Assembly (NCBI GenBank): GCA_037576195.1
Contig: CM075102.1
Coordinates: 25,044,745 to 25,108,744, forward strand
Origin: Phytoseiulus persimilis
Taxonomy: Eukaryota > Arthropoda > Arachnida > Mesostigmata > Phytoseiidae
Direction: 5' to 3'
DNA: 64,000 nt
Shown here: one piece after another, positions 1 to 64,000 of the stretch
Layout: each line of letters opens with the position of its first letter
Numbering within the stretch: the stretch's first letter is position 1
The notes under the pieces: model-generated
Database searches by the model: none
What the model was told of the DNA's origin: nothing
Seen by the model: only the letters and a program-made list of their open reading frames with translations
Made by a program: the position numbers and the translations under genes

Positions 1-3000
1 CAACCAATTTCCTTCGGCAAACTCAGTCTGCAAAGGTTCGTTTGTAGAAATGGATGACATATTTAAATTAATCCTGTGTGGGAGAACGGGAATACTTCCG
101 CGAGAGTCTAGAGGCTCTGTTTGCTTTGTTCTTCTCAAATTGGATAGCTCAGCCTCCGAGAGGAGTGCCGAATCCTGAATTCTAATATATATTCAAAACT
201 CCTAATTTCTCGGTGTTGAGCAAGTTGACAAATCTGCTGTCGTCTATCTGATCACTTGTGCAAACTACCTGGTCGGCAGGCCAACCGGTGGCGGAGGGCT
301 CTCTGTTCCTTGTTTGATTTTGGCGGAGGAAATTTCATCCGAATGATTTTCCGTGACAGCGATTCCCTCTTGCCGTCTTCCATGCCAATCACCTTGTTCA
401 CTGGATTTAGGTTGATGAGAAAAGCATGAATAATCGCCAACCGATTCCCTCATTTGTTTCCTTTTCAATCGAATGGATTCCTCGACATGGAAGGCCGCTG
501 AAAATCCAGCGACATAATCCCATCAAACCTTCCGCCCTGACACGGGCGGACGCTTTCCTCCAACGATACCCATGTGTGATGTATGGGAACTGTCTGTGGA
601 GGAGGGCACTATCCGGGGCGAAACTGTCGGCATCCCGAACACTTGAACGATTTCAACGATCGCATGAGAAAATCTCTCGCGAGATTTGGGTGTGCGCCTT
701 GGGTGGCTCTGAACGCGAAATAAAATGAGAACGGAGGAAAAGAGAAACGAAGAAGCCAAGAACGAGACAGCTTCTCGAGCGGCGCTCCCTGGAATTCATC
801 CATCTCGCCCATCCATTGCCATCTCGAAGCGACGCACCGAACTTATTCTCATTCGCCGCGCCGAATTAGTTTCATTTGGATTTGAAGCAATCTGACAGCT
901 CGAAGATGAGGATGACGGATACCCATTGCTCCGCTTCCGTCTCACTTCGTTTCAAGATTCGCACCTCGCGATGTTCCCGCCTTCCATCAGCCTTCCTTCT
1001 CACACCTTTATTTAGACTTCGAATCTTTGATTCCTCTAATAAATTTCTCCAATAAAGCTTCAGCAACCCCATTCCTGGCCGGTGTTCGTGCCGAGAAGCG
1101 AGAAACGTGTTGAAACACGATCGCTGATCAGAGTTCACATCATCGGAAAATTCACCATTCTCTTTGCATTTCGTCCGCCGAAAAGACGATCGAAAATGAC
1201 AATGGGAAGACGGATTGTGGTCGGTCAGTGCGTGCTCCGCAGCCAGCTCAAACGACTTGCGTAATCCTACATTGTGACACGCCGTCGGCATATCTGGCGA
1301 TTCGAGCGAGCCTGTGTGTTACAAGCTCTCGTGTTTGCTCATGTGTTTGTTTACGCGCACAGAGCAAGACTCGAGTCTTGCCGGCCTACGCTGGCGCTGA
1401 ATCAGTCAACGGCAATCCATTTCCGTGGGAGCCGATTATCACAGGCTTTCATGACAAATTCCGCCCATGTGAGCAGGCACGTGGTTACCATTGGCCTCTA
1501 TCTCGTTGGAAAGATTCTATATTATGGACGATTTATTCCTTGGTTGGACTGACTCGGGAGCAACACTCGCGTTGTACGGAGGATCTAGCTCGAATTCATC
1601 TCCAAGTGGAGGCTTGAACGTCTCAGTTTACGCGCGGACCCCGTGTCTTGAATTTCTTTGATGCGAAATCGCTGGGAACCGATGTGAGAGGTTCTACGGA
1701 TCTTTCGAATGAGTTGTCGGCGAAGAAGATTTGCTTGCCTCAAAACTGAGCGTTACTGTTCCGGTGCAGCGTTCGTTCGTGCGGCTTATCTTTCCGTGGG
1801 ACGAATGTTGTAATGCAACGAGAGCGCGCAGTGTGCTTGCACGGCTTGTTTCAAATATTCAGCTGAAATTCCGTCACAGACAGCGCCAGACTCGAGTGAC
1901 GCCACAGGACCGAGAGGGCGAAGAAGGAAACTCACTGGATCTGAAAAATGGCAACGCGGGATTTGTGCCAACTTGGGATCAGTCGTGGGGCTGCCACGTC
2001 TGCTCGAATCAGCAACATCATCAGAAAACAACCCGGAGAATATTGGCTGAGAGTCTGAAAGCCCATCGTTGCGGGTTTCTCATTGGAAATTTTGTCAAGA
2101 TGGAGTCGAGACTTTCGGTGAGGCCCTGTTCTGGCTTTCCTTCGCGTTTCGCAGCTTGCCTTATCATCACGCGTTGGAGATACTCCTTGATTTGATCTGT
2201 GACTCGTTCGCCGATTCAGATCGAAACCGTGAAAATAGCTCTCATTTAGGTACAGTACAACCTCGGTCATTGCAACTTATCGATGCGGAAAAAGGTTCAC
2301 AATAATAATCGAAAGTTAAAGTCATCGAGGATGGAATATTCGCGGTTGTACTGCATTTGAAATTGAAATATTCAGGATAGTATAGCAATTGAAGTTGAGT
2401 TCAGCGGAGCTCGTTGATTATCGTTGGAGCAGCGGCTTGACTGTGATAACCGAAGTGAGAATCCAAATGGTTGAGATAATCAGGGTTGTACTGCGCTCGG
2501 AATTCCCCTCCACCCCACACAGTCTCTAATCGCGTACGATGGAGAGCTCTGCGCTCATGAAGCTTGGTATGCCGTCGGGCACGGCGCAGATTTCGAATTT
2601 CAAGAGGACAGGTCTTGCGCACCGAGAGAAACCATTCCTTGGTAGGAAGCAGAAGGTGCTGTAAATGGTGCTTTCTCCCGGAAATTCCCTCACAGTCTTC
2701 ATGTGCCAGTGTTTGGCGATTTTACACCTCGCATATTCATTTGGAAAATGTTGCACACGATCGCGTGCTTCGTCGGCATGATTCGGGACTGCTCCTTCAT
2801 CTGTCAATGAGTGAATTTTTTCCACCTATTTTTCTACGATCTCCTGCTCTCACAGCACCGTTGTCGGGATCTGACCGTGCTCAGGAGAGGATGGTTCTCA
2901 GGCGACGAACTTTGGTCATCGAATCGCGATCCGTCTCCCGGGATGTCCGAAAAGACTCGGAGACGCTCCGAATTGGGAACACGCGCGCCGTTCGCGCTCC

Positions 3001-3442
3001 GAACACGAATTGGGAACGAGCTATCTTGTACTGAGTCTTACGTGGTTATCGTCCACTTATCGTAGGTCTGCCTGTTCCAGCTCGCATCAACAACGTTCGG
3101 TCGGGGAAGAGAGGAAAGCTCGACTTTCTTCACGCGGGAATACCTTTTACTGACCGGGCTCTGGTGCGAAATATGTTGCCGACTATTCCCGACTTCTATT
3201 CGACATCGGAAAATGCGCAGGAGTCTAGGTCGTCGGGAACCGATGGCGAGAGGGGAGTTTCGATTATGTGGACGATGGAAGACTGCTGTCGACGACGCGA
3301 TGGACCTCCGAGCAGCAGTTTCCAGGATCAGAGGGTCGATGACGAGGTCGAGAAAAGAAAGGAACTCGAGCAAGACAAATTGTGGGAAAATGACCCAAAT
3401 GAAAAGCGATTCCCGAAGGACACCGAAGGACATCGGTTTCCG
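1..3442. other. No recognisable gene
   Basis: Several open frames of 60-156 codons occur on both strands, but none has a domain, a signal peptide or splice-linked neighbours that I recognise. Frames of this length are expected by chance at this base composition. I see no clear tandem or inverted repeat. Confidence 0.6.
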
Positions 3443-4303
3443 TCAGACTTGGCTACTTCTGCAACTGTTCATTCCTACGACCCGTGTCCGGGCTAACACG
3501 GCCCTTCCTTCGGCTCCTCGGTCGATACCCAACGTAAAAGACGGCGAACACCGAGAGAAGGAACCCAGGGGCTCAGAACGGGGGAAAGCGGCTGGCGACT
3601 GGAGTGAGCGCATACTCTCTTTTCGAGCTGAAAACTCTCTCGGCGAGGGGCACAGTCTTATGGACTCTTCATGGCTCTCCATCGTAACAGGTGAGTCCTC
3701 TCCGGCGCTGATTTCCTGAATCATTTGACCGAGCTGTCGGAAGGATGCCCCCATGAGTTTGGCTTCGACTGGCACTGCATTCATTCTTTGCTGAGCTGTC
3801 CCGTACTGGAGTGACTCTGCGGTTTCATTCCACGAAGAGCGGGTGGCCGTACGGTGATAATCTGCTCGGAGGAAAATTTCGCTCAGTCGGTATCTGAGGT
3901 TCCGCAATGCGGGGCTTGCACATTCCTCACGCTGTTTTTTTTCCAACTTTATACTCTTTCCCGCTCCCCGAGGCTCTTTTAATTTCTTCAGTATCCAGAG
4001 ACGGGACAAGCTGTCGCGGTCTTGCTGAGACCGGGATCCAGAGAGAACTCTGTGCTCGACTAGAGGGAACATTGATGGAGCCCATGTTATGGTGCATGGA
4101 ACGCTCGCAACTTCACCGAAGATGACCTCTTGCTCGGCATTTTTGGAACGTGGTTCGGAATAGTTGGTCTGGCACGAGCCGAGAGTTGCACCGACAATGA
4201 CAGCGAGCTCGAGCTCGCAACTGCGGTGCGTCCCCGTGGAAGTGTTTATGTCCTCATATTTTCCGCGTGCGCTCACTCCTCCTACCCCTCGGTTCGGATG
4301 CAT
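3443..4303 (-). CDS. Unassigned long ORF, 286 codons
   Basis: One uninterrupted 286-codon frame begins at an ATG at 4303. I do not recognise the product. It is rich in Ser, Arg and Glu and has no signal peptide, membrane segment or known motif. With a stop frequency near 3 in 64 codons, a frame this long should occur by chance well under once in 64 kb, which is the only reason to list it. A second minus frame (4282-4596) overlaps its start, so the 5' end may be spliced. There are no paralogues in the window and no obvious promoter or poly(A) signal. It could be an exon of an unidentified gene or a chance ORF. Confidence 0.25.
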   Translation of the reverse strand: MHPNRGVGGVSARGKYEDINTSTGTHRSCELELAVIVGATLGSCQTNYSEPRSKNAEQEVIFGEVASVPCTITWAPSMFPLVEHRVLSGSRSQQDRDSLSRLWILKKLKEPRGAGKSIKLEKKQREECASPALRNLRYRLSEIFLRADYHRTATRSSWNETAESLQYGTAQQRMNAVPVEAKLMGASFRQLGQMIQEISAGEDSPVTMESHEESIRLCPSPREFSARKESMRSLQSPAAFPRSEPLGSFSRCSPSFTLGIDRGAEGRAVLARTRVVGMNSCRSSQV

Positions 4304-7300
4304 CCCATTGCAGATGACGTTATTTTCGGAACGTTGACTCGTACCGTAGTCGGCGCCGAACCCCAGGCGCTGAGGCGGGGACTATACTTGACTTCGGAAT
4401 TCCCCAGCTTCAAGGATGCATGATGAAATTCGCTGTCGTCGTCTAGGTTGCCGTTGTTGTCGTTACTGCACTCCATTTCACAGCAGATTGATTCGCGGCA
4501 TGACGAAACCCCGGTAGAGGGGAAAAACGCGCTTGGTATGTCGCATGCGCTGCGTCCCTCCGTACCCTCCAGCGAGCGACAAAAACACGTTAACATCAGT
4601 ATCAGGAACGACGAAGACGATTGCGAGGACGTGGTTGATTATACGGGGTCGGGAGACGAGCGTGGGGGACCGATGTTCAGCCCCTGATCGATCCTCGTCC
4701 GAAGGGTCCTTGAGTTCGCACCAGTCAACGCTACCGACCCAGCTGGCAGCGGAGCACCCAAAGAGGGAAGCGGTTGGGGCCGTTGTAACGAGAGGAATGC
4801 CCGCGGAGAACTTTGGTCAGGAAGGCAACGATGCAATCGGAGGCGGGATCTGGGAACGTCCTGGGATGCGAGGTCTTATCAAGAGGTCAAATATTCACTT
4901 GCAGCTGGAGTTTACGGTTCCAATGGGCAGGGTGACGTCTCATTGAAAAGTGACACATCAGCTGGTGCGAATTGGCCGCGTAAATCAATGACATGACGAG
5001 CGTCGAGGACAGCACGCTCCCTCGGTTCCTGCAGCCTCGTTGCCGACGTAGAATGGGAGACGATGCCGTGGCCGCGGGAGCGCAAGGGATGTTGGGACGG
5101 ACGGGTTGCGTGGAGAGAAGTGAGCGTTCTATTCCGGTTATTGCGTCGTTTAGCGTTCGTTGGTTGGTTTCGTTCTTCCGTACCTCCGCTGGTCGGGAGC
5201 TGGTCTTGCGCGGCCCAACGTTGCTTGGTTGGCTTCGTTCGGAAGCAGTCAGCTCGCTATGGCAATAAAGAACGACTACTACCTTGCGGTGAAAAATGGG
5301 TCTCTTAGGACACATGGATGGTAGCCTGAGAGGTCGACGGAGACTCTCGAGGAGAGGAACGAGGAAAAGAACGAGAAGTCCACGCTTGAGGCTTGAAGAG
5401 ACTCAAAAGGATCAGCCGCAGCAGCAGCGGGAGACGGAGAGTTTCCCTCGTCTAGCTTTGTAATATTGATTTATGAATGGTGGAATGATAACAGCATTTT
5501 ATTACTATCACCGCCGCCGACGTCGTCGACGCTGTCATCGTCATCGTTCCAAGTCGTCCTCGTCGACTCAAGTCTGTCCGCTTTGGATAACAGCAGGCAG
5601 AGGACAGGCCATTTTTGTCGAACGGAGAAATATTCTAAATGGAATGTTGAACCGACGATGTTCCCCAACAGAAAGAGAAAACGAGGGAAGGCGGTGATAA
5701 AGAGAGACACTTCTTCCCCTTACCCTGGGTAGAGAAAGAAAAAAGAGATCTCCAAGCACGACAACTCCAGTCCTGCTCGCCAGTGACCGGTTGTGATCTC
5801 CAACGACTTGAGTCGGAGAACAGAAATTGTCCGAACCTGAACGGCACCGTAATAAAAATTTCATCTCGACCTTCGCATCGAAGGCAGTGGTTGACCGCCA
5901 GAAGCTGCATAATTTCCAGGAGCACGAGTCGCTAACAGAGTTCGAAAATTGACAAATCGGGACAGTGTACTCTCAGCTCACCGCTCCGAGCGTTCTGATT
6001 TTCAACCCATGTATTCGTGTTCGTTCAAAGTTTACGTGTTCCGGAGATTGCCCAACGATGTAGCGAAAATGGGTACGGAGTTCGAGTTACGTGATCGTTG
6101 AATCACTCGTGCAAAGGTCCCGTTAGATTCGTTGTTAAATCCGCAAACCAGCCAAACAATCAACGAAATGGCGTGGCGATGATGATGGCGTTGACGCCTA
6201 TGACCAAGCCGACAACTACGACCAAATTGCAGCCGGACAGACTGTTACTAGGTGTCGACGGCCAGATTTCAATTAAGGCAATCTGTGACGGCAGCAGGGT
6301 CGTTTGAGGTCCAGTTAGGCCTCGTTCGTTCGTCGAAAGCCCTAACGGCCGCGGTAAATGGCCTCGGAAATTTTGGACGAAACCACCGCCGCCGTTGCCG
6401 CCAACTCGCCGTCACCTCCGTTTGGCCAGGCTCTCGGATACGAAAACCCTCAGGAGGCATTCCTCGGCTAAGCCGAAAGTTTCATCGCTCGAGAATTTGC
6501 TCTCAAGAGTCCTCGGACGTCCAATGCAACGCAGAGGGAATCCGTCCGAAACGGGACCAAAATCCTGCTGCAGCCCACGCACGGCACCGATGTCCGCTCT
6601 CTTGGAATCGCAAGAGTTTTTGAGACATCTTGGAGATTTTCTCGATAGCACGGCTCGGAATAAACTCCCGGAGAGGGAAGGAGGGAACTTGTTGAGAGAA
6701 GTGGGGATATATCTGATGATCTCCGAGACGACGTCCGCCTGATCTGCACGGAAAAATCTACGCGGAGACGATAGTTTGCGGCCGATTCTGTCTGAAGGGG
6801 TTCCTCCAGGCGAACGCATATCCGTGTATAGATAGGGTCGTCAGATAAGAATCTCCATGGGTCGCCATTTATCGACGGTTTCCTTTTGGGACCGGGAAGA
6901 CGAGGAGATTCCAACGATCGACGGCTCAGTCATCCATAGGCGTGGAAGGCGGAAATCGCGAACGACCGCTTAAGAGGTCCATTTCGGCAAGCGGCGCCAT
7001 GGGAGATTCGCTCTTCAACCAAATAGCCCGCTCACTAGCTATTGGAAGACTCCCTCATCAAATTGATTTACCATAACGAAAGATAACCGCCGTCCCAAGA
7101 AGAAAAGCGAGCACTTCCCTCTTGTATCCGGGAGGAAAAATCTAGATCCTGAGAAGCAAGGGCTTTCCGTGGCCTCCTTTTCTTGACTCAAAGTTGAATT
7201 ACCATGTCACTGAGCTGATCAGGCCTCGACTCAATAATCCGCGTTTGGGACTGTCCTCACTTCTTTCTCGGAACAAGCGCTCTCTGGAAATCTGTCATCC

Positions 7301-9480
7301 AATCCCTGCCAATCGATGAGTTGGAGGCTATCAGCAGTTCCAGGGTTGCAGGAGAACCAGTCATTATTGTTGTTGACCCTCCGGCACAATGCTAGGCGGA
7401 ATCGAATCGCAAAGGCCAATCGGAAGCATTAATGTGGGTCCGGATATCCCAGTGGCTTTCGATTGGCGACTGAGCATATGGTTTCGCTCCAGTTTCGGGA
7501 CGACATGAGACGAGAAACCTAATACAGTAAGTGGCATTCCATGTCCAGCGCCATAGGCAAATGTATGGCCGACCACTACGTCGACTACGAGAACTCTTCG
7601 CTGCAAGCCATGACCAAATGAATTTGGTTTGATGTTCATGCCTTGTACAAATGCCCGTTCCACTCTCGTCAGCATCCCAGGGTCTCTCGTCGAAGCGACA
7701 GCCTGGCTGCGGTTCTCGTTTGAATCCGGTGCTGCGTCCTTGATGGTTCCGTCAATAATATGATTCTTCCTCCCTCAGAGAGGGGAGTCGAATCTCGTCT
7801 CTGATACACAGTATCAGGCTGAGTTGGCTCAGCAAATCGGTCGCTAGCGGACCTGATGTTCTAAGCCTGTTCTCCTCGAAACTCAGTAAGTCTTGCTTGG
7901 AAGTTCTGGGAAACTCGAGGACAGATCCGAGCAAGTCCACGTGCGGGCGACTGGATTCCAGAGCTCCTTCATTCACTAACTTCCCGTCGCGGCCCCGATC
8001 CGAACGTCGATCGTGCATGCCGTAATCCCGCACGAAATATTATCTCGATTCGTCATACGGGCTGTCATCAAGCTTGAATTTCTGGGCACATGTCTTGTAT
8101 GCATCCTTCCTTCCTTCCGCTTGTTCCGTCTGGCCATCCTAAAACGCTTTTCACAATCATTCCATTTTTTAGAACCGTCTGCGTCTCATTCATCGGAGTC
8201 ATTGAGAGACTCGGGAAGGAAATGACAGAGAATCACTTCGCTCCATCTCTATACATCCCCGTCTTCCGCTGCATCTTGGTCAGAGATCCTGCGTCTCGTC
8301 GATCACGTTGGAGTGACCTTGGAATCTTTTCGTCACCGGCAACTCAAACCACCTAACATTCGAGTCCCGATGCAGTCTGGAAATTCAAATCTGTATCTAC
8401 GCAATTACTCTCCTGTGAAGGCATCTCAATACGGTAGTGGATGCAATTTGATTAAATGAAACTTCTTGACGAGGGTGGTCTCCAGAGCCTAAGTTCTCGG
8501 ATTCCCGGCTCTCTTCACGCATAGCATGGGCTCTCATCGAAGCCGAGCATTTGCGCCCGCGTGTAAGCATTGCTCCATTCATTTATTGAGTACATTCTCA
8601 TTCTTTTTCTTAGTATCACTGGAGAATGACTCCTCTGGTTGTTTACATCGACGACTGGAACACCAAGAGGCAGCCTAACTTTCGAGGAGAGAGTTCGCCG
8701 TGCAGGTGTTCCGAAGAGCCGCTTGTGATGGCTGCTCGTGAGTTCTGAAGTAGGTTGTCAGACAACAAGCGAAACTTTGAGAACGCTATTCGTCACTGTT
8801 CATCAATATTACTCAGGTTCCAATGCCTCATGCGATTTTGTGTTGCCACTCTTTGACCGTGTCGCTGTTATGATGCATCGATCCATCATGGTGCTCCTAA
8901 GCTACGGAAGTCATCCTTTGGACGTCTCAAGCGTTCCTACACCGACGCATTCGATCCTTCGCGCAGTCTCGCAACAGAGCTGCGCTGCGTTTGGGAATCC
9001 TTCAAGCAGAACATTGAACACTGGATCCCCCGTGCTCACTGATCATCTTCGATGCATTCAGTCTTGAATCGCCTGGGTTGCTTCATCACGGCATAAAGGA
9101 TTAGTTGGGGACAGCAAATTTCATACTTCGTCAAAGAAATTCGGCATAACGAAGTCGAGCGAAAAATTGACAATACTCGTTACGAACCCAAGGATTAGAT
9201 GTCGCCGGAACACTGAGCCCTCTGAGTGACAGATATATCATGCAGGTTGCAGAAAACAGGGATTTTGTGGATTGCGAATCATTAGGTCGTCGAATAAGTC
9301 CGTGCGGCCCGCTACCCCAAAACCGCACGAACTTTTTGGCGACCTAATCGATGCGGCTATAGTATTTTCAGGAATCTGTGTCTTCTGAGAAGTACGAGGA
9401 CTCTCGCTTTCCAGTCCAATGCCAAGGATCAGATACGGATCAAGAGATATGAGCCAACACGTCCAAGAAAGTTCTGAACC
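4304..9480. other. No recognisable gene
   Basis: Only short unrelated frames are seen. A low-complexity stretch at about 5505-5570 (GCC/GTC-rich triplets) gives Arg-rich and Asp-rich spurious frames on the two strands. A GA-rich and CAG-rich patch lies at about 5340-5440. I see no RNA gene or transposon end. Confidence 0.5.
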
Positions 9481-9539
9481 AGATGCACGCTCAACCTTTT
9501 CGGGGCTGGTACAAATATGGGCTGTCTATGACATTCTGG

Positions 9540-9800
9540 ATCGCAGTGACCTTCCCCAAACTTAGCGACGCGTTACGCGAGTTTATTCACCCTGGCGACA
9601 AGGGAAACCTGCGATGACTTGAAGGGCATGCAACAGCGCGCCGCGCGGTGGGCCCTGTGTACTAGGGGTTGAATGCTGCTAACGAGTTCCGTGATTCTGA
9701 ACTCAAATGAGCCTCTTTCAAGGCGAGGAAAGTCAAGAGTTAACTCAAGTAGTTGGATCGAATCAGCTGCATGGCTGTCACTCGCTGGCCGAGTATGATA
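9540..9800 (+). pseudogene. Possible LINE ORF2 C-terminal remnant
   Basis: A short plus-strand translation near 9625 reads GMQQRAARWALCTRG and then stops. It resembles the segment after the reverse transcriptase of jockey/R1/CR1-like LINEs, where a 'Q-R-AARWALG' string is typical. Nearby frames read like the same protein but are broken by stops and shifts. No catalytic motif, poly(A) tail or target duplication is visible, so this is a weak call for an old 5'-truncated copy. Confidence 0.3.
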
Positions 9801-12800
9801 TTGTACTCTTCAAAGCTCAAAACTGAACTGAAAGACTGCTGTGCATATCTGTTATACATTCAGGTCCGTCACCTGAACGATGGCATGAAAGCCAGACCGA
9901 ACAGCGACTGCGTTATTTAGATGGCTGGGGGGCTACATTCGAATTTTTGAAGTCTGGAATCAACCTTGAACCAATTTGCGATAGATGCGGCTCCACGTGG
10001 GATCACTGTACCATATGTTATTCCAAAGTAACTCATCAGAACTGAGCCTTCCACAAACCCGCCGAGCCAGGTAATTCATTATCCATCTGTCAGTGTTTTC
10101 GATGGATGGGTGAGACGAAGCATTCTGGGTTCCCGACAGAAACATTACACACAGGGTGACCAGAAAGCGCTCGAAAGCTCCTAAACCAAGCTGTAATCCC
10201 ACCACGGCATCAATGACAACAAATATTGCGACATTTCGATCAGCCGGCGTCCGCCGAACCTTCGACCGCTGCCTCCAAGAACGGAGTTCAACTGCGGCGG
10301 TGGTTCCTCTCCAGGAGTCTGGGTCGATAAAGTGCCGATGTTTTGGCGCTACCGTTTTTGCGCCGTCGTTCCGGCGCCGGATTTCCAGGAACGCGTTTGT
10401 ATCATCGGAAATGTATCACCCATTCAAACATACTCACGATCTATGAGAGCGCTGGCAGTAGCGTAGCGAGCCTCCAGGATGCCCGGGGCGGATTCGATGC
10501 CCCCCCCCCCTTTTTCGGGGTCTGAGAAGGTGAATGCGTTTGATGCGCACTGAATGTTTCTTTGTATGTCCTCAAACATAAAATCTGATCATCTGAAACG
10601 GAGATCTTCAGAGAAATGGAGACAACGTGCGCAAGCTGACCCGGAAGTGAGCAACTAGAGTATTATATGAGCAACTGGATCACGTATTCTTGGAGGGCTA
10701 TTTGCTTCGCTCCTGGAGCTGCGAAGCTTCTATTGACTCCTCGAAGTTGAACTCATCCGTGATGGACATCTCGATAGATAGGATAGCGGGGTTTGTCAAC
10801 TTGGCTGGTCCGATCTCTGGTCCGAGGCAGAAACAAAATGAACTCAACGTTGCCTCTCGAGCAGGAAGGAGGGCGAAAATTATATGGTGGTTCGTCAATA
10901 GGGTGAAAAATCAAATGCAACGATCGGACTCCGCCCCACTCTGAGGATTCCAGGAGAAAAAACGATCGAGTAGATATGAAGACGGATTCATCGAGCATAA
11001 AAATTGAGCTTTGTCGAGAAGGGTTCCTCTTTCTTTGCTGCTCCCATCGCCGACCGATGGGTTACAGCAAGACCCGAACAACTGGATCCCGTACAAGGCC
11101 CATACATCCGCAACGACAGAGCGCAGACTCTTTCTGCCAACCGATGATGCCGATTCTGATGCCCCCAGCGACCTGATGCCCGGGTTCTCTCCTCGTCGAA
11201 TAAGCTGTTAACCCCGGTCTCATTGTCGATTCCAAGAGTTGGGAGACCGAAACAGGGTGGGACACAATATTTAAAAACGGTAAAACTATGAGGCGGACAA
11301 TTTCACAAATGCTGAGATCCTCCTCCGCGTAGAACAATTCCGATCTCCATCGCACACATGATCGCAGATATCGAACATATGATTGAGAAGACCATCTCAA
11401 ACTTCGCTGTGGACGTGCAAGGCATGTCTTTCGTCCTAGACGCAGACAAGCGACATTTTTTGATTCTCACTCATTCTCGTGATGGAACACCTCAAGCTAA
11501 CGAAACTTGTATGCTATCAGGATATGAATCGCAGACACTCAGGTTGCTCGAAAAAGCGGTTGCATCAGAGCGGCTGGTTGAATTCGCCCGAAAAGCGAGG
11601 TATTTAAACTCCAAAAATCATGAGCCAGATTTTGAGCAAGGAACGGAGGTTTCTATGAAGATAACGCCTGCGAACCCGTGGATTCGATGCTCTTGGTAAC
11701 AACAGAAAGGAGTTCACAGAAAGGAACCAACTCGTCGAATCTCGAAATTTCACCAGGTTAGCCTCTTGGAATTTCAAAATAGAGATGCTTTATCTGGTGA
11801 AGCCTCATGCTGGCCACGCTACTGAAACCGATGCATCACAGTGCTGGGTTCATTCTTCAAGCCGAGGGCCTACCATAGAGCGCACAAGAGTTCGGACTCA
11901 CTGAAGAGCTTCCTTCGCGGGAGTGCGATTGCTTGTCTCCAGGAGAGCCGCGACCAAAAGCCGACAAACATTTGAGCCTCTGCATTCGAGCTCAGACTGG
12001 ACGTTTCGGAACCCCATGAAACATAACTCACGCATCCATCGCTTTTTTCGATGTTCCCGCGCACTCAGTTTCGATAGCAAAAAATGCGAATCCGGGTTAT
12101 TTCTGGTTACCTGGTGGTGCTTCTGGGAGGAGAAATCGCCCGAAATCGGCTTGGGAATTAAACACCGAGAATAACAGTTCGATATGAGTCGATCAAATCG
12201 GCGATGCACGGAACCGCGTGAAAGCATCAGAGGAGACGAGCAGAGATAACGGTTTAATTCGACCCGAACGAAGCTTGTTCCTCACCTGATAAGTGACCGA
12301 CCGTTCCTGCAAAGGTTCATCCGTCAATGGGCTCGTGCGTTCATCCGCATGGCACGCCGTTCAGTAACAGCATACACGCAAGGCAATGCTCGAGCCGGCC
12401 TGTGAGCGTGTCGGGACGCAGCTATCTGCTTTTGTTAAGGGTTAGAACGCTTATCATTCCGCTGTCGATTATTGCGCTCCCCCGAGCCCCATAAAGGCAT
12501 CAGGCCATCTCTGCTGCGATTCTCCGCCTCTGAAGCCGGAATTGCGATCCTGCGAACGTCACACAACAACGTCGAGAGGCATGGAATCTTTTCGTCCGAA
12601 GCTTTTGAAACGGCATTATTGTTATCACCGATCCTGTCGTTGAGGTCTCACAGAGCGTTCTGCTCGACGAGCCCACTCGTCAGGGCTCAGAGGCGGAACG
12701 TTCCCTTCACCACCCTCTTGGCCCATATTCCCTCGTTAGCGTCGAGTCATTCGGAAACAGCTGTTGACGTTCACGACGACATAATCTCTATACTTTTACG

Positions 12801-13001
12801 CCTACTCCGATCATAGGGACTAGCCTCCTAGCTTGACTCACGCTCAAGGGGCTCAGGCCGTGCCGCCTCTTAAGCCCCAGCAGCGCGGATAAAGAGGAAG
12901 AGGCTCTTCTGCGTTCTGAATCTGAACTTGAGAGGAGCACTTGCTGACCCGAAAAATCGAGATATCCGAGCTCGTACTCTTCATCGTTCTCGGTCATCAG
13001 T
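9801..13001. other. No recognisable gene; one possible transposon end
   Basis: No frame is convincing. At about 10,452 the sequence CAGTAGCGTAGCGAGCC followed by a run of about a dozen C's resembles the CAGTGGCGTAGC-type termini of some DNA transposons, but no matching opposite end or target duplication was found. A plus frame at 11,358-11,699 (113 codons) contains a LINE-like 'LDADKRHF' string, too weak to call. Confidence 0.4.
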
Positions 13002-13175
13002 CATGACCAGTGCTCCAGTCTATCCATGTAGGGAGATGGATACATGAGTCTCTGATGGCTGAGTTTATCAGTTCTCATGGCGATGATGCATAATTCATCG
13101 ATGTATCCATAGATCCATGGATTGATGGATGATGATTTAAGATTGATGCCTGGACTCCGCAGCTCCAGTCATGAC
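13002..13175. repeat. Small imperfect inverted repeat
   Basis: The left end begins AGTCATGACCAGTGCTCCAG. The right end, read in reverse complement, begins AGTCATGACTGGAGC. Between them lies ATGGAT/ATCCAT-rich sequence with several small palindromes. It may be a MITE directly abutting the element at 13,176. The shared palindrome GTCATGAC at both junctions makes the boundary ambiguous. Confidence 0.35.
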
Positions 13176-13510
13176 TAGGGGCCTGCAGAAGCCCGCATTT
13201 TCGGGACCCCAAGCCCATGAGCGCCCCAACTGCCGTGTTAGGAGCGCGGGCTCAGACCCGCGGGCTCTAACCGCAAACGACCGCGTGTGACCTATCATTA
13301 CTACATCTATTCAGATAACTATTATCAAACTCTGCTAATTATCGGCGATAGTCGAGCTTGCAGAGGCAAGCTCCTGTAAGTCCACAACTATGCCGGGATT
13401 CAGCCCGCGGTTTCCATTTGCGGGCTTTTAATAACGGTTACCTGTAAAAATTATAGATCGCGGACTTGCGGTCCTGAAAATGCGGGCTTCTACGAAACCC
13501 TCGTCATGAC
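13168..13510. mobile_element. hAT-type MITE with 8-bp target duplication
   Basis: An 8-bp direct repeat GTCATGAC occurs at 13,168-13,175 and 13,503-13,510. Between them (13,176-13,502, 327 bp) the ends are inverted repeats: the left begins TAGGGGCCTGCAGAAGCCCG, and the right, in reverse complement, begins GAGGGTTTCGTAGAAGCCCG. Shared GCCCGCATTTTC follows, and further GCGGGCTT motifs lie inside. No coding capacity. The TAGGG-like ends and 8-bp duplication fit the hAT superfamily. The duplication is itself palindromic, which slightly weakens it as evidence. Confidence 0.7.
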
Positions 13511-16500
13511 GCGTGATGGCTCGGACCGATTCGCGGCTCACCTTCACTCACGTTCTTATGTTTTGCATAATTTTGAGCAATCGATACGCGACGAATCATT
13601 AGCAATATTCAGGGCCAACGCCCGACGATATATAACTCCTGAAAACCAGCGCTTGTTTGGATCGCGTGCGTGGATTTCGGTCTTCGTCTCCAAGAAGGCC
13701 CTCCGATCTCCCTCTGCCTCGTCCGGGCAGGATTTAGCGGTCTTTCTTCATCTTGTGAACCTTCTGCTTGCCTGATCCTAGTTCTCAGGTCGGAGACTTC
13801 TTTAAATACGGGTGTTCGCATAAGATGCTCCAAGTTGTTCCGGAGGTAGCACAGGTAGTGAATGGGAAGACGGGACATCTCGCAAGGTAAAATCATTCTC
13901 GCAACGCGAGGTCATTGAGCAGCAACAGAACTTGCTTCAAATCCAGTCTTCACATCCCGTCAAGAAATGTGCTCAGCCTCGAACTAATTCTACAGAAATA
14001 GCGCGTTGGGAGACTCCTCACTATATTCCTGGGGCCTCGCGCGATAATGAACTCCATTTGGAATCCTTTCGATCTGATCATTCGGCATGATTTGCAGCTG
14101 AATGAGACGTCAACTCCACGCCAAATCAAGATTATTTCCGCGTGGCTCTAAACCCTCTGGATTGAGGAACCATTCACAAGGTCAGGCTCCGATGCACGGA
14201 CCCCCTCTGTAAAGGGGAATTTTTTGCGATGGAATGAGAATGGGCTTGATTCGGCTTCCAGACGTTCAACGCTCTATGCGTAACACTGCATCCGAGGTGT
14301 AATGGGTATTCCGAGTATATTATGAACGGCGGGTTGTGACGGCGGGCATCACAGCCCGCTGTGACGATTTCGACGCAAACTTGGGCGGCAGGGCAAGCGA
14401 AAGGCACAGATCATCATCAGGAACGGAGCCGCTTCGAGATCTCCTCCATCACGTGTCCTGGAAGTCTGCGACGCCTCAAATTTCCCGCGAAGGATCTTCT
14501 ACGAGTTCACCTACGATTGAATCTGTATTTTTCTTCACGTACCATCTGATATAGACGAGTTTGTACAGTATGTATTTTGTTCGACGTCATCTATCTATAT
14601 TCATAAAAATCCAAGCTCTGTTCGTTTGTTTATTGTCCTCAATGAACTTCTCCGGTTTCGGTCGGATCAACGTGGAACCTACGGCATGTTGTAGGGCGGT
14701 TCACAAGGGAGGACGTCGTCAAAAAAAAATTAGCCGAAGAAGGCGAAAATTGGCTATAGTCGAGGCTGCGCTGATAGTTTTTTCGCTACGCGGCAAATTC
14801 ATCGTGAGGTTAATTCCCATTTGGCTTCCTCCGGGCAGCGTCGGCCAAGAACCAACAGTTTGTCTCATCGAGTGTCTGCCTTCCACACAATTCTGTTTGT
14901 GATAGTAACAATACCAGTCCTTGATTCGATTGAGCAGAGGATTGATGGACAAATTTGATTGACTTCAAATGATCCTCGTGGTAAGCTATGAGGTAGCCGG
15001 TTCATCTTGTCGGAACAGGAATGCTCCGTTCATGGAATGAGTTGACGACAGCTAGCAACAGTCACTCGGGAAGAAGGCTGCTCCGCTCCATTGACTAATG
15101 GTCTCATTCCTTGGGAACGCCTCCATGCTCTACTCGCTCCCCCCTCCCCGTTGTGGACAGTATATTACGATCTCCCAAATCTTCACAACATGAGAGGACG
15201 AACGTGAACCCAGGACGACAATCCATCCACTTGTTCAGCGGTTCGGCCTCGTTGCGGCTCGAATCAGGAACGAATTTGTTCAAGAGCGACGCAAACGGAG
15301 AGCGGGACACAATGTTCCTACCTCTCCCACCGGCTGAATGACTTGCTCGAAGCTGCTCAGACGAAAAATGTCCGATGTCGTTCTAACCTCCTCAGCGGAA
15401 CATCTTGCGTGCACGAGAAATCTTTGCAACGTAGTTCACTTCTTGTGGCGAAGAGTAATGGGACTCTTGCCAATTTGGTCCCCGTTTCGTTTTATGGCCC
15501 CGAGAGAAGCCGAAGGAGAATGAGGAAAAAAGTCAAATTATGTCTTCGAAGGAGACCTTTTTCCTCGTATCCTTTATCTCGGCCTTCGTGATCTCGGGGT
15601 CTGCTCCATTTTTTTTCTTATTTTCTCCGTCTCCACGGTTGGCCAGGGCACTCCGACCGGAGACGCCGACGTCTCCGGTTCACGCTCGGAGTGACTTCAG
15701 TCCGAAGCACGCTCCAGTAAAGTGAAGACCGAGCGTCTCCTCACTGATGCCATCAATCATCGATGTTTGCGAAATTCTTTCTGCTCCAGAGCGCCTACTG
15801 CAGCTGCTCGGGTCCTCGAGCCCCGACTACGAAAGCACAACTTGATAGTCTTCGAATTACGGCTCCTGTCCGTCCACGACCGAAATAGAACCTCCTCGTC
15901 TTCTGCTTTCGCTCTCAATTGTTAAGGGTCAACAAAAACAAGACTCCGACGGTGATCCTTTCTTGGAGCGGATCAAGGCGGAGAAATGATGCTGCAGCCC
16001 CTCGCCCTCCTCTAGTTTGGTGCCACATGTTTTCGGCAAGTATGAGTTCGGAACCCATTTTCGGTTTGGAGCAGTAGCGTACGCAAAATGAGGCTGGCAA
16101 GGCTACACCCCTCCCCAAGTCTCGAGGCTCATACGATCCAAGTCGAGTCTTCTAGTTGGTTACCGATCCCCCACCTGCTCTTCGAGCCCCTAGGGATCGT
16201 ATGGTAGATACATTTAAGATGGCTGTCCTCTATAATGAAAGTTACTGATCTGAATCATCCTGCAGGCTCAGTCGAGACCCTTGCAGCCGTGCAGTGGTGC
16301 AAAGTAGAAGTGAGAGGATATTGACCGGGCCAAATTCAACGGAATCCTCTACGTGCTCCCTGCGGAGCGATGTTGAGAATGAATCGCTCTGCGAATGCCA
16401 ATTGATCATTGCTATCTTTGTCACAGAACGTTCCGCAGCGTCCTACTACCTTCTGTCAATCGAGCCGCACCGGATGTGTTCGGTGCACTCGATGCGGTCG

Positions 16501-16560
16501 AAACTGTGGCGGCGGTACTGAAGACTTCAAGACGGACTCTGCGAGCGAGGCTGGGCCAAA
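13511..16560. other. No recognisable gene
   Basis: Short frames only. A minus frame at 13,609-13,896 starts with a segment resembling the start of the LINE frame near 27,380 (both contain 'EM-RL' after a hydrophobic Pro residue pair), suggesting distant LINE debris, but this is not secure. Otherwise nothing is identified. Confidence 0.4.
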
Positions 16561-16715
16561 ATGCTAGGAATCACCTCCCCGGACCCAGAAAGACATGGTC
16601 AAATCGATCCAGGAACCACCTCGCCATACCAAGAGCAGCTTGGTCAGATTGATCCCGGAATCACTCTCTCAGACCCAGAAAAGTATGGTCTGGTTGCTCC
16701 CGTAATCACCTTCAT
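16561..16715 (+). repeat. Short array of 45-bp repeats (first locus)
   Basis: About three imperfect copies of a 45-bp unit lie in tandem. On the plus strand they stay in one open frame (16,561-16,845) and encode 15-residue repeats of the type GIT-PDPEKYGQIDP. The same unit forms a longer array at 23,095-23,615. Whether it is ever translated is unknown. Confidence 0.7.
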
Positions 16716-18834
16716 ATATGGAGGTGGGATACTTGGAGGGTGGATATCGGTCCCTTTCCAAGAAAAACCTTCGTTCCGGGTATGGAAACGCATCGATAGC
16801 CTGAAAAGAGTTGAATCAAATCTCCGCAAACAAACTTCAGAGTAGAACTGTAGGCTCAGCAGAGACAACATTGAACGATATGGTATCTCAGGAATCCGAG
16901 ACGAAGCGAAGATGAGGCGATGCCTTGATCCCCGGCAGCGAGATCTCAGTGTTTACTCAGGGCTACTTGCGCCGCAGTCTAGATCACTCGATCCCCTATC
17001 TTGCTGTTTATTTATTTTTCTGTCGGTCCATTTCCGTCGTCTGGGTGCTGCAATCAGAAACAGACGGAAATAGGTTCAGGAGTTCATACAGAGGCAGATT
17101 TCCCGTCGTCATCCGAGCTCTGAAGCACTAATACATATAGGCGATCGTCCACGTGGATTGATCCCTGATACCAAATCATCGGCACTCGAACTTGTAGTGG
17201 TCCGAGATTTCGCAAGCGACCACGCGGGAGTAATTGGAGTATCTCCTGCCAACAGTTTCTCGGAGATTTTCCGAAAAACAAGAGTTCAGCAGACACTGCA
17301 GCGTAATCACGCACGTCAGTCGATCGGCGTTCGGAGCCAGTGCTTCAGGCAACCTTAACTCCTCTGCTTTTCCACGATGAGTTATCGACTCCGCAGACGT
17401 CTCCTTCCAGGATGTAGGAGACTGAGTGCGGCACTGGCGCGTTCTACACGCGCTTAGATTCGCGGATTGAGTTCGCATTCGTGAATTTTCGTCGCTCAAT
17501 AATGGAAATGGCTTCAGTTTCGGCAGCGATGAGGTTCGGGAGCGAACTTCCGAGCTGGGTTCACTGGGATATGGCGAGAAGCGAAAATATTTCGAGGACA
17601 GTGCAATTCCGCCATAGTTCCTGCCCGATAACTTCTCATCTGATTAGCGTGAGTTGATGCTCGGAGGCGGCACGGAACGTGAAACTTCATCAGATCGGAT
17701 TCGCCGGGGCTGCGTTCGACGCGCAGAAGAAAGCCGGTCACTAGCCAAAGAAAAAACGATTGAAGCTATCTCGACTCTTCGAAAAGGCGAGGGAACGTTT
17801 GCACCCTTCTTTCAAGGCCCTGCTCGTTGGCCGATCTCGTTTTCCTAGCACTTCCTCTCGTACATCCTCTGTGAGACGGAATTGAAGTTATTGATCTCCC
17901 TAGGTGGAAAGTATTCAGGAATGGCCGAATCATCAGATCCCGGGTTGATCTGACGATTTCAGATTGTCACCGGAAACCACCCTCATCCATTGTGCGTCGG
18001 TTATTCCTCAAAACTTGCGATAATTATGGATTAATACGCTGTGATCGGAATGGCGTATATAGAAGTTTCGCCCATTTTTCTGCTCATTTTGAAGGCCATA
18101 CGTACAGAGTCGAGAAAAAGAGTCGGTATGAGACTGACGTTGAGGTCGGCTGCTTGGCATGGAAATTCCAATCATGCTCGTGTGCGAACTTGCCGGTTGG
18201 ACCTCTTAGAATGGTCAGGGATAAAACTTGCAAGCCTCTGAGCTCGGAGCAGTACCAGCCTCCGGGGCTCAAGTAGCGCGCTACGAGAACGGCTCGGAAC
18301 GAGGTCGATGATCGAAAGGAAGTTTGGGCGGCGACTCAATGAGCTACGGGCGACAAATGCATAAGGTGACCGCCGACGGTGCAAGACCCCTGCAGCCGGC
18401 CCCCATTTTCGGGAAGTGTGTCGGTTCCGGCATTTCTTCATAGCAGATAATTCCTGTGTTCAGGAGGGAATCTCTTTACCTCCAGTGTATGGCAGGCATG
18501 AGCAACGCTCGCTATCACGTAAAGTCTGCTTTGAAGCAGAAGAAGAACGAACGTCGGCGGAGGCCTATTGATCACCAGCGGCGCGACAGGAGTCATGAGC
18601 GGTTAGAACACGAAATGTTTACTGAGAACTTCGCCATAGTAATATGCTCGCTGCATTTCCGATCCCAATTCGAGTACCATCGAGCGAGGCGAGGTAGCCT
18701 GCGATCAGCCATGTTCCGATGACACCAGGAGTTGTCCGGATTTCGCTCCATGAGCCACGAAAATTTCAGCCCACGTTCGTTCGGTGCTACGATGAGAATC
18801 GTCCTCTGGCGAGTCCCAGACTGATCAGAGAGTA
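16716..18834. other. No recognisable gene
   Basis: Scattered frames of 60-107 codons with no recognisable domain. A Lys/Arg-rich plus frame at 18,456-18,722 has no known motif. No repeat structure noticed. Confidence 0.45.
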
Positions 18835-19610
18835 TACATGGCTGCAAGGGTTCAACAACACGGTAGAGCGCCGGAGGGACAGGCTCGTCGTATGAATGAA
18901 TGACTAGAGAAGCTTTGTCAGGGGGATGCTAAATATCCCCTTTAGCTAGCCTCCCGCTACACTAAACATTTCACTCGCTATCGGTGTTCGATCCCTGCTA
19001 GATGATGAGGTGGGGAGCAGCCAACACATCTACAAAAGTCTCCTGCAGCGATACGCTTTTGTTGTCCCCACAAAGCTCTCCCCAGGGCTGACTTTTAGCT
19101 ACATTTTGAACAAACTCCCGTGCCGAAATCGTATAGAGCGTTGCATGCGGGTTCGCTACGGGCCATCCTGCGTGGTCCTCGGAACAGGAGATCTTTGGAC
19201 GTTGGAAATCTCCCCGTCAGTTGATGCTGTGAACGCCCATTCGGATGCGGAGGGAACAGTCCTGCCGGTTCGCTCTCAAGATCTCCGTATATCTCACATT
19301 AACGTCGAGGTGTTGAATCCGTTCCCGACGTGACATGCTGTGTCACCGGTTGTCTGAATCGAGAAAGAGAACGGTGGCTTGGGTCAAGTTCCATGCTGGA
19401 TAATTGAAAATAAACATTCGTAGACGTCTAGACATCTTTACTCAGCATCCGGACTCACTGAGCCGCTCTGCGAACTCTCATCGACAAGCTTCACGGGATG
19501 TCAATGAATTGGGTTTCCAGCTGGGTCCGCCTGTGATTCCCGGATCCAGGCTTCCGTCCACAAAGCACAAGCTTCGTAAAATTTCTCACGGGAGACAGGG
19601 ATGTATTTAG
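18835..19610 (+). pseudogene. Possible degenerate LINE-like coding debris
   Basis: Around 18,840-18,910 the plus strand encodes 'LQGFNNTVERRRDRL', which looks like a LINE C-terminal string. The following frames (19,010-19,333 and 19,404-19,610) read like broken reverse-transcriptase-associated sequence but have no catalytic motif. Several stops interrupt them. Old LINE debris or chance; low confidence. Confidence 0.22.
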
Positions 19611-21273
19611 CATGCTCGAACTCTATGTTCAACGCTCGGGAAACTCGGGAGTTCCGCTCTGAGTAGAAGTTGAATCTCACATGAGTCGTGCGGCGAAGCG
19701 ATATTGAACATTCGGAAATGAGAAGTGATCTCATACCGCAAAGCCATCGACTTCTCTGGCTCATCCGGACCATGAAGCCGGTCAAGTAATCCTCGAAACG
19801 AAGATTCATCAATTTTACGAAGTACTTCGCGTTTGGGAATTCTCGGTAGCCATCGCGAGCTGTATGAGCCTCCCAGTTGCTCTTTTGAAACTTCGAAATC
19901 CGTCGTATCCATAATTTTCGAAATTCGAACCAGGATAAAGCAAACCAATCTCATCTCGGTCGCCTGCGCGCCGCTTATCAGATCACAGGAGTCCCGCCGT
20001 CCAGCTCCATGCTAAAATTGAACATCCATTTTTAAATGAAGATTGTTTCCAGTATTGGGTTCCAGCATCAGGAGGAGATCTCACTGATAGGTTTCTTCGG
20101 AAGACGATTCCGAATGTTTTCGATGCAAAAGCTCTTGGACGGCGCAAACCAGTCATCAGTTGCGAATGGTCATAATCTTCGGCTGACATCTTGTCGGAAT
20201 TTCGGATGAAGGCTTCTTTACTTGGTGAAGGTCTCTGTGTGTGCACAACGCTCGCTCGCTCGCGCACTTTGATTCTCATGCTTTTCTCTGGCTGCTCCTC
20301 TCCTTTGAACATAAACAGACAATCAATTGTGTAAGAAACGCGCGGTTGACCCTCCCAACAACGAATGGACTACAGCGGGGCGCGTCGTTGAGAAACACCG
20401 TCCGACGACGGATCGACTATAGCCTGACTTTACTTGCTGGCTGGTCCGAGGCGCCGTCGGTTTGTCAGCCGGTCAGCTGTCTGCCCGGTTCTTTTCTTTC
20501 TCTTGCCGCGACGTGACTTTTGACCGTTGAGGCCCGATAGCGGTTTGCATCCGGCCGATCTGGGCCCAGCCAAGACCTTGATCTCCCCTAAATCGCTCGT
20601 TTCTGTTCGTTCGTCGGAGAACTTTCCAGATTATTGATTTTTTCATCGCCTCCACCCTCGTCATTGCTGTTTTAAATCTAACGATCGCCGTTGAAAGTGT
20701 TCTCGTTGTTGACAACAGTGCTTGCCGCAGTTCAGAAACGACAGCTCAAATCTGACCGTTTTCACACCATTGTTTCGCTTTGGGTTGTCTCACAGCTCAG
20801 CGTCACTCAGCTTTTCCCAGTTTACGAAACAGACGAACCCACGGCCTGGCAAGTATCAGTATCGTGTTCCCCACGAAATCCCAAGAGGTGGGAATCGCAT
20901 CGCTTGGCTGAATATTTCGACGGACCCTGATGCGAGCGGTCAAGCCATTTCTCAGTCAACATTCGAGACAGGGATCACTTCAGCTTGACAGACGATATGA
21001 ACATGCTTGATTGAACAAGTTTTCGTGAACCGTTGCATTCTGCACAGATTGATTTTGGCACTCGCCGTCTGTTCGAAATCGGAATGGATGGCACGCAACA
21101 CAATTCTTCACAAGAAACTCCCCTAGTTCTTGTTGCTGAATCAAGTTCGCACGTGTGAACGATTTTGATGCGATTCACCGAAGGGGAAGGGTCAGCTTGT
21201 CAAAACCTCTGTGGAAGGAGGTGGCCGCGGATCAGTGAACGGTTCGACCTTGGGTCGCCCTCCCCCGAATGTG
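19611..21273. other. No recognisable gene
   Basis: Minus frames at 19,607-19,954 and 19,983-20,312 are open for about 110 codons each but show no domain. The rest up to the TATA box of the next gene holds nothing identified. Confidence 0.4.
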
Positions 21274-21281
21274 CTATAAGG
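21274..21281 (+). promoter_or_regulatory. TATA box of the glycine-rich gene
   Basis: CTATAAGG lies 40-47 bp upstream of the predicted start ATG at 21,321. An initiator-like ACAGTTT about 30 bp downstream of the box would place transcription start near 21,307. That makes the ATG at 21,321 the first in the mRNA and leaves the in-frame ATGs at 21,291 and 21,294 outside it. Confidence 0.6.
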
Positions 21282-21320
21282 ACCCGCGTCATGATGCCGC
21301 TGGAGAACAGTTTCATCGCC

Positions 21321-22255
21321 ATGCGATTCCTAGTAAGTTCAGGAGCTCGGTCGTTCCAGCTGATTAGATAGATCACATCAATAAGTATTGTATTTTGCCT
21401 CCGAGGCTGTCGATTTCTCCATTGACATCGAAGTGGCGATACCGGTGCTGTTCCGGGCCTGATCTCGCAGCTCCGGCTCGCATCGTAAAGTTCCCTCCCA
21501 GAGTCTGAGCACAGAGAAAGTGTTGTCTGACCGTGACTGTTCGCAGCATCGGAAAGCTCGAGTTTCGTCTACACCTCCGTCCCATGGATAATGTTTCAGG
21601 TAATCTTGTCAGTTCTGCTCGGCGCCGTCTATTGCGGTGGAGGCGGTGGTTGGTCCGGGAGCGGTGGCGGTGGTGGTGGTTGGTCCGGAGGAGGTGGCGG
21701 CGGCGACGGAGGAACATACCTCATTAAAGAAATCGGTGGTGGAGCTCACAGTGGAGGCGGAGGAGGTGAGATGAACCTTTTGTGCGTTAAAAAAAATCGA
21801 TCAGGTCACCGAGTAATGGGAACTTGTCATCCAAAATGTGATGCTGACAATGTCCTTACGTCTTAGGCGGTCACGGTGGCTGGTCGGGAGGTGGTGGCAG
21901 CAAAGGGGAGACGGTGATCCTAAAAAGCATTCCGAACGAAGGCCATGGCCACTTGAAGAAATCAACGTTCGTCTTCAAGAGCTCTCACGGAGTAGGTAGT
22001 GGGGGTGGTGGCTTCGGTGGAGGATTCGGTGGCGGTCACGGAAAAGGTTTGAAGCATCTTATCTTATCTTATAGGAGCATGGTTATCTATCAGAAATTTC
22101 TCATCCTACCAGTGAAGACTCCCGAGTATTCTCGCGAGTGAACTCGCGTTGCTTTGGCGAAATTCGTAACAGTGCAAACGATTCCAGGAGGCGGAAAAAA
22201 GTACATCATCACGAAGATCAAAGGAGGCGGCGGTTGGTCTAAGGGTGGATGGTGA
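21321..22255 (+). CDS. Secreted glycine-rich protein, 141 aa, four exons
   Basis: Exons are 21,321-21,332, 21,600-21,765, 21,867-22,046 and 22,188-22,255. All introns are GT-AG with good donors (GTAAGT, GTGAGA, GTTTGA), and splicing keeps one frame to the TGA at 22,253. The first exon supplies only Met-Arg-Phe-Leu. Joined to exon 2 it gives a classic signal peptide, MRFLVILSVLLGAVYC, followed at once by Gly-rich sequence. The mature protein has GGGGW and WSGGG blocks alternating with two Gly-poor, Lys/Val/Ile-rich segments (about residues 40-50 and 77-104), and ends GGWSKGGW. Such small secreted Gly/Trp/His-rich proteins are typical of arthropod cuticle, silk or attachment cement; the exact role cannot be told. 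Without exon 1 an alternative ATG at 21,591 would be used, but the spliced signal peptide is far better. Confidence 0.88.
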
Positions 22256-22444
22256 ACGCAGGGTTAGATCCTCAGTGAGGAAGCAGTCTCATCGAATCCT
22301 ACTTATATCGCCATTGTGTAATATTCAGAGAATGACGCTGAGAGTCCCGGAGTCATAACTCTCGGAATGATTCATGATTCGAATGCAAGAAGCTTGTATG
22401 GATAACAGCTTGTAAATACGTGATAATGTATAAACGCAGTCTCG

Positions 22445-22450
22445 AATAAA
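22445..22450 (+). terminator. Poly(A) signal AATAAA
   Basis: An AATAAA hexamer lies 190 bp after the stop codon of the glycine-rich gene, on the same strand, with no other clear candidate between. A suitable 3' end for that transcript. Confidence 0.55.
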
Positions 22451-23094
22451 AAGAGGGGAGATCTGAGAAGAAAAAGTCCCCGTCCTCAGAATCGATACTG
22501 TGATCGAACGAAAAACGACTCGCGAATCCCAGTGCATGGGGCTGCAAACGGGCTACCGCATGCCCATTCATGCCAGGGCCTCCCCAAACTGATCTTCTTT
22601 TCTCAGAAATTCGGAGTGTCCCATATTCGATCAAGCCCCCCCCCAAACTACATACAGGGTGGCATTCTCAAGTCGAGAATTCCCGAGCCCGAATCTGTTA
22701 AGGGTTTAACTTTGTCAATCAATATTTTTTTTTCGCAAATCGCTCGCTCTTTTCCGAAGGATCGAGAATGACCGCCTCGAATGAACCAGACCTCTATGAA
22801 TGACCTCTATTCACCATGGTTTCATTTCGAAGAAATTTCAAGAATTGATGGAGGAATGCTTCCAAGGCCAAAACGTTATCGGGCTTGGAAATTCAATGCC
22901 ATGTTTCTCACCTATGAAACACCAGCCGGCCTTTGGCCGACTGGAATCGGCCGCGCGCGGTCGGACCGCAGTCCGTGGCATCGAAGCGCCCGTCTCTCTC
23001 TTCATTGGACGGCCATCATCCCTGAAAGTATCGTCTCATTCGGTTGCTTGGTACACGTTGTTTTGGTCAGATAGACTAAGCAATCATCTTCTTA
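22451..23094. other. Intergenic; partial copy of a MITE end
   Basis: At about 22,655 the string CAGGGTGGCATTCTCAAGTC resembles the terminus of the MITE at 23,620-24,010 (CAGGGTGGTCATCGTAAGTC). No partner end is nearby, so this is probably a solo or truncated end. Two overlapping plus frames at 22,781-23,165 show no domain. Confidence 0.4.
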
Positions 23095-23615
23095 GAATCC
23101 AAAAAGTATGGTCAGGTCGTTCCTGGAATCACTTTCATAGAGGCCGGAAAGAATTGTTAGAATGACCCCCGGATCAGCTCCGGAGATTCGGGATGGATAG
23201 TCAGATCGACTCCAGAATCACCTCCATGGACCTCGGAAAGTTGGGCGAGTCGATATCGGAATCACCTTTCTCAAACTCAGAAAAGTATGGTCACATCGAT
23301 TTACCCCCGAGAGAATTACCCCCATAGACTACGAAAAGTACGGTAGGATCGATCCCGAGACTACCTCCACCGACCTCGGAAAAAGTGGTCAGATCGACGC
23401 CGTAATCACCCGGGATGGATCCCGGAATCACCCTCCAGACCTGGAAAGTATCGTGAGATTGGTCCGGGAATCACCCCTTCCAGGTTTGGAAAAGTATGAT
23501 CAAGTCAGTCCCGGAATCACTCATCCAGATCCGGAGAAGCATGGTCAGATTGGTCCCAGAATCACCCCTCCAAAATTGGGAAAGTATGGTCAGATTGATC
23601 CCGGAATCACCCTCA
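23095..23615 (+). repeat. Long array of 45-bp repeats (second locus)
   Basis: About eleven diverged copies of a 45-bp unit of the type GATCCCGGAATCACCC...GGAAAAGTATGGTCA lie in tandem. The last copies, about 23,453-23,615, are spaced exactly 45 bp and stay open in one frame, giving 15-residue repeats such as KYGQIDPGIT. Earlier copies carry indels that break the frame. The unit matches the array at 16.6 kb. The array ends precisely where the MITE at 23,620 begins. Confidence 0.75.
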
Positions 23616-24014
23616 TATTCAGGGTGGTCATCGTAAGTCGGGAATTTCCTTACTCTCCCTTCTTTTGCTAATCGATCGGTGGAGAATTATCCGATCCTGG
23701 ATTTTTTTTTCGCGTTCGATAGCTGGGAGGATGGCGCGTCCTTCTTGGTTCTCGATTTCCGTGAATCGGTCGAAAATTTAATTCCGCAAATCGGCTCAAA
23801 CATTGCTTTTTTTTAAAACTTCTCTCAAAAGACCAGTCGCCAGCCGATTTGCGACATTCAGTTTCTTAACGTTTCACGGAAATCGAGAAGGATGCGCCAT
23901 CCGTCCAGCTCTCGGACGCAAAAAAAGTCCAGAATCTGATAATTTTTTCACCGATATATGAGCGAAAGAAGAGAGAGTAAGGATATTGCCGACTCACGAT
24001 GACCACCCTGTATT
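23616..24014. mobile_element. 391-bp MITE with long inverted arms
   Basis: The ends at 23,620 and 24,010 are near-perfect inverted repeats beginning CAGGGTGGTCATCGTAAGTC and CAGGGTGGTCATCGTGAGTC. The arms continue as an imperfect hairpin for about 190 bp each, including the string GATTTCCGTGAA on both sides. It is flanked by TATT at 23,616-23,619 and 24,011-24,014, a possible 4-bp target duplication. No coding capacity. Superfamily not assigned. Confidence 0.75.
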
Positions 24015-25559
24015 CCGGAAGGAGTGCAGCCAAACTGACAGACGAAGCAGATCATATCTGGTGAGGGTACCACGTCTCAATCGAGTGCGCGATCTCAATG
24101 CATGGCCGGGAAGGTGACAAATCGAACGAGAGAGATGACAAGCCGAGTAAGCCCTGTTCAACGCACAGACTGATGATCGCTAAAGCCAACCTTGAGAAGA
24201 ATAAGAAATGTGTGTTCCACTGCGGATATCGCTCGTGAGCCACCAACCGTCACGAGGATCGGCGTACTTCTGCTCATTGGAAGAGTTTGTAAGATAGCAC
24301 CCAGAACCTGTAACATCATAGCCCGCAGCTTTGCTTGAAAATCAAATGGAAATCGATGATGGATACCGAATGGTTCCGTTTCGGAACGATTCCAAGAGTA
24401 CTAGCATTGATGGGTCGCAAGGAAGGGGGGAGACTGTCGCTTTCAGCGTGGAAAGCGGCTCACGAATGATCATTAAGTATAGAGAAGAAAATCCGCGCCC
24501 AAACTGGGAAGCTTGAATTGAGTGGCCGGATGACCAAGAACGGCGAAGAGATGGTTCGGTCGTTCGTTGTTCTTCCACTAATGGAGACCCCGACAGATTC
24601 CAGATTCCGCCGATTCGATGCCTGGGAACGTAGCACAGTATCACTGGGCGCAATGCTTCATCGGAGCACGGAGTGTATCCATCGGAGAGTATCCAAGCAG
24701 TAGGTCGACGACGATGCCGTACGACCAGGGCTTCCTCTTAAGCTAATCAGTTCAAGTCCGCCGAAGTATCCTGGAAACGCTACGGATACTACCGTCGCTT
24801 GCCTGCAGTTCTCAGCTGAGCCGTCGCTCCACTAACACTTGAAGATTGTTATCGACTGGTCTGTATTCAATCGCTCAGTCCCTGATGAAAATGTTCCAGA
24901 CTCTCCCGATGACAATATTGAGATTTTCTTTGCGGATGAAACATCGACTTCCCAGTTGATCCACACCAGGAAGCGAACGATGATAGAGAAGGAGGGCCAG
25001 TGTTTCGACATCACAGCGTGTGGCACCGTACACAGGAGAGCCTCATTCTCGACGAGCACGCAGAGGAGCTCTCATTCACCTCCACATATTTCATAGTCCC
25101 TCGTTAGATCATATAGATCGACCGAGAAGTATGCGTTCTACTGATTCCATGATTATGTCAGAAATCAGTAGGAGTGATCGCCGCGGAGTAACACCGGAAA
25201 TTGAACCCCAGACGGCTACGAAGAAGATTCGAATCAGGGTCCGAGACGCGAGACATAGCAAGCATACCTAGGTAGATGTATCGACACAGAATATGCATCG
25301 ATCCCTTCGCTCAACGGAAAATATAACTCGCGACATGATTGGAGATCCCGACTCCGCAGAATGACTGAGCGACACCAAGCGAGCGTTTTTGAAAGCGACT
25401 TCATACTCTGTTGGGTTCTGGGCTGCTCCGCCAGACAGGATCGATAACCAGACACGCCAGCACCCGAAACAATTATAAAAAAACACGGTACAGGGAACTA
25501 GCGACCCCACACGCCGCCTCCTGTGAACAAGGGTCGCATCTTCATTCTGAGCCTCTCTT
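24015..25559. other. No recognisable gene
   Basis: Several 60-119 codon frames on both strands overlap one another. The minus frame 25,268-25,627 probably continues from the hAT remnant listed next. No other feature is identified. Confidence 0.4.
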
Positions 25560-25740
25560 GAAGTCGGAAGAAGGGTAGCGAAGGAGACGACGATTTCATG
25601 CAGCCTTTCTTGACCCAAGATGATCATGACTCATGATCCGCTTCAATTCACTAAAAGATCTCTCACAGTTGGCCATTGTAACGGCGATAGTCAGGAGAAT
25701 TCGTGTGGCAAATGCACGCCCAGAAACACGCGCTCGTCAC
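25560..25740 (-). pseudogene. hAT transposase C-terminal (dimerisation) fragment
   Basis: On the minus strand about 25,640-25,690 reads TIAVTMANCERSFSELKRI. This matches the start of the hAT C-terminal dimerisation region, in which '(A/C)ERSFSxLKxIK' is diagnostic. After one frame change it continues as LGQERLHEIVVSFATL, matching the usual 'M-QERL--LA-LSIE' segment. The fragment is broken by a frameshift and no other part of a transposase is recognisable next to it. Confidence 0.6.
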
Positions 25741-26060
25741 CGTCTTAAACTATGAAGCCGAGGGGTTTCACCGGGATCCTCTCTCGTGCATGCTCCCTGG
25801 CACGAGCGAATATTTCACAGTAATTTATCTCACCGTGTAGCCTCTTCGATGTATCGAACTTGGACTCCGATTCTGCGCCCGCTCTCTGAGTTGCGATTCT
25901 GTTCTTGATTCGGATTGAATTCCGAATGCCCTCAGCTTCGCGAACCCAAGAGAGAAAGAGGTGCAAGTCCGAATCGGTGCCCTTCTCAGCCTCCGGAGCA
26001 TCCGAATTCTCATTGAGACGCTTTTCGATTTTTCATTCAAAGAGATCGACGGTACTACTC

Positions 26061-26668
26061 GATTTGAGCACGGATCGATTTGAGCACAGCATCGATCTGA
26101 GCGCAGTTGATTTTGGCGCACTTGATTCGAGCGCAGTTGATTTGAGCGAGGTCGATCCAAGCGCAGTTGATTTTGGCGCAGTTGATTCGAGCGCAGTTGA
26201 TTTTAGCGCAGTTGATTTGAGCGCGACGAATTCATTCGCCCCGCTGTGAGTGGGGAGTGTGAGATAGAGGAGGAGGAAAATCCCCACCTATCCTTCGATT
26301 GCAGACTACTCGACCAACGAAGAAAGTACGGTTGCTCGGTGGAATATGGAGAGGAGAAACCTAACCTAACCTAACCTCATCAAAGTCATCATTCTCGAGC
26401 CAAGCTATGTTCCTTCGTCTGATTCATCGAGGGAATGTCGTCACCGAGGTATCTCATGCCGTCGTCCAAATTCTCCTCTCCATATTACCCCGAGCAACCG
26501 TACATTCTCTGTTCATCGAGTAGTCTGCAATCGGCGGAGAGGTGAGGGATTTTCCTCTTCCTACATATCATACTTTACATACACAGCAGCGTGAGTGAAT
26601 TCGTTGCGCTCAAATCAACTGCGCTCAAATCGATCCTGCGGTCAGATCGATCCGCGCTCAAATCGACT
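26061..26668. mobile_element. Foldback-like element with short tandem repeats in its arms
   Basis: The left side (26,061-26,230) is a run of imperfect 14-15 bp repeats of the type GAGCGCAGTTGATTTTG. The right side (about 26,605-26,668) has the inverted version, GCGCTCAAATCAACT-like. Inside them, arms at about 26,216-26,356 and 26,497-26,632 are inverted copies of each other, sharing for example GATTGCAGACTACTCGA and ATATGGAGAGGAGAA. No transposase. The layout recalls Drosophila FB elements, whose long inverted repeats are built from short tandem repeats. No target duplication identified. Confidence 0.65.
26358..26377 (+). repeat. (AACCT)x4 telomere-type repeat
   Basis: Four perfect AACCT units lie at the inner end of the left arm of the foldback element. 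AACCT/AGGTT is the arthropod TTAGG telomere unit. Such short interstitial runs are common in arthropod genomes and do not indicate a chromosome end here. Confidence 0.8.
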
Positions 26669-26889
26669 GACACGGAGATTGACATAACTTCATCTCTACC
26701 GCATCCCGCAGCTGTAAGCTCCCATCTTATCCGGGGCGAGATTTCCTTGCCGAGACGGTATGAATGTTCATTGCAGGCCCTGATACTCACAAACTTGAAC
26801 TTCGAGTTCGCAGCCCTCAGATCTATGGTTCTTTCATTGGCTTGGGAGACTAATGGAGTCAATTCTGCGGTTACGTACATGGGGAAAAA

Positions 26890-27380
26890 AATCTAGTACG
26901 CTCTCAGCCTTTCAGCTTCGTGGCCCCTGACTGGAGAATCTTGCCGCTTTGTTTTGGAGTGTATTTCCAAGTTTTCTGATGTACAGAGCGAATAATGACG
27001 AACTGATCGGACAACCCTGTCTTAGGCATGTGTTTATGTTCATCCACTGGGATGCACTTTAGCCCAATCTCAGTTGAACCCCGTCGTTTTCATACCGTCT
27101 TTTTATGATATTTACAAAGCCTTCTTGCATACCCAACCTAGTGTAGGCGGATATCCCTTAGAAGGCTTCTCCTCAATCTGTCGTTTGCCTCGCTGAAATT
27201 TATGAAAACGCACAGCGAAGCATCCTATCGTTGATCCACCGTTCGCTCATCATGCCGTTCGCTCCCCGATGTCCGATAGGAGAAGGGTCGATGTGTTGAA
27301 TGAAACCCACGAGGTCCCACGTTCTCTGCACAGAAAGACGGCACATCTCCGAAGGGAAGATCCTAAAAATCTGACTTCTC
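26890..27380 (-). pseudogene. LINE reverse transcriptase fragment
   Basis: The minus strand encodes, with stops and one or two frame changes, a stretch resembling 'AFIDFxKAFDxVxRxxLW', then GFVNIIKRRYENDGVQLRLG, and then LRQGCPISSSLFALYI. The last is the 'RQGCPLSPxLFxLYI' motif of non-LTR reverse transcriptases. In-frame stops show it is dead. The YxDD region and both ends are missing. Confidence 0.7.
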
Positions 27381-28559
27381 ATGAGTCACGGATGTTTTTT
27401 CGAAGGACGCGCTGATGTGTCTATATAACAGAGGGAGGGAGGACGAATCGAACATAACCTGAACGCCCAGTCAATTGGAAATTGCTGATTCGCGAGACTG
27501 TTGAAGTTTGGGGTCGGAAAAAAGAAATGAGTCGACTCCGACACGCTCTCGAATCACCCATCCTCGATCGAATTCCGGAAACCAAACAGGATAGGATGCG
27601 TCTCTCAAAGTGTTGAGGGGAGAAAGAGCGTCGAATGAGCCCCAAGCGGCTGAGTGATGGCCAACGTGATGGGAACAATCATCTTGTCAAGCGTACACTT
27701 CTTCTCGGCTCCTTGGGCAGCGGGCTCGATCAGAGGTATTGTGTTTGCCATAAAACTCCATAGATCCCCAGAAGAAAAGCCTCCGGATCTGATCCGATCA
27801 CTGGGAGTATGCTCCAACCGATCCGCCTCGAGCCAACGTCATCATCGTCACCATAATCATCATCATCATTGAAGTCGACGAAGAGCTGATCCGCAGATTG
27901 AAAACCATCCTAAACGCGATCATTCGCTCTGAGCAACTCATTGCCGAGAAATTCAAGCTTTTTGCGACGAGATTCTGAAAATCTTGGGCCTCCCGCCCAG
28001 CCTGCCAATCGGCAAGGATGCTTCGCTCGAGATTTGGGGGCCGTTGATCAGTAGTTCATGGACCGTGCTTGTCATAGGGTAACACGTATACAAACTGACA
28101 TACAGCTCAGTGGTCTTGACTTGAAAAAGCTCGAATTTCTCGGCGTCGAGTTGCTCAGAGCAATTGGCCGCGTTATGAATGGTTTCGAATCCGCGAATCA
28201 GCTCTTTGATGGTGATGATGGTGGCAACGGCTCGAGGCGCATTAGTTGGAGCATGCTTCCAGTGACCGGATCGGGAGGCTTCTTTCCTGAGGATTCATGG
28301 AGTTTTATGGCGATCACAATCTCTCTGATCGAGCGTCAGCAGTGGAGACCGAAAATCTGTCAGTAGGGGAAAAAATACCCCTGTGGCGTACCGCCAATAG
28401 GGATCGTCCATGGTTTGCACAAACACAACAGCAAATTGTGGAGGAAGGATCTGTAGATGAAGATCTGGCCGAAGTCAGCCACCTACGCGCTCTGGACAGC
28501 ATCTTGACATCAGGAGGAGACATCAAATATGATAAGTTACGTATGCAGAGATAATTTCA
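27381..28559. repeat. 130-bp inverted duplication and a dispersed repeat
   Basis: The segment at 27,724-27,853 is repeated in inverted orientation at 28,210-28,334, at roughly 75-80% identity by eye. Both contain GGCTCGAGGCG, TGGAGCAT and ATGGAGTTTTATGGC. The neighbouring minus-strand string at about 27,640-27,690, encoding MIVPITLAITQPL, recurs near 56,800-56,860 as MIVTIIFAITQPL. These look like pieces of one unidentified dispersed repeat. The plus frame 28,058-28,366 may belong to the same repeat or to the BEL/Pao gag region that follows. Confidence 0.5.
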
Positions 28560-28929
28560 GGTAAGCTTCCCGTAGACATGCAGAGAGAATTTATAGAAAA
28601 ATTCGGGGACAAAAACAGACAGAATCACACGTGCAAGTTCGAGGCGTTGCTCTCCATTCTTCGGGAGGAGCCTCGACCGCCGGGAACCTGAGTGATGCTA
28701 AAGGATTATTTTCCAGTTCAGGTAGCGAGGGTGGGGGCAACGAATGGGGAGATTTAATTCCAATTCGTAGAGTACGGGTGCCCGTTCATTCAACCGTTAT
28801 AGGGGACAAGCGCGTCCGACATCCTCTCGGTACACGGGAGCCAACAGTCAACAGCACTCGTCTCGTAACAAGAAGAGCAGCTTTCATCTGGCATCCCAGC
28901 CGTCATTCCAGCCTCACAAGACTCCCCTC

Positions 28930-29420
28930 GAGCCGAGACGGAAGTTGAGGATCGGCTGCATCTTCTGCGAAGGGGACCATCAACCGTTCAGACGCCCAGC
29001 GCAGTTGACACCTCATGAGATGAAGGACAGAGCCACGGCGGCCAAGGCATGCCTCAAATGCCTGAAACTCAACCACGAGCAAAGTACTGTGAAGAGTAGC
29101 AGTGGACCAAGGCAGCCAATCCGGCCACTTCACTCACACCATAGTGAAGAAGCTGGGCTCAAAACCAGAAACGCACATTGCCTTGGCCATATCGACGGCC
29201 GGGGGACGCGTTGGGAACATTCACAACTACGGAGTTCACAACGTAACCCTATGCAGTCGCTTCGATCAGTCGAAAGAAGTACAGTTGAAAGCGATAGAGC
29301 TGAAGTGCCTATCGAGAGCAAGATTCCCATTCCCGGAGGAAGATTTTGGCTTGAGCGCGATCGCCGACCGCGTTCCAGGAGGCGAATGGTAAATTGTGGA
29401 TATTTCGATAGGGTCGGAAA
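28930..29420 (+). pseudogene. BEL/Pao gag zinc knuckles and protease-like region
   Basis: Near 28,950 the frame encodes CIFCEGDH and, about 25 residues on, CLKCLKLNH, the paired CCHC-like knuckles of Pao gag. After a frame change, 29,102-29,392 encodes a region resembling the retropepsin-like part of Pao pol (start HTIVKKLGSK). A stop follows, and a further piece in another frame reads VDISIGSENLTEIAFGEEN. Broken by frameshifts. Confidence 0.65.
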
Positions 29421-30019
29421 ACCTGACGGAAATCGCATTCGGGGAAGAGAATACTCGGCTGCTTTATTTCTGTGACTTCTCTGCACCGTGGCACTCGACA
29501 CACTGCCCGTGCCCTCTACGTGCCACTGACATCCTCTCTCGTGCACGTCCACTCCCTCCCAAACATACCGATACTCTCGTATCTCCCTATACTTCGACCA
29601 CTGCTACCCACCATAAATGTCCTCATTCACCTATATCGATTCTAAGACTGAGTACCCGATTGGCTAGACAATACAGAAAAGTATATTTATTACAAATAAT
29701 CGTGTTCGACTATGCCCTGCGCGCGTTTCCGTCTTCCGTCTCTTCCATCCTACTCCCAGCAGATACTCACGAAACCTTTCGCAGTGTCGTTTCTCGTGTC
29801 CTCGTTCGCTGCACCAAAAACACTGTATGGACGCCTTCGCGGGACACTGCCGTCACAAGTGTCTCACCTGGTCGCAATGGTGGCAGTTCTTCGTCTGCAC
29901 CGCGCAGACGAAGCAGACGACTATTCGGCCGGTCTGTCGGTTACCGCGGTGCAACTCCAAATTCGCCGGCGGCAACGAAATCCTGCGGTTTCGAGATCAT
30001 TCAAACTATGCGCCAACAC

Positions 30020-31060
30020 GAGTCTCCGTCAGACGGAGATCCACCACCGCTTAATCAAGAAAACGAGGATACAACAATAGCCGAGAAGAGAGCTCAGACA
30101 ATGGAAAACATCAAGTTTCTGTGGCAGTCGGAGGAGGTGGGCTCCGAGGACGAATCCCGAGAACTCAAGGAAGAGGAAGACGAGTTGAACAGGGCTCTGG
30201 TGGAGAGCTTCAAAAGGACCACGAAACGTGACACAGCAGGCTACATGCTTCGACTCCAGCTCAAAGTCAGAGTTCTTCTACTGGACGACAACCACAACTT
30301 GTCCTTGTCGCGTCTTCACTCGCTGCTAGAGAAGCTCAAGAAAGACCCAGTTAAGCTCCGGGCGCTCGACGCTGAGATGAAGAAGTACTTCGAGGACTGC
30401 TCCATAGAGTTGGCTAAAAGAAGCTGGAGAATAAACTCGCACAATATCTTCCAGTACAGGTGGTCTTCAAGGCAAATCCAAGCGCGCCCTCACAGCTGAA
30501 AACGAGTGTTCTTGAAGACGCGAGCGCAAGACACTCGAACGAACCGTGGCTGAACGTGGACCTCCTCTACTGCCATCTATATTGAAAGTCGTCATGAAAT
30601 TCAGGCAATACAAGTACGCGATAACCGCGGATTTTGAGGAGGCATTCAATCAATTCAAGATAGCCGAAGACGATCGTACGTTACCACGTATTCCTTGGCC
30701 CATGGGCATTCCGGACAATCCCAAGGCGAGCATCAAGGAATTCTGGACGAACCGTTTGGACTTTGGCCTGATCTGCAGCCCGTTTCTTCACTCTCAAGGT
30801 CCCAGGCTCCACCTGGAGAGCCCAGAGAGTCGATACCCGAGGCAAAGAGGATTCATCAAAGAGATAGCGAATGCCATTTACATGGATGGCGTATGCTTCG
30901 GAGACGGGACTTTCCAGAGGCAAAGCGTCGATGTAATCCAGAATGGACACTACCCGCAGAAATGGTCGGCGAGCGACGAGTCATTGGGCGATTCCATCAA
31001 ATCTCCCCGAGTCCTAGACACAGCAGTCTCCACGGGCCAAGTTAACGGCAAGTTCTAAGG
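30020..31060 (+). pseudogene. BEL/Pao reverse transcriptase, inactive
   Basis: The first part (ending 30,499) carries FLWQSEEVGSE and RDTAGYMLRLQLK followed by LSRLHSLLEKLKKDP, the conserved lead-in to Pao reverse transcriptase. A second frame (30,546-31,058) has KYAITADFEEAFNQFKIAE with the first catalytic Asp, then RLDFGLICSPF. The position of the YxDD box reads YMDG, so the last catalytic Asp has become Gly. The two halves are out of frame with each other. Confidence 0.8.
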
Positions 31061-31079
31061 GATACTGTGCAATCAACTC

Positions 31080-31770
31080 ACGGAAAAGCTCTGAGCGCGG
31101 GTACTCCGTCGAAGAGAAAACTCCTCCGGGGTCTGGCTCAAGTGTATGATCCGTTCAATATCTTGGCGCCGACGATAATCCGAGCCACGATAAACCTTCA
31201 ACGGCTCTTTAAGAGCAAGTATTCTGAGACATCGAGCTGGAGGAGACGCTCAGGTTACAATACAACTGTTTCGTCGAACTTCTGGAGGGAATCAAAGACG
31301 TTTCGATCCGAAGGAACATGTGTCGGTCAAATTCAGAGGATGTGCGTCGAGAGATACACATTTTCAGCGACGCAAGTCTCTAGGCTCACGGATGTGTAGC
31401 CTACATTCGGGAAGTATATCAAAATGAGGAGCCGGAGATCAATTCCATCATCGCTAAAGCTAAGGTCGCCTCAGTCAAACCGATGTACATTTTTCGCCTG
31501 GAACTCCTGGGAGCGCTCTAAGCGGCGACACTGCTGGACACTCTCAAGAAGAGTTTGGGCTTTGAAATCCACTCTCAGCATCTCTACAACGACAACTCCA
31601 GCGTTCTGGCCTGGGTAAATTCCCAGCCAGAAAAATGGGAGGCCCACGTCGCCGACCGGATACGCCGAATCCACACGCTCACGGGAAATGCAAGCTGGAG
31701 TTTTGTTTAGTCGGATTTCAACAGCGCCGACATCGCCTCCAGGGAGATGACACCTCGACGTCAGAGAAAC
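31080..31770 (+). pseudogene. BEL/Pao thumb and RNase H region
   Basis: The frame 31,067-31,399 carries GLAQVYDPFNILAPTII, the Pao 'LSQVFDPLGLLAP' motif. Further on another frame encodes FRLELLGAL, an in-frame TAA, then LLDTLKKSLG and YNDNSSVLAWVNSQPEKW, then a degraded 'NxADIASR' motif. These are RNase H landmarks of the family. At least two stops and a frame change break it. Confidence 0.75.
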
Positions 31771-32059
31771 AAAAACTTTGGCTGAGAGGGCCCCAGTGGC
31801 TCTCGCTGAAACAACTCTCCGGCTTGGCCTCGGATGTCTCCAAAACACCAAGCCGTCATTCGTTCAGGCGGTTCGCTTCTGGGCGTTCTGGCTTCGCTCT
31901 AAAGCAAAAGTAGGGAAATTTAGATCAGGATTGAGGTCACAACAGCGAGATGAACATTGCCCATCGATGCACATTGGTGGTCGTCGCAAGGATCGATCTA
32001 TTTCGTCTCATCCAAAGAACGTATTTCTCGGGGGAGGTTAAATCAAACTGCGAGAAGCT

Positions 32060-32390
32060 AAAAAAAATCGAGCATATTGTACCAATATAACCCATTCGTA
32101 GACAAAGAAGGCCTTATAAGATGTCGATGCCGGCTCAAACGTTCGAGGGTTTTGACAGACAATCGGAAATTCCCGAGCGTCCCGCCGTTCAGATACAAGA
32201 AGGACACGGGGGAAATTGCCAAAAGCTACATACTGCTATTCGTTTCTGCGGTCACTCGGGCAGTCCACATGGAGTTCACCACAGGTCTTTCCACGGCAGT
32301 AAAGCTGGGCGCGCCACAGAGGTTTGTCAACAGATTTCCGTCGGTCAGAACGAGTGGAGTTCGGATTTAAGAATTCTGGGGGGGAAGGGG
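32060..32390 (+). pseudogene. BEL/Pao integrase, N-terminal part
   Basis: The frame 32,077-32,370 encodes NPFVDKEGLIRCRCRLKRS, typical of the region before the Pao integrase, and then YILLFVSAVTRAVHMEF, the first catalytic segment. In the family the Asp lies just after this point; the frame then ends. The rest of integrase and any env or LTR were not found. Confidence 0.7.
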
Positions 32391-32805
32391 GGATTGCGCA
32401 CTCGGAACCACGAATCACAGGCTCTGACGTCAGCGCGGCTTCTCCCGCTGACGTCACCTTCTGAAGACCCTGGAGCCTTCCGGCAGCTGAGATCTGGTCA
32501 GTTAGACTCCTCCAAATGTTGGGAGTTGGGGAAAGTTGCAATGGGACCGGATCGGCGAAGATCTGAAATTCTTTCACCATACCCACCAAACAAGCTATTA
32601 CGAGTGACCATCTGTGAATGAATTTGGCAATTTTTTTTTTTGAAGACTCTGATTCGGGTGACCTTAGCTTCAGCGAAAATTGCGAGAAATAGTTTCGAGC
32701 GCGAATCGCCCACGATTTGGCGTCTCCAGAAGCCATCGAAAAGTCGCCTATGGCTGCTCTCCGCCACAGAACGGAATCTTGGAGTTCTTCGAGAAGAGGT
32801 TTTCT

Positions 32806-33419
32806 GCGCTGGACATTGGGGCGCAGGACGTTTTGGCGCAGGACATTTTGGCGCAGATTCAGATGGAGCTCCCATGACCCATGAGTCATTCGGCAGAGCT
32901 TCCATCTATACCCTTTAGTTTCCGTTGCCACATGCTTTGGAAATTTCGCTCGAAACGCCCACACCTATAGTTGATGGGTTCCAAATATTCAGGTGTTGTC
33001 GGCGCAGAATCGGCTCCAAACTTTCATTTTTTTGCAGATTGCATTGAAGCATGACCCGCCGGTGTGTCTATCAACGTACACTGAGAGAACAGTGTGGGAC
33101 TCGGTCGGGAGGAGTTCTTCAACCGAATTCCAAGGTCCTTGAATTATGCGTCACAATTTTCGCTCGTGGTTGAAACAGTTCATGGAAGGTATCGAACCAC
33201 TTTGAAAGATCCCGGTGTCAGTGCTCTCCATGAGGGTCGATAAGATGTGGACAGCTTTCGGGCGATCACCAATGATAGTGGGCTGTGGGACTACGAGTCC
33301 GTCCCAGATAGATGCTCAATCTTAATTCGCGTTAGAACATCCTGCGCCGAAACGTCGTACGCCAAAATGTCCGTTGCGCCCAAATGTTCGCACCGAAATG
33401 TCCAGCGCCAAAATGTCCC
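32806..33419. mobile_element. Second foldback-like element, GGCGCAGGACATTTT repeats
   Basis: The left end (32,806-32,856) has three to four tandem copies of a 15-bp unit close to GGCGCAGGACATTTT. The right end (33,339-33,419) has five or so inverted, more diverged copies (AAAATGTCC-GCGCC). The interior of about 480 bp is non-coding. The insertion splits remnant A', as comparison with the uninterrupted B' and D' shows. No target duplication could be fixed. Confidence 0.6.
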
Positions 33420-33484
33420 AAAGCGCTTCGGGTCGTCTGTAATCAGCGCCGAGGCATTCGGCTGGTACTTCCTCAAGGCGGTAC

Positions 33485-34775
33485 CTGACTCAAATCGCAA
33501 AACTCACCGGTGCTGCACTAAAAGGAGTTTGGCTATGACCATTGGGGAGGGCACCCGCGATTATACCCCCAGAAAAAAAAAGAATTCTCGCTTTCGTTCG
33601 ACAGCCTTTGCGTTGGATGAACGGGGTCTTCAGTCGCAGTGCATTCGACGGTGTTCACTGACCACAACGACTGACAAGAGCCTCCTCGAAATGAAGAGAT
33701 TCTCCTGGGGTTTGTAGGCGAATGAAGAATCAATGATGATCTCTATGAACATCAGCTGGAATCCGAGGATCGCCAGCGAGCCGAAATGTTATGCACCGTT
33801 CGGATCAATGGCGAAGAATCGTGGGTTCAGGCGAAACCGGTCCAGGTAAAATCACTCCTACGATTCCCGCGGAATGAGTGGCGATGTGTAGGCGAGGGGA
33901 GGGGGTAAGTGCGTAGGTATCTGGAATCTGGATAAAATCTTGGGGGAACTTTTCACGGAGTCGAGATTCCAAGTCACGGGAAGAAATCACGGTTTATCCC
34001 ACAAGATCCGATTTTGAGGTCGGCGAGTCAGTGACTCGAGCGAAATAATACGGAGTCCGATACTTACGCATCAACCCCTGACCATGCTCTAATTATCATA
34101 GAATCGGTCGCGGACTTCTCCCAGGAACCGGTTTTGGAGATTAGCCGGGATGCGATTTCAACGAACTGAAAATAAAGCAGTCAAAGTTTCCCGAATAAGA
34201 GTTTCGAACGGAACTTCCGGAGTTGATCAAGTTTTCCTTCTAGCGCTACAATCATCATTACGGGATGAGTGAACTTGGTGTATGTCGGTCTGGCGGCCTC
34301 CACGCGAGCAGCCTGTTATCCAAGGCTGGGAAACCAAGCACACTACGATCAACCAAAAGGTCCGCGAGAACAGCACACTCGCGCGCTCCGAACGCTTGGC
34401 TCGGCCGTGACCAAATGTAAATGGTGACTCAAAGTGGAAGGCTCTAAAACTCGGAGTGATTTCCGTCTCTTGAGGCTTGATTCGGTCGTGGAAGGCTACG
34501 TTTCTTCTAGAGTGGACTGTGCAACGCCCCGGGTCGCTGAGTTCGTTCTCTATCGCAGACCGACGTCAGCAACAGGAGTTTACAGCGTTTAGACGTCTGG
34601 AGTTCGGAAGTGACCATAAGGCCATCTTGAAAAACGCGTTCCTGCGCTGCTCAATCGATTCCAAATTTTCGCGTGTGGATTCTCAAAGGTCTCCCCCGCC
34701 GAGATATGTACAGAACGGAAATCGGTGGGGTTTACGGAAGTATCGATTTTTCCGGTAAGGTATCCCCTTGAGCTC
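33485..34775. other. Insertion-like segment inside remnant A'
   Basis: B' and D' lack this roughly 1.3-kb segment, so it is either an insertion in A' or sequence lost from the others. No open frame with a domain, no clear terminal repeats and no target duplication were seen. Confidence 0.4.
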
Positions 34776-35842
34776 ATACTTTCTCGAAATAGGCGTCGTG
34801 CACTCTTTTCGTTGCAGGTTGCTAGACCTGGACATGCCGTGAATGCTTTTCGGTTGATCAACAAGTTGAGAAAATATGCGGAACGGGTGACCGCTGTGAG
34901 AGGTTTACAGCGCCGTGTTTCGCGAAGTTCCTTCAGCTTCTCGACGAGTTTCGAGGCTTCCGGGGAGAGGCCGGAAGGGGTGACAAATGAAGAATTGCTA
35001 GATTCTAACTCTCGGCATTCCGATTGCTTCCGGGAGGATATCATTTCGCCCAAGTTGAAGTTCCTGCTCTGCTGAAATTTCCCTCATTGACCACGGTGTT
35101 GTGGAGGACGTCGACGAAGCTCTCTCAGAATCCGATCACATAGTCGATGAATTTGAGTCGAAAAACTCCAGAAGTGGAGCCATCGAATTGAACACATACT
35201 CCGGATTTTCCCGCTGCAAAAAATGCTTCAGCTACCTCCCAGTTATGAGAAACCGCATCCCTGAGCAACCATGAGGGGAAATTCGAGAGATTGGTAGCTC
35301 AGAGTAGTGAGCACTCGAAACCAGCTCGTTTCGGTGACAACAGGCGTTTCCGTCCTTCATGCAGGAACTCATGGAGCATGGAGGACCGCCGTTATTCCCG
35401 AGAGTGGGGTGCATGGAAGAAACAACGGAGACTCAATAAAAACCATAGAAATCGAGTATGACTCAACGGAAGCAAGAAGTGAAAAAGAAGCCCACCCTCC
35501 CCGGAGGAAACTTGGCTATTGGTTACGGTTTCTTCATACGCTTTGCGGGGTCATCATGGAGAGCGATCTGAAGATGGAGCGGTTCGTATGAAAATTCGGT
35601 GGGACACGTTGCGGTCAGCTATATATTTGTGACTCTTAACCTCCCAAATCCGTAACGTCCTGAACCACATCATCTTCACGACATACATGGACCCTGAAGT
35701 ACACTCCCATCACATTTGAGTTCATGGACGTTCTCCTGTCGGAAGAAGGATCTCCTCTCCGCGAGCGAGGGAATTCGAGAATGTTCATTTGAGTGTATGC
35801 ATGACTTGAATAGGGCTCGAAAGCGCGCTGAGAGTTCAACCA

Positions 35843-36773
35843 TCAGAAAAGTTTACAACGTTTCTTTGCTGCGGCCAAACGCTTCTCCATTTCCTCCCTG
35901 GATTTCTTGGCCTTCTTCTCCATTTCAGTTTTCTCCTCCCTTGCGGTCCGCAATTCGCGTTCCAGATTAGTGCTTGAGACTTGAATGTCATTGATTTGCC
36001 TCGTCAACTCTCGTTGCTTGTCCTGAAGCGCACTTACCTTCTGCGCATCTTCCATGTACAGCTCTATCTCTTCGTTTGCATGCTTCAATCCAGTCCGGAG
36101 CTCACGAGTTTCACGGTTGAGGTCTTGGATCCTGTCTTCGAGGTGATCCGTAAAATCGCATCTTCACCACCTAACTTCAACGATTTATTGAACTGGGTGA
36201 GAACGTCATTGAGAACGTCGTCGTGAATTTTTTGAAACTCAGCTGGGGATCGTGGATTATCCGTGATAAGGGCTGTAACTCGTGACTGATACATATCGAA
36301 AGTGCTGTTGACAGCTGCGGAGTTCGTAGCCTCTACAGTTGCCTCGTACAATGTTTTCGGGCTCGGCATCTCGTCACTGCTTAATGCACGTACATAAAGT
36401 TCCATGTGAACGAGGAAGTCGTGACCAGTGAGTTCTTTCCCGTGCACTGTTTTCGGTTTGATGTTGCTCGGCCGAAAGATGTCTTCGATGAAAGATTTCA
36501 TGAGCTGCACGAAACCTAGCTCAATGTCTGTGAGAAAAGCTGACGTCAGCCATCACCACGAGCTGTGAGCAATCGGGCACTCCCGGACTCGAAACTACGA
36601 GGATTTATGTAAAGAACATCTCCATACCCGAAAGTTTTCCTTTGAAGTCATTTGAAGTGGCCACTTTTCCCCCTGGATGGGACATCAGGAAGCATTTCGT
36701 TGATTCGAAGCAATTCCTGATACTATTGCGCATTGCTCCCAATTCTCCCTTCAGCCCAGTTTTCCCGAGTTCC
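35843..36773 (-). pseudogene. Atlastin/GBP-like GTPase copy A, 3' half only
   Basis: Only exons 4 and 5 remain: exon 4 at 36,628-36,773 (146 nt, same length as in the intact copies, encoding CFLMSHPGGKV) and exon 5 at about 35,843-36,537. Exons 1-3, with every GTP-binding motif, are missing; the leader sequence (36,850-36,942) joins directly to the end of intron 3. In exon 5 an internal deletion after GGEDAIL throws the middle domain and coiled coil into different frames (stop at 36,085). The last frame still ends AAAKKRCKLF, a CaaX-type motif. The coiled coil is closest to copy D. It is a pseudogene, or at most a source of short truncated proteins. Confidence 0.85.
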
Positions 36774-36849
36774 CTGGAAATTTTTGTCGTGAATATGTTT
36801 CCCGGGACAACAGAAAGATTCCATCGAGGTCGAGTGGAGAGTGTTGTCT

Positions 36850-36942
36850 CCGATAATTCCGAGAACGCCCCTCCGACGAGCACGTCAGGAGAGTAGTCTC
36901 CCGCCGTCGAGAGGAAGACAACAAAGAGAGTGAGATGTACGG
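36850..36942 (-). promoter_or_regulatory. GTPase-family leader sequence, copy A
   Basis: This stretch aligns with the leader upstream of the start codons of copies B (about 48,340-48,430), C and D: GATAATTCCGAGAAC against GATTCTTCCAAGAAC, and CGCCGTCGAGAG against CGCCGTCGAGAG. It is cut by the hAT1 insertion at 36,943. In the intact genes it is 5' leader or promoter sequence. Confidence 0.55.
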
Positions 36943-37345
36943 GTTCTGGCTAGGCCTTCCAAAGATCCGCAAAATTTGAGATCCGCGGATCCCGGATCCG
37001 CGGATCCTGTGAAGTAGGATCCGCGGATCTCTGCAGAACGGATCCGCAAAGTTTCACGGTCGACCCAAACTGTTTCCAGCTCATTGGTACCAAATAGACT
37101 CGCAACACGCTGTCCTCGAGGCGTGGTTCAGTGCATCTTCTTTTCATAACTTGATATGGGGGAGCAGTGAGAGAAGAAAAGCCAAGTACATACTATATGA
37201 GCTCTTGGATTCATGTGACAACTCGCCAAATGAACGCATTGTTTAATTTACTGTAAAAGAACAAGCATACAATGAACTATGTACATCACAAAGCGAGTTA
37301 GGGAACTCTCGAGAGGGCTGTATCCTGTCATTACGAATTTCTCAT

Positions 37346-39845
37346 CTACAAATTCTTGCTCGGATCATCGGTGGATTTTGATGGCTTCCTTCTTGCCGAT
37401 TCAAACGCTCTTCGGAGCATGAAAATATCGTTCAAACTTTCTGGTTTGAGGCTCACGCGGTTTTCGCCGAGGACCATTCGCAAGATGCTGAAGTCCCGTT
37501 CGGGCTGAACGGAGGTCGGCGGTATGGACTCCAAAATCTGATGGCACAATTTCAGGAGGCGGCCCTTACCGCCACCAGCTCGGAAAAGGGCGAGTTCCTT
37601 GTTCAAAGTCTCCTCAACGCAACCCTCACCTTCAATGTCAAGATTGGGGCCAGCCGGAGCTGCAAACACAGAATCCCATGAAAAGGTTGCCTGAAGTGAA
37701 AATGATGCTCTCCTTAGTGTCCGTGATCAACAAGACTTGTGTGATAGAGTGAACTACAACCCAGCTCGGGCAACTCACCGCAGGTTTCATTGCTGCGTTT
37801 GAGCGGCTGGAGCAGGGCATCTGAGCGGAACTCGCGATTTCCGCAAGAACTTGGAGGAGCTCTTCTTCCGATGGTGGTTGTTGCCCTATCGCGGATTCCA
37901 GCTCGAAACCGTATCCTGGGCTGTCCAGTATCGCGAGAGCAGTCGACAGCACTGTTCTGCGTTTCTTAAGTTCCTGTTTGAGACTGTTGAGTAGAGTCTC
38001 AGCCAGAGCTGATTGAGCATTGCGGAGTGCTTCCATCAGATGGGTAAAAACTCTGTCTGCGTGTACCAGCGTCGCTTCCTGGCTGCTGAGAAGGAGTATA
38101 GCTCGCTTGAAGGGATTCAAAGCCTCGGCTATACTCGCCAGGGTCAGCTTGTCTTGGCCACTGATCGGCGTGCCATGCCGGGAGAACACATTGTTCAGAG
38201 CGGGTAGAATGCGGAGCGCCCTCTCAATCATCAGAACTGTCGAATACCATCGTGTCCTGCAATCGAGAATGGGCCGGAGCTCTTTCTTGTTGAACTCATC
38301 TGTTGCGGTCAGTCTTCGGATTTCGTCCATGAGGTTCGGCTTCCGCTTGAAGTCTCGGACTACACGTCGGAGGCGATCTACAACAGCGCCAAGGCAGACT
38401 GTGCCTTGATCTTCACCAATCTGGCGCTGTGGTGGTTCGTCCGTGTCTGTATCCGAATCTTCCTCCCACTCATTGTCAACAACTGCTTCTTCGGACTCCG
38501 GAGCATCGAGGATTCCGACTTCGAAGGCCAAGGCTCCTGTCCCCTGCATGACTTTCCTGACAACAAGATCGAGACCATGGGCGAAGCACTTTTGCTTCTT
38601 CATACCCATGATCTCGACCACTCTGAGGACATTGCTGGCGCTATCAGTGGCGGCTGCAAAAACGTCTTTCGTCAGGAGACCTACAGTCCTGAGTCTCTCG
38701 CGAATCAGGTCGCTCAGATATATTCCTGTAGCTCGGCTCTTCACCCTCACAAGTCCGAGGGCTGCAATGTTTGAATTTCCGAGAATGGCAGATCCATGAT
38801 GAATGTTCACGGTCAGGTAGCGATCCGTTCCAATAACGGTTGCTTCGTCAAATGAGATTGACAGTTTCTGACCTGGAAAGCAACAGACATTTAGTAAATG
38901 TGAAATATTTTTTCGGAAATCGAGGCATATGCATCATGGAAGTTTTTATGGAGAGCCTCGGACCTGTCGAACAAATCTCCTGTAATTTGATGCGTAGCTG
39001 GTTCCGGAGTACTTCTGCATCTTCGCGGAGATAGCTCGTTAACGTGGACCCCGATTTAGGCAGAGGTGAATCACAGGGGTAAGCTCGATTGAACAGCCTT
39101 CTCAATGTCTCGGAAGAGACGATCTGTCTCATACTGATATTGGTCTCGCAAATTAACCTCAGTACGTCACTCCTCATGCTATGCTCGGGATTGAAGAAAA
39201 TGTCTATCGGAAGCTGCTTTTTTTTCTTTGTCGGCTCCATAGGCTGCTCCTGTTCCATTTCTTGTGAAGATGGCTCATCGAACATCTGATGGAACTCCTG
39301 CCTTGAAGAACCTGCACGAGGGTTGTCCTGGGGGAAGATTGCATGAGCCACCCTCAAGTGCTTCATTAATGGACTAGTGGATCTCCCATTCTTCAGTACC
39401 TACAACAAGATTTGTCAATGACGAAAAAGAGAACGTTAGTGATGGAATAAAAATCCGAGAACCCCAAAATCTTCAATGATCCTCCGTTTGGAGGATAGCA
39501 AGGTTCGGATCGTAAGCCCTTCGCGATAATGCACATGATTCTACATTCCGCTTATTGCCCCGGATAGAGGCTCCGGATAGAGGAGCCTCGTCCGAGCCTC
39601 CGTCGATCCCGTTGACAGCGAGCCGAAGTTTCCGGTTGGCGCCATGTTGTAGTCAAATAAATGAGCTACACTTGGAGGCCAAAGCCTACTGGGCTCGGAA
39701 AAACAGCCAAAATTCCCTACCCAATTTGACTACCCTGTGCATGCCTACCTGAAGGCACTTGATGCATTTGGCGGTCCCAGCGCCCTTCCGGAAGTATTGC
39801 CAGACCCAGCTTGTGTTTTTTTTTTGGCTCCCTGAAGTTATCCAT
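37346..39845 (-). CDS. hAT1 transposase, BED-finger type, four exons
   Basis: Predicted exons (minus) are 39,749-39,845, 38,964-39,399, 37,779-38,872 and 37,346-37,659, with GT-AG introns. Exon 1 to exon 2 rebuilds a BED zinc finger: SWVWQYF, CIKC, then HLRVAH. Exon 3 begins LSISFDEATVIGTDRYLTVN, the usual start of the hAT catalytic core. It runs through FAAATDSASNVLRVVEIM (second catalytic region) and DCRTRWYSTVLMIERAL. Exon 4 has PPTSVQPERDFSILRMVL, the dimerisation domain. Two defects are visible. The ATG at 39,845 is in frame with the finger only if the run of ten A's after it were nine. The simplest exon 3-exon 4 join is one base out of frame. Without these it would be about 645 aa. It may be recently inactivated, or the defects may be assembly errors. 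Confidence 0.85.
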
Positions 39846-39856
39846 GCTATATGTCG

Positions 39857-39975
39857 ATAATTCCAAGATCTTCCGTGCCACGTGAGCGACGGGGAGACGA
39901 CACTACTTGCGGCACGTATGTGTTGTGTGGCCGTTGAGAGAGAGGACAATAATAAAGAGTGTAGTGATTCGTTCA
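39857..39975 (-). promoter_or_regulatory. GTPase-leader homology upstream of the hAT1 transposase
   Basis: On the plus strand this stretch reads TCGATAATTCCAAGATCTTC, then GAGACGACACT, TTGTGTGGCCGTTGAGAG and GGACAATAA. These match in order the leader of copy B at 48,340-48,430 (TCGATTCTTCCAAGAACTTC, GAGACGACACT, GTGTGTGGCC, GTCGAGAG, GGACAACA), at roughly 70-75% identity over about 100 bp by eye. It also resembles copy A's leader. It ends about 12 bp before the transposase ATG. Either the transposon captured a host leader/promoter or the GTPase leaders derive from a transposon. Confidence 0.55.
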
Positions 39976-40101
39976 ACGAGGGATAAACAGGCGCCTTCGA
40001 AAGCAAGTTTCCGGCATGCAGAATTTAGAAGTCAATCATGGGAAAATTTGGTCCACGGTGAGTTCAGGAAGCGAACAGCGACTTTCAACGGCTCACTCAA
40101 C

Positions 40102-40650
40102 TCACCGGAATTTGCGGAACGGAACCGGGCTCATGTGCATCTGTGATTTGCGCGATAAAATCGAGGAGCTTTTCATCCGGAATTTGTTTCGGTTCACACA
40201 TCCTTTCAAAGTTGAAGTCATTTGTAGGCTCCTCTTAGAGATTTCTCTTATCAAATTCTCTCGGAGAAGGAGAGCTAGCTCGATTCTCGAATCCTGGATA
40301 TCATCAAGGAGAGATGTGAAGATCCTGTCGGCATTGCTGAGCGTAGTCTTGTCATCGCAGATGTTTAGAATGGCTCGTTTGAAAGGGGAGGGCACGGTTG
40401 CGATGCTCCTCCAAGCACGGGAGTCATCCCTGTTTATGGTATCTTCTTGGCGACGAAGCACAAAGCTCATCGCTGGGAAGATTTCTAGGACACGCTCGAT
40501 CATCATCGAAGTCTGAACCCATCTAGCTTTGGAGTCGATTTTGACGAGCAGTTGCCGTCCGTTGTAGTCTTCACTCTGTCCAACATCCCGCGATGTTTCA
40601 GATTTCTCGACGTCCTGATTCTCTTGTTCTCCATTGGGAACCAGTCTCAA
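40102..40650 (-). pseudogene. Second hAT transposase fragment inside hAT1
   Basis: A 182-codon minus frame aligns with the middle of the hAT1 exon 3 protein: DSKARWVQTSMMIERVLEIF against DCRTRWYSTVLMIERALRIL, and PFKRAILNICDDKTTLSNAD against PFKRAILLLSSQEATLVHAD. It lacks the start and the C-terminal domain. It follows the DDE_1 fragment in the same orientation, as in hAT2, so this half of hAT1 looks like an older chimeric copy. Confidence 0.7.
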
Positions 40651-40689
40651 ACTGCCAATGCTAACCTGGAGCAGCTTCCAGCTCTCTCT

Positions 40690-41007
40690 GACTCCAAGTC
40701 GTTGCTTTCGGCTCTGAGATCATCCTTGCTGTGCCAGTGCATCAGAATTCCCCGTTTCATTGAAGGAGTCCATCGCGATTCCTCAATAGATGCCTTCACA
40801 TGCGGGTGCAACGCACTTAATAGCTACTTCAACTGTGCTCGGTTTCTTGATCTCACCGGGTGCGTAGACCTTCCGCCTGGAAGATTGAGTCCACCGCGTA
40901 CAGTGCTCTCTCATGAGGTACTTGGGCGGCTCGTTGACGGAAACATCAAGAGGCTGCAGGTGATATGTAAGATCTCCAGGAATGCTTGCTGGTCGAGTCC
41001 TCATTTC
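40690..41007 (-). pseudogene. Pogo/Tigger-like DDE_1 transposase C-terminal fragment
   Basis: The minus frame encodes TRPASIPGDLTYHLQPLDVS and then MREHCTRW. 'IPGGxTxxLQPLDVxINKPFK' followed by a Trp is the signature around the last catalytic residue of DDE_1 (pogo/Tigger/CENP-B-type) transposases. Downstream, SFNETGNSDAL resembles the usual 'SFKxTGIS-AL'. Its counterpart lies at 52,777-53,080 in hAT2. Confidence 0.65.
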
Positions 41008-41426
41008 GGAACCGTGTACGAACTTCGTTTAACGGGAGCCATCACACAAGATGTCACTTGTTCGGCGAGCAAACCAAATATGCCGAACAGAGTCGATCGT
41101 ATCATAACTTCTGACGGTTCAGCTCAAATATCATTGGATCAAATTTCCGCGGAAAATTTTCTCTACACATTCGCTGTGCCGAGCTGAATGCTGAGAGCAA
41201 GTTTCACGTCTGTCAGCTCGTTTCTGTTCAATTCTCAGCGCTTTATTCCAGATCTCAGTCCTCCTGAGTATGCTCATCAGATGATACGCTCTCCCGAAAA
41301 GCGGATCTTGCGGATCCGGATCCGCGAATCTCTCGTGGATCCTGCGGATCTGGATCCGCGAATATCTTGCGGATCCTGCGGATCCGGATCCGCGGATCCA
41401 GATCCGCTGGAAGGCCTAGTTCTGGC

Positions 41427-44064
41427 ATCCCCGCACCGGGCACATCGTCGAGCTCATGGTAAGAACTGCAACTAAATCGATGAAACAAATCCTTTCACGG
41501 AAAACGCTGATTAGATTGTTCCGGTTGACGAAGAAATGGAGGTCACTCAGGAAGCCGATTCTGAAAGATCGTCACCTCGGCAAACTTCGCATGTCTACAT
41601 GGAACATCTTGTAGCATTGTTGGATTCTCACACCTCGATTTAAGGCTCAGTGAGGCTCACAAAATGTTTCAATGGTGAGCTACTCACTCGCTCTTGTCGG
41701 ACTCAGTGTCATAGACTACAAGTTCTCGTCTTATTTTGGGAGAATAATGAGAGCGATTTCGCCTCTGCCGACCAGGAAATACACGGGAATAAAGCTGAAT
41801 CTAGCCACAGCGAACCCCATAGGACCGCTAAGAATCATTCTTGGTCGCGAACTTGTAGATAGGTTCCGCTGTAGCCACGTCAACTAGAGGAATATGCAAG
41901 GAATTTTTATTATTGATAAACTAACTATCTACTAGTTAGTTTAACTAACTAGGATAACTAGTTTAGCTAGGGTCAACGGACGTAAGTCCCATCCCTTGTA
42001 TCCGAAGGGATTTCCCCTCCCGCCAGAAAAAGAAAAAAAAAACTAGAGCCTCCAACAATCAGCTCATTTGCCTTTCCTGGCTACACGCGATCGCGGAACG
42101 GTTGGACCAGTGTCTCAGCCGGAGGAGAGAGACCATTAAACGATGCGCGACGAGAGGTGTCCGGAACATCTCAGAATCGCTGATGTCAACTCCTTGGATG
42201 ATCTGTTCGACATTAAGAACCCGAATCGATCTCATATCCCTCATCCGAATCGGCCTGTTATAGCGAAGATGACCACCTCAAAGATCTTGAGATATTCGGG
42301 AAGAGAGCTCCTAGTCTGGACTCCTCGACACAGACTCCTGTTTTGGGATCTTTCCTGAGAACAGCTGCCGCTTCTAGGGTTTCAGACGAGCGCGCTGTTA
42401 TCCCCGGTATCTCTGCCCACCCAGGAGACCATGAAGGTGCCGTGAGGTGGAGGCGCAGTGGAAAAGCAGTGGCCAAAGAACCCGGCTCAACCAGCGCTTA
42501 CGCGCTATGTACCCTGGCTCTACCTGGAATGCTGACCAATGCACTCCCAAGAAAAGACCGATTACTACTAGGATGATCATGTCGAGACGGTCATTGTTCG
42601 GACGACTCAGAATTAGAGTCCATCCTCACCAGAGCTGATCCTGGTTGACGTCTCCCGGAACGGCGAGCTACCGATCACGGATGAGTCCCTTGAGCCACGG
42701 GTCTGGAAACGGGTACAAGGCTCATATTACAGATGACCCTTGAAACTTGAATTCGGTCGAAAACTATCAGTATGAGCCGTCGCGATTCAAACTTTGACCG
42801 AGCTCGACGGACGCGTGTATCCGTGCTATTGTTATGAGCACTATTCCGTCTTCAATGCGTATTTTCTGTTCGAATCTGTCTTCTGATTCGACCATCCACC
42901 AAGGCACTAGAAGCCTCTCAAATGTTGAACGTGATTGTCTCTTAAAGTAGAACCGCTGCTGTGGTTCCTCAGAATCCAGAGCCACCTTCACCGGATGGCA
43001 GTATCCGCCCGAAGAAACTCTGGGAGCTTCTTTATGCAGTGGAGGTATTCGACCATGACCATGAGAGAGCGTCGACCATGTTTCCAATGAGAAACAACCA
43101 CCGTTGAACGATAGTTTACACAATCTCACCTCCCGGTCTACTCCTTTCGGATTCTCGATGCCGGATGCTCACAGTCGGAGGAAAAAAAATCGAAGAAAAC
43201 CGCCGATTCCTGCCATGTTTCAATCGGGTCATGTCGAAATTCAAGACTGCGATGATAAGTGAAAGTTTCCGTCTCCACGCATAGCATGTTTTGAGTCAGC
43301 CTCGTTCCGTTTGTTAGACATCGTTCCCCAGCTCTAGGGGGCGCCGTGAGTTTAATGAACTCCGAGAGCGTATCCAAACGAGCCTTCAATCGCAAGGTAT
43401 CGACGGCTTCTTCCCCCAGTGATTCAACCCGAAGTAGAACTGTTCGAGACGTCGTGTCGAAGGCAATCCTGGCCCGGTGCGTTTTCGTCTGTCATATTCA
43501 ATACGTAAATAGTCGCTGCTCGTTTCGTGCTCCGATTCAAACAAACATTCTTGGCTCCGATCGAATGGAGTCTCGCAGCAACAGCCTGGACCACCACCGC
43601 AAGTTGTGATAACTGTGGACGCTTCCCGAATATCGAACGAACGCTCGGTCGGCATTCACGAGAGCAAGATGAACTGCTGACCGATTACATGGCCGAGTTT
43701 TTGAATCCTATCTTCGAGCTAGAGAGTCGGATAGAGTTTGAATAACATGGAACGATCGTACGAGTCGTATTTCTGCAGAACATCGAGTCCGACTCACTCT
43801 ATTCCGGTCTCATGTTCGATATTTGTGAGTAGCTCGGCCTATGAGAAACTCGATTCCGAGAGTGAGAATCGTCTAACCGACTGGAAGCTGAACAACCCGG
43901 AGATTTTTCGCGCGCTGTCCGTCAACGAGAGTGGGAAAGCCGAAGAATCTGCCGATGGTGCGAAGAGACCGTCATTGTCCGCTGGGAAACTCCAGAACAT
44001 AAACGCCGTTCTAATGTAAACAATCAGCTCTCTTCTCGTCGTCGTGAGGAAGTCGGAATAATTT
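41427..44064. other. Spacer of the duplicated unit, no clear gene
   Basis: Part of this spacer is paralogous to 55,860-57,160: 41,427-41,700 matches 55,865-56,130 (both with CGCACCG and TCGAGCTC, then a shared ACTCGCTCT), and 42,110-42,190 matches 56,940-57,010 (GTCTCAGCCGGAGAAGAG-like). At 41,910-41,975 is a cluster of overlapping CTAGTTAG/CTAACTAG palindromes. The minus frame 43,138-43,395 and neighbours show no recognised domain. Confidence 0.5.
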
Positions 44065-44709
44065 GTGTCCAGAGGAGGTGAACACCATGAAATCAATGTC
44101 CAATCAATGCTCCAGAATTGGCGAAAGAAGGGAAAGTTGGCTCGCTCCCACAAACCTCTGATTAAACGGAAAGGGTTATCGGACTCGCGTCATTGCGGGC
44201 ACGAAGCTTCTTGGGTTGGCGGGGTGTCGGGTTGGCGGAATTCCACCACCCTCGCCCTGAAAATACGTGGATTCCCCCGGAAGAAAGCTTCGGGCCCGAT
44301 CTCGTCTAACAATATGATTTCTCGCGACAATATCGATTCGAGTTCTTCTATGTTTGATGTTTCTGCTAACTTGACCTCGGAGCCACTCACTGGTGAGAGT
44401 TTCCGACAGATGGCTTTGATGATGCCTGAGGAGCTGGAGCGACTTTGGCGAGATTCGCTCGACGAATCCATGATCCATGGCGGAGTTGAGGCATATTTAC
44501 TCAGTCAGCCTCCCTGGCGTAACGAGTCACAACGAATAGCTTCTATGATAATGAGTGAGGATTTCTATACTCGAAAATTCTCAGAATACGGAGTCCGCCC
44601 TTACAGTTATAAAATCGGGGTCCTTGGCACGGGAGCTTGGTCTGTGGAATTAGTCATAGACGGGATGGGTCAACGGTCAAATGGGCTTTCCAGTGATCAC
44701 ACATCATGA
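44065..44709 (+). CDS. Unassigned plus-strand ORF conserved in a paralogous unit
   Basis: A 214-codon frame runs to a TGA at 44,707. I do not recognise the protein. Its second half aligns with the paralogous stretch at 57,590-57,815 plus 59,017-59,181: PANLTSKPL against SANLTSEPL, VEAYMRSQPPWR against VEAYLLSQPPWR, YGVRPVS against YGVRPYS, and both end DHTS before the same stop. Small indels between the two (+1 and about +11) cancel to a multiple of three, and once the transposon at 57,825 is removed no stop appears. This hints at coding on this strand, opposite to the GTPase genes. No promoter or splice pattern is evident. Confidence 0.35.
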   Translation: MSRGGEHHEINVQSMLQNWRKKGKLARSHKPLIKRKGLSDSRHCGHEASWVGGVSGWRNSTTLALKIRGFPRKKASGPISSNNMISRDNIDSSSSMFDVSANLTSEPLTGESFRQMALMMPEELERLWRDSLDESMIHGGVEAYLLSQPPWRNESQRIASMIMSEDFYTRKFSEYGVRPYSYKIGVLGTGAWSVELVIDGMGQRSNGLSSDHTS

Positions 44710-45650
44710 TCGTCTTTGAAGCGACCCGGTCGAGTGGACAACGACATGGATCTGTTCTTCGAAATTCTTCAGCAACTCAAAAAGCTCGTGAGCCACGGTG
44801 AGTCCACGGAAGATTCTTCTATTTTTTTCTGCTGGCGGCACCTCCTCTTCGAGCTCTCCCTTGGTTCTATCACTGAGCTCATTTGGCGTCTCCAGAACGG
44901 AATCGATAAGTCCTCGGAAGGAGCCGGTCCCGTCGGGTCCTCTGCAACCAGCGCTTCGGCATTTGGCTGATATCTTCAGAGGCTTCTGATGGCCACTGCA
45001 GAGTTCGTGGCATCGAAAAAAGGGGTCATCCGAGCTTCCAGAACAAGACGACTCACCGCTTCGCATTCCACGGTCACGGAACCCCACGCGAACGAGGAGT
45101 TCGTGAGCGGCGAGTTCTACCTTGGCGCTTCCCTAGTCGGAGCTTGCTAAGCCGGGACATACTATCTTGTCGGTTGATCAGTATCTTGGGGAAATGTGCG
45201 GATTGGATGCCCACTGGAAAAGGTATACAGCGTTGTGTTTCGTAAAGTTCCTTCAGCTTCTGGGGAGAGGCCGCGAGGAGGCGACAAATAACGGATGCGT
45301 GGATCCCAAATTTTGGCTCTCGGATTGCTTTCAGTGGGATATCATTTGCCCAAGGTGAAGATGATGCTCTGCTCAAGTCTCTCTCGTTGACCACGATGTT
45401 GTGGAGTAGATCGAAGAAGCTCTCCCAGAGTCCGTTCACACCGCGCGATGAATCTGAGTCGAAAGGCTCCAGAAGTCGAGCTATTGAGAGCAATCGAATC
45501 GAACACACACCCGAAGTTTTCGGGTGTGAGTAATTGCTCCAGTTGCCTCCCAAATATAAGGAACCGCACAATTCTGTACACTAATTTGGTTCGGTATGCC
45601 ACTGTCTCTGAGCAACCACGGAAACTCCGAGAGGTTGGTTGCCCCTAGTA
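44710..45650 (-). pseudogene. Old atlastin/GBP-like remnant B'
   Basis: Lying downstream of copy B, this stretch still encodes, across several frame shifts, ELAAHELLVRV, then DATNSAVAIRSL, then RYQPNAEALVAEDP. These match KELTARDFLVHMELYV, EATNSAAVNSAVG and MYQSRVSALVMEDP in the middle domain of the intact copies. The upstream part (45,074-45,571) is open for 165 codons and matches A' and D', but I cannot place it on the GTPase. No GTP-binding motif remains. Confidence 0.65.
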
Positions 45651-46153
45651 ATCTACGGTTTCAACCCAGCTGAGGACTCGAAATCGAGCTGGGACGACGT
45701 AAATTCCCATGCTTCATGCAGGAACTCATCGAGCATGAGAACCGCCGTGTCGTCCGGAAATCGAATGCGTCGAAGAAACAACGAATACTCAATGGAAACC
45801 CTGGGGATCCTTCATGGTTCTGCAGAAGCTCGGTGTCAGAGAGGGTAACACGTTTCCTAGGAAAACTCGACTATGTATCATACATTCTCCATGAATCCGC
45901 ATTAGAATCGATCCGAAGATGAAGCGGTGCATCTGAAAATTTGGTGGGACAGGATGCGTGCAACCCGCTGGGGTCAGCTATATATTTGTGACTCAAAATC
46001 TTCCAAATGAATGACGTCCCAAACCTCATCATCTTCGCGACATTCTCAGACCCTCAGGGCCACTCCCATTCCATCAAATTTGAGTCCTTGAACGTTTTCC
46101 GGTCGGAAGAAGGATCTCTTCTCCATGGGCGAGGAGAATCTGAGAATGAATGT
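45651..46153. other. 3' flank of copy B
   Basis: The 3' flanks of all copies are alike: 35,620-35,800 (A), 45,990-46,140 (B), 49,740-49,870 (C) and 60,130-60,300 (D). They share strings such as CATCATCTTCGCGACAT and GGTCGGAAGAAGGATC. This is probably 3' UTR and downstream sequence that was duplicated with the genes. Confidence 0.55.
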
Positions 46154-46159
46154 TTTATT
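46154..46159 (-). terminator. Poly(A) signal of copy B
   Basis: AATAAA on the minus strand, 48 bp beyond the stop codon of copy B. Copies C and D do not show a perfect hexamer at this place. Confidence 0.5.
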
Positions 46160-46206
46160 GTATGATGACTTGGATAGGACTGGAAAGCTCGTAATGAGCT
46201 CATCCA

Positions 46207-48255
46207 TTAGAAAAATATACAGTTTTTCTCTGCTGCGCCGCAACGCTCTGCCATTTCAGTCAAAGATTTATCAGTCTTTTCCTGCGTTTCCCTAATCGCC
46301 TTCCTCGTCATCTCCACTTCGCGTAGCAGATCTGTGTTTGTAATTTGAATGTCACCGATTTGGCTCATGAGGTTATGTTGCATGTCCTGAAGCGCCTCCA
46401 TCTTCTGGGCGTCCTTTTCGAGTCTTTCTTTATCCTCCTCTGCTTTCTTCAATACTTTTCGGAGCTCCAGGGTCTCACGGTCGAGGTTTCGTATCTGGTC
46501 TTCGAGGTGGTCCGTGTGCCCTCGAAGAGCTTCAACCTGACCCTCGAACTGCTTCTTATCCCACGCCGCGGTATTAGCAAGTTTCCAATGCTTCTCTGAG
46601 GCATCGATTCGTGCTTTCAGTTCTCTCAATGCCGTCGAAATGGCAACTTCACCACCCATTTTCAACGATTCATTGAAGTTGGTGAGAACTTCGTTGGAAA
46701 CGTCGTTGTGGAATTCTTCAAACTCAGCCGGGTCTCGTGGATCTTCCATGACAAGGGCCGAAACCCGTGATTGATACATTCCGACAGCTCTGTTGACAGC
46801 TGCGAAGTTCGTAGCCTCTACTGTTGCCTCGTACAATGTTTTCGGGCTCGGCATCTCGTCGCTGCTCAATGCACGTACATAAAGTTCCATGTGAACAAGG
46901 AAGTCCCGAGCAGTGAGTTCTTTCCCGTGCACTGTTTTCGGTTTGATATTGCTCGGCCGGAAGATGTTTTCGATGAACGATTTCATGAGCCCTACGAAAC
47001 CTGGTTCAATGTCTGCGGAAAGAGGTGTCGTCATTCATCACCACGAGCTGTCAGCGATTCCTCACTCTCAGGAATCGGAAAAACAGGAAGTGCTATGAAG
47101 ATCATCTTCATACCCGAAAGTTTTCCTTTGAAGTCAGTTGAAGTATCCACTTTCTTCCCTGGATGGGACATCAGGAAGCATTTCGTTGATTCGAAGCTGT
47201 TCTTGATATTGGTACGCATTGTTTCCAGTTCTCCCTCCAGCCCAGTTATCCCGAGTGTCCTGCAGACGATCGTCATGGGAATGATTTCGGGCAACAGAGT
47301 GATTTCATGAGTCTGAACATAGCGTTGGATAAATGCGGACGTTGAATACAGCACTCGAAACTCACTCATTCAGTAGTTTCTGACCTCCATCCCAACCGAA
47401 CGGCATTTCGCCTGGATACGCCCAGTCTCTCACTAGGAATACAAGCTCTTGGAACGGTTTTGGTTCGCTTCGAGAATGGTTCTCGGGGTTTTGAGAGTGA
47501 ACGAGGCGACCAAACTCCACGAACAGTTCCAGAGAACTGAGATCGTCACCTTGAATGTTCTGCTTCACGTTGAATATTTGTATTGAAGAAAGCAGCACAC
47601 TCAGCGAAAACACAGACGTACAGCCTCCGACGGTCGTCTGGGTGTCAAAAATTCCTTGAGTATCCATTAGGATGACGTTGATTTCCTCTCCAGAGGCGCT
47701 CGTAATCTGGAGGACAGTATCGCTTCATCTAATCCATCAAGATGCCAAGCAGCGAAGGGAAGTTGTCAAAGGCCACTCCAGGACACAGGGCGTAGTGGAC
47801 TCTATGTTCGAATGAATGCTCTCCAGTTTTCCAAATCAAACCTTGAAAATCTCGGGCCAGATGAGCACGCCGAGCGTGACGCGATTCCTGGTATGTCTCC
47901 AGTCAAAACCCGTGAGCATCTCCCCAGCTCCATCTTCTAGCCATCGGCTCGCACCTTTCGCCCTCAAGTACCTTGCGGAATGGCAAGTCTGATCAGTTGT
48001 ATTCGGCAGGAACATCGTTCGCAATATTTGTTCACACGTTCCTCGTCGGCTGAGCGAGGTTCTGGCTGTGAGATGTCACTGCGCTCACCTGATGATGAAG
48101 TTCATCAGAAAGCTCTTACCCTGGCGGTAACGTCCAGCAATAGAAATCACGGAAAGTTTCCGATTCAGGTCGTCCTTTGAGAGCAGCTCTAGCACACGAG
48201 AGGCTTCAGTGGTGCAGTCCTTGCCGGGTTGGAAAACGCGGATTGGAGCGAGCAT
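46207..48255 (-). CDS. Atlastin/GBP-like GTPase copy B, 529 aa, CaaX end
   Basis: Exons (minus): 48,089-48,255, 47,842-47,971, 47,366-47,706, 47,114-47,259, 46,207-47,012; all introns GT-AG, 1590 nt in frame. Residues 41-48 are the P-loop GRYRQGKS, T88 lies in switch I (RVTLGVLIW), 114-117 is DTQG and 192-193 the RD guanine motif, followed by CFLMSHPG and the middle-domain string YEATVEATN. This order is that of the GBP/atlastin family of large GTPases in the dynamin superfamily; the short N-terminus before the P-loop is GBP-like. From about residue 412 to 520 the protein is a charged heptad-rich coiled coil. No transmembrane hairpin is present. The last four residues are CIFF, a CaaX-type motif ending in Phe, predicting geranylgeranylation and membrane attachment. 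The start ATG is chosen because an in-frame TGA lies 21 bp upstream and the same ATG is kept in C and D. Confidence 0.9.
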
Positions 48256-48299
48256 CTTTGAAACAAAGAAACACGATCAGAACGATGGGAACGGTGGCG

Positions 48300-48440
48300 A
48301 CACTGGAAGCTCGGTCGGGGGTGTCGTTTTCGATTCTTCCAAGAACTTCCCTGCGACGAGCACGAGTGAAGAGACGACACTGCACGCGTCACGTGTGTGG
48401 CCACTCGCCGTCGAGAGCTGGGACAACAGGATCCGTGCAT
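48300..48440 (-). promoter_or_regulatory. Shared leader of copy B (holds the hAT2 target site)
   Basis: This block is kept upstream of the start codon in copies A-D. It contains the uninterrupted GTGTGTGGCCACTCGCCGTC; in copy C the same GTGGCCAC is duplicated around hAT2. A homologous stretch lies in front of the hAT1 transposase. Whether it is 5' UTR or promoter cannot be told. Confidence 0.5.
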
Positions 48441-48504
48441 GATACTCTGCGTGCTCCTCATGTGCATAGTGATCCTCCATCGCCTTCATTGTAGAAAAGT
48501 CCCT

Positions 48505-48870
48505 TCACGATATCATGGTGACTTCCTCCAGCATTCTGGTGTCATCCGCCTCTGAGCGACTCGAGGCTGGATCCGTTCTTTGTCTGCTGAGCTCATATGA
48601 GATCATGGGAACCAGGTGAGAAGCGGAAGCTTGATTAGAAATCGGAGCGAATAGTTTATTCAATATCCTGATTCCGGGAGCCGGGGCAAACTGACAGAGA
48701 ACTGAGCATTCGAGAAATTCCACATCCTTTCCAAGAGTTATTGGCCGTTCCCGAAGCTTCCCTCGTATCTCCCCCTCAAACTTTCCGTAGTCGTCACTAA
48801 GCTTCCTGATTCGGTCCCTGAAGGCATCTTCAGATACCGCAAGCTTCGGGTCTTCCGCTCTGAACCATTT
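48505..48870 (-). other. Conserved upstream block of copy B with open frame
   Basis: About 110 codons stay open and aligned between copy B (this block) and copy C (54,249-54,610): both have DAFRDRIRKLSDDYG, then GEIRGKLRERPITLG, and end MLEEVTMIS before the same stop. Copy D keeps only pieces (62,820-63,010). No start codon is conserved and I do not recognise the protein. It lies 250 bp upstream of the GTPase start. It may be an upstream exon, a separate small gene or non-coding sequence that stayed open by recent duplication. Confidence 0.35.
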
Positions 48871-49339
48871 CTCGTTTCACGCTGAAGGATAGGCAGACTT
48901 GAAGTATTTGATGCAGAATCATACATGGTTTAATCGGAGACCGCGGATTTCCGTCGAGCTCCGGTCGCTCTTCTTCAGAGCAGAGGGTTTCAAACGTTCC
49001 AGAAACGTTACTCGTTCAATATCCCGGTTAGAGTATAGAGTGCCGAAGAATATCAACATGAGTCCAAAATGAACGAGCCAAAGTTGCAACAAGGTCTCGT
49101 AAAGCGAACGTCCCTGGGAAGGCGCCGAAACACTCGTCGAGATATGTCGACTGCTACCTGACAGCGGGTCAGTTGACAGAAATATTCCTGAGAAGCGACC
49201 CTCTCTCCCACAACTTAAGAAGTCTCCGTGACGGCTTCCTGACCGTCGTCTCCGTGCAATGATCGATATATTCCAGTGAAGCTGATGGGTTCGTAGAAAT
49301 ATTCTGCACCCGAATATCCAAAGCTGGAGTTCCGGCCTG
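48871..49339. other. Spacer between copies B and C
   Basis: No gene identified. Part (to about 49,020) matches the upstream flank of copy D at about 63,060-63,215, marking a common duplicated unit edge. Confidence 0.4.
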
Positions 49340-49551
49340 ATTCATCTCAAGCTACTTTTTGACCTCTGCGGAATTCGAAACGCAGACGGCTGCGTCGTAA
49401 AAGTTTCGAAGACTCGGGAACTCGCCGCTAAGCAGTTCACTGACACAGGTCCGGACGGAGGGAAATGCGGACCGTGACGTCCGATCCATCGACCATTTTT
49501 CGGTCGAACTTGGTAGGTCGGAAGGTGTCCCCTATGAGAGTATACAGGTGC
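49340..49551 (-). pseudogene. Old atlastin/GBP-like remnant C''
   Basis: In two minus frames this short stretch encodes IGDTFRPTKFDRKMVDGSDV and, after a shift, ELLSGEFPSLRNFYDAAV with SNSAEVKK. These match IEDIFRPSNIKPKTVHGKEL, DEMPSPKTLYEATV and TNSAAVNS of the intact copies. Only part of exon 5 remains. It lies upstream of the duplicated 3' flank of copy C in window coordinates, so each intact gene has an older remnant downstream of it. Confidence 0.6.
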
Positions 49552-49941
49552 CTCCCGAGATTCGGTTGACGTCTGCGATCTCATCTCCTCTGAGTGCTCC
49601 TTGCTATTGGCTATATTCAGATACGAGGATTTTCAACGAGCGCCAATGTCAACTCTTCTATTCAAAAGTATGTCACCCCCATCTCAATCGTGTAGGTTTC
49701 CTCCAGTGTAAGACCATTCTCCGACCAATTGTGTCCGTTCTTGGGGTCAGCTGTTCATTTGTGATCTTCCAAATGAATAACGTCCTAAACCTCATCATCT
49801 TCGCGACATTCATACACCCCAAAGGCGACTTCCATCCCTTCATATTCAAGTTCAAGGACATGAGAATGTATATTTTTTTGCATTGACTTGGGTTACCTTT
49901 TGACAGCTACAGTCGAATATGAAGTTTTAGTAATTGCATCA

Positions 49942-52170
49942 TTAATTTTGCCTCGACTTGACCTGGCCCAGAAGGCTCACCGCTGCAGACACGACGATGG
50001 CTCCAACTCCGATCATTCTAGATAAAAACGTTGGTCTCTCTGCGTCGGCCAAGCGCTGCTCCATTTCCCTCCTAGATCTCTCGGCTTTTGCCTCTATTTC
50101 AGCTCTCTCGCTCCGTGCGTCAATCAATTGTTGTTGCAGATTAGAGTTTGAAACTCTGATGTCGTCGATTTGACTCATCAAGTTTTTTTGCATGTCGTCA
50201 AGCGCCTGCATCTTCTGCGCGTCCTTTTCGAGTCTTTCTTTATCCTCCTCTGCTTTCTTCAATTCTGTTCGGAGCTCCAGGGTTTCATGGTCTAGGTTTC
50301 GTATCTGGTCTTCGAGGTGATCCGTGTGCCCTCGAAGAGCTTCAACCTGACCCTCGAACCGCTTCGCGTCCCACGCCGCGGTATTAGCAAGTTCAAAATG
50401 ATGCTTCGAGGCACCGATTCGTGATTCCAACTCTCTCAATGCCGTCGAAATGGCAACTTCACCACCCATTTTCAACACTTCATTGAAGTTGGTGAGAACT
50501 TCGTTGGAAACGTCGTTGTGGAATTCTTCAAACTCAGCCGGGTCTCGTGGATCTTCCATGACAAGGGCCGAAACCCGTGATTGATACATTCCGACAGCGC
50601 TGTTGACAGCTGCGGAGTTCGTAGCATCTACTGTTGCCTCGTACAATCTTTTGGGGCTCGGCATCTCGTCGCTGCTTAATGCACGTACATAAAGTTCCAT
50701 GTGAACAAGGAAGTCCCGAACAGTGAGTTCTTTCCCATGCACTGTTTTCGGTTTGATATTGCTCGGCCGGAAGATGTCTTCGATGAACGATTTCATGAGC
50801 CCTACGAAACCTGGTTCAATGTCTGCGGAAAGAGGTGTCGTCATTCATCACCACAAGCTGTCAGCGGTTCGTCACTCTCAGGAATCGGAAATACAGGAAG
50901 TGCTGTGAAGATCATCTTCATACCCGAAAGTTTCCCTTTGAAGTCAGCTGAAGTATCCACTTTCATCCCTGGATGTGACATCAGGAAGCATTTCGTTGAT
51001 TCGAAGCTGTTCTTGATATTGGTACGCATTGTTTCCAGTTCTCCCTCCAGCCCAGTTATCCCGAGTTTCCTGCAGATGATCGTCATGGAAATGATTCCTA
51101 GCAACAGAGTAATTTCAGATATGCTCGCGGGAGATTTCTGAGCATAGGGCCATGCGTCGCATGAAGCCGCCGGCACTTCTGAAGTTTGTGATACGACGTC
51201 CTCAAAAACCGTCGTCACCGAACTTCTCTTGACATAGCGTTGGATGAATGCGGACGTTGAATACAGCACTCGGAACTCACTCATTCAGTAGTGTCTGACC
51301 TCCATCCCAACCGAACGGCATTTCGTCTGGATATGTCCAGTCTCTCACTAGGAATACAAGCTCTTGGAACGGTTTTGGTTCGCTTCGAGAATGGTTCTCG
51401 GGGTTTTGAGAGTGAACGAGGCGACCAAACTCCACGAACAGTTCCAGAGAACTGAGATCGTCACCTTGAATGTTCTGCTTCACGTTGAATATTTGTATTG
51501 AAGAAAGCAGCACACTCAGCGAAAACACAGACGCACAGCCTCCGACGGTCGTCTGGGTGTCAAAAATTCCTTGAGTATCCATTAGGATGACGTTGATTTC
51601 CTCTCCAGAGGCGCTCGTAATCTGGAAAACAGTGTCGCTTTATCCAATCCATCAATATGCCAAGCAGCGAAGCGAAGTTGTCAATGGCCAATCCAGGAAA
51701 CAGGGCGTAGTGGACTCTATGTTCGAATGAATGCTGTCCAGTTTTCCAAATCAAACCTTGAAAATCTCGGGCCAGATGAGCACGCCGAACGTGACGCGAT
51801 TCCTGGAGTGTTCCCAGTCAAAACCCGTGAGCGTCTCCCCAGCTCCATCTTCTAGCCATCGGCTCGCACCTTTCGCCCTCAAGTACCTTGCGGAACGGCA
51901 AGTCTGATCAGTTGTATTGGGCAGGAACATCCTTCGCAATATTTGTTCACACGTTTCTCGTCGGCTGAGCGAGGTTCTGGCTGTGAGTTGTCACTGCGCT
52001 CACCTGATGATGAAGTTCATCAGAAAGCTCTTACCCTGGCGGTAACGTCCAGCAATAGAAATCACGGAAACTTTCCGATTCAGGTCGTCCTTTGAGAGTA
52101 GCTCTAGCACACGAGAGGCTTCAGTAGTGCAGTCCTTGCCGGGTTGGAAAACGCGGATTGGAGCGAGCAT
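49942..52170 (-). CDS. Atlastin/GBP-like GTPase copy C, 554 aa, C-terminal membrane anchor
   Basis: Exons (minus): 52,004-52,170, 51,757-51,886, 51,281-51,621, 50,924-51,069, 49,942-50,822; GT-AG introns, 1665 nt, no stops. The GTPase half is nearly identical to copy B, with the same P-loop GRYRQGKS, switch-I Thr, DTQG and RD motifs. The middle domain is also close to B. The coiled coil (about 412-525) diverges, and the tail is different: no CaaX motif, instead a hydrophobic run near 530-547 (IGVGAIVVSAAVSLLG) followed by a short basic tail. This would make C a tail-anchored protein, in contrast to the probably prenylated B and D. Introns and flanks are so like B that recent duplication or gene conversion is likely. 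Transposon hAT2 lies 149 bp upstream of the start codon and may have altered its promoter. Confidence 0.9.
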
Positions 52171-52776
52171 CTTTGAAACAAAGGAACACGATCAGAACGA
52201 TGGGAACGGTGGCGACACTGGAAGATCGGTCTGGGGTGTCGTTTTCGATTCTTCCAAGAACTTCCCTGCGACGAGCACGAGTGAAGAGACGACACTGCAC
52301 GCGTCACGTGTGTGGCCACTAGGCTTTGCAGCGGTTATTTAACCGCGGTTAATAACCGCGAATAATTTGCGGTTATTAACCGCAATAACCGCGAGAGAAT
52401 GGCGGTTATAGCCGCATTCAACCGCAATTTTCAACCGAACTCAAAATCGAGGGTTTATCTTATCTGACAAGCATATGATTGTTCGGGAAAGCGTACCATC
52501 TGATGAGCATACTCAGGAGGACTGAGATCTGAAATTAGGCGCTGATATTTGAACAGAGATGAACCGACAGACGTGAAAGATGCTCTCAGCATTCCAGCTC
52601 GGCTCAGCGGATGTGCAGAGACAATGCTCCGCGGAAATGTGATCTAATGATATTTGAGCTGAACTGTTGGGAATAATGAGACGATCGACTCTGCTCGGCA
52701 TATTTGGTTTGCTCGCCGACCTAGTGACATCTTGTGTGATGGCTCCCGTTGAACGAAGTTCTTATAAGGTTCCGAA

Positions 52777-53080
52777 ATGAAGACTCGACCAGCAATCATT
52801 CCTGGAGATCTCACAAATCACCTGCAGCCTCTTGATGTTTCCATTAACAAGCCGCCCAATGACTCCATGAGAGAGCACTGTACGCGGTGGACTCAATCTT
52901 CCAGACAGAAGGTCTACGCATCCGGTGAGATCGAGAAACCAAGCACAGTGAAAGTACTTATTATGTGCGTCGCACCCGCATGTTAAGGCGTCCATTGAAG
53001 AATCGTGATGGAGTCCTCCAAGATAACGGGGATCTCTGACGGTCGGGCACAGCAACGATGATCTCAGTGCCGAAAGCAGC
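52777..53080 (+). pseudogene. DDE_1 (pogo-like) fragment in hAT2
   Basis: The frame starts MKTRPAIIPGDLTNHLQPLD and continues SINKPPNDSMREHCTRW. This is the DDE_1 end-of-domain signature, closer to consensus (IIPG, INKP) than the hAT1 version. It stops at 52,985 but recognisable sequence (ITGIS) continues in frame beyond. Confidence 0.7.
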
Positions 53081-53539
53081 GACTTGGAGTCCGAGAAAGC
53101 TGCGAGCTGCTCGAGGGAGGACATTCAGGAGGACATTGACAGTTTGAGACTGATTCCCAAATAAGTACAAGGGAATCAGGACATCGAGAAATCTGAGAGC
53201 AACGCGGGAGGTTAGATCCGAAGTTTCTGACTATATTCATCGGATGGGAGGCTCTTCGATACAAGTGATCTACGTCGTTCTAGATTATGCAATTGTTTCG
53301 AAAATTTCGTGACTTGCAGTTAGGCTTCGCATCGGTTATTCCACCGCGAGCTATCGAGAACGTATCTCGGCGACTCACAGGAGCAACATTGAAAATGTTC
53401 CACTTCCAGGAAAACATCTCATGGGATTCCATTTACGAGCCTCCCGGATCTTTCGCAACTGCAGGAGCCGCGATCGACAGAAGACTGAACTCGGCAAGAA
53501 CTCAGGCTTCATAAAGCCGGGGGCGATCATGGCCGTCTT

Positions 53540-53760
53540 CTCGACCGATGCCTGAAAGCTTCTTCGGGAATCCCGCAGACATCCGTACAGGCCGAAAGAG
53601 ACTTCAGTTCGGTTCGATTCTTGTCTGGGGCAACCGTGCGAGTATGAAACCGAGCACCCTCGACCATATATTCTTCTTGCGGAAAGCATTCCCGAACGAA
53701 CTCTTGTGAAGCGAAAATTGTGTTACAGAGAACCAGTCTCTCCACCATGTGCCGCAGTCG
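53540..53760 (+). pseudogene. hAT transposase C-terminal fragment in hAT2
   Basis: Across a frame shift this encodes IPQTSVQAERDFSSVRF and then SMKPSTLDHIFFLRKAF. The hAT1 exon 4 protein has IPPTSVQPERDFSILRM and SLKPESLNDIFMLRRAF. hAT1 and hAT2 therefore belong to one family. Confidence 0.8.
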
Positions 53761-54248
53761 TTGTGTACATATATTGTACAGTATCTCTTACAAGCTGATG
53801 CTTTCTTAACGTTAATCATAAACTTCCCTTGGGCAAGGTTGCTTCACTAAAAAGCATACTCACGAGTTCGTCCCGTCGTATTTCTGCCTATTTTTGCTTC
53901 ATCTATGCCGAAGATATGGGGTGGGGCTTCGGAAAACTGAGTTGTCGGTTCTATGTCCATTGAATCATCTGGTTTCCGACGTTATCGCTATGAAACTCAT
54001 TGCAAAATATCCCAGCCATGCCCAAGATCACTCTCTGAATGGCTTGCGGTTATTTGCGGTTATAACCGCGGTTATGAGGTTGCGGTTATCGGTTAACCGT
54101 AACCGCGGTTATTTAAAAATGCGGTTATATGCAAAGCCTAGTGGCCACTCGCCGTCGAGAGCTGGGACAACAGGATCCGTGCATGATATTCTGCATGCTC
54201 CTCATGTGCATAGTGATCCTCCATTGCCTTCATTATAGAAAAGTCCCT

Positions 54249-54610
54249 TCACGATATCATGGTGACTTCCTCCAGCATTCTGGTGTCATCCGCCTCTGAG
54301 CGACTCGAGGCTGGATCCGTTCTTTGTCTACTGAGCTCATATGAAATCATGGGAACCAGGTGAGAAGCGGAAGCTAGATTAGAAATCGGAGCGAATAGTT
54401 TATTCAATACCCTGATTCCGAGAGCCGAGGCAAACTGACAAAGAGCTGAGCATTCAAGCAATTCCACATCGTTTCCAAGAGTTATTGGCCGTTCCCGAAG
54501 CTTCCCTCGTATCTCCCCCTCAAACCTCCCGTAGTCGTCACTAAGCTTCCTGATTCGGTCCCTGAAGGCATCTTCAAACACCACAAACTTCGGGTCGCCC
54601 GCTCAGAACC
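54249..54610 (-). other. Conserved upstream block of copy C
   Basis: Counterpart of 48,505-48,870; the frame is open to the stop at 54,249. It is now separated from the copy C gene by hAT2. See the copy B entry for details. Confidence 0.35.
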
Positions 54611-54727
54611 ATTTCTCGTTTCACGCTGAAGGATAGGCAGACTTGAAGTACTTGATGCAGAATCATAACTGGTTTAATCGGAGACCGCGGATTTTCGTCA
54701 AGCTCCGGTCACTCTTCTTCAGAGCTG

Positions 54728-55591
54728 AGCATGCAACCGCCGGCACTTCTGAAGTTTGTGATACAACATCCTCAAAAACCGTCTTCACCGAACTTTTCTG
54801 GACGTAGCGTTGGATGAATGCGGACGTTGAACTGAATACAGCACTCGAAACTCACTCATTCAGAAGTTTTTGACCTCCATCCCAGCCGAACGGCATTTCG
54901 TCTGGATACGCCCAGTCTCTCACTAGGGATACAAGCTCTTGGAACGGTTTTGGTTCGCTCCGAGAATGGTTTCCGGGGTTTTGAGAGTGAACGAGGCGAC
55001 CTAACTCCACGAACAGCTGCAAAGAACTGAGATCGTCACCTTGAATGTTCTGCTTCACGTTGAATATTTGTATTGAAGAAAGCAGCACACTCAGCGAAAA
55101 CACAGACGTGGAGTCTTTGATGGACGTCTCGGTATCGAAAATTCCTCGAGTATACATTAGGATGACGTTGATTTCCTCTCCAGAGGCGCTCGTAATCTGG
55201 AGGACAGTATCGCTTTATCCAAACCATCAAGATGCTAAGCATCGAAGCAAAGTTGTCAAAAGCCACTCCGGGACACAAGACGTAGTGGGCCTTTCGCCCT
55301 CAAGTACCTTGCGGAATGGCAAGTCTGATCAGTTGTCTTCGGCAGGAGAATCGTTCGCAATATTTGTTTACACGTTCCTCGTCGGCTGAGCGAGGTTCTG
55401 GCTGTGAGTATTCACCGCGCTCACCTGATGATGAAGTTTATCAGAAAGCTCTTACCGTGGCGGTAACGTCTAGCAATAGAGAACTCGGGAACTTTCGAAT
55501 CCAGGGCTTCCTCCGAGAGTAGCCTTCACAATTGAGAGGCTGCATCAAGGCAATCGTTGCCAAGTTGACAAACACGGATTGGATCGAGGAT
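54728..55591 (-). pseudogene. Atlastin/GBP-like GTPase copy C', truncated
   Basis: Exon 1 (about 55,435-55,591) has lost its ATG (ATC instead) and contains an in-frame TGA; the P-loop reads RRYRHGKS in place of GRYRQGKS. Most of exon 2 is deleted. Exon 3 (54,856-55,196) is complete and open with DTRGIFDTE-like sequence (MYTRGIFD; the DTQG box has become YTRG). Exons 4-5 are absent. Within intron 3, near 54,728, the sequence switches to the upstream flank of copy C through a short GAGCAT match, so C' looks like the product of unequal recombination. Confidence 0.85.
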
Positions 55592-56138
55592 TTTTCAACA
55601 CGGAACCAACCAGCGTCTTCGATCGCGAGTTCTCTGCTCGCAAAATTGCGTGTCGGTGCAGCGAAAATTGGTTCTCGAGAAGTCAAGCGGGCAAATTAGC
55701 CTGTTTCGCAGTCTTAACGCGACTCTCTACTTTACCAAGAAGCCGCTTAAGCTACATGATCCCAATGATCGGGAATAGAGGTCGCCGAATGCTGAAGGCT
55801 CTGTTTCCGAACTTCTCCACTCCACCCTCGGATGCTCAACGACCTGAGTCGAAGTTCCGTTTCGGCATTCCCGCACCGAGCGCATTCTCGAGCTCCTGGC
55901 TGAATCCGAGGAAACGTGGAAAACAAATGCTACCTCGGGAAACGCTGCTCGGATTCTCTCCCGGATAACGGAGAAATTGAGGCCCCTCAGGAGGCGAATT
56001 CTGCGAGATCGTCTCTTCGGCAAACTTTGCGTCTCTGCATGGACCAACCTGCGGCATTTTCGTATTCTTGGACCTGAATCCGAAGCTCACTGAAACTCAT
56101 GAAATGTCCCTATGATAAGCAGCCCACTCGCTCTAGTC
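55592..56138. other. Upstream flank of copy C'
   Basis: Paralogous in part to 41,427-41,700, as noted there. Frames at 55,579-55,968 (plus) and 55,727-56,090 (minus) are open but antisense to each other and not conserved. Confidence 0.4.
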
Positions 56139-56880
56139 CAGGGGTTCCCAAACTTTCTCACCGTAATGACCCCTGTGCAATTTTCTAAGCTCGTGTAGAC
56201 CCCCAACTAGTATGAGCCTCAATAACTTAAATTCAGGCTTTACGAGGATTAAATTGGAGGTCTCTCTATTGGGCGTAATTCAGATATGGTGGTACGTGTT
56301 CTCACTGAGATGTGTTTACTTGATGTAACGAAACCCCATTCTTCGAGGTTTGTCCTGGAGCGGTGATCAGCCGCAGACCGCCACGTTCAGGGTTGGCCAT
56401 CATTTTTCTGGTCTTGATAACAATATTGACTACTGCATTGAAGCCTCTCTCTGCCAGATATGAGGATGGAGAAGCGATGAAACACCTTCTCGCGAACGCG
56501 CATAGTCATGAAGATGTACGTGGTCAATGTGGACCGTCACGGAATTCAGAGATTGAGTTTCTCCTTTTTGCCAGCGGTAGTTGGCGCTGAAACCGATTGG
56601 GGTTGAGAGTTGCTGCTTTTCACCCCCGAAAGGTTCCGCATTGTGCATTTGAGTGGTTCGAGATACTCGTCCTCGAAATATTTAGCCTGACTCATGTATT
56701 TGTGCGGGTCGCAGTGTAACTCTTCCAATACACAGGCAGTTGCACGTCTCCGTTTGCCGTTCTGCTGCCTCTCCGATAGCATTTGCCTCGGATTGTCGAG
56801 CGCTGGAAGAACTACGAGCGGCTGAGTAATTGCGAAAATAATGGTAACAATCATCGTGGCTCATTTAACAGCTAAGACCC
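56139..56880 (-). mobile_element. hAT (Charlie-like) transposon remnant
   Basis: The left end at 56,139 is CAGGGGTTCCCAAACTTTCT, the typical 'CAGGGGTTCCCAAACTTT' terminus of Charlie-type hAT elements. On the minus strand 56,302-56,460 encodes LAERGFNAVVNIVIKTRKMM, then RGGLRLITA, and LHQVNTSQ before a stop: the C-terminal dimerisation domain, in the right orientation relative to that end. The stretch 56,546-56,854 carries the dispersed repeat shared with 27.6 kb. The right terminus is lost. The element interrupts the unit spacer, compared with 41,690. Confidence 0.7.
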
Positions 56881-57426
56881 TGCAGTTCGCTAACTTGCCT
56901 TCATCAGCCATACGCACTCAACGAAGGGTGGACCCCGGATGTCTCAGCCGGAGAAGAGGGACCGTGAAACGGTACGCGGACAAGAGGTGAGGGGATCCCG
57001 ACAACATCAACAAACCGATGATGGGAACCCAGTCATCGATCCCGTCCCCTTCGCACCAGGAGGTGTCACGGGACCTACAGCAACTGTACCCGAACTGACC
57101 CTGCGATGATCTCTCTGAACCGAGCGACGAGTCGGACTCACGGTATAGAACCACCGGACGGGAGATGTGGTAAGGAAAGTACTCTCAATATCCCCTCCGA
57201 GAATATTTAGAAGCTCTCATCTGTAGAGACAGCACGATCATACCAGAAAGCTACGAGAGAGATTCTCCACATGGCAAAATCCTGCTCAGGGTGAAAATCT
57301 GAGTCTGTTTGCGTTCACGAGTGGATGGTGCGTAACAACTCCGACGGCAGCCAAACAGTAGAAAATGTCACGTGATATTTACATTTATCGCTGCTCCGGT
57401 GGGTGGGCTTTTGCTGAGCTCTAGTC
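56881..57426. other. Unit spacer, no clear gene
   Basis: Paralogous in part to 42,060-42,200. A minus frame at 56,918-57,154 matches in part the frame at 42,059-42,244 ('LLRLRH'), without a known domain. Confidence 0.4.
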
Positions 57427-57815
57427 ATGTATTTCAACAGTTTAGCAGAGCTCAACTTTCCCACCGCTCCGCCGAAAGATTGGGTCGTCAACAAGTCCGT
57501 GCGGTTTTCCACACGAAATTCTACCCTCAAAGAACATGGATTTCCCCAGGGGGACTCGATCCCGTCGACCGGTATGATTTCTTGTTATACTGACGATTCG
57601 AATTCCACTCCGTTTAATGTTCCTGCTAATTTGACCTCGAAGCCACTCATTGCTGAGTGTTTCCGTCAGATGGTCGTGATGATGCCTGGGAGAGCTGGAG
57701 TGGCTGCGGCGAGATTCGTTCGACAGCTTTCCCTCGAAGAATCCATGAGCGGTGGCGAAGTTGAGGCATATATGCGCAGTCAGCCTCCCTGGCGTGACAA
57801 CGAAAATCTCCCATG
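57427..57815 (+). pseudogene. Paralogue of the 44,065-44,709 ORF, split by a transposon
   Basis: The plus frame aligns with the second half of the copy at 44,065-44,709 (ANLTSKPL, CFRQMVVMMP, VEAYMRSQPPWR). It is cut at 57,816 by the Mutator-like insertion. The remainder continues after it, from 59,017 to the stop at about 59,181. No function assigned. Confidence 0.35.
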
Positions 57816-59025
57816 ATAATGAGTAGGGCTGGACGTTCATCGCGACATTTTGACCGGGAATTCGAGGGCGCCGCGAAATCTAGAGCGAATGTTGTAGAGG
57901 ATGGGGTAGGCACAATTTATCGTAGCCAGCAACCCACCAGAACAGTGAGAACTTATATTTGTTCCCAATTCTCGACAAACGAGAACTCCGGGTATGATTA
58001 CACGAGACGAGTATCAAAAGATGAAGCTGATTTTTTTTTTTTTTTCACAGAAGTCCTTCTCTTTTTTTTTTAATTGTGAACGTCCAGAGCTTAAGACACC
58101 CTATATTATCAAATTGACTAAGCTAATCGTCTCGCGCCTATCTCTCTAAGACGAGAGCTCCAGATGTGGCCCGCGGTAGGATGCCATGGTCCCCATAACC
58201 GCGGCCGCGTTGCCTCGCTGTACATCGATTGACAGACGCTGCAAAAGGAACTCCCGCGCCCGCCTACAACCTGTTGCTTCTTCGATCATCTGGCCGACCG
58301 TGTTCAGGAGCGTTCTCGTCTGCGGCCCGGGTCCGCCGAGCGTCTCGAAGGCCAGCGGTGCAACCAAGTACGCAGCGGCCAGTTCGCTGTACTTTTGGAG
58401 TTTTTTGGCCTCAGCCTTTGCGCTTGCAGCTCCCGGGGTGATGCTGCCGGCGTCGACATATGATGGGGCTAGAGTGTCGACAACCGTTGCATCCCATACG
58501 AGGGCTTTTCCCCTCTCGAATGGTATTAGCGTCATCCCGTCCGGTCGCCTCCCGTCGTTCCGGCACATTCCCTGCGGCTCTCTCAGGTTTGGCACCTGGG
58601 CGCTTCGGAGCGCGCGGCTGAATGTTTCGTTGATTTGAGAGTGGCGAGACCACCTGAACCACCACTGAAGCTGATTGTTCTGATATCCCAAATTGTTCAT
58701 TGAGAGGTTGCCGCCCTTCATCGAGCGTCTGTCATCGCGTAAAACACCGTCATATTGATTGCCATGCTCGGACACACAAGAGTTATTTCGGAGAACTCCG
58801 CCGATTCCTCGGCCGATAGCTCTCATTATTTTTTTTCTCTGGGGAATCGGGTCTCTCGATGCCACGGAACGGTTGGAGTAGGATATTTTTCCGACTTCCA
58901 CGAAAATTTCAGCAAAATTTCATCGTCAAAAGTGTGTCGCCATAGCAAGCCGAAATTCGCGGGAGGTAGAACATTCCGAGGGAATTCAAGGATTTCGCGA
59001 GAAACGTCCAGCCATAATAATGAGT
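57816..59025. mobile_element. Mutator-like non-autonomous element with 9-bp duplication
   Basis: ATAATGAGT is present at 57,816-57,824 and 59,017-59,025; the paralogous unit has it once (44,548-44,556), so the insertion is exact. The element (57,825-59,016, 1192 bp) has inverted ends: left GGGCTGGACGTTCATCGCGA, right in reverse complement TGGCTGGACGTTTCTCGCGA. A 9-bp duplication with such ends suggests the Mutator superfamily. It carries no transposase but contains a LINE tail. Confidence 0.8.
58031..58901 (-). pseudogene. 5'-truncated LINE tail inside the Mutator-like element
   Basis: A 251-codon minus frame ends at 58,146. It contains RRPDGMTLIPFERGKALVWD, then TVVDTLAPSY, then APLAFETLGG and RLSIDVQRGNAAAVMGT. 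This is a C-terminal domain found after the reverse transcriptase in many LINE-like polyproteins, often with 'RPDGLTLxPW' and 'ISIAxQRGNAAAVxGT'. Two A-runs (T-runs at 58,031-58,044 and 58,062-58,071 on the plus strand) after the stop suggest its poly(A) tail. The reverse transcriptase itself is absent. The frame is unbroken, so the copy is fairly young. Confidence 0.75.
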
Positions 59026-59169
59026 GAGGAGTTTCCCTGCCGAACATCCTCAAAATACGGAGTTCGCCCTGTCAGTGAAAGAATCCGTGGCTGCGGATCC
59101 TTGGCACAGAATCCTTGGAGAAGCTTGGTTATCGGGGGGATGGGTTGTCGGACGATCGGGCTTTCCCAA

Positions 59170-60125
59170 GATCACACATCGTGATCGTCTCGGTCGAACG
59201 GGCAAAGACATGGATTCGCTCCTCGAGATCGTTCTGCAACTCGAAAAGCTCGTGAATCGTCTTCGAGTCCGCTAGAGATTCTGCTCTTTTTCTGCTTGAG
59301 CCGCTCACCCTCTGAGCTCTCCCTTGGGTCCACCAACGGGTTCTCTAAATTCGTTCTTGAGCCCATTTGACGTCTCCGAGAAGTCGCCAATGGCTGCTCT
59401 TCGCCACAGCAAGGAGTGTTGAAGTTTTTCTAAAAAAGCCGGCTCCTTCTGGTCGTCTATACCCAGAGCTGCGGCTGATAGCTTCCAGAGTTCCTGATGG
59501 CCTCTGTAGAGTTCGTGGCATTGAAATAGGCGTCCTCCATGTTTCCAGAGCATCCATGCATCTCAAAGATATGGGACCCCACGCGAACGAGGAATTCGTG
59601 AACAGCGAGTTCCACCGTTGCGCTCTTTTCTTTAGAGGTTGCTAGGCCGGTTCAAAGAACGAGTTCCTGTCAGCGAAGCCGACAGTTGAAAGCTTCCCAG
59701 CCAAATATCAAACCACCGTGACTGTTTTTCGAATAATCAACAGATTGAGAAAATATACGGTATGCATGTCAACTGGAGAAGGTTGACAGCGCTGTGTTTC
59801 GCGAAGTCACTTCAGCTTCCCGACAAGTTCTGAGGCACCCGGGGAGAAACCGGCAGGGGGCGAGAAATAACGAATGATTGGATTCGAGATCTTAGCATCC
59901 CGACTGCTTCTCGTAGGCAATCATTTGCTCGAATTGAAGTTGGCACCGTGCTTAAGCATCTCTCGTTGACCACGGTGTTGTGGGGGGGTCGACGAAGCGC
60001 TTTCAGAGTCCGTTCACATCGCACGATGGATTTGATTCGGAAGACTCCAGAACTGGAGCCATCGAGCCATTGAGTCGAAAACGTACTCTGTATTTCTCCG
60101 GTGCAAAAACTTGCTCCATATCTCA
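59170..60125 (-). pseudogene. Old atlastin/GBP-like remnant D'
   Basis: Downstream of copy D the minus strand encodes, in mixed frames, ATVELAVHEFLVRVGSHI, then YFNATNSTEAIRN, SYQPQL and EPAFLEKLQHSLL. These correspond to KELTARDFLVHMELYV, EATNSAAVNS, MYQSRV and DPAEFEEFHNDVS of the middle domain. Stops and shifts interrupt it throughout. Blocks match A' and B' in the same order, so the remnant was duplicated together with the younger gene. Confidence 0.65.
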
Positions 60126-60361
60126 GCTATTTGTGTTGTATTTGTGACCACAAACCCTCCAAATTCATAACGTTCCGAACCGCATCATCTTCGCGACATT
60201 CATAGACCCTGAAGGCCACTCCCATTCCATCGCATTTGAGTTCTTGGATGTTCTCCGGTCGGAAGAAGGATCCCCTCCGCGAGCGAGGAAAATTTGAGAC
60301 CAAATATTTTAATGTATGCATGACTTGAACAGGGCTGGAAAGCTCTTAAGGATTTCACCCA

Positions 60362-62517
60362 TCAGAAAATTACACATCTTCCTTCTGCCGCGGCCAAACG
60401 CTCCAGCAGTGACTTCACAGTTATCTCGGCCTTCTTCTCCATTGCAGCTCTCTCCTGCCTTGCGGTCAGCAATTCGCGTTGCAGACTCATGTTAGAAGCT
60501 TGGATATCACTCAATTGACTCTGGAAGATTTTTTGCATTTCCTGTAGCTCCTTTATTTTCTGCGTATCCTCCTTGAATAGTTCTTTCTCCTTCTCTGCAC
60601 GCTCCAATCCAGTTCGGAGCCTCACGGTTTCACAGTCGAGTTCTTGAATCCGGCTTTCGAGGCCTTTCGTCAGGTCTCGAAGAGTTTCAAGCTGAACCTC
60701 GATCTGTTTTTTTTCCCACGCCGTGGTATTAGCAAGTTCCCATTTCTGCTTTGAAGCAGCGATCAGTGATTTCAACTGTTTCAATGCCGTCGAAATCGCA
60801 ACTTCACCACCCATTTTCAACGATTCATTGAAGTGGCTGAGAGCGTCGTTGGAAACGTCGTCGTGGAATTCTTCAAACCCAGCCGGGTCTCGTGGATCTT
60901 CCATGATAAGGGCCGCAACCCGTGATTGATACATACTGAAAGCGCTGTTGACAGCTGCGGAGTTCGTAGCCTTCACTGTTGCCTCGTACAATGTTTTCGG
61001 GCTTGGCAAACCGCCGCTCCTCAAGACACGCACGTAAAGTTCCGCGTGAACGAGGAAGTCCCGAAGAGTGAGTTCTTTCCCGTGCACTGTTTTCGGTTTG
61101 ATATTGCTCGGCCGAAAGATGTCTTCGATGAACGATTTCATGAGCCCCACGAAACCTGGTTCAATGTCTGCGGAAACAGGTGTCGTCATTCATCACCACG
61201 AGCTGTCAGCGATTCGTCACCCTCAGGAATCGGAAATATAGGTAGTGCTGTGGAGAACATCTCCATACCCGAAAGTTTTCCTCTGAAGTCAGCTGAAGTA
61301 TCCACTTTCATCCCTGGATGTGACATCAGGAAGCATTTCGTTGATTCGAAGCTGTTCTTGATATGGGTGCGCATTGTTTCCAGTTCTCCCTCCAGCCCAG
61401 TTATCCTGAGTTTCCTGCAGATGATTGTCATGGAAATGATTTCTGGCAACAGAGTGATTTCAGATATGCTCGCGGGAGGTTTCCGAGCATATGGCTATGA
61501 GTCGCATGAAACCGCCGACACTTCTGAAGTTTGTGATACAACATCCTCAAAAACCGTCTCCACCGAACTTTTCTGAACACAGCGTTGGATAAAGACGGTC
61601 GTTGGACGGAATACAGCACTCGAAACTCACTCATTCAGAAGTTTCTGACCTCCATCCCAGCCGAACGGGATTTCGTCTGGATTCGGCCAGTCTCTCACCA
61701 GGAACAACAGCTCTTGGAACAGTTTCCGTTCGCTTCGAGAATGGTTCGCGGGGTTCTGAGAATGAACAAGGCGACCAAACTCCACGAACAGTTCCAGAGA
61801 ACTGAGATCGTCACCCTGAATGTCCTGCTTCATGTTGAATATTTGTATCGAAGAAAGCAGTACACTCAGCGAAAACACAGACGTACAGCCTCCGACGGTC
61901 GTCTGGGTGTCAAAAATTCCTTGAGTATCCATGAGGATGACGTTGATTTCCTCTCCAGAGGCGCTCGTAATCTGGAAAACAGTGTCGCTTTATCCAATCC
62001 ATCAATATGCCAAGCAGCGAAGCGAAGTTGTCAATGGCCAATCCAGGAAACAGGGCGTAGTGGACTCTATGTTCGAATGAATGTTCTCCAGGTTTCCAAA
62101 TCAAACCTTGAAAATCTCGGGCCAGATGAGCACGCCGAGCGTGACGCGATTCCTGGTGTGTCTCCAGTCAAAACCCGTGATCTCCCCAGCTCCATCTTCC
62201 AGCCATCGGGTCGCACCTTTCGCCCTCAAGTACCTTGCGGAATGGCGAGTCTGATCAGTTGTATTCGGCATGAGCATCGTTCCCAATATTTGTCTTCTCG
62301 TTCCTCGTCGGCTGAGCGAGGTTCTTGATGTGAGTTGTCACTGCGCTCACCTTATCATGAAGTTCATCAGGAAGCTTTTACCCTGACGCGAACGTCCAGC
62401 TATAGAAATAACGGAAACTTTCTGATTCAGGTCGTCCTCTGAGAGTAGCTCTCGCACACGAGAGGCTTCAGCAGTGCAGTCCTTGCCGGGTTGAAAAACG
62501 CGGATTGGAGCGAGCAT
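60362..62517 (-). CDS. Atlastin/GBP-like GTPase copy D, 528 aa, CaaX end
   Basis: Exons (minus): 62,351-62,517, 62,107-62,233, 61,631-61,971, 61,269-61,414, 60,362-61,167; GT-AG introns, 1587 nt, no stops. Exon 2 is one codon shorter than in B and C. Residues 41-48 are GRSRQGKS; DTQG, RD, CFLMSHPG and the middle domain are kept. The coiled coil (from about 410) is the most diverged of the three and resembles copy A. The protein ends AAAEGRCVIF, so the last four residues, CVIF, form a CaaX-type motif with terminal Phe. The same GTPase module with a changed coiled coil suggests a different partner or target. The shared leader lies upstream (about 62,610-62,700). No perfect AATAAA is found behind the stop. 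Confidence 0.9.
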
Positions 62518-63232
62518 CTTTGGAACAAAGGAACACGATCAGAACGATGGAAACGGTGGCGAAACAGGGAAGTTTCAGATCGAATGGGTGGGCCTTCAGT
62601 GAACAGCGTTTTCCTCGATGATTTCAAAAATTTCCCCGCGACGAGCACGAGTGAAGAGACGACACTGCGCACGCGTCACGTGTGTGTCGCGCCGACAACA
62701 GCATCCGTGCATGATTCGCTGCATGCTCCTCATGTTCATAATGATGCTCCATCGCCCTCATGATTCCATGTACATCTTCCATTACAGAAGAGTACCCTCA
62801 TGATATCAGGGTGACTTTCTCCAGCATTCTGGTGTCATCTGGTGTCACTCTGATTCCGGGAGCAGCGGCAACCTGATAGAGAGCTGAGCATTCAAGAGAT
62901 TTCACCTCGTTTCAAAGAGTTATTGGCCGTTCCCGAAGCCTCCCTCGAATCTCAATGTGTCCCACTCAAACTTTCCGGCTCGTCACAAAGCTCCCTGGGG
63001 GCATCTTCATACACCGCAAGCTTCGGGCCTCCCGCTCTGAACCATTTCTTGTTTCGCGCTGATGGATAGGCAGACTTGAAGTACTTGATGCAGAATCATT
63101 CATGGTTTAATCAGAGACCGCGTATTTCCGTCGAGTTCCGCTCGCTCTTCTTCAGAGCTGAGGGTTTCAAACGTTCCAGAAACGCTATTCGCTCAATATC
63201 CCGGCCAGAGTAGGGAGTGCCGAAAGAACATC
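62518..63232. other. Upstream region of copy D
   Basis: Contains the family leader and a partly deleted form of the conserved upstream block (MLEKVTLIS remains near 62,800-62,840). It ends at the mariner insertion. No independent gene is seen. Confidence 0.5.
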
Positions 63233-64000
63233 TATTAGGTAAGTGAAAAAGTTCGTCGGCTTTTTGAAGCCGCATTCTCGAAATTCCCGCGCTCTGCAGC
63301 AGGCAGCCTTAGGGTGCGCCTGGGTGTTTACATTGAAGAGCAGACTCTCGGCTGCGCGCGGATGCACTGCTCCCAACTTTATCGTAAACTCGTGGAATCA
63401 GCAGCTATTTGAAATGTAGGAACAAAAAGCGCATTTCCGACACATCATGTTGTTCTCCTACCGCGAAGCCTTGAGTGCAGCGCAGACAACGTGGGAGATA
63501 CGCGCTGTTTAAGGCGAAAACGCACCACACAAATCCACGGTCGGAGAGCGATTCGCCCGTTTCGAAGCCGGAAATTTCAATCTTGAAGATGGGCCGAGAT
63601 CAGGACGACCTCAAGTTGTGGGGACGGACGAAATCATGAGCTTGGTTACTTCCAATCCAGCCTTGACCATAAAAGAAATCGAAGATGTGACGGGAGTCTC
63701 ACCGAACCGTTTGGAATCGCCTCCATCAAGCAGGTTTCTCAAGCGAGCGGAATATCTGGCTACCACACGACCTCACTGATAGGCAGCTCGAACGACGCCC
63801 GTCACCTATTCCCCCGGAAGGACCACAAGGAATCGTTACTGAAGAGATTGATAACCGGCGATCAAAAATGGATATTCTACAGAAACGCAACACAGAGAAG
63901 AAGCTGGGTCCGCAAAGGTTCTCAGGCAGCAGCTATCCCCAGACCAGAACTTCATCAAAAAAAGGTCATGCTGAGCTGCTGGTGGGACTGCAAAGGCGTA
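63233..64000 (+). mobile_element. mariner transposon, 5' part, broken
   Basis: TA at 63,233-63,234 is followed by TTAGGTAAGTGAAAAAGTTC, a mariner-type inverted terminal repeat. The plus strand then encodes, with at least one stop and two frameshifts, mariner landmarks: FARFEAGNFNLEDGPRSGRP, then LITGDQKWIFY with the first catalytic Asp, WVRKGSQAA, and KKVMLSCWWDCKG. The second and third catalytic Asp residues lie beyond the window edge or near it. Dead copy; the 3' end is not in the window. Confidence 0.88.

Follow-up and report, generated by a model that had tools for sequence, protein, structure and literature searches.

A tandem array of atlastin-side GTPases with predicted helical stalks and candidate CaaX ends in Phytoseiulus persimilis

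The window, a stretch of 64,000 nucleotides from Phytoseiulus persimilis, contains a tandem family of GTPases that belong, by their sequence, to the atlastin side. We propose, with confidence a little short of even, that these are atlastin-descended GTPases in which the hairpin gave way to one long alpha-helical stalk tipped by a small anchor, and that they serve as a GTP-dependent membrane tether or coat. In copies B and D, and formerly in copy A, the tip anchor would be a CaaX box and a probable substrate of FT and/or GGT1, whereas copy C would use a hydrophobic C-terminal segment. By analogy with atlastin and GBP1, GTP-driven dimerisation of the heads and crossover of the middle domains would bring the stalks together, and the anchored tips would then tether or coat a membrane in a GTP-dependent manner, by a route other than the atlastin hairpin. 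We infer the expression, the target membrane and the tethering or coating action of the window copies. The points that favour the proposal include the intact GTPase motifs, the low G-domain dN/dS of the B-D and C-D pairs, the rare CxxF ends and the stalk helix.

Gene structure and atlastin ancestry

A sequence-only reading of this DNA had described three complete paralogues with atlastin-type GTPase and middle domains, arranged in tandem. Both descriptions hold, B, C and D being five-exon genes in an array that also includes broken copies (Table 1). All introns of the three genes are GT-AG (12/12), with phases 2-0-2-1 in every copy. An AATAAA hexamer lies 47 nt past the stop of B and an ATTAAA hexamer 48 nt past that of D, which counts against splicing of either gene onward to a further membrane exon; neither hexamer was found within ~120 nt of the stop in C or A. 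Copy A is located outside the interval 46207..62517 to which the sequence-only reading had referred.

Table 1. Features of the GTPase array (positions within the window)
Feature	Positions	Strand	Exons or content	Protein	End
Copy B, complete gene	48255-46207	minus	exons 48255-48089, 47971-47842, 47706-47366, 47259-47114, 47012-46207	529 aa	CIFF
Copy C, complete gene	52170-49942	minus	exons 52170-52004, 51886-51757, 51621-51281, 51069-50924, 50822-49942	554 aa	no CaaX; hydrophobic C-terminal segment
Copy D, complete gene	62517-60362	minus	exons 62517-62351, 62233-62107, 61971-61631, 61414-61269, 61167-60362	528 aa	CVIF
Copy A, broken	35843-36769	minus	exons 4 and 5 only; deletion between 36154 and 36151 breaks the frame		CKLF (last frame)
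Broken relic	54855-55591	minus	sequence of exon 1 and exon 3 only
Stalk of copy B and CaaX codons	46207-46604	minus	stalk from about residue 400
Copy C end in place of CaaX	49942-50034 (approximate limits)	minus	shifted frame and 21-base insert		hydrophobic
Hexamer past copy B stop	46154-46160 (approximate)	minus	AATAAA
Hexamer past copy D stop	60308-60314 (approximate)	minus	ATTAAA

The three genes scored 204 (B), 201 (C) and 196 (D) bits against PF02263. The GTPase motifs GRYRQGKS (GRSRQGKS in D), T-x-G, DTQG and LVRD are present, and the atlastin three-helix middle domain follows the GTPase in each. Descent from atlastin, as had been claimed, was borne out by three observations: the E-value was 3.5e-83 for Atlastin-1 versus 2e-14 for the best GBP; the genome's own atlastins share the positions and phases of introns 1, 2 and 4 with the window copies (3/4); and a tree grouping B, C and D with the animal GBPs P0088, P0092 and P0045 was rejected (p-AU 1e-46), an assignment that the scores also disfavour. 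This main tree comprised 28 of the 96 database proteins and six sequences of this genome; the long branch of relative E led to its omission, and BmAtlastin-n was absent. Other placements of the window copies gave p-AU values of 0.216 (with the own atlastins), 0.129 (with ten canonical atlastins) and 0.29 (at the base of the GBP branch), and a 55-row quick tree left relative E without a resolved position. Against PF02841 (GBP_C), B, C and D scored 18.9, 18.4 and 24.5 bits, D lying narrowly above the cut-off of 24.3. One of the genome's own hairpin atlastins also exceeds that cut-off, at 26.8 bits, so this model fails to separate atlastins from GBPs.

Genome-wide, the PF02263 search returned at least 21 exon-level matches, among which no GBP-type locus was apparent. 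We attribute eight to the window copies and ten to three hairpin atlastins, located at 4.49-4.52 Mb on C3; relative E, relic F and a C3 relic account for one match apiece. The search scored best candidates, and further relics may be present. In the same genome, Chitin_bind_4 matches numbered 112, in line with the reading of the source as an arthropod. The hairpin atlastins raise the alternative that the window copies regulate them, mixed head dimers tethering or restraining ER fusion, with no role in defence. The same head and middle domain in both sets of proteins would suit such pairing, but copy B is 39% identical to one of the own atlastins, which makes mixed dimers uncertain, and several broken copies are better suited to a family in turnover than to a stable regulator. 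We consider this alternative fairly unlikely.

Hairpin loss, predicted helical stalk and C-terminal ends

Hydrophobicity was assessed in 19-residue Kyte-Doolittle windows with a threshold of 1.6. At the hairpin position, the three own atlastins reached 1.97, 1.74 and 1.79. No such window at or above 1.6 was found anywhere in B or D, while copy C showed 2.03 at its very C-terminus and a marginal 1.68 inside the G domain. The hairpin after the middle domain is thus gone, as had been read from the sequence, since past the G domain even C has only the C-terminal segment. The region that replaces it had been described as about 110 residues of coiled coil. Its helical nature is borne out by prediction, and the stalk measures ~125-130 residues after the middle domain. 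The heptad contrast in the stalk was matched by 4 (B), 0 (C) and 7 (D) of 300 shuffles, and the predicted structure of the last exon of B contains a single helix (121-266, 146 residues) with pLDDT >90 for most of it and a model mean of 85.7. A hairpin-less coiled-coil atlastin was already known in BmAtlastin-n, and tick and beetle proteins from the database look similar; loss of the hairpin is not peculiar to this family.

The ends CIFF, CVIF and CKLF were confirmed on rereading, each immediately 5' of a stop codon; across CKLF, CIFF and CVIF the a2 residue is L, F and I. Such ends are rare: of 1497 stop-ended frames of at least 30 aa in the window, 12 have CaaX-like ends and 4 end in C-x-[AVILMFT]-F, those of A, B and D included. 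In the stalk alignment of A, B and D, Cys -4 and Phe -1 are 2 of the 32 invariant columns among 102, and with so many columns invariant their conservation inside the array is weak evidence. Copy C, though complete, lacks a CaaX box. Its reading frame is shifted by a length difference of one base and runs into a hydrophobic C-terminal segment, where the structural model has pLDDT <50. CaaX is therefore not uniform in the family, and a single array holds two types of candidate anchor, a CaaX box and a hydrophobic segment.

Judged from its motif, the end of D is probably prenylated, and that of B may be, with less confidence. The CVIF of R-Ras2/TC21 is reported to be accepted as a substrate by both FT and GGT1, in a source that describes the GGT1 preference as mainly for Leu and Met (PMC1175975). 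A terminal Phe, which the sequence-only reading had linked to GGTase I, does not point to that enzyme alone. Three prenyltransferase-beta-like loci are present in the genome.

The copies may instead be cytosolic proteins resembling BmAtlastin-n, with a CxxF end that is incidental and unprenylated. BmAtlastin-n of Bombyx mori is described as a cytoplasmic protein of 770 aa with a coiled coil and no transmembrane segments (PMC4926086), and this alternative would also fit the lack of CaaX in copy C and the aromatic a2 of CIFF. However, few frames of the window (4/1497) end in C-x-hydrophobic-F, and the CVIF motif is proven for TC21 (PMC1175975); we find a cytosolic role distinctly unlikely.

Divergence of motor and stalk

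In the G domain, dN/dS was 0.26 (B-D), 0.29 (C-D) and 0.64 (B-C). The middle domain gave 0.54-0.63 and the stalk 0.68-1.06, the stalk values for C-D and B-D being 0.99-1.06. The B-C, middle-domain and stalk values fit relaxed constraint as well. Synonymous differences were denser in the stalk than in the core (Fisher p 5e-10 for B-C, 0.0025 for B-D and 0.0004 for C-D). Among B, C and D, the motor is homogenised while the stalks have diverged, and selection favouring different stalks is possible.

Between A, B and D, K2P was 0.37-0.47 in the stalk versus 0.19-0.26 in the 3' flank, with 95% intervals apart. Positive selection on the stalk was considered as a source of this excess. It is opposed by copy A, whose K2P of 0.37 (to D) and 0.43 (to B) in the stalk compares with 0.36 and 0.39 in intron 4, and by the B-D 5' flank (400 nt), whose value of 0.33 (0.26-0.41) overlaps the B-D stalk interval of 0.38-0.59. 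The stalk rate therefore need not exceed neutral. The description of the family as fast-changing accordingly applies to the stalk among B, C and D, and fails for A, where stalk divergence is no higher than that of intron 4.

These values bear on whether the array is simply decaying, its duplicates being under relaxed constraint with no distinct function. Broken copy A and the relic of exons 1 and 3, further relics on C3 and C1, the stalk dN/dS near one for C-D and B-D, and the intron-like divergence of the copy A stalk would all agree with decay. Yet three full reading frames persist with every splice site and GTPase motif intact, the G domain keeps its low B-D and C-D ratios, and the stalks of A, B and D can be aligned over 102 residues with no indel. 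We regard decay as very unlikely.

Relation to known systems

Protein database searches, some of them scoring the 7997 candidates with most words in common, yielded a total of 100 proteins. No close orthologue of the window copies was among them, the highest identity to B being 45% (P0071; P0097 over 37%). CaaX-like ends occurred in 3 of the 96 proteins scanned (P0001-P0096, some entries partial; P0097-P0100 lay outside the scan), namely P0052, P0077 and P0080, and in no named arthropod protein of this set. No prenylated atlastin was found in the literature joining atlastin with CaaX, as judged by titles and the starts of abstracts. The putative CaaX end is the new part, hairpin-less coiled-coil atlastins having been known before and P0077 and P0080 being CaaX-ended too.

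The eukaryote proteins P0077 (CCIM) and P0080 (CSIM), each 34% identical to B, combine an atlastin-side GTPase with a long charged helical tail and a CaaX-like end. The stalk-plus-CaaX form could then be old on the atlastin side and the hairpin atlastins derived. Trees joining P0077 and P0080 to the window copies do beat the free tree, by 3.5 and 4.1 log units, but grouping the window copies with the hairpin-less clade of ticks does just as well, at 4.45 log units above the free tree, and the branches are long. Introns 1, 2 and 4, common to the window copies and hairpin atlastins, and the lack of a CaaX-like end in any named arthropod protein scanned also oppose an old origin, to which we give little credence.

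A 2024 structural paper describes GBPs as unique among dynamin-like proteins in requiring isoprenylation and gives, as a second hallmark, their extended helical effector domain (PMC11746146). The window genes appear to place both hallmarks, isoprenylation signal and extended helix, on the atlastin side. In a 2022 review the question is raised whether defence passed to atlastins in invertebrates that lack GBPs (PMC9005921), and the array offers a usable test of atlastins in GBP-like roles where GBPs are absent. With one motor common to B, C and D and stalk and anchor differing, it is also a natural set for asking which part decides membrane choice. A defence role taken alone is possible yet doubtful. 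A fuller scenario is unlikely: that in an arthropod lacking GBPs, atlastin gave rise independently to a second defence GTPase of GBP-like kind, prenyl-anchored and membrane-coating. Gene conversion would keep its motor uniform while stalk and anchor diversified, and a frame change of one base would have exchanged CaaX and hydrophobic tail.

Like BmAtlastin-n, the window copies are arthropod atlastin-side GTPases with a coiled coil and no hairpin. They differ in being 528-554 aa long. BmAtlastin-n has a demonstrated antiviral effect; its authors assign it to the atlastins and describe the silkworm genome as lacking GBPs, and the main text of their paper contains no occurrence of 'caax' (PMC4926086). 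P0010, together with P0016 of Amblyomma, P0029 of Ornithodoros and P0018 of Tribolium, is a tick or beetle protein of this kind; all four are likewise atlastin-side and hairpin-less, with a charged helical region (by eye). Like copy C, each has a single hydrophobic stretch that lies at the C-terminus or close to it (1.94, 2.57, 1.61 and 1.83, respectively); none has a CaaX end, and identity to B is 32-40%.

With canonical atlastins, including the three of this genome, the window copies share the GTPase, the three-helix-bundle fold and the position and phase of introns 1, 2 and 4; unlike them, they have no hairpin and carry a stalk with a CaaX box or a single C-terminal hydrophobic segment. With vertebrate GBP1, GBP2 and GBP5 they share the overall plan of a GTPase head, a helical middle domain, an extended helical C-terminal part and, except in C, a CaaX end. 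The C-terminal helices of GBPs are folded back. In contrast, the window copies combine an atlastin-type head and middle domain with what is predicted to be one continuous helix.

Gene structure and atlastin descent

The genome comprises 181 Mb in 127 contigs and yields 112 Chitin_bind_4 matches (arthropod). All 12 introns of the three complete paralogues B, C and D are GT-AG, with phases 2, 0, 2 and 1 in each gene, and the GTPase motifs are intact (GRYRQGKS, or GRSRQGKS in D; T-x-G; DTQG; LVRD). Introns 1, 2 and 4 share position and phase with those of the three hairpin atlastins of the same genome, and thus provide gene-structure evidence for atlastin descent. Intron 3 is missing in the hairpin atlastins and found in relative E, a solitary gene elsewhere on the contig; the hairpin atlastins have one other intron, absent from B, C, D and E.

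Features of the family and its surroundings (the window is C2 25044745-25108744)
Feature	Position	Strand	Description
Copy B	window 48255-46207	minus	complete gene, 529 aa, spliced at conserved sites
Copy C	window 52170-49942	minus	complete gene, 554 aa, spliced at conserved sites
Copy D	window 62517-60362	minus	complete gene, 528 aa, spliced at conserved sites
Copy A	window 35843-36769	minus	broken; exons 4 and 5 only, deletion breaks frame
Relic	window 54855-55591	minus	sequence of exon 1 and exon 3
hAT-type transposase frames	window 37346-39399	minus	upstream of broken copy A
Relative E	C2 about 20016748-20019463 (L013 1749-4464)		solitary, truncated
Relic F	C1 about 32.860-32.865 Mb (L016 about 1040-5660)		stops, parts missing
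Exon 3 relic	C3 about 5.0145 Mb (L014 3549-3773)		

A phmmer search of PDB sequences gave 283 bits for Atlastin-1 (residues 24-399) against 56.5 bits for the top GBP, and in a tree of 34 proteins B, C and D grouped together among the atlastin-side sequences with 100/100 support. Constraining them with the tick clade, with the database protein P0077, or with P0077 and P0080 improved on the free tree by 4.45, 3.5 and 4.1 log units, respectively; joining them to the genome's own hairpin atlastins, to ten canonical atlastins, or to the base of the GBP branch was worse by 8.2 (p 0.216), 3.2 (p 0.129) and 2.2 (p 0.29) log units. Placement among animal GBPs was rejected, at a cost of 137 log units (p-AU 1e-46). 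The GBP_C profile, which D passes narrowly (24.5, cut-off 24.3), does not discriminate between the families, since a hairpin atlastin also passes (26.8). By descent, B, C and D are not animal GBPs.

In place of the hairpin, which reaches Kyte-Doolittle values of 1.97, 1.74 and 1.79 in the genome's own atlastins, B and D have no 19-mer of at least 1.6. AlphaFold2 modelled the last exon of B (mean pLDDT 85.7, 14 sequences in the alignment) as a three-helix bundle whose last helix continues over 121-266, a span of 146 residues or, taking 0.15 nm for each, a predicted length of about 22 nm; being of a single chain, the model is silent on stalk pairing. The model of copy C shows this helix too, as far as 260, followed by a low-confidence end (pLDDT < 50). 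Foldseek ranked atlastins 1-26 and the first GBP1 27th. The heptad contrast was equalled in 4 of 300 shuffles for B, 0 of 300 for C and 7 of 300 for D. The sequence-only reading had proposed atlastin-family GTPases with a coiled coil instead of the hairpin: ancestry is borne out by tree side, Atlastin-1 score and introns, and the exchange by hydropathy (B and D), predicted helix and heptad contrast.

Two kinds of C-terminus

B ends in CIFF, D in CVIF and A in CKLF. Cys is TGT and the final Phe TTC in all three, with K, I or V at a1 and L, F or I at a2. Because 32 of 102 columns are invariant among A, B and D, the fixed Cys and Phe are by themselves weak evidence. CaaX-like ends occur in 12 of the window's 1497 stop-ended frames of at least 30 aa, and C-x-[AVILMFT]-F ends in four: A, B, D and an unrelated 36-residue frame. 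CVIF is the CaaX box of R-Ras2/TC21, a substrate of FT and GGT1 alike according to PMC1175975. The genome has three prenyltransferase-beta-like loci. Prenylation of D is probable, and that of B likely with less assurance.

Two alignments place a one-base difference between copy C and the other three copies directly upstream of the CaaX codons, and a 21-base insert in C further on; the frame of C crosses DNA aligning with the 3' UTR of A, B and D. Its identity to B at the end is 0.43 in one 100-column block, then 0.62 and 0.72 downstream; owing to this poor match, the exact indels are less certain than the frame difference. The protein ends in FLSRMIGVGAIVVSAAVSLLGQVKSRQN, with a 19-mer maximum of 2.03. 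Like C, the tick and beetle relatives P0016 (Amblyomma), P0029 (Ornithodoros) and P0018 (Tribolium), and P0010, grouped with them, are hydrophobic over a single stretch located at the C-terminus or close to it. The hydrophobic tail may be older and the CaaX box newer, or the reverse. The array carries two predicted kinds of C-terminal anchor on atlastin-derived stalked GTPases.

Unequal divergence and scattered relatives

For B and D, the G domain, middle domain and stalk have dS values of 0.169, 0.163 and 0.387 and dN values of 0.043, 0.095 and 0.41; for B and C, the corresponding dS values are 0.034, 0.055 and 0.383. The stalk has a higher density of synonymous differences than the core (Fisher p 5e-10 for B-C, 0.0025 for B-D and 0.0004 for C-D). 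Introns of B, C and D are 88-98% identical, except intron 3 compared with B (65-78%, differing in length). The simplest reading is that the motor of B, C and D would be under gene conversion, with the stalk excluded. The 3' flanks of A, B and D are less diverged (B-D 0.194, A-D 0.203, A-B 0.257) than their stalks (0.466, 0.369, 0.426), with separate 95% intervals. Two comparisons argue against a stalk rate above neutral: intron 4 of A, at 0.357 to D and 0.393 to B, matches the stalk in divergence, and the B-D 5' flank (400 nt; 0.332) has an interval overlapping the stalk's. The stalk difference could be either kept by selection or merely little constrained and unconverted.

The array resembles a family evolving by birth and death. 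Relative E has the window family's introns, a replaced P-loop lysine (GTSRQGRS), DSSG at G3, and a stop codon directly after the three-helix bundle; it is perhaps a member without GTP hydrolysis or anchor. By eye, relic F has a hydrophobic frame near its end, and the exon 3 relic on C3 is closer to the broken 54855-55591 copy than to the complete ones. Just upstream of copy A, one of three frames scanned matched Dimer_Tnp_hAT (PF05699, E 8e-6). Short AACCGC/GCGGTT-type repeats lie at window 52351-52425 beside copy C and, by eye, at about 54020-54140 beside the 54855-55591 relic.

Comparison with known large GTPases

PMC4926086 describes silkworm BmAtlastin-n, and likewise silkworm atlastins 3 and 4, as without transmembrane segments, so hairpin loss in arthropods was already known. 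In the literature searched, we found no published report of a CaaX box on an atlastin-side protein. P0077 (CCIM) and P0080 (CSIM), both atlastin-side, have charged helical tails and CaaX-like ends; this combination therefore occurs beyond this genome. Four gall midge atlastin-like proteins (P0014, P0020, P0028, P0073) have a hydrophobic N-terminal leader, signal-peptide-like by eye; either these are large GTPases that are secreted, which would be unusual, or their annotation is wrong.

Of the proposed resemblance to vertebrate GBPs, the atlastin-derived stalked GTPases and the CxxF ends of B, D and broken A stand, whereas C has no CaaX box and the hairpin loss is not new. A defence role is a tentative suggestion. 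The window GTPases may well function as GBPs do, a GTP-driven head being kept apart from a lipid-anchored tip.
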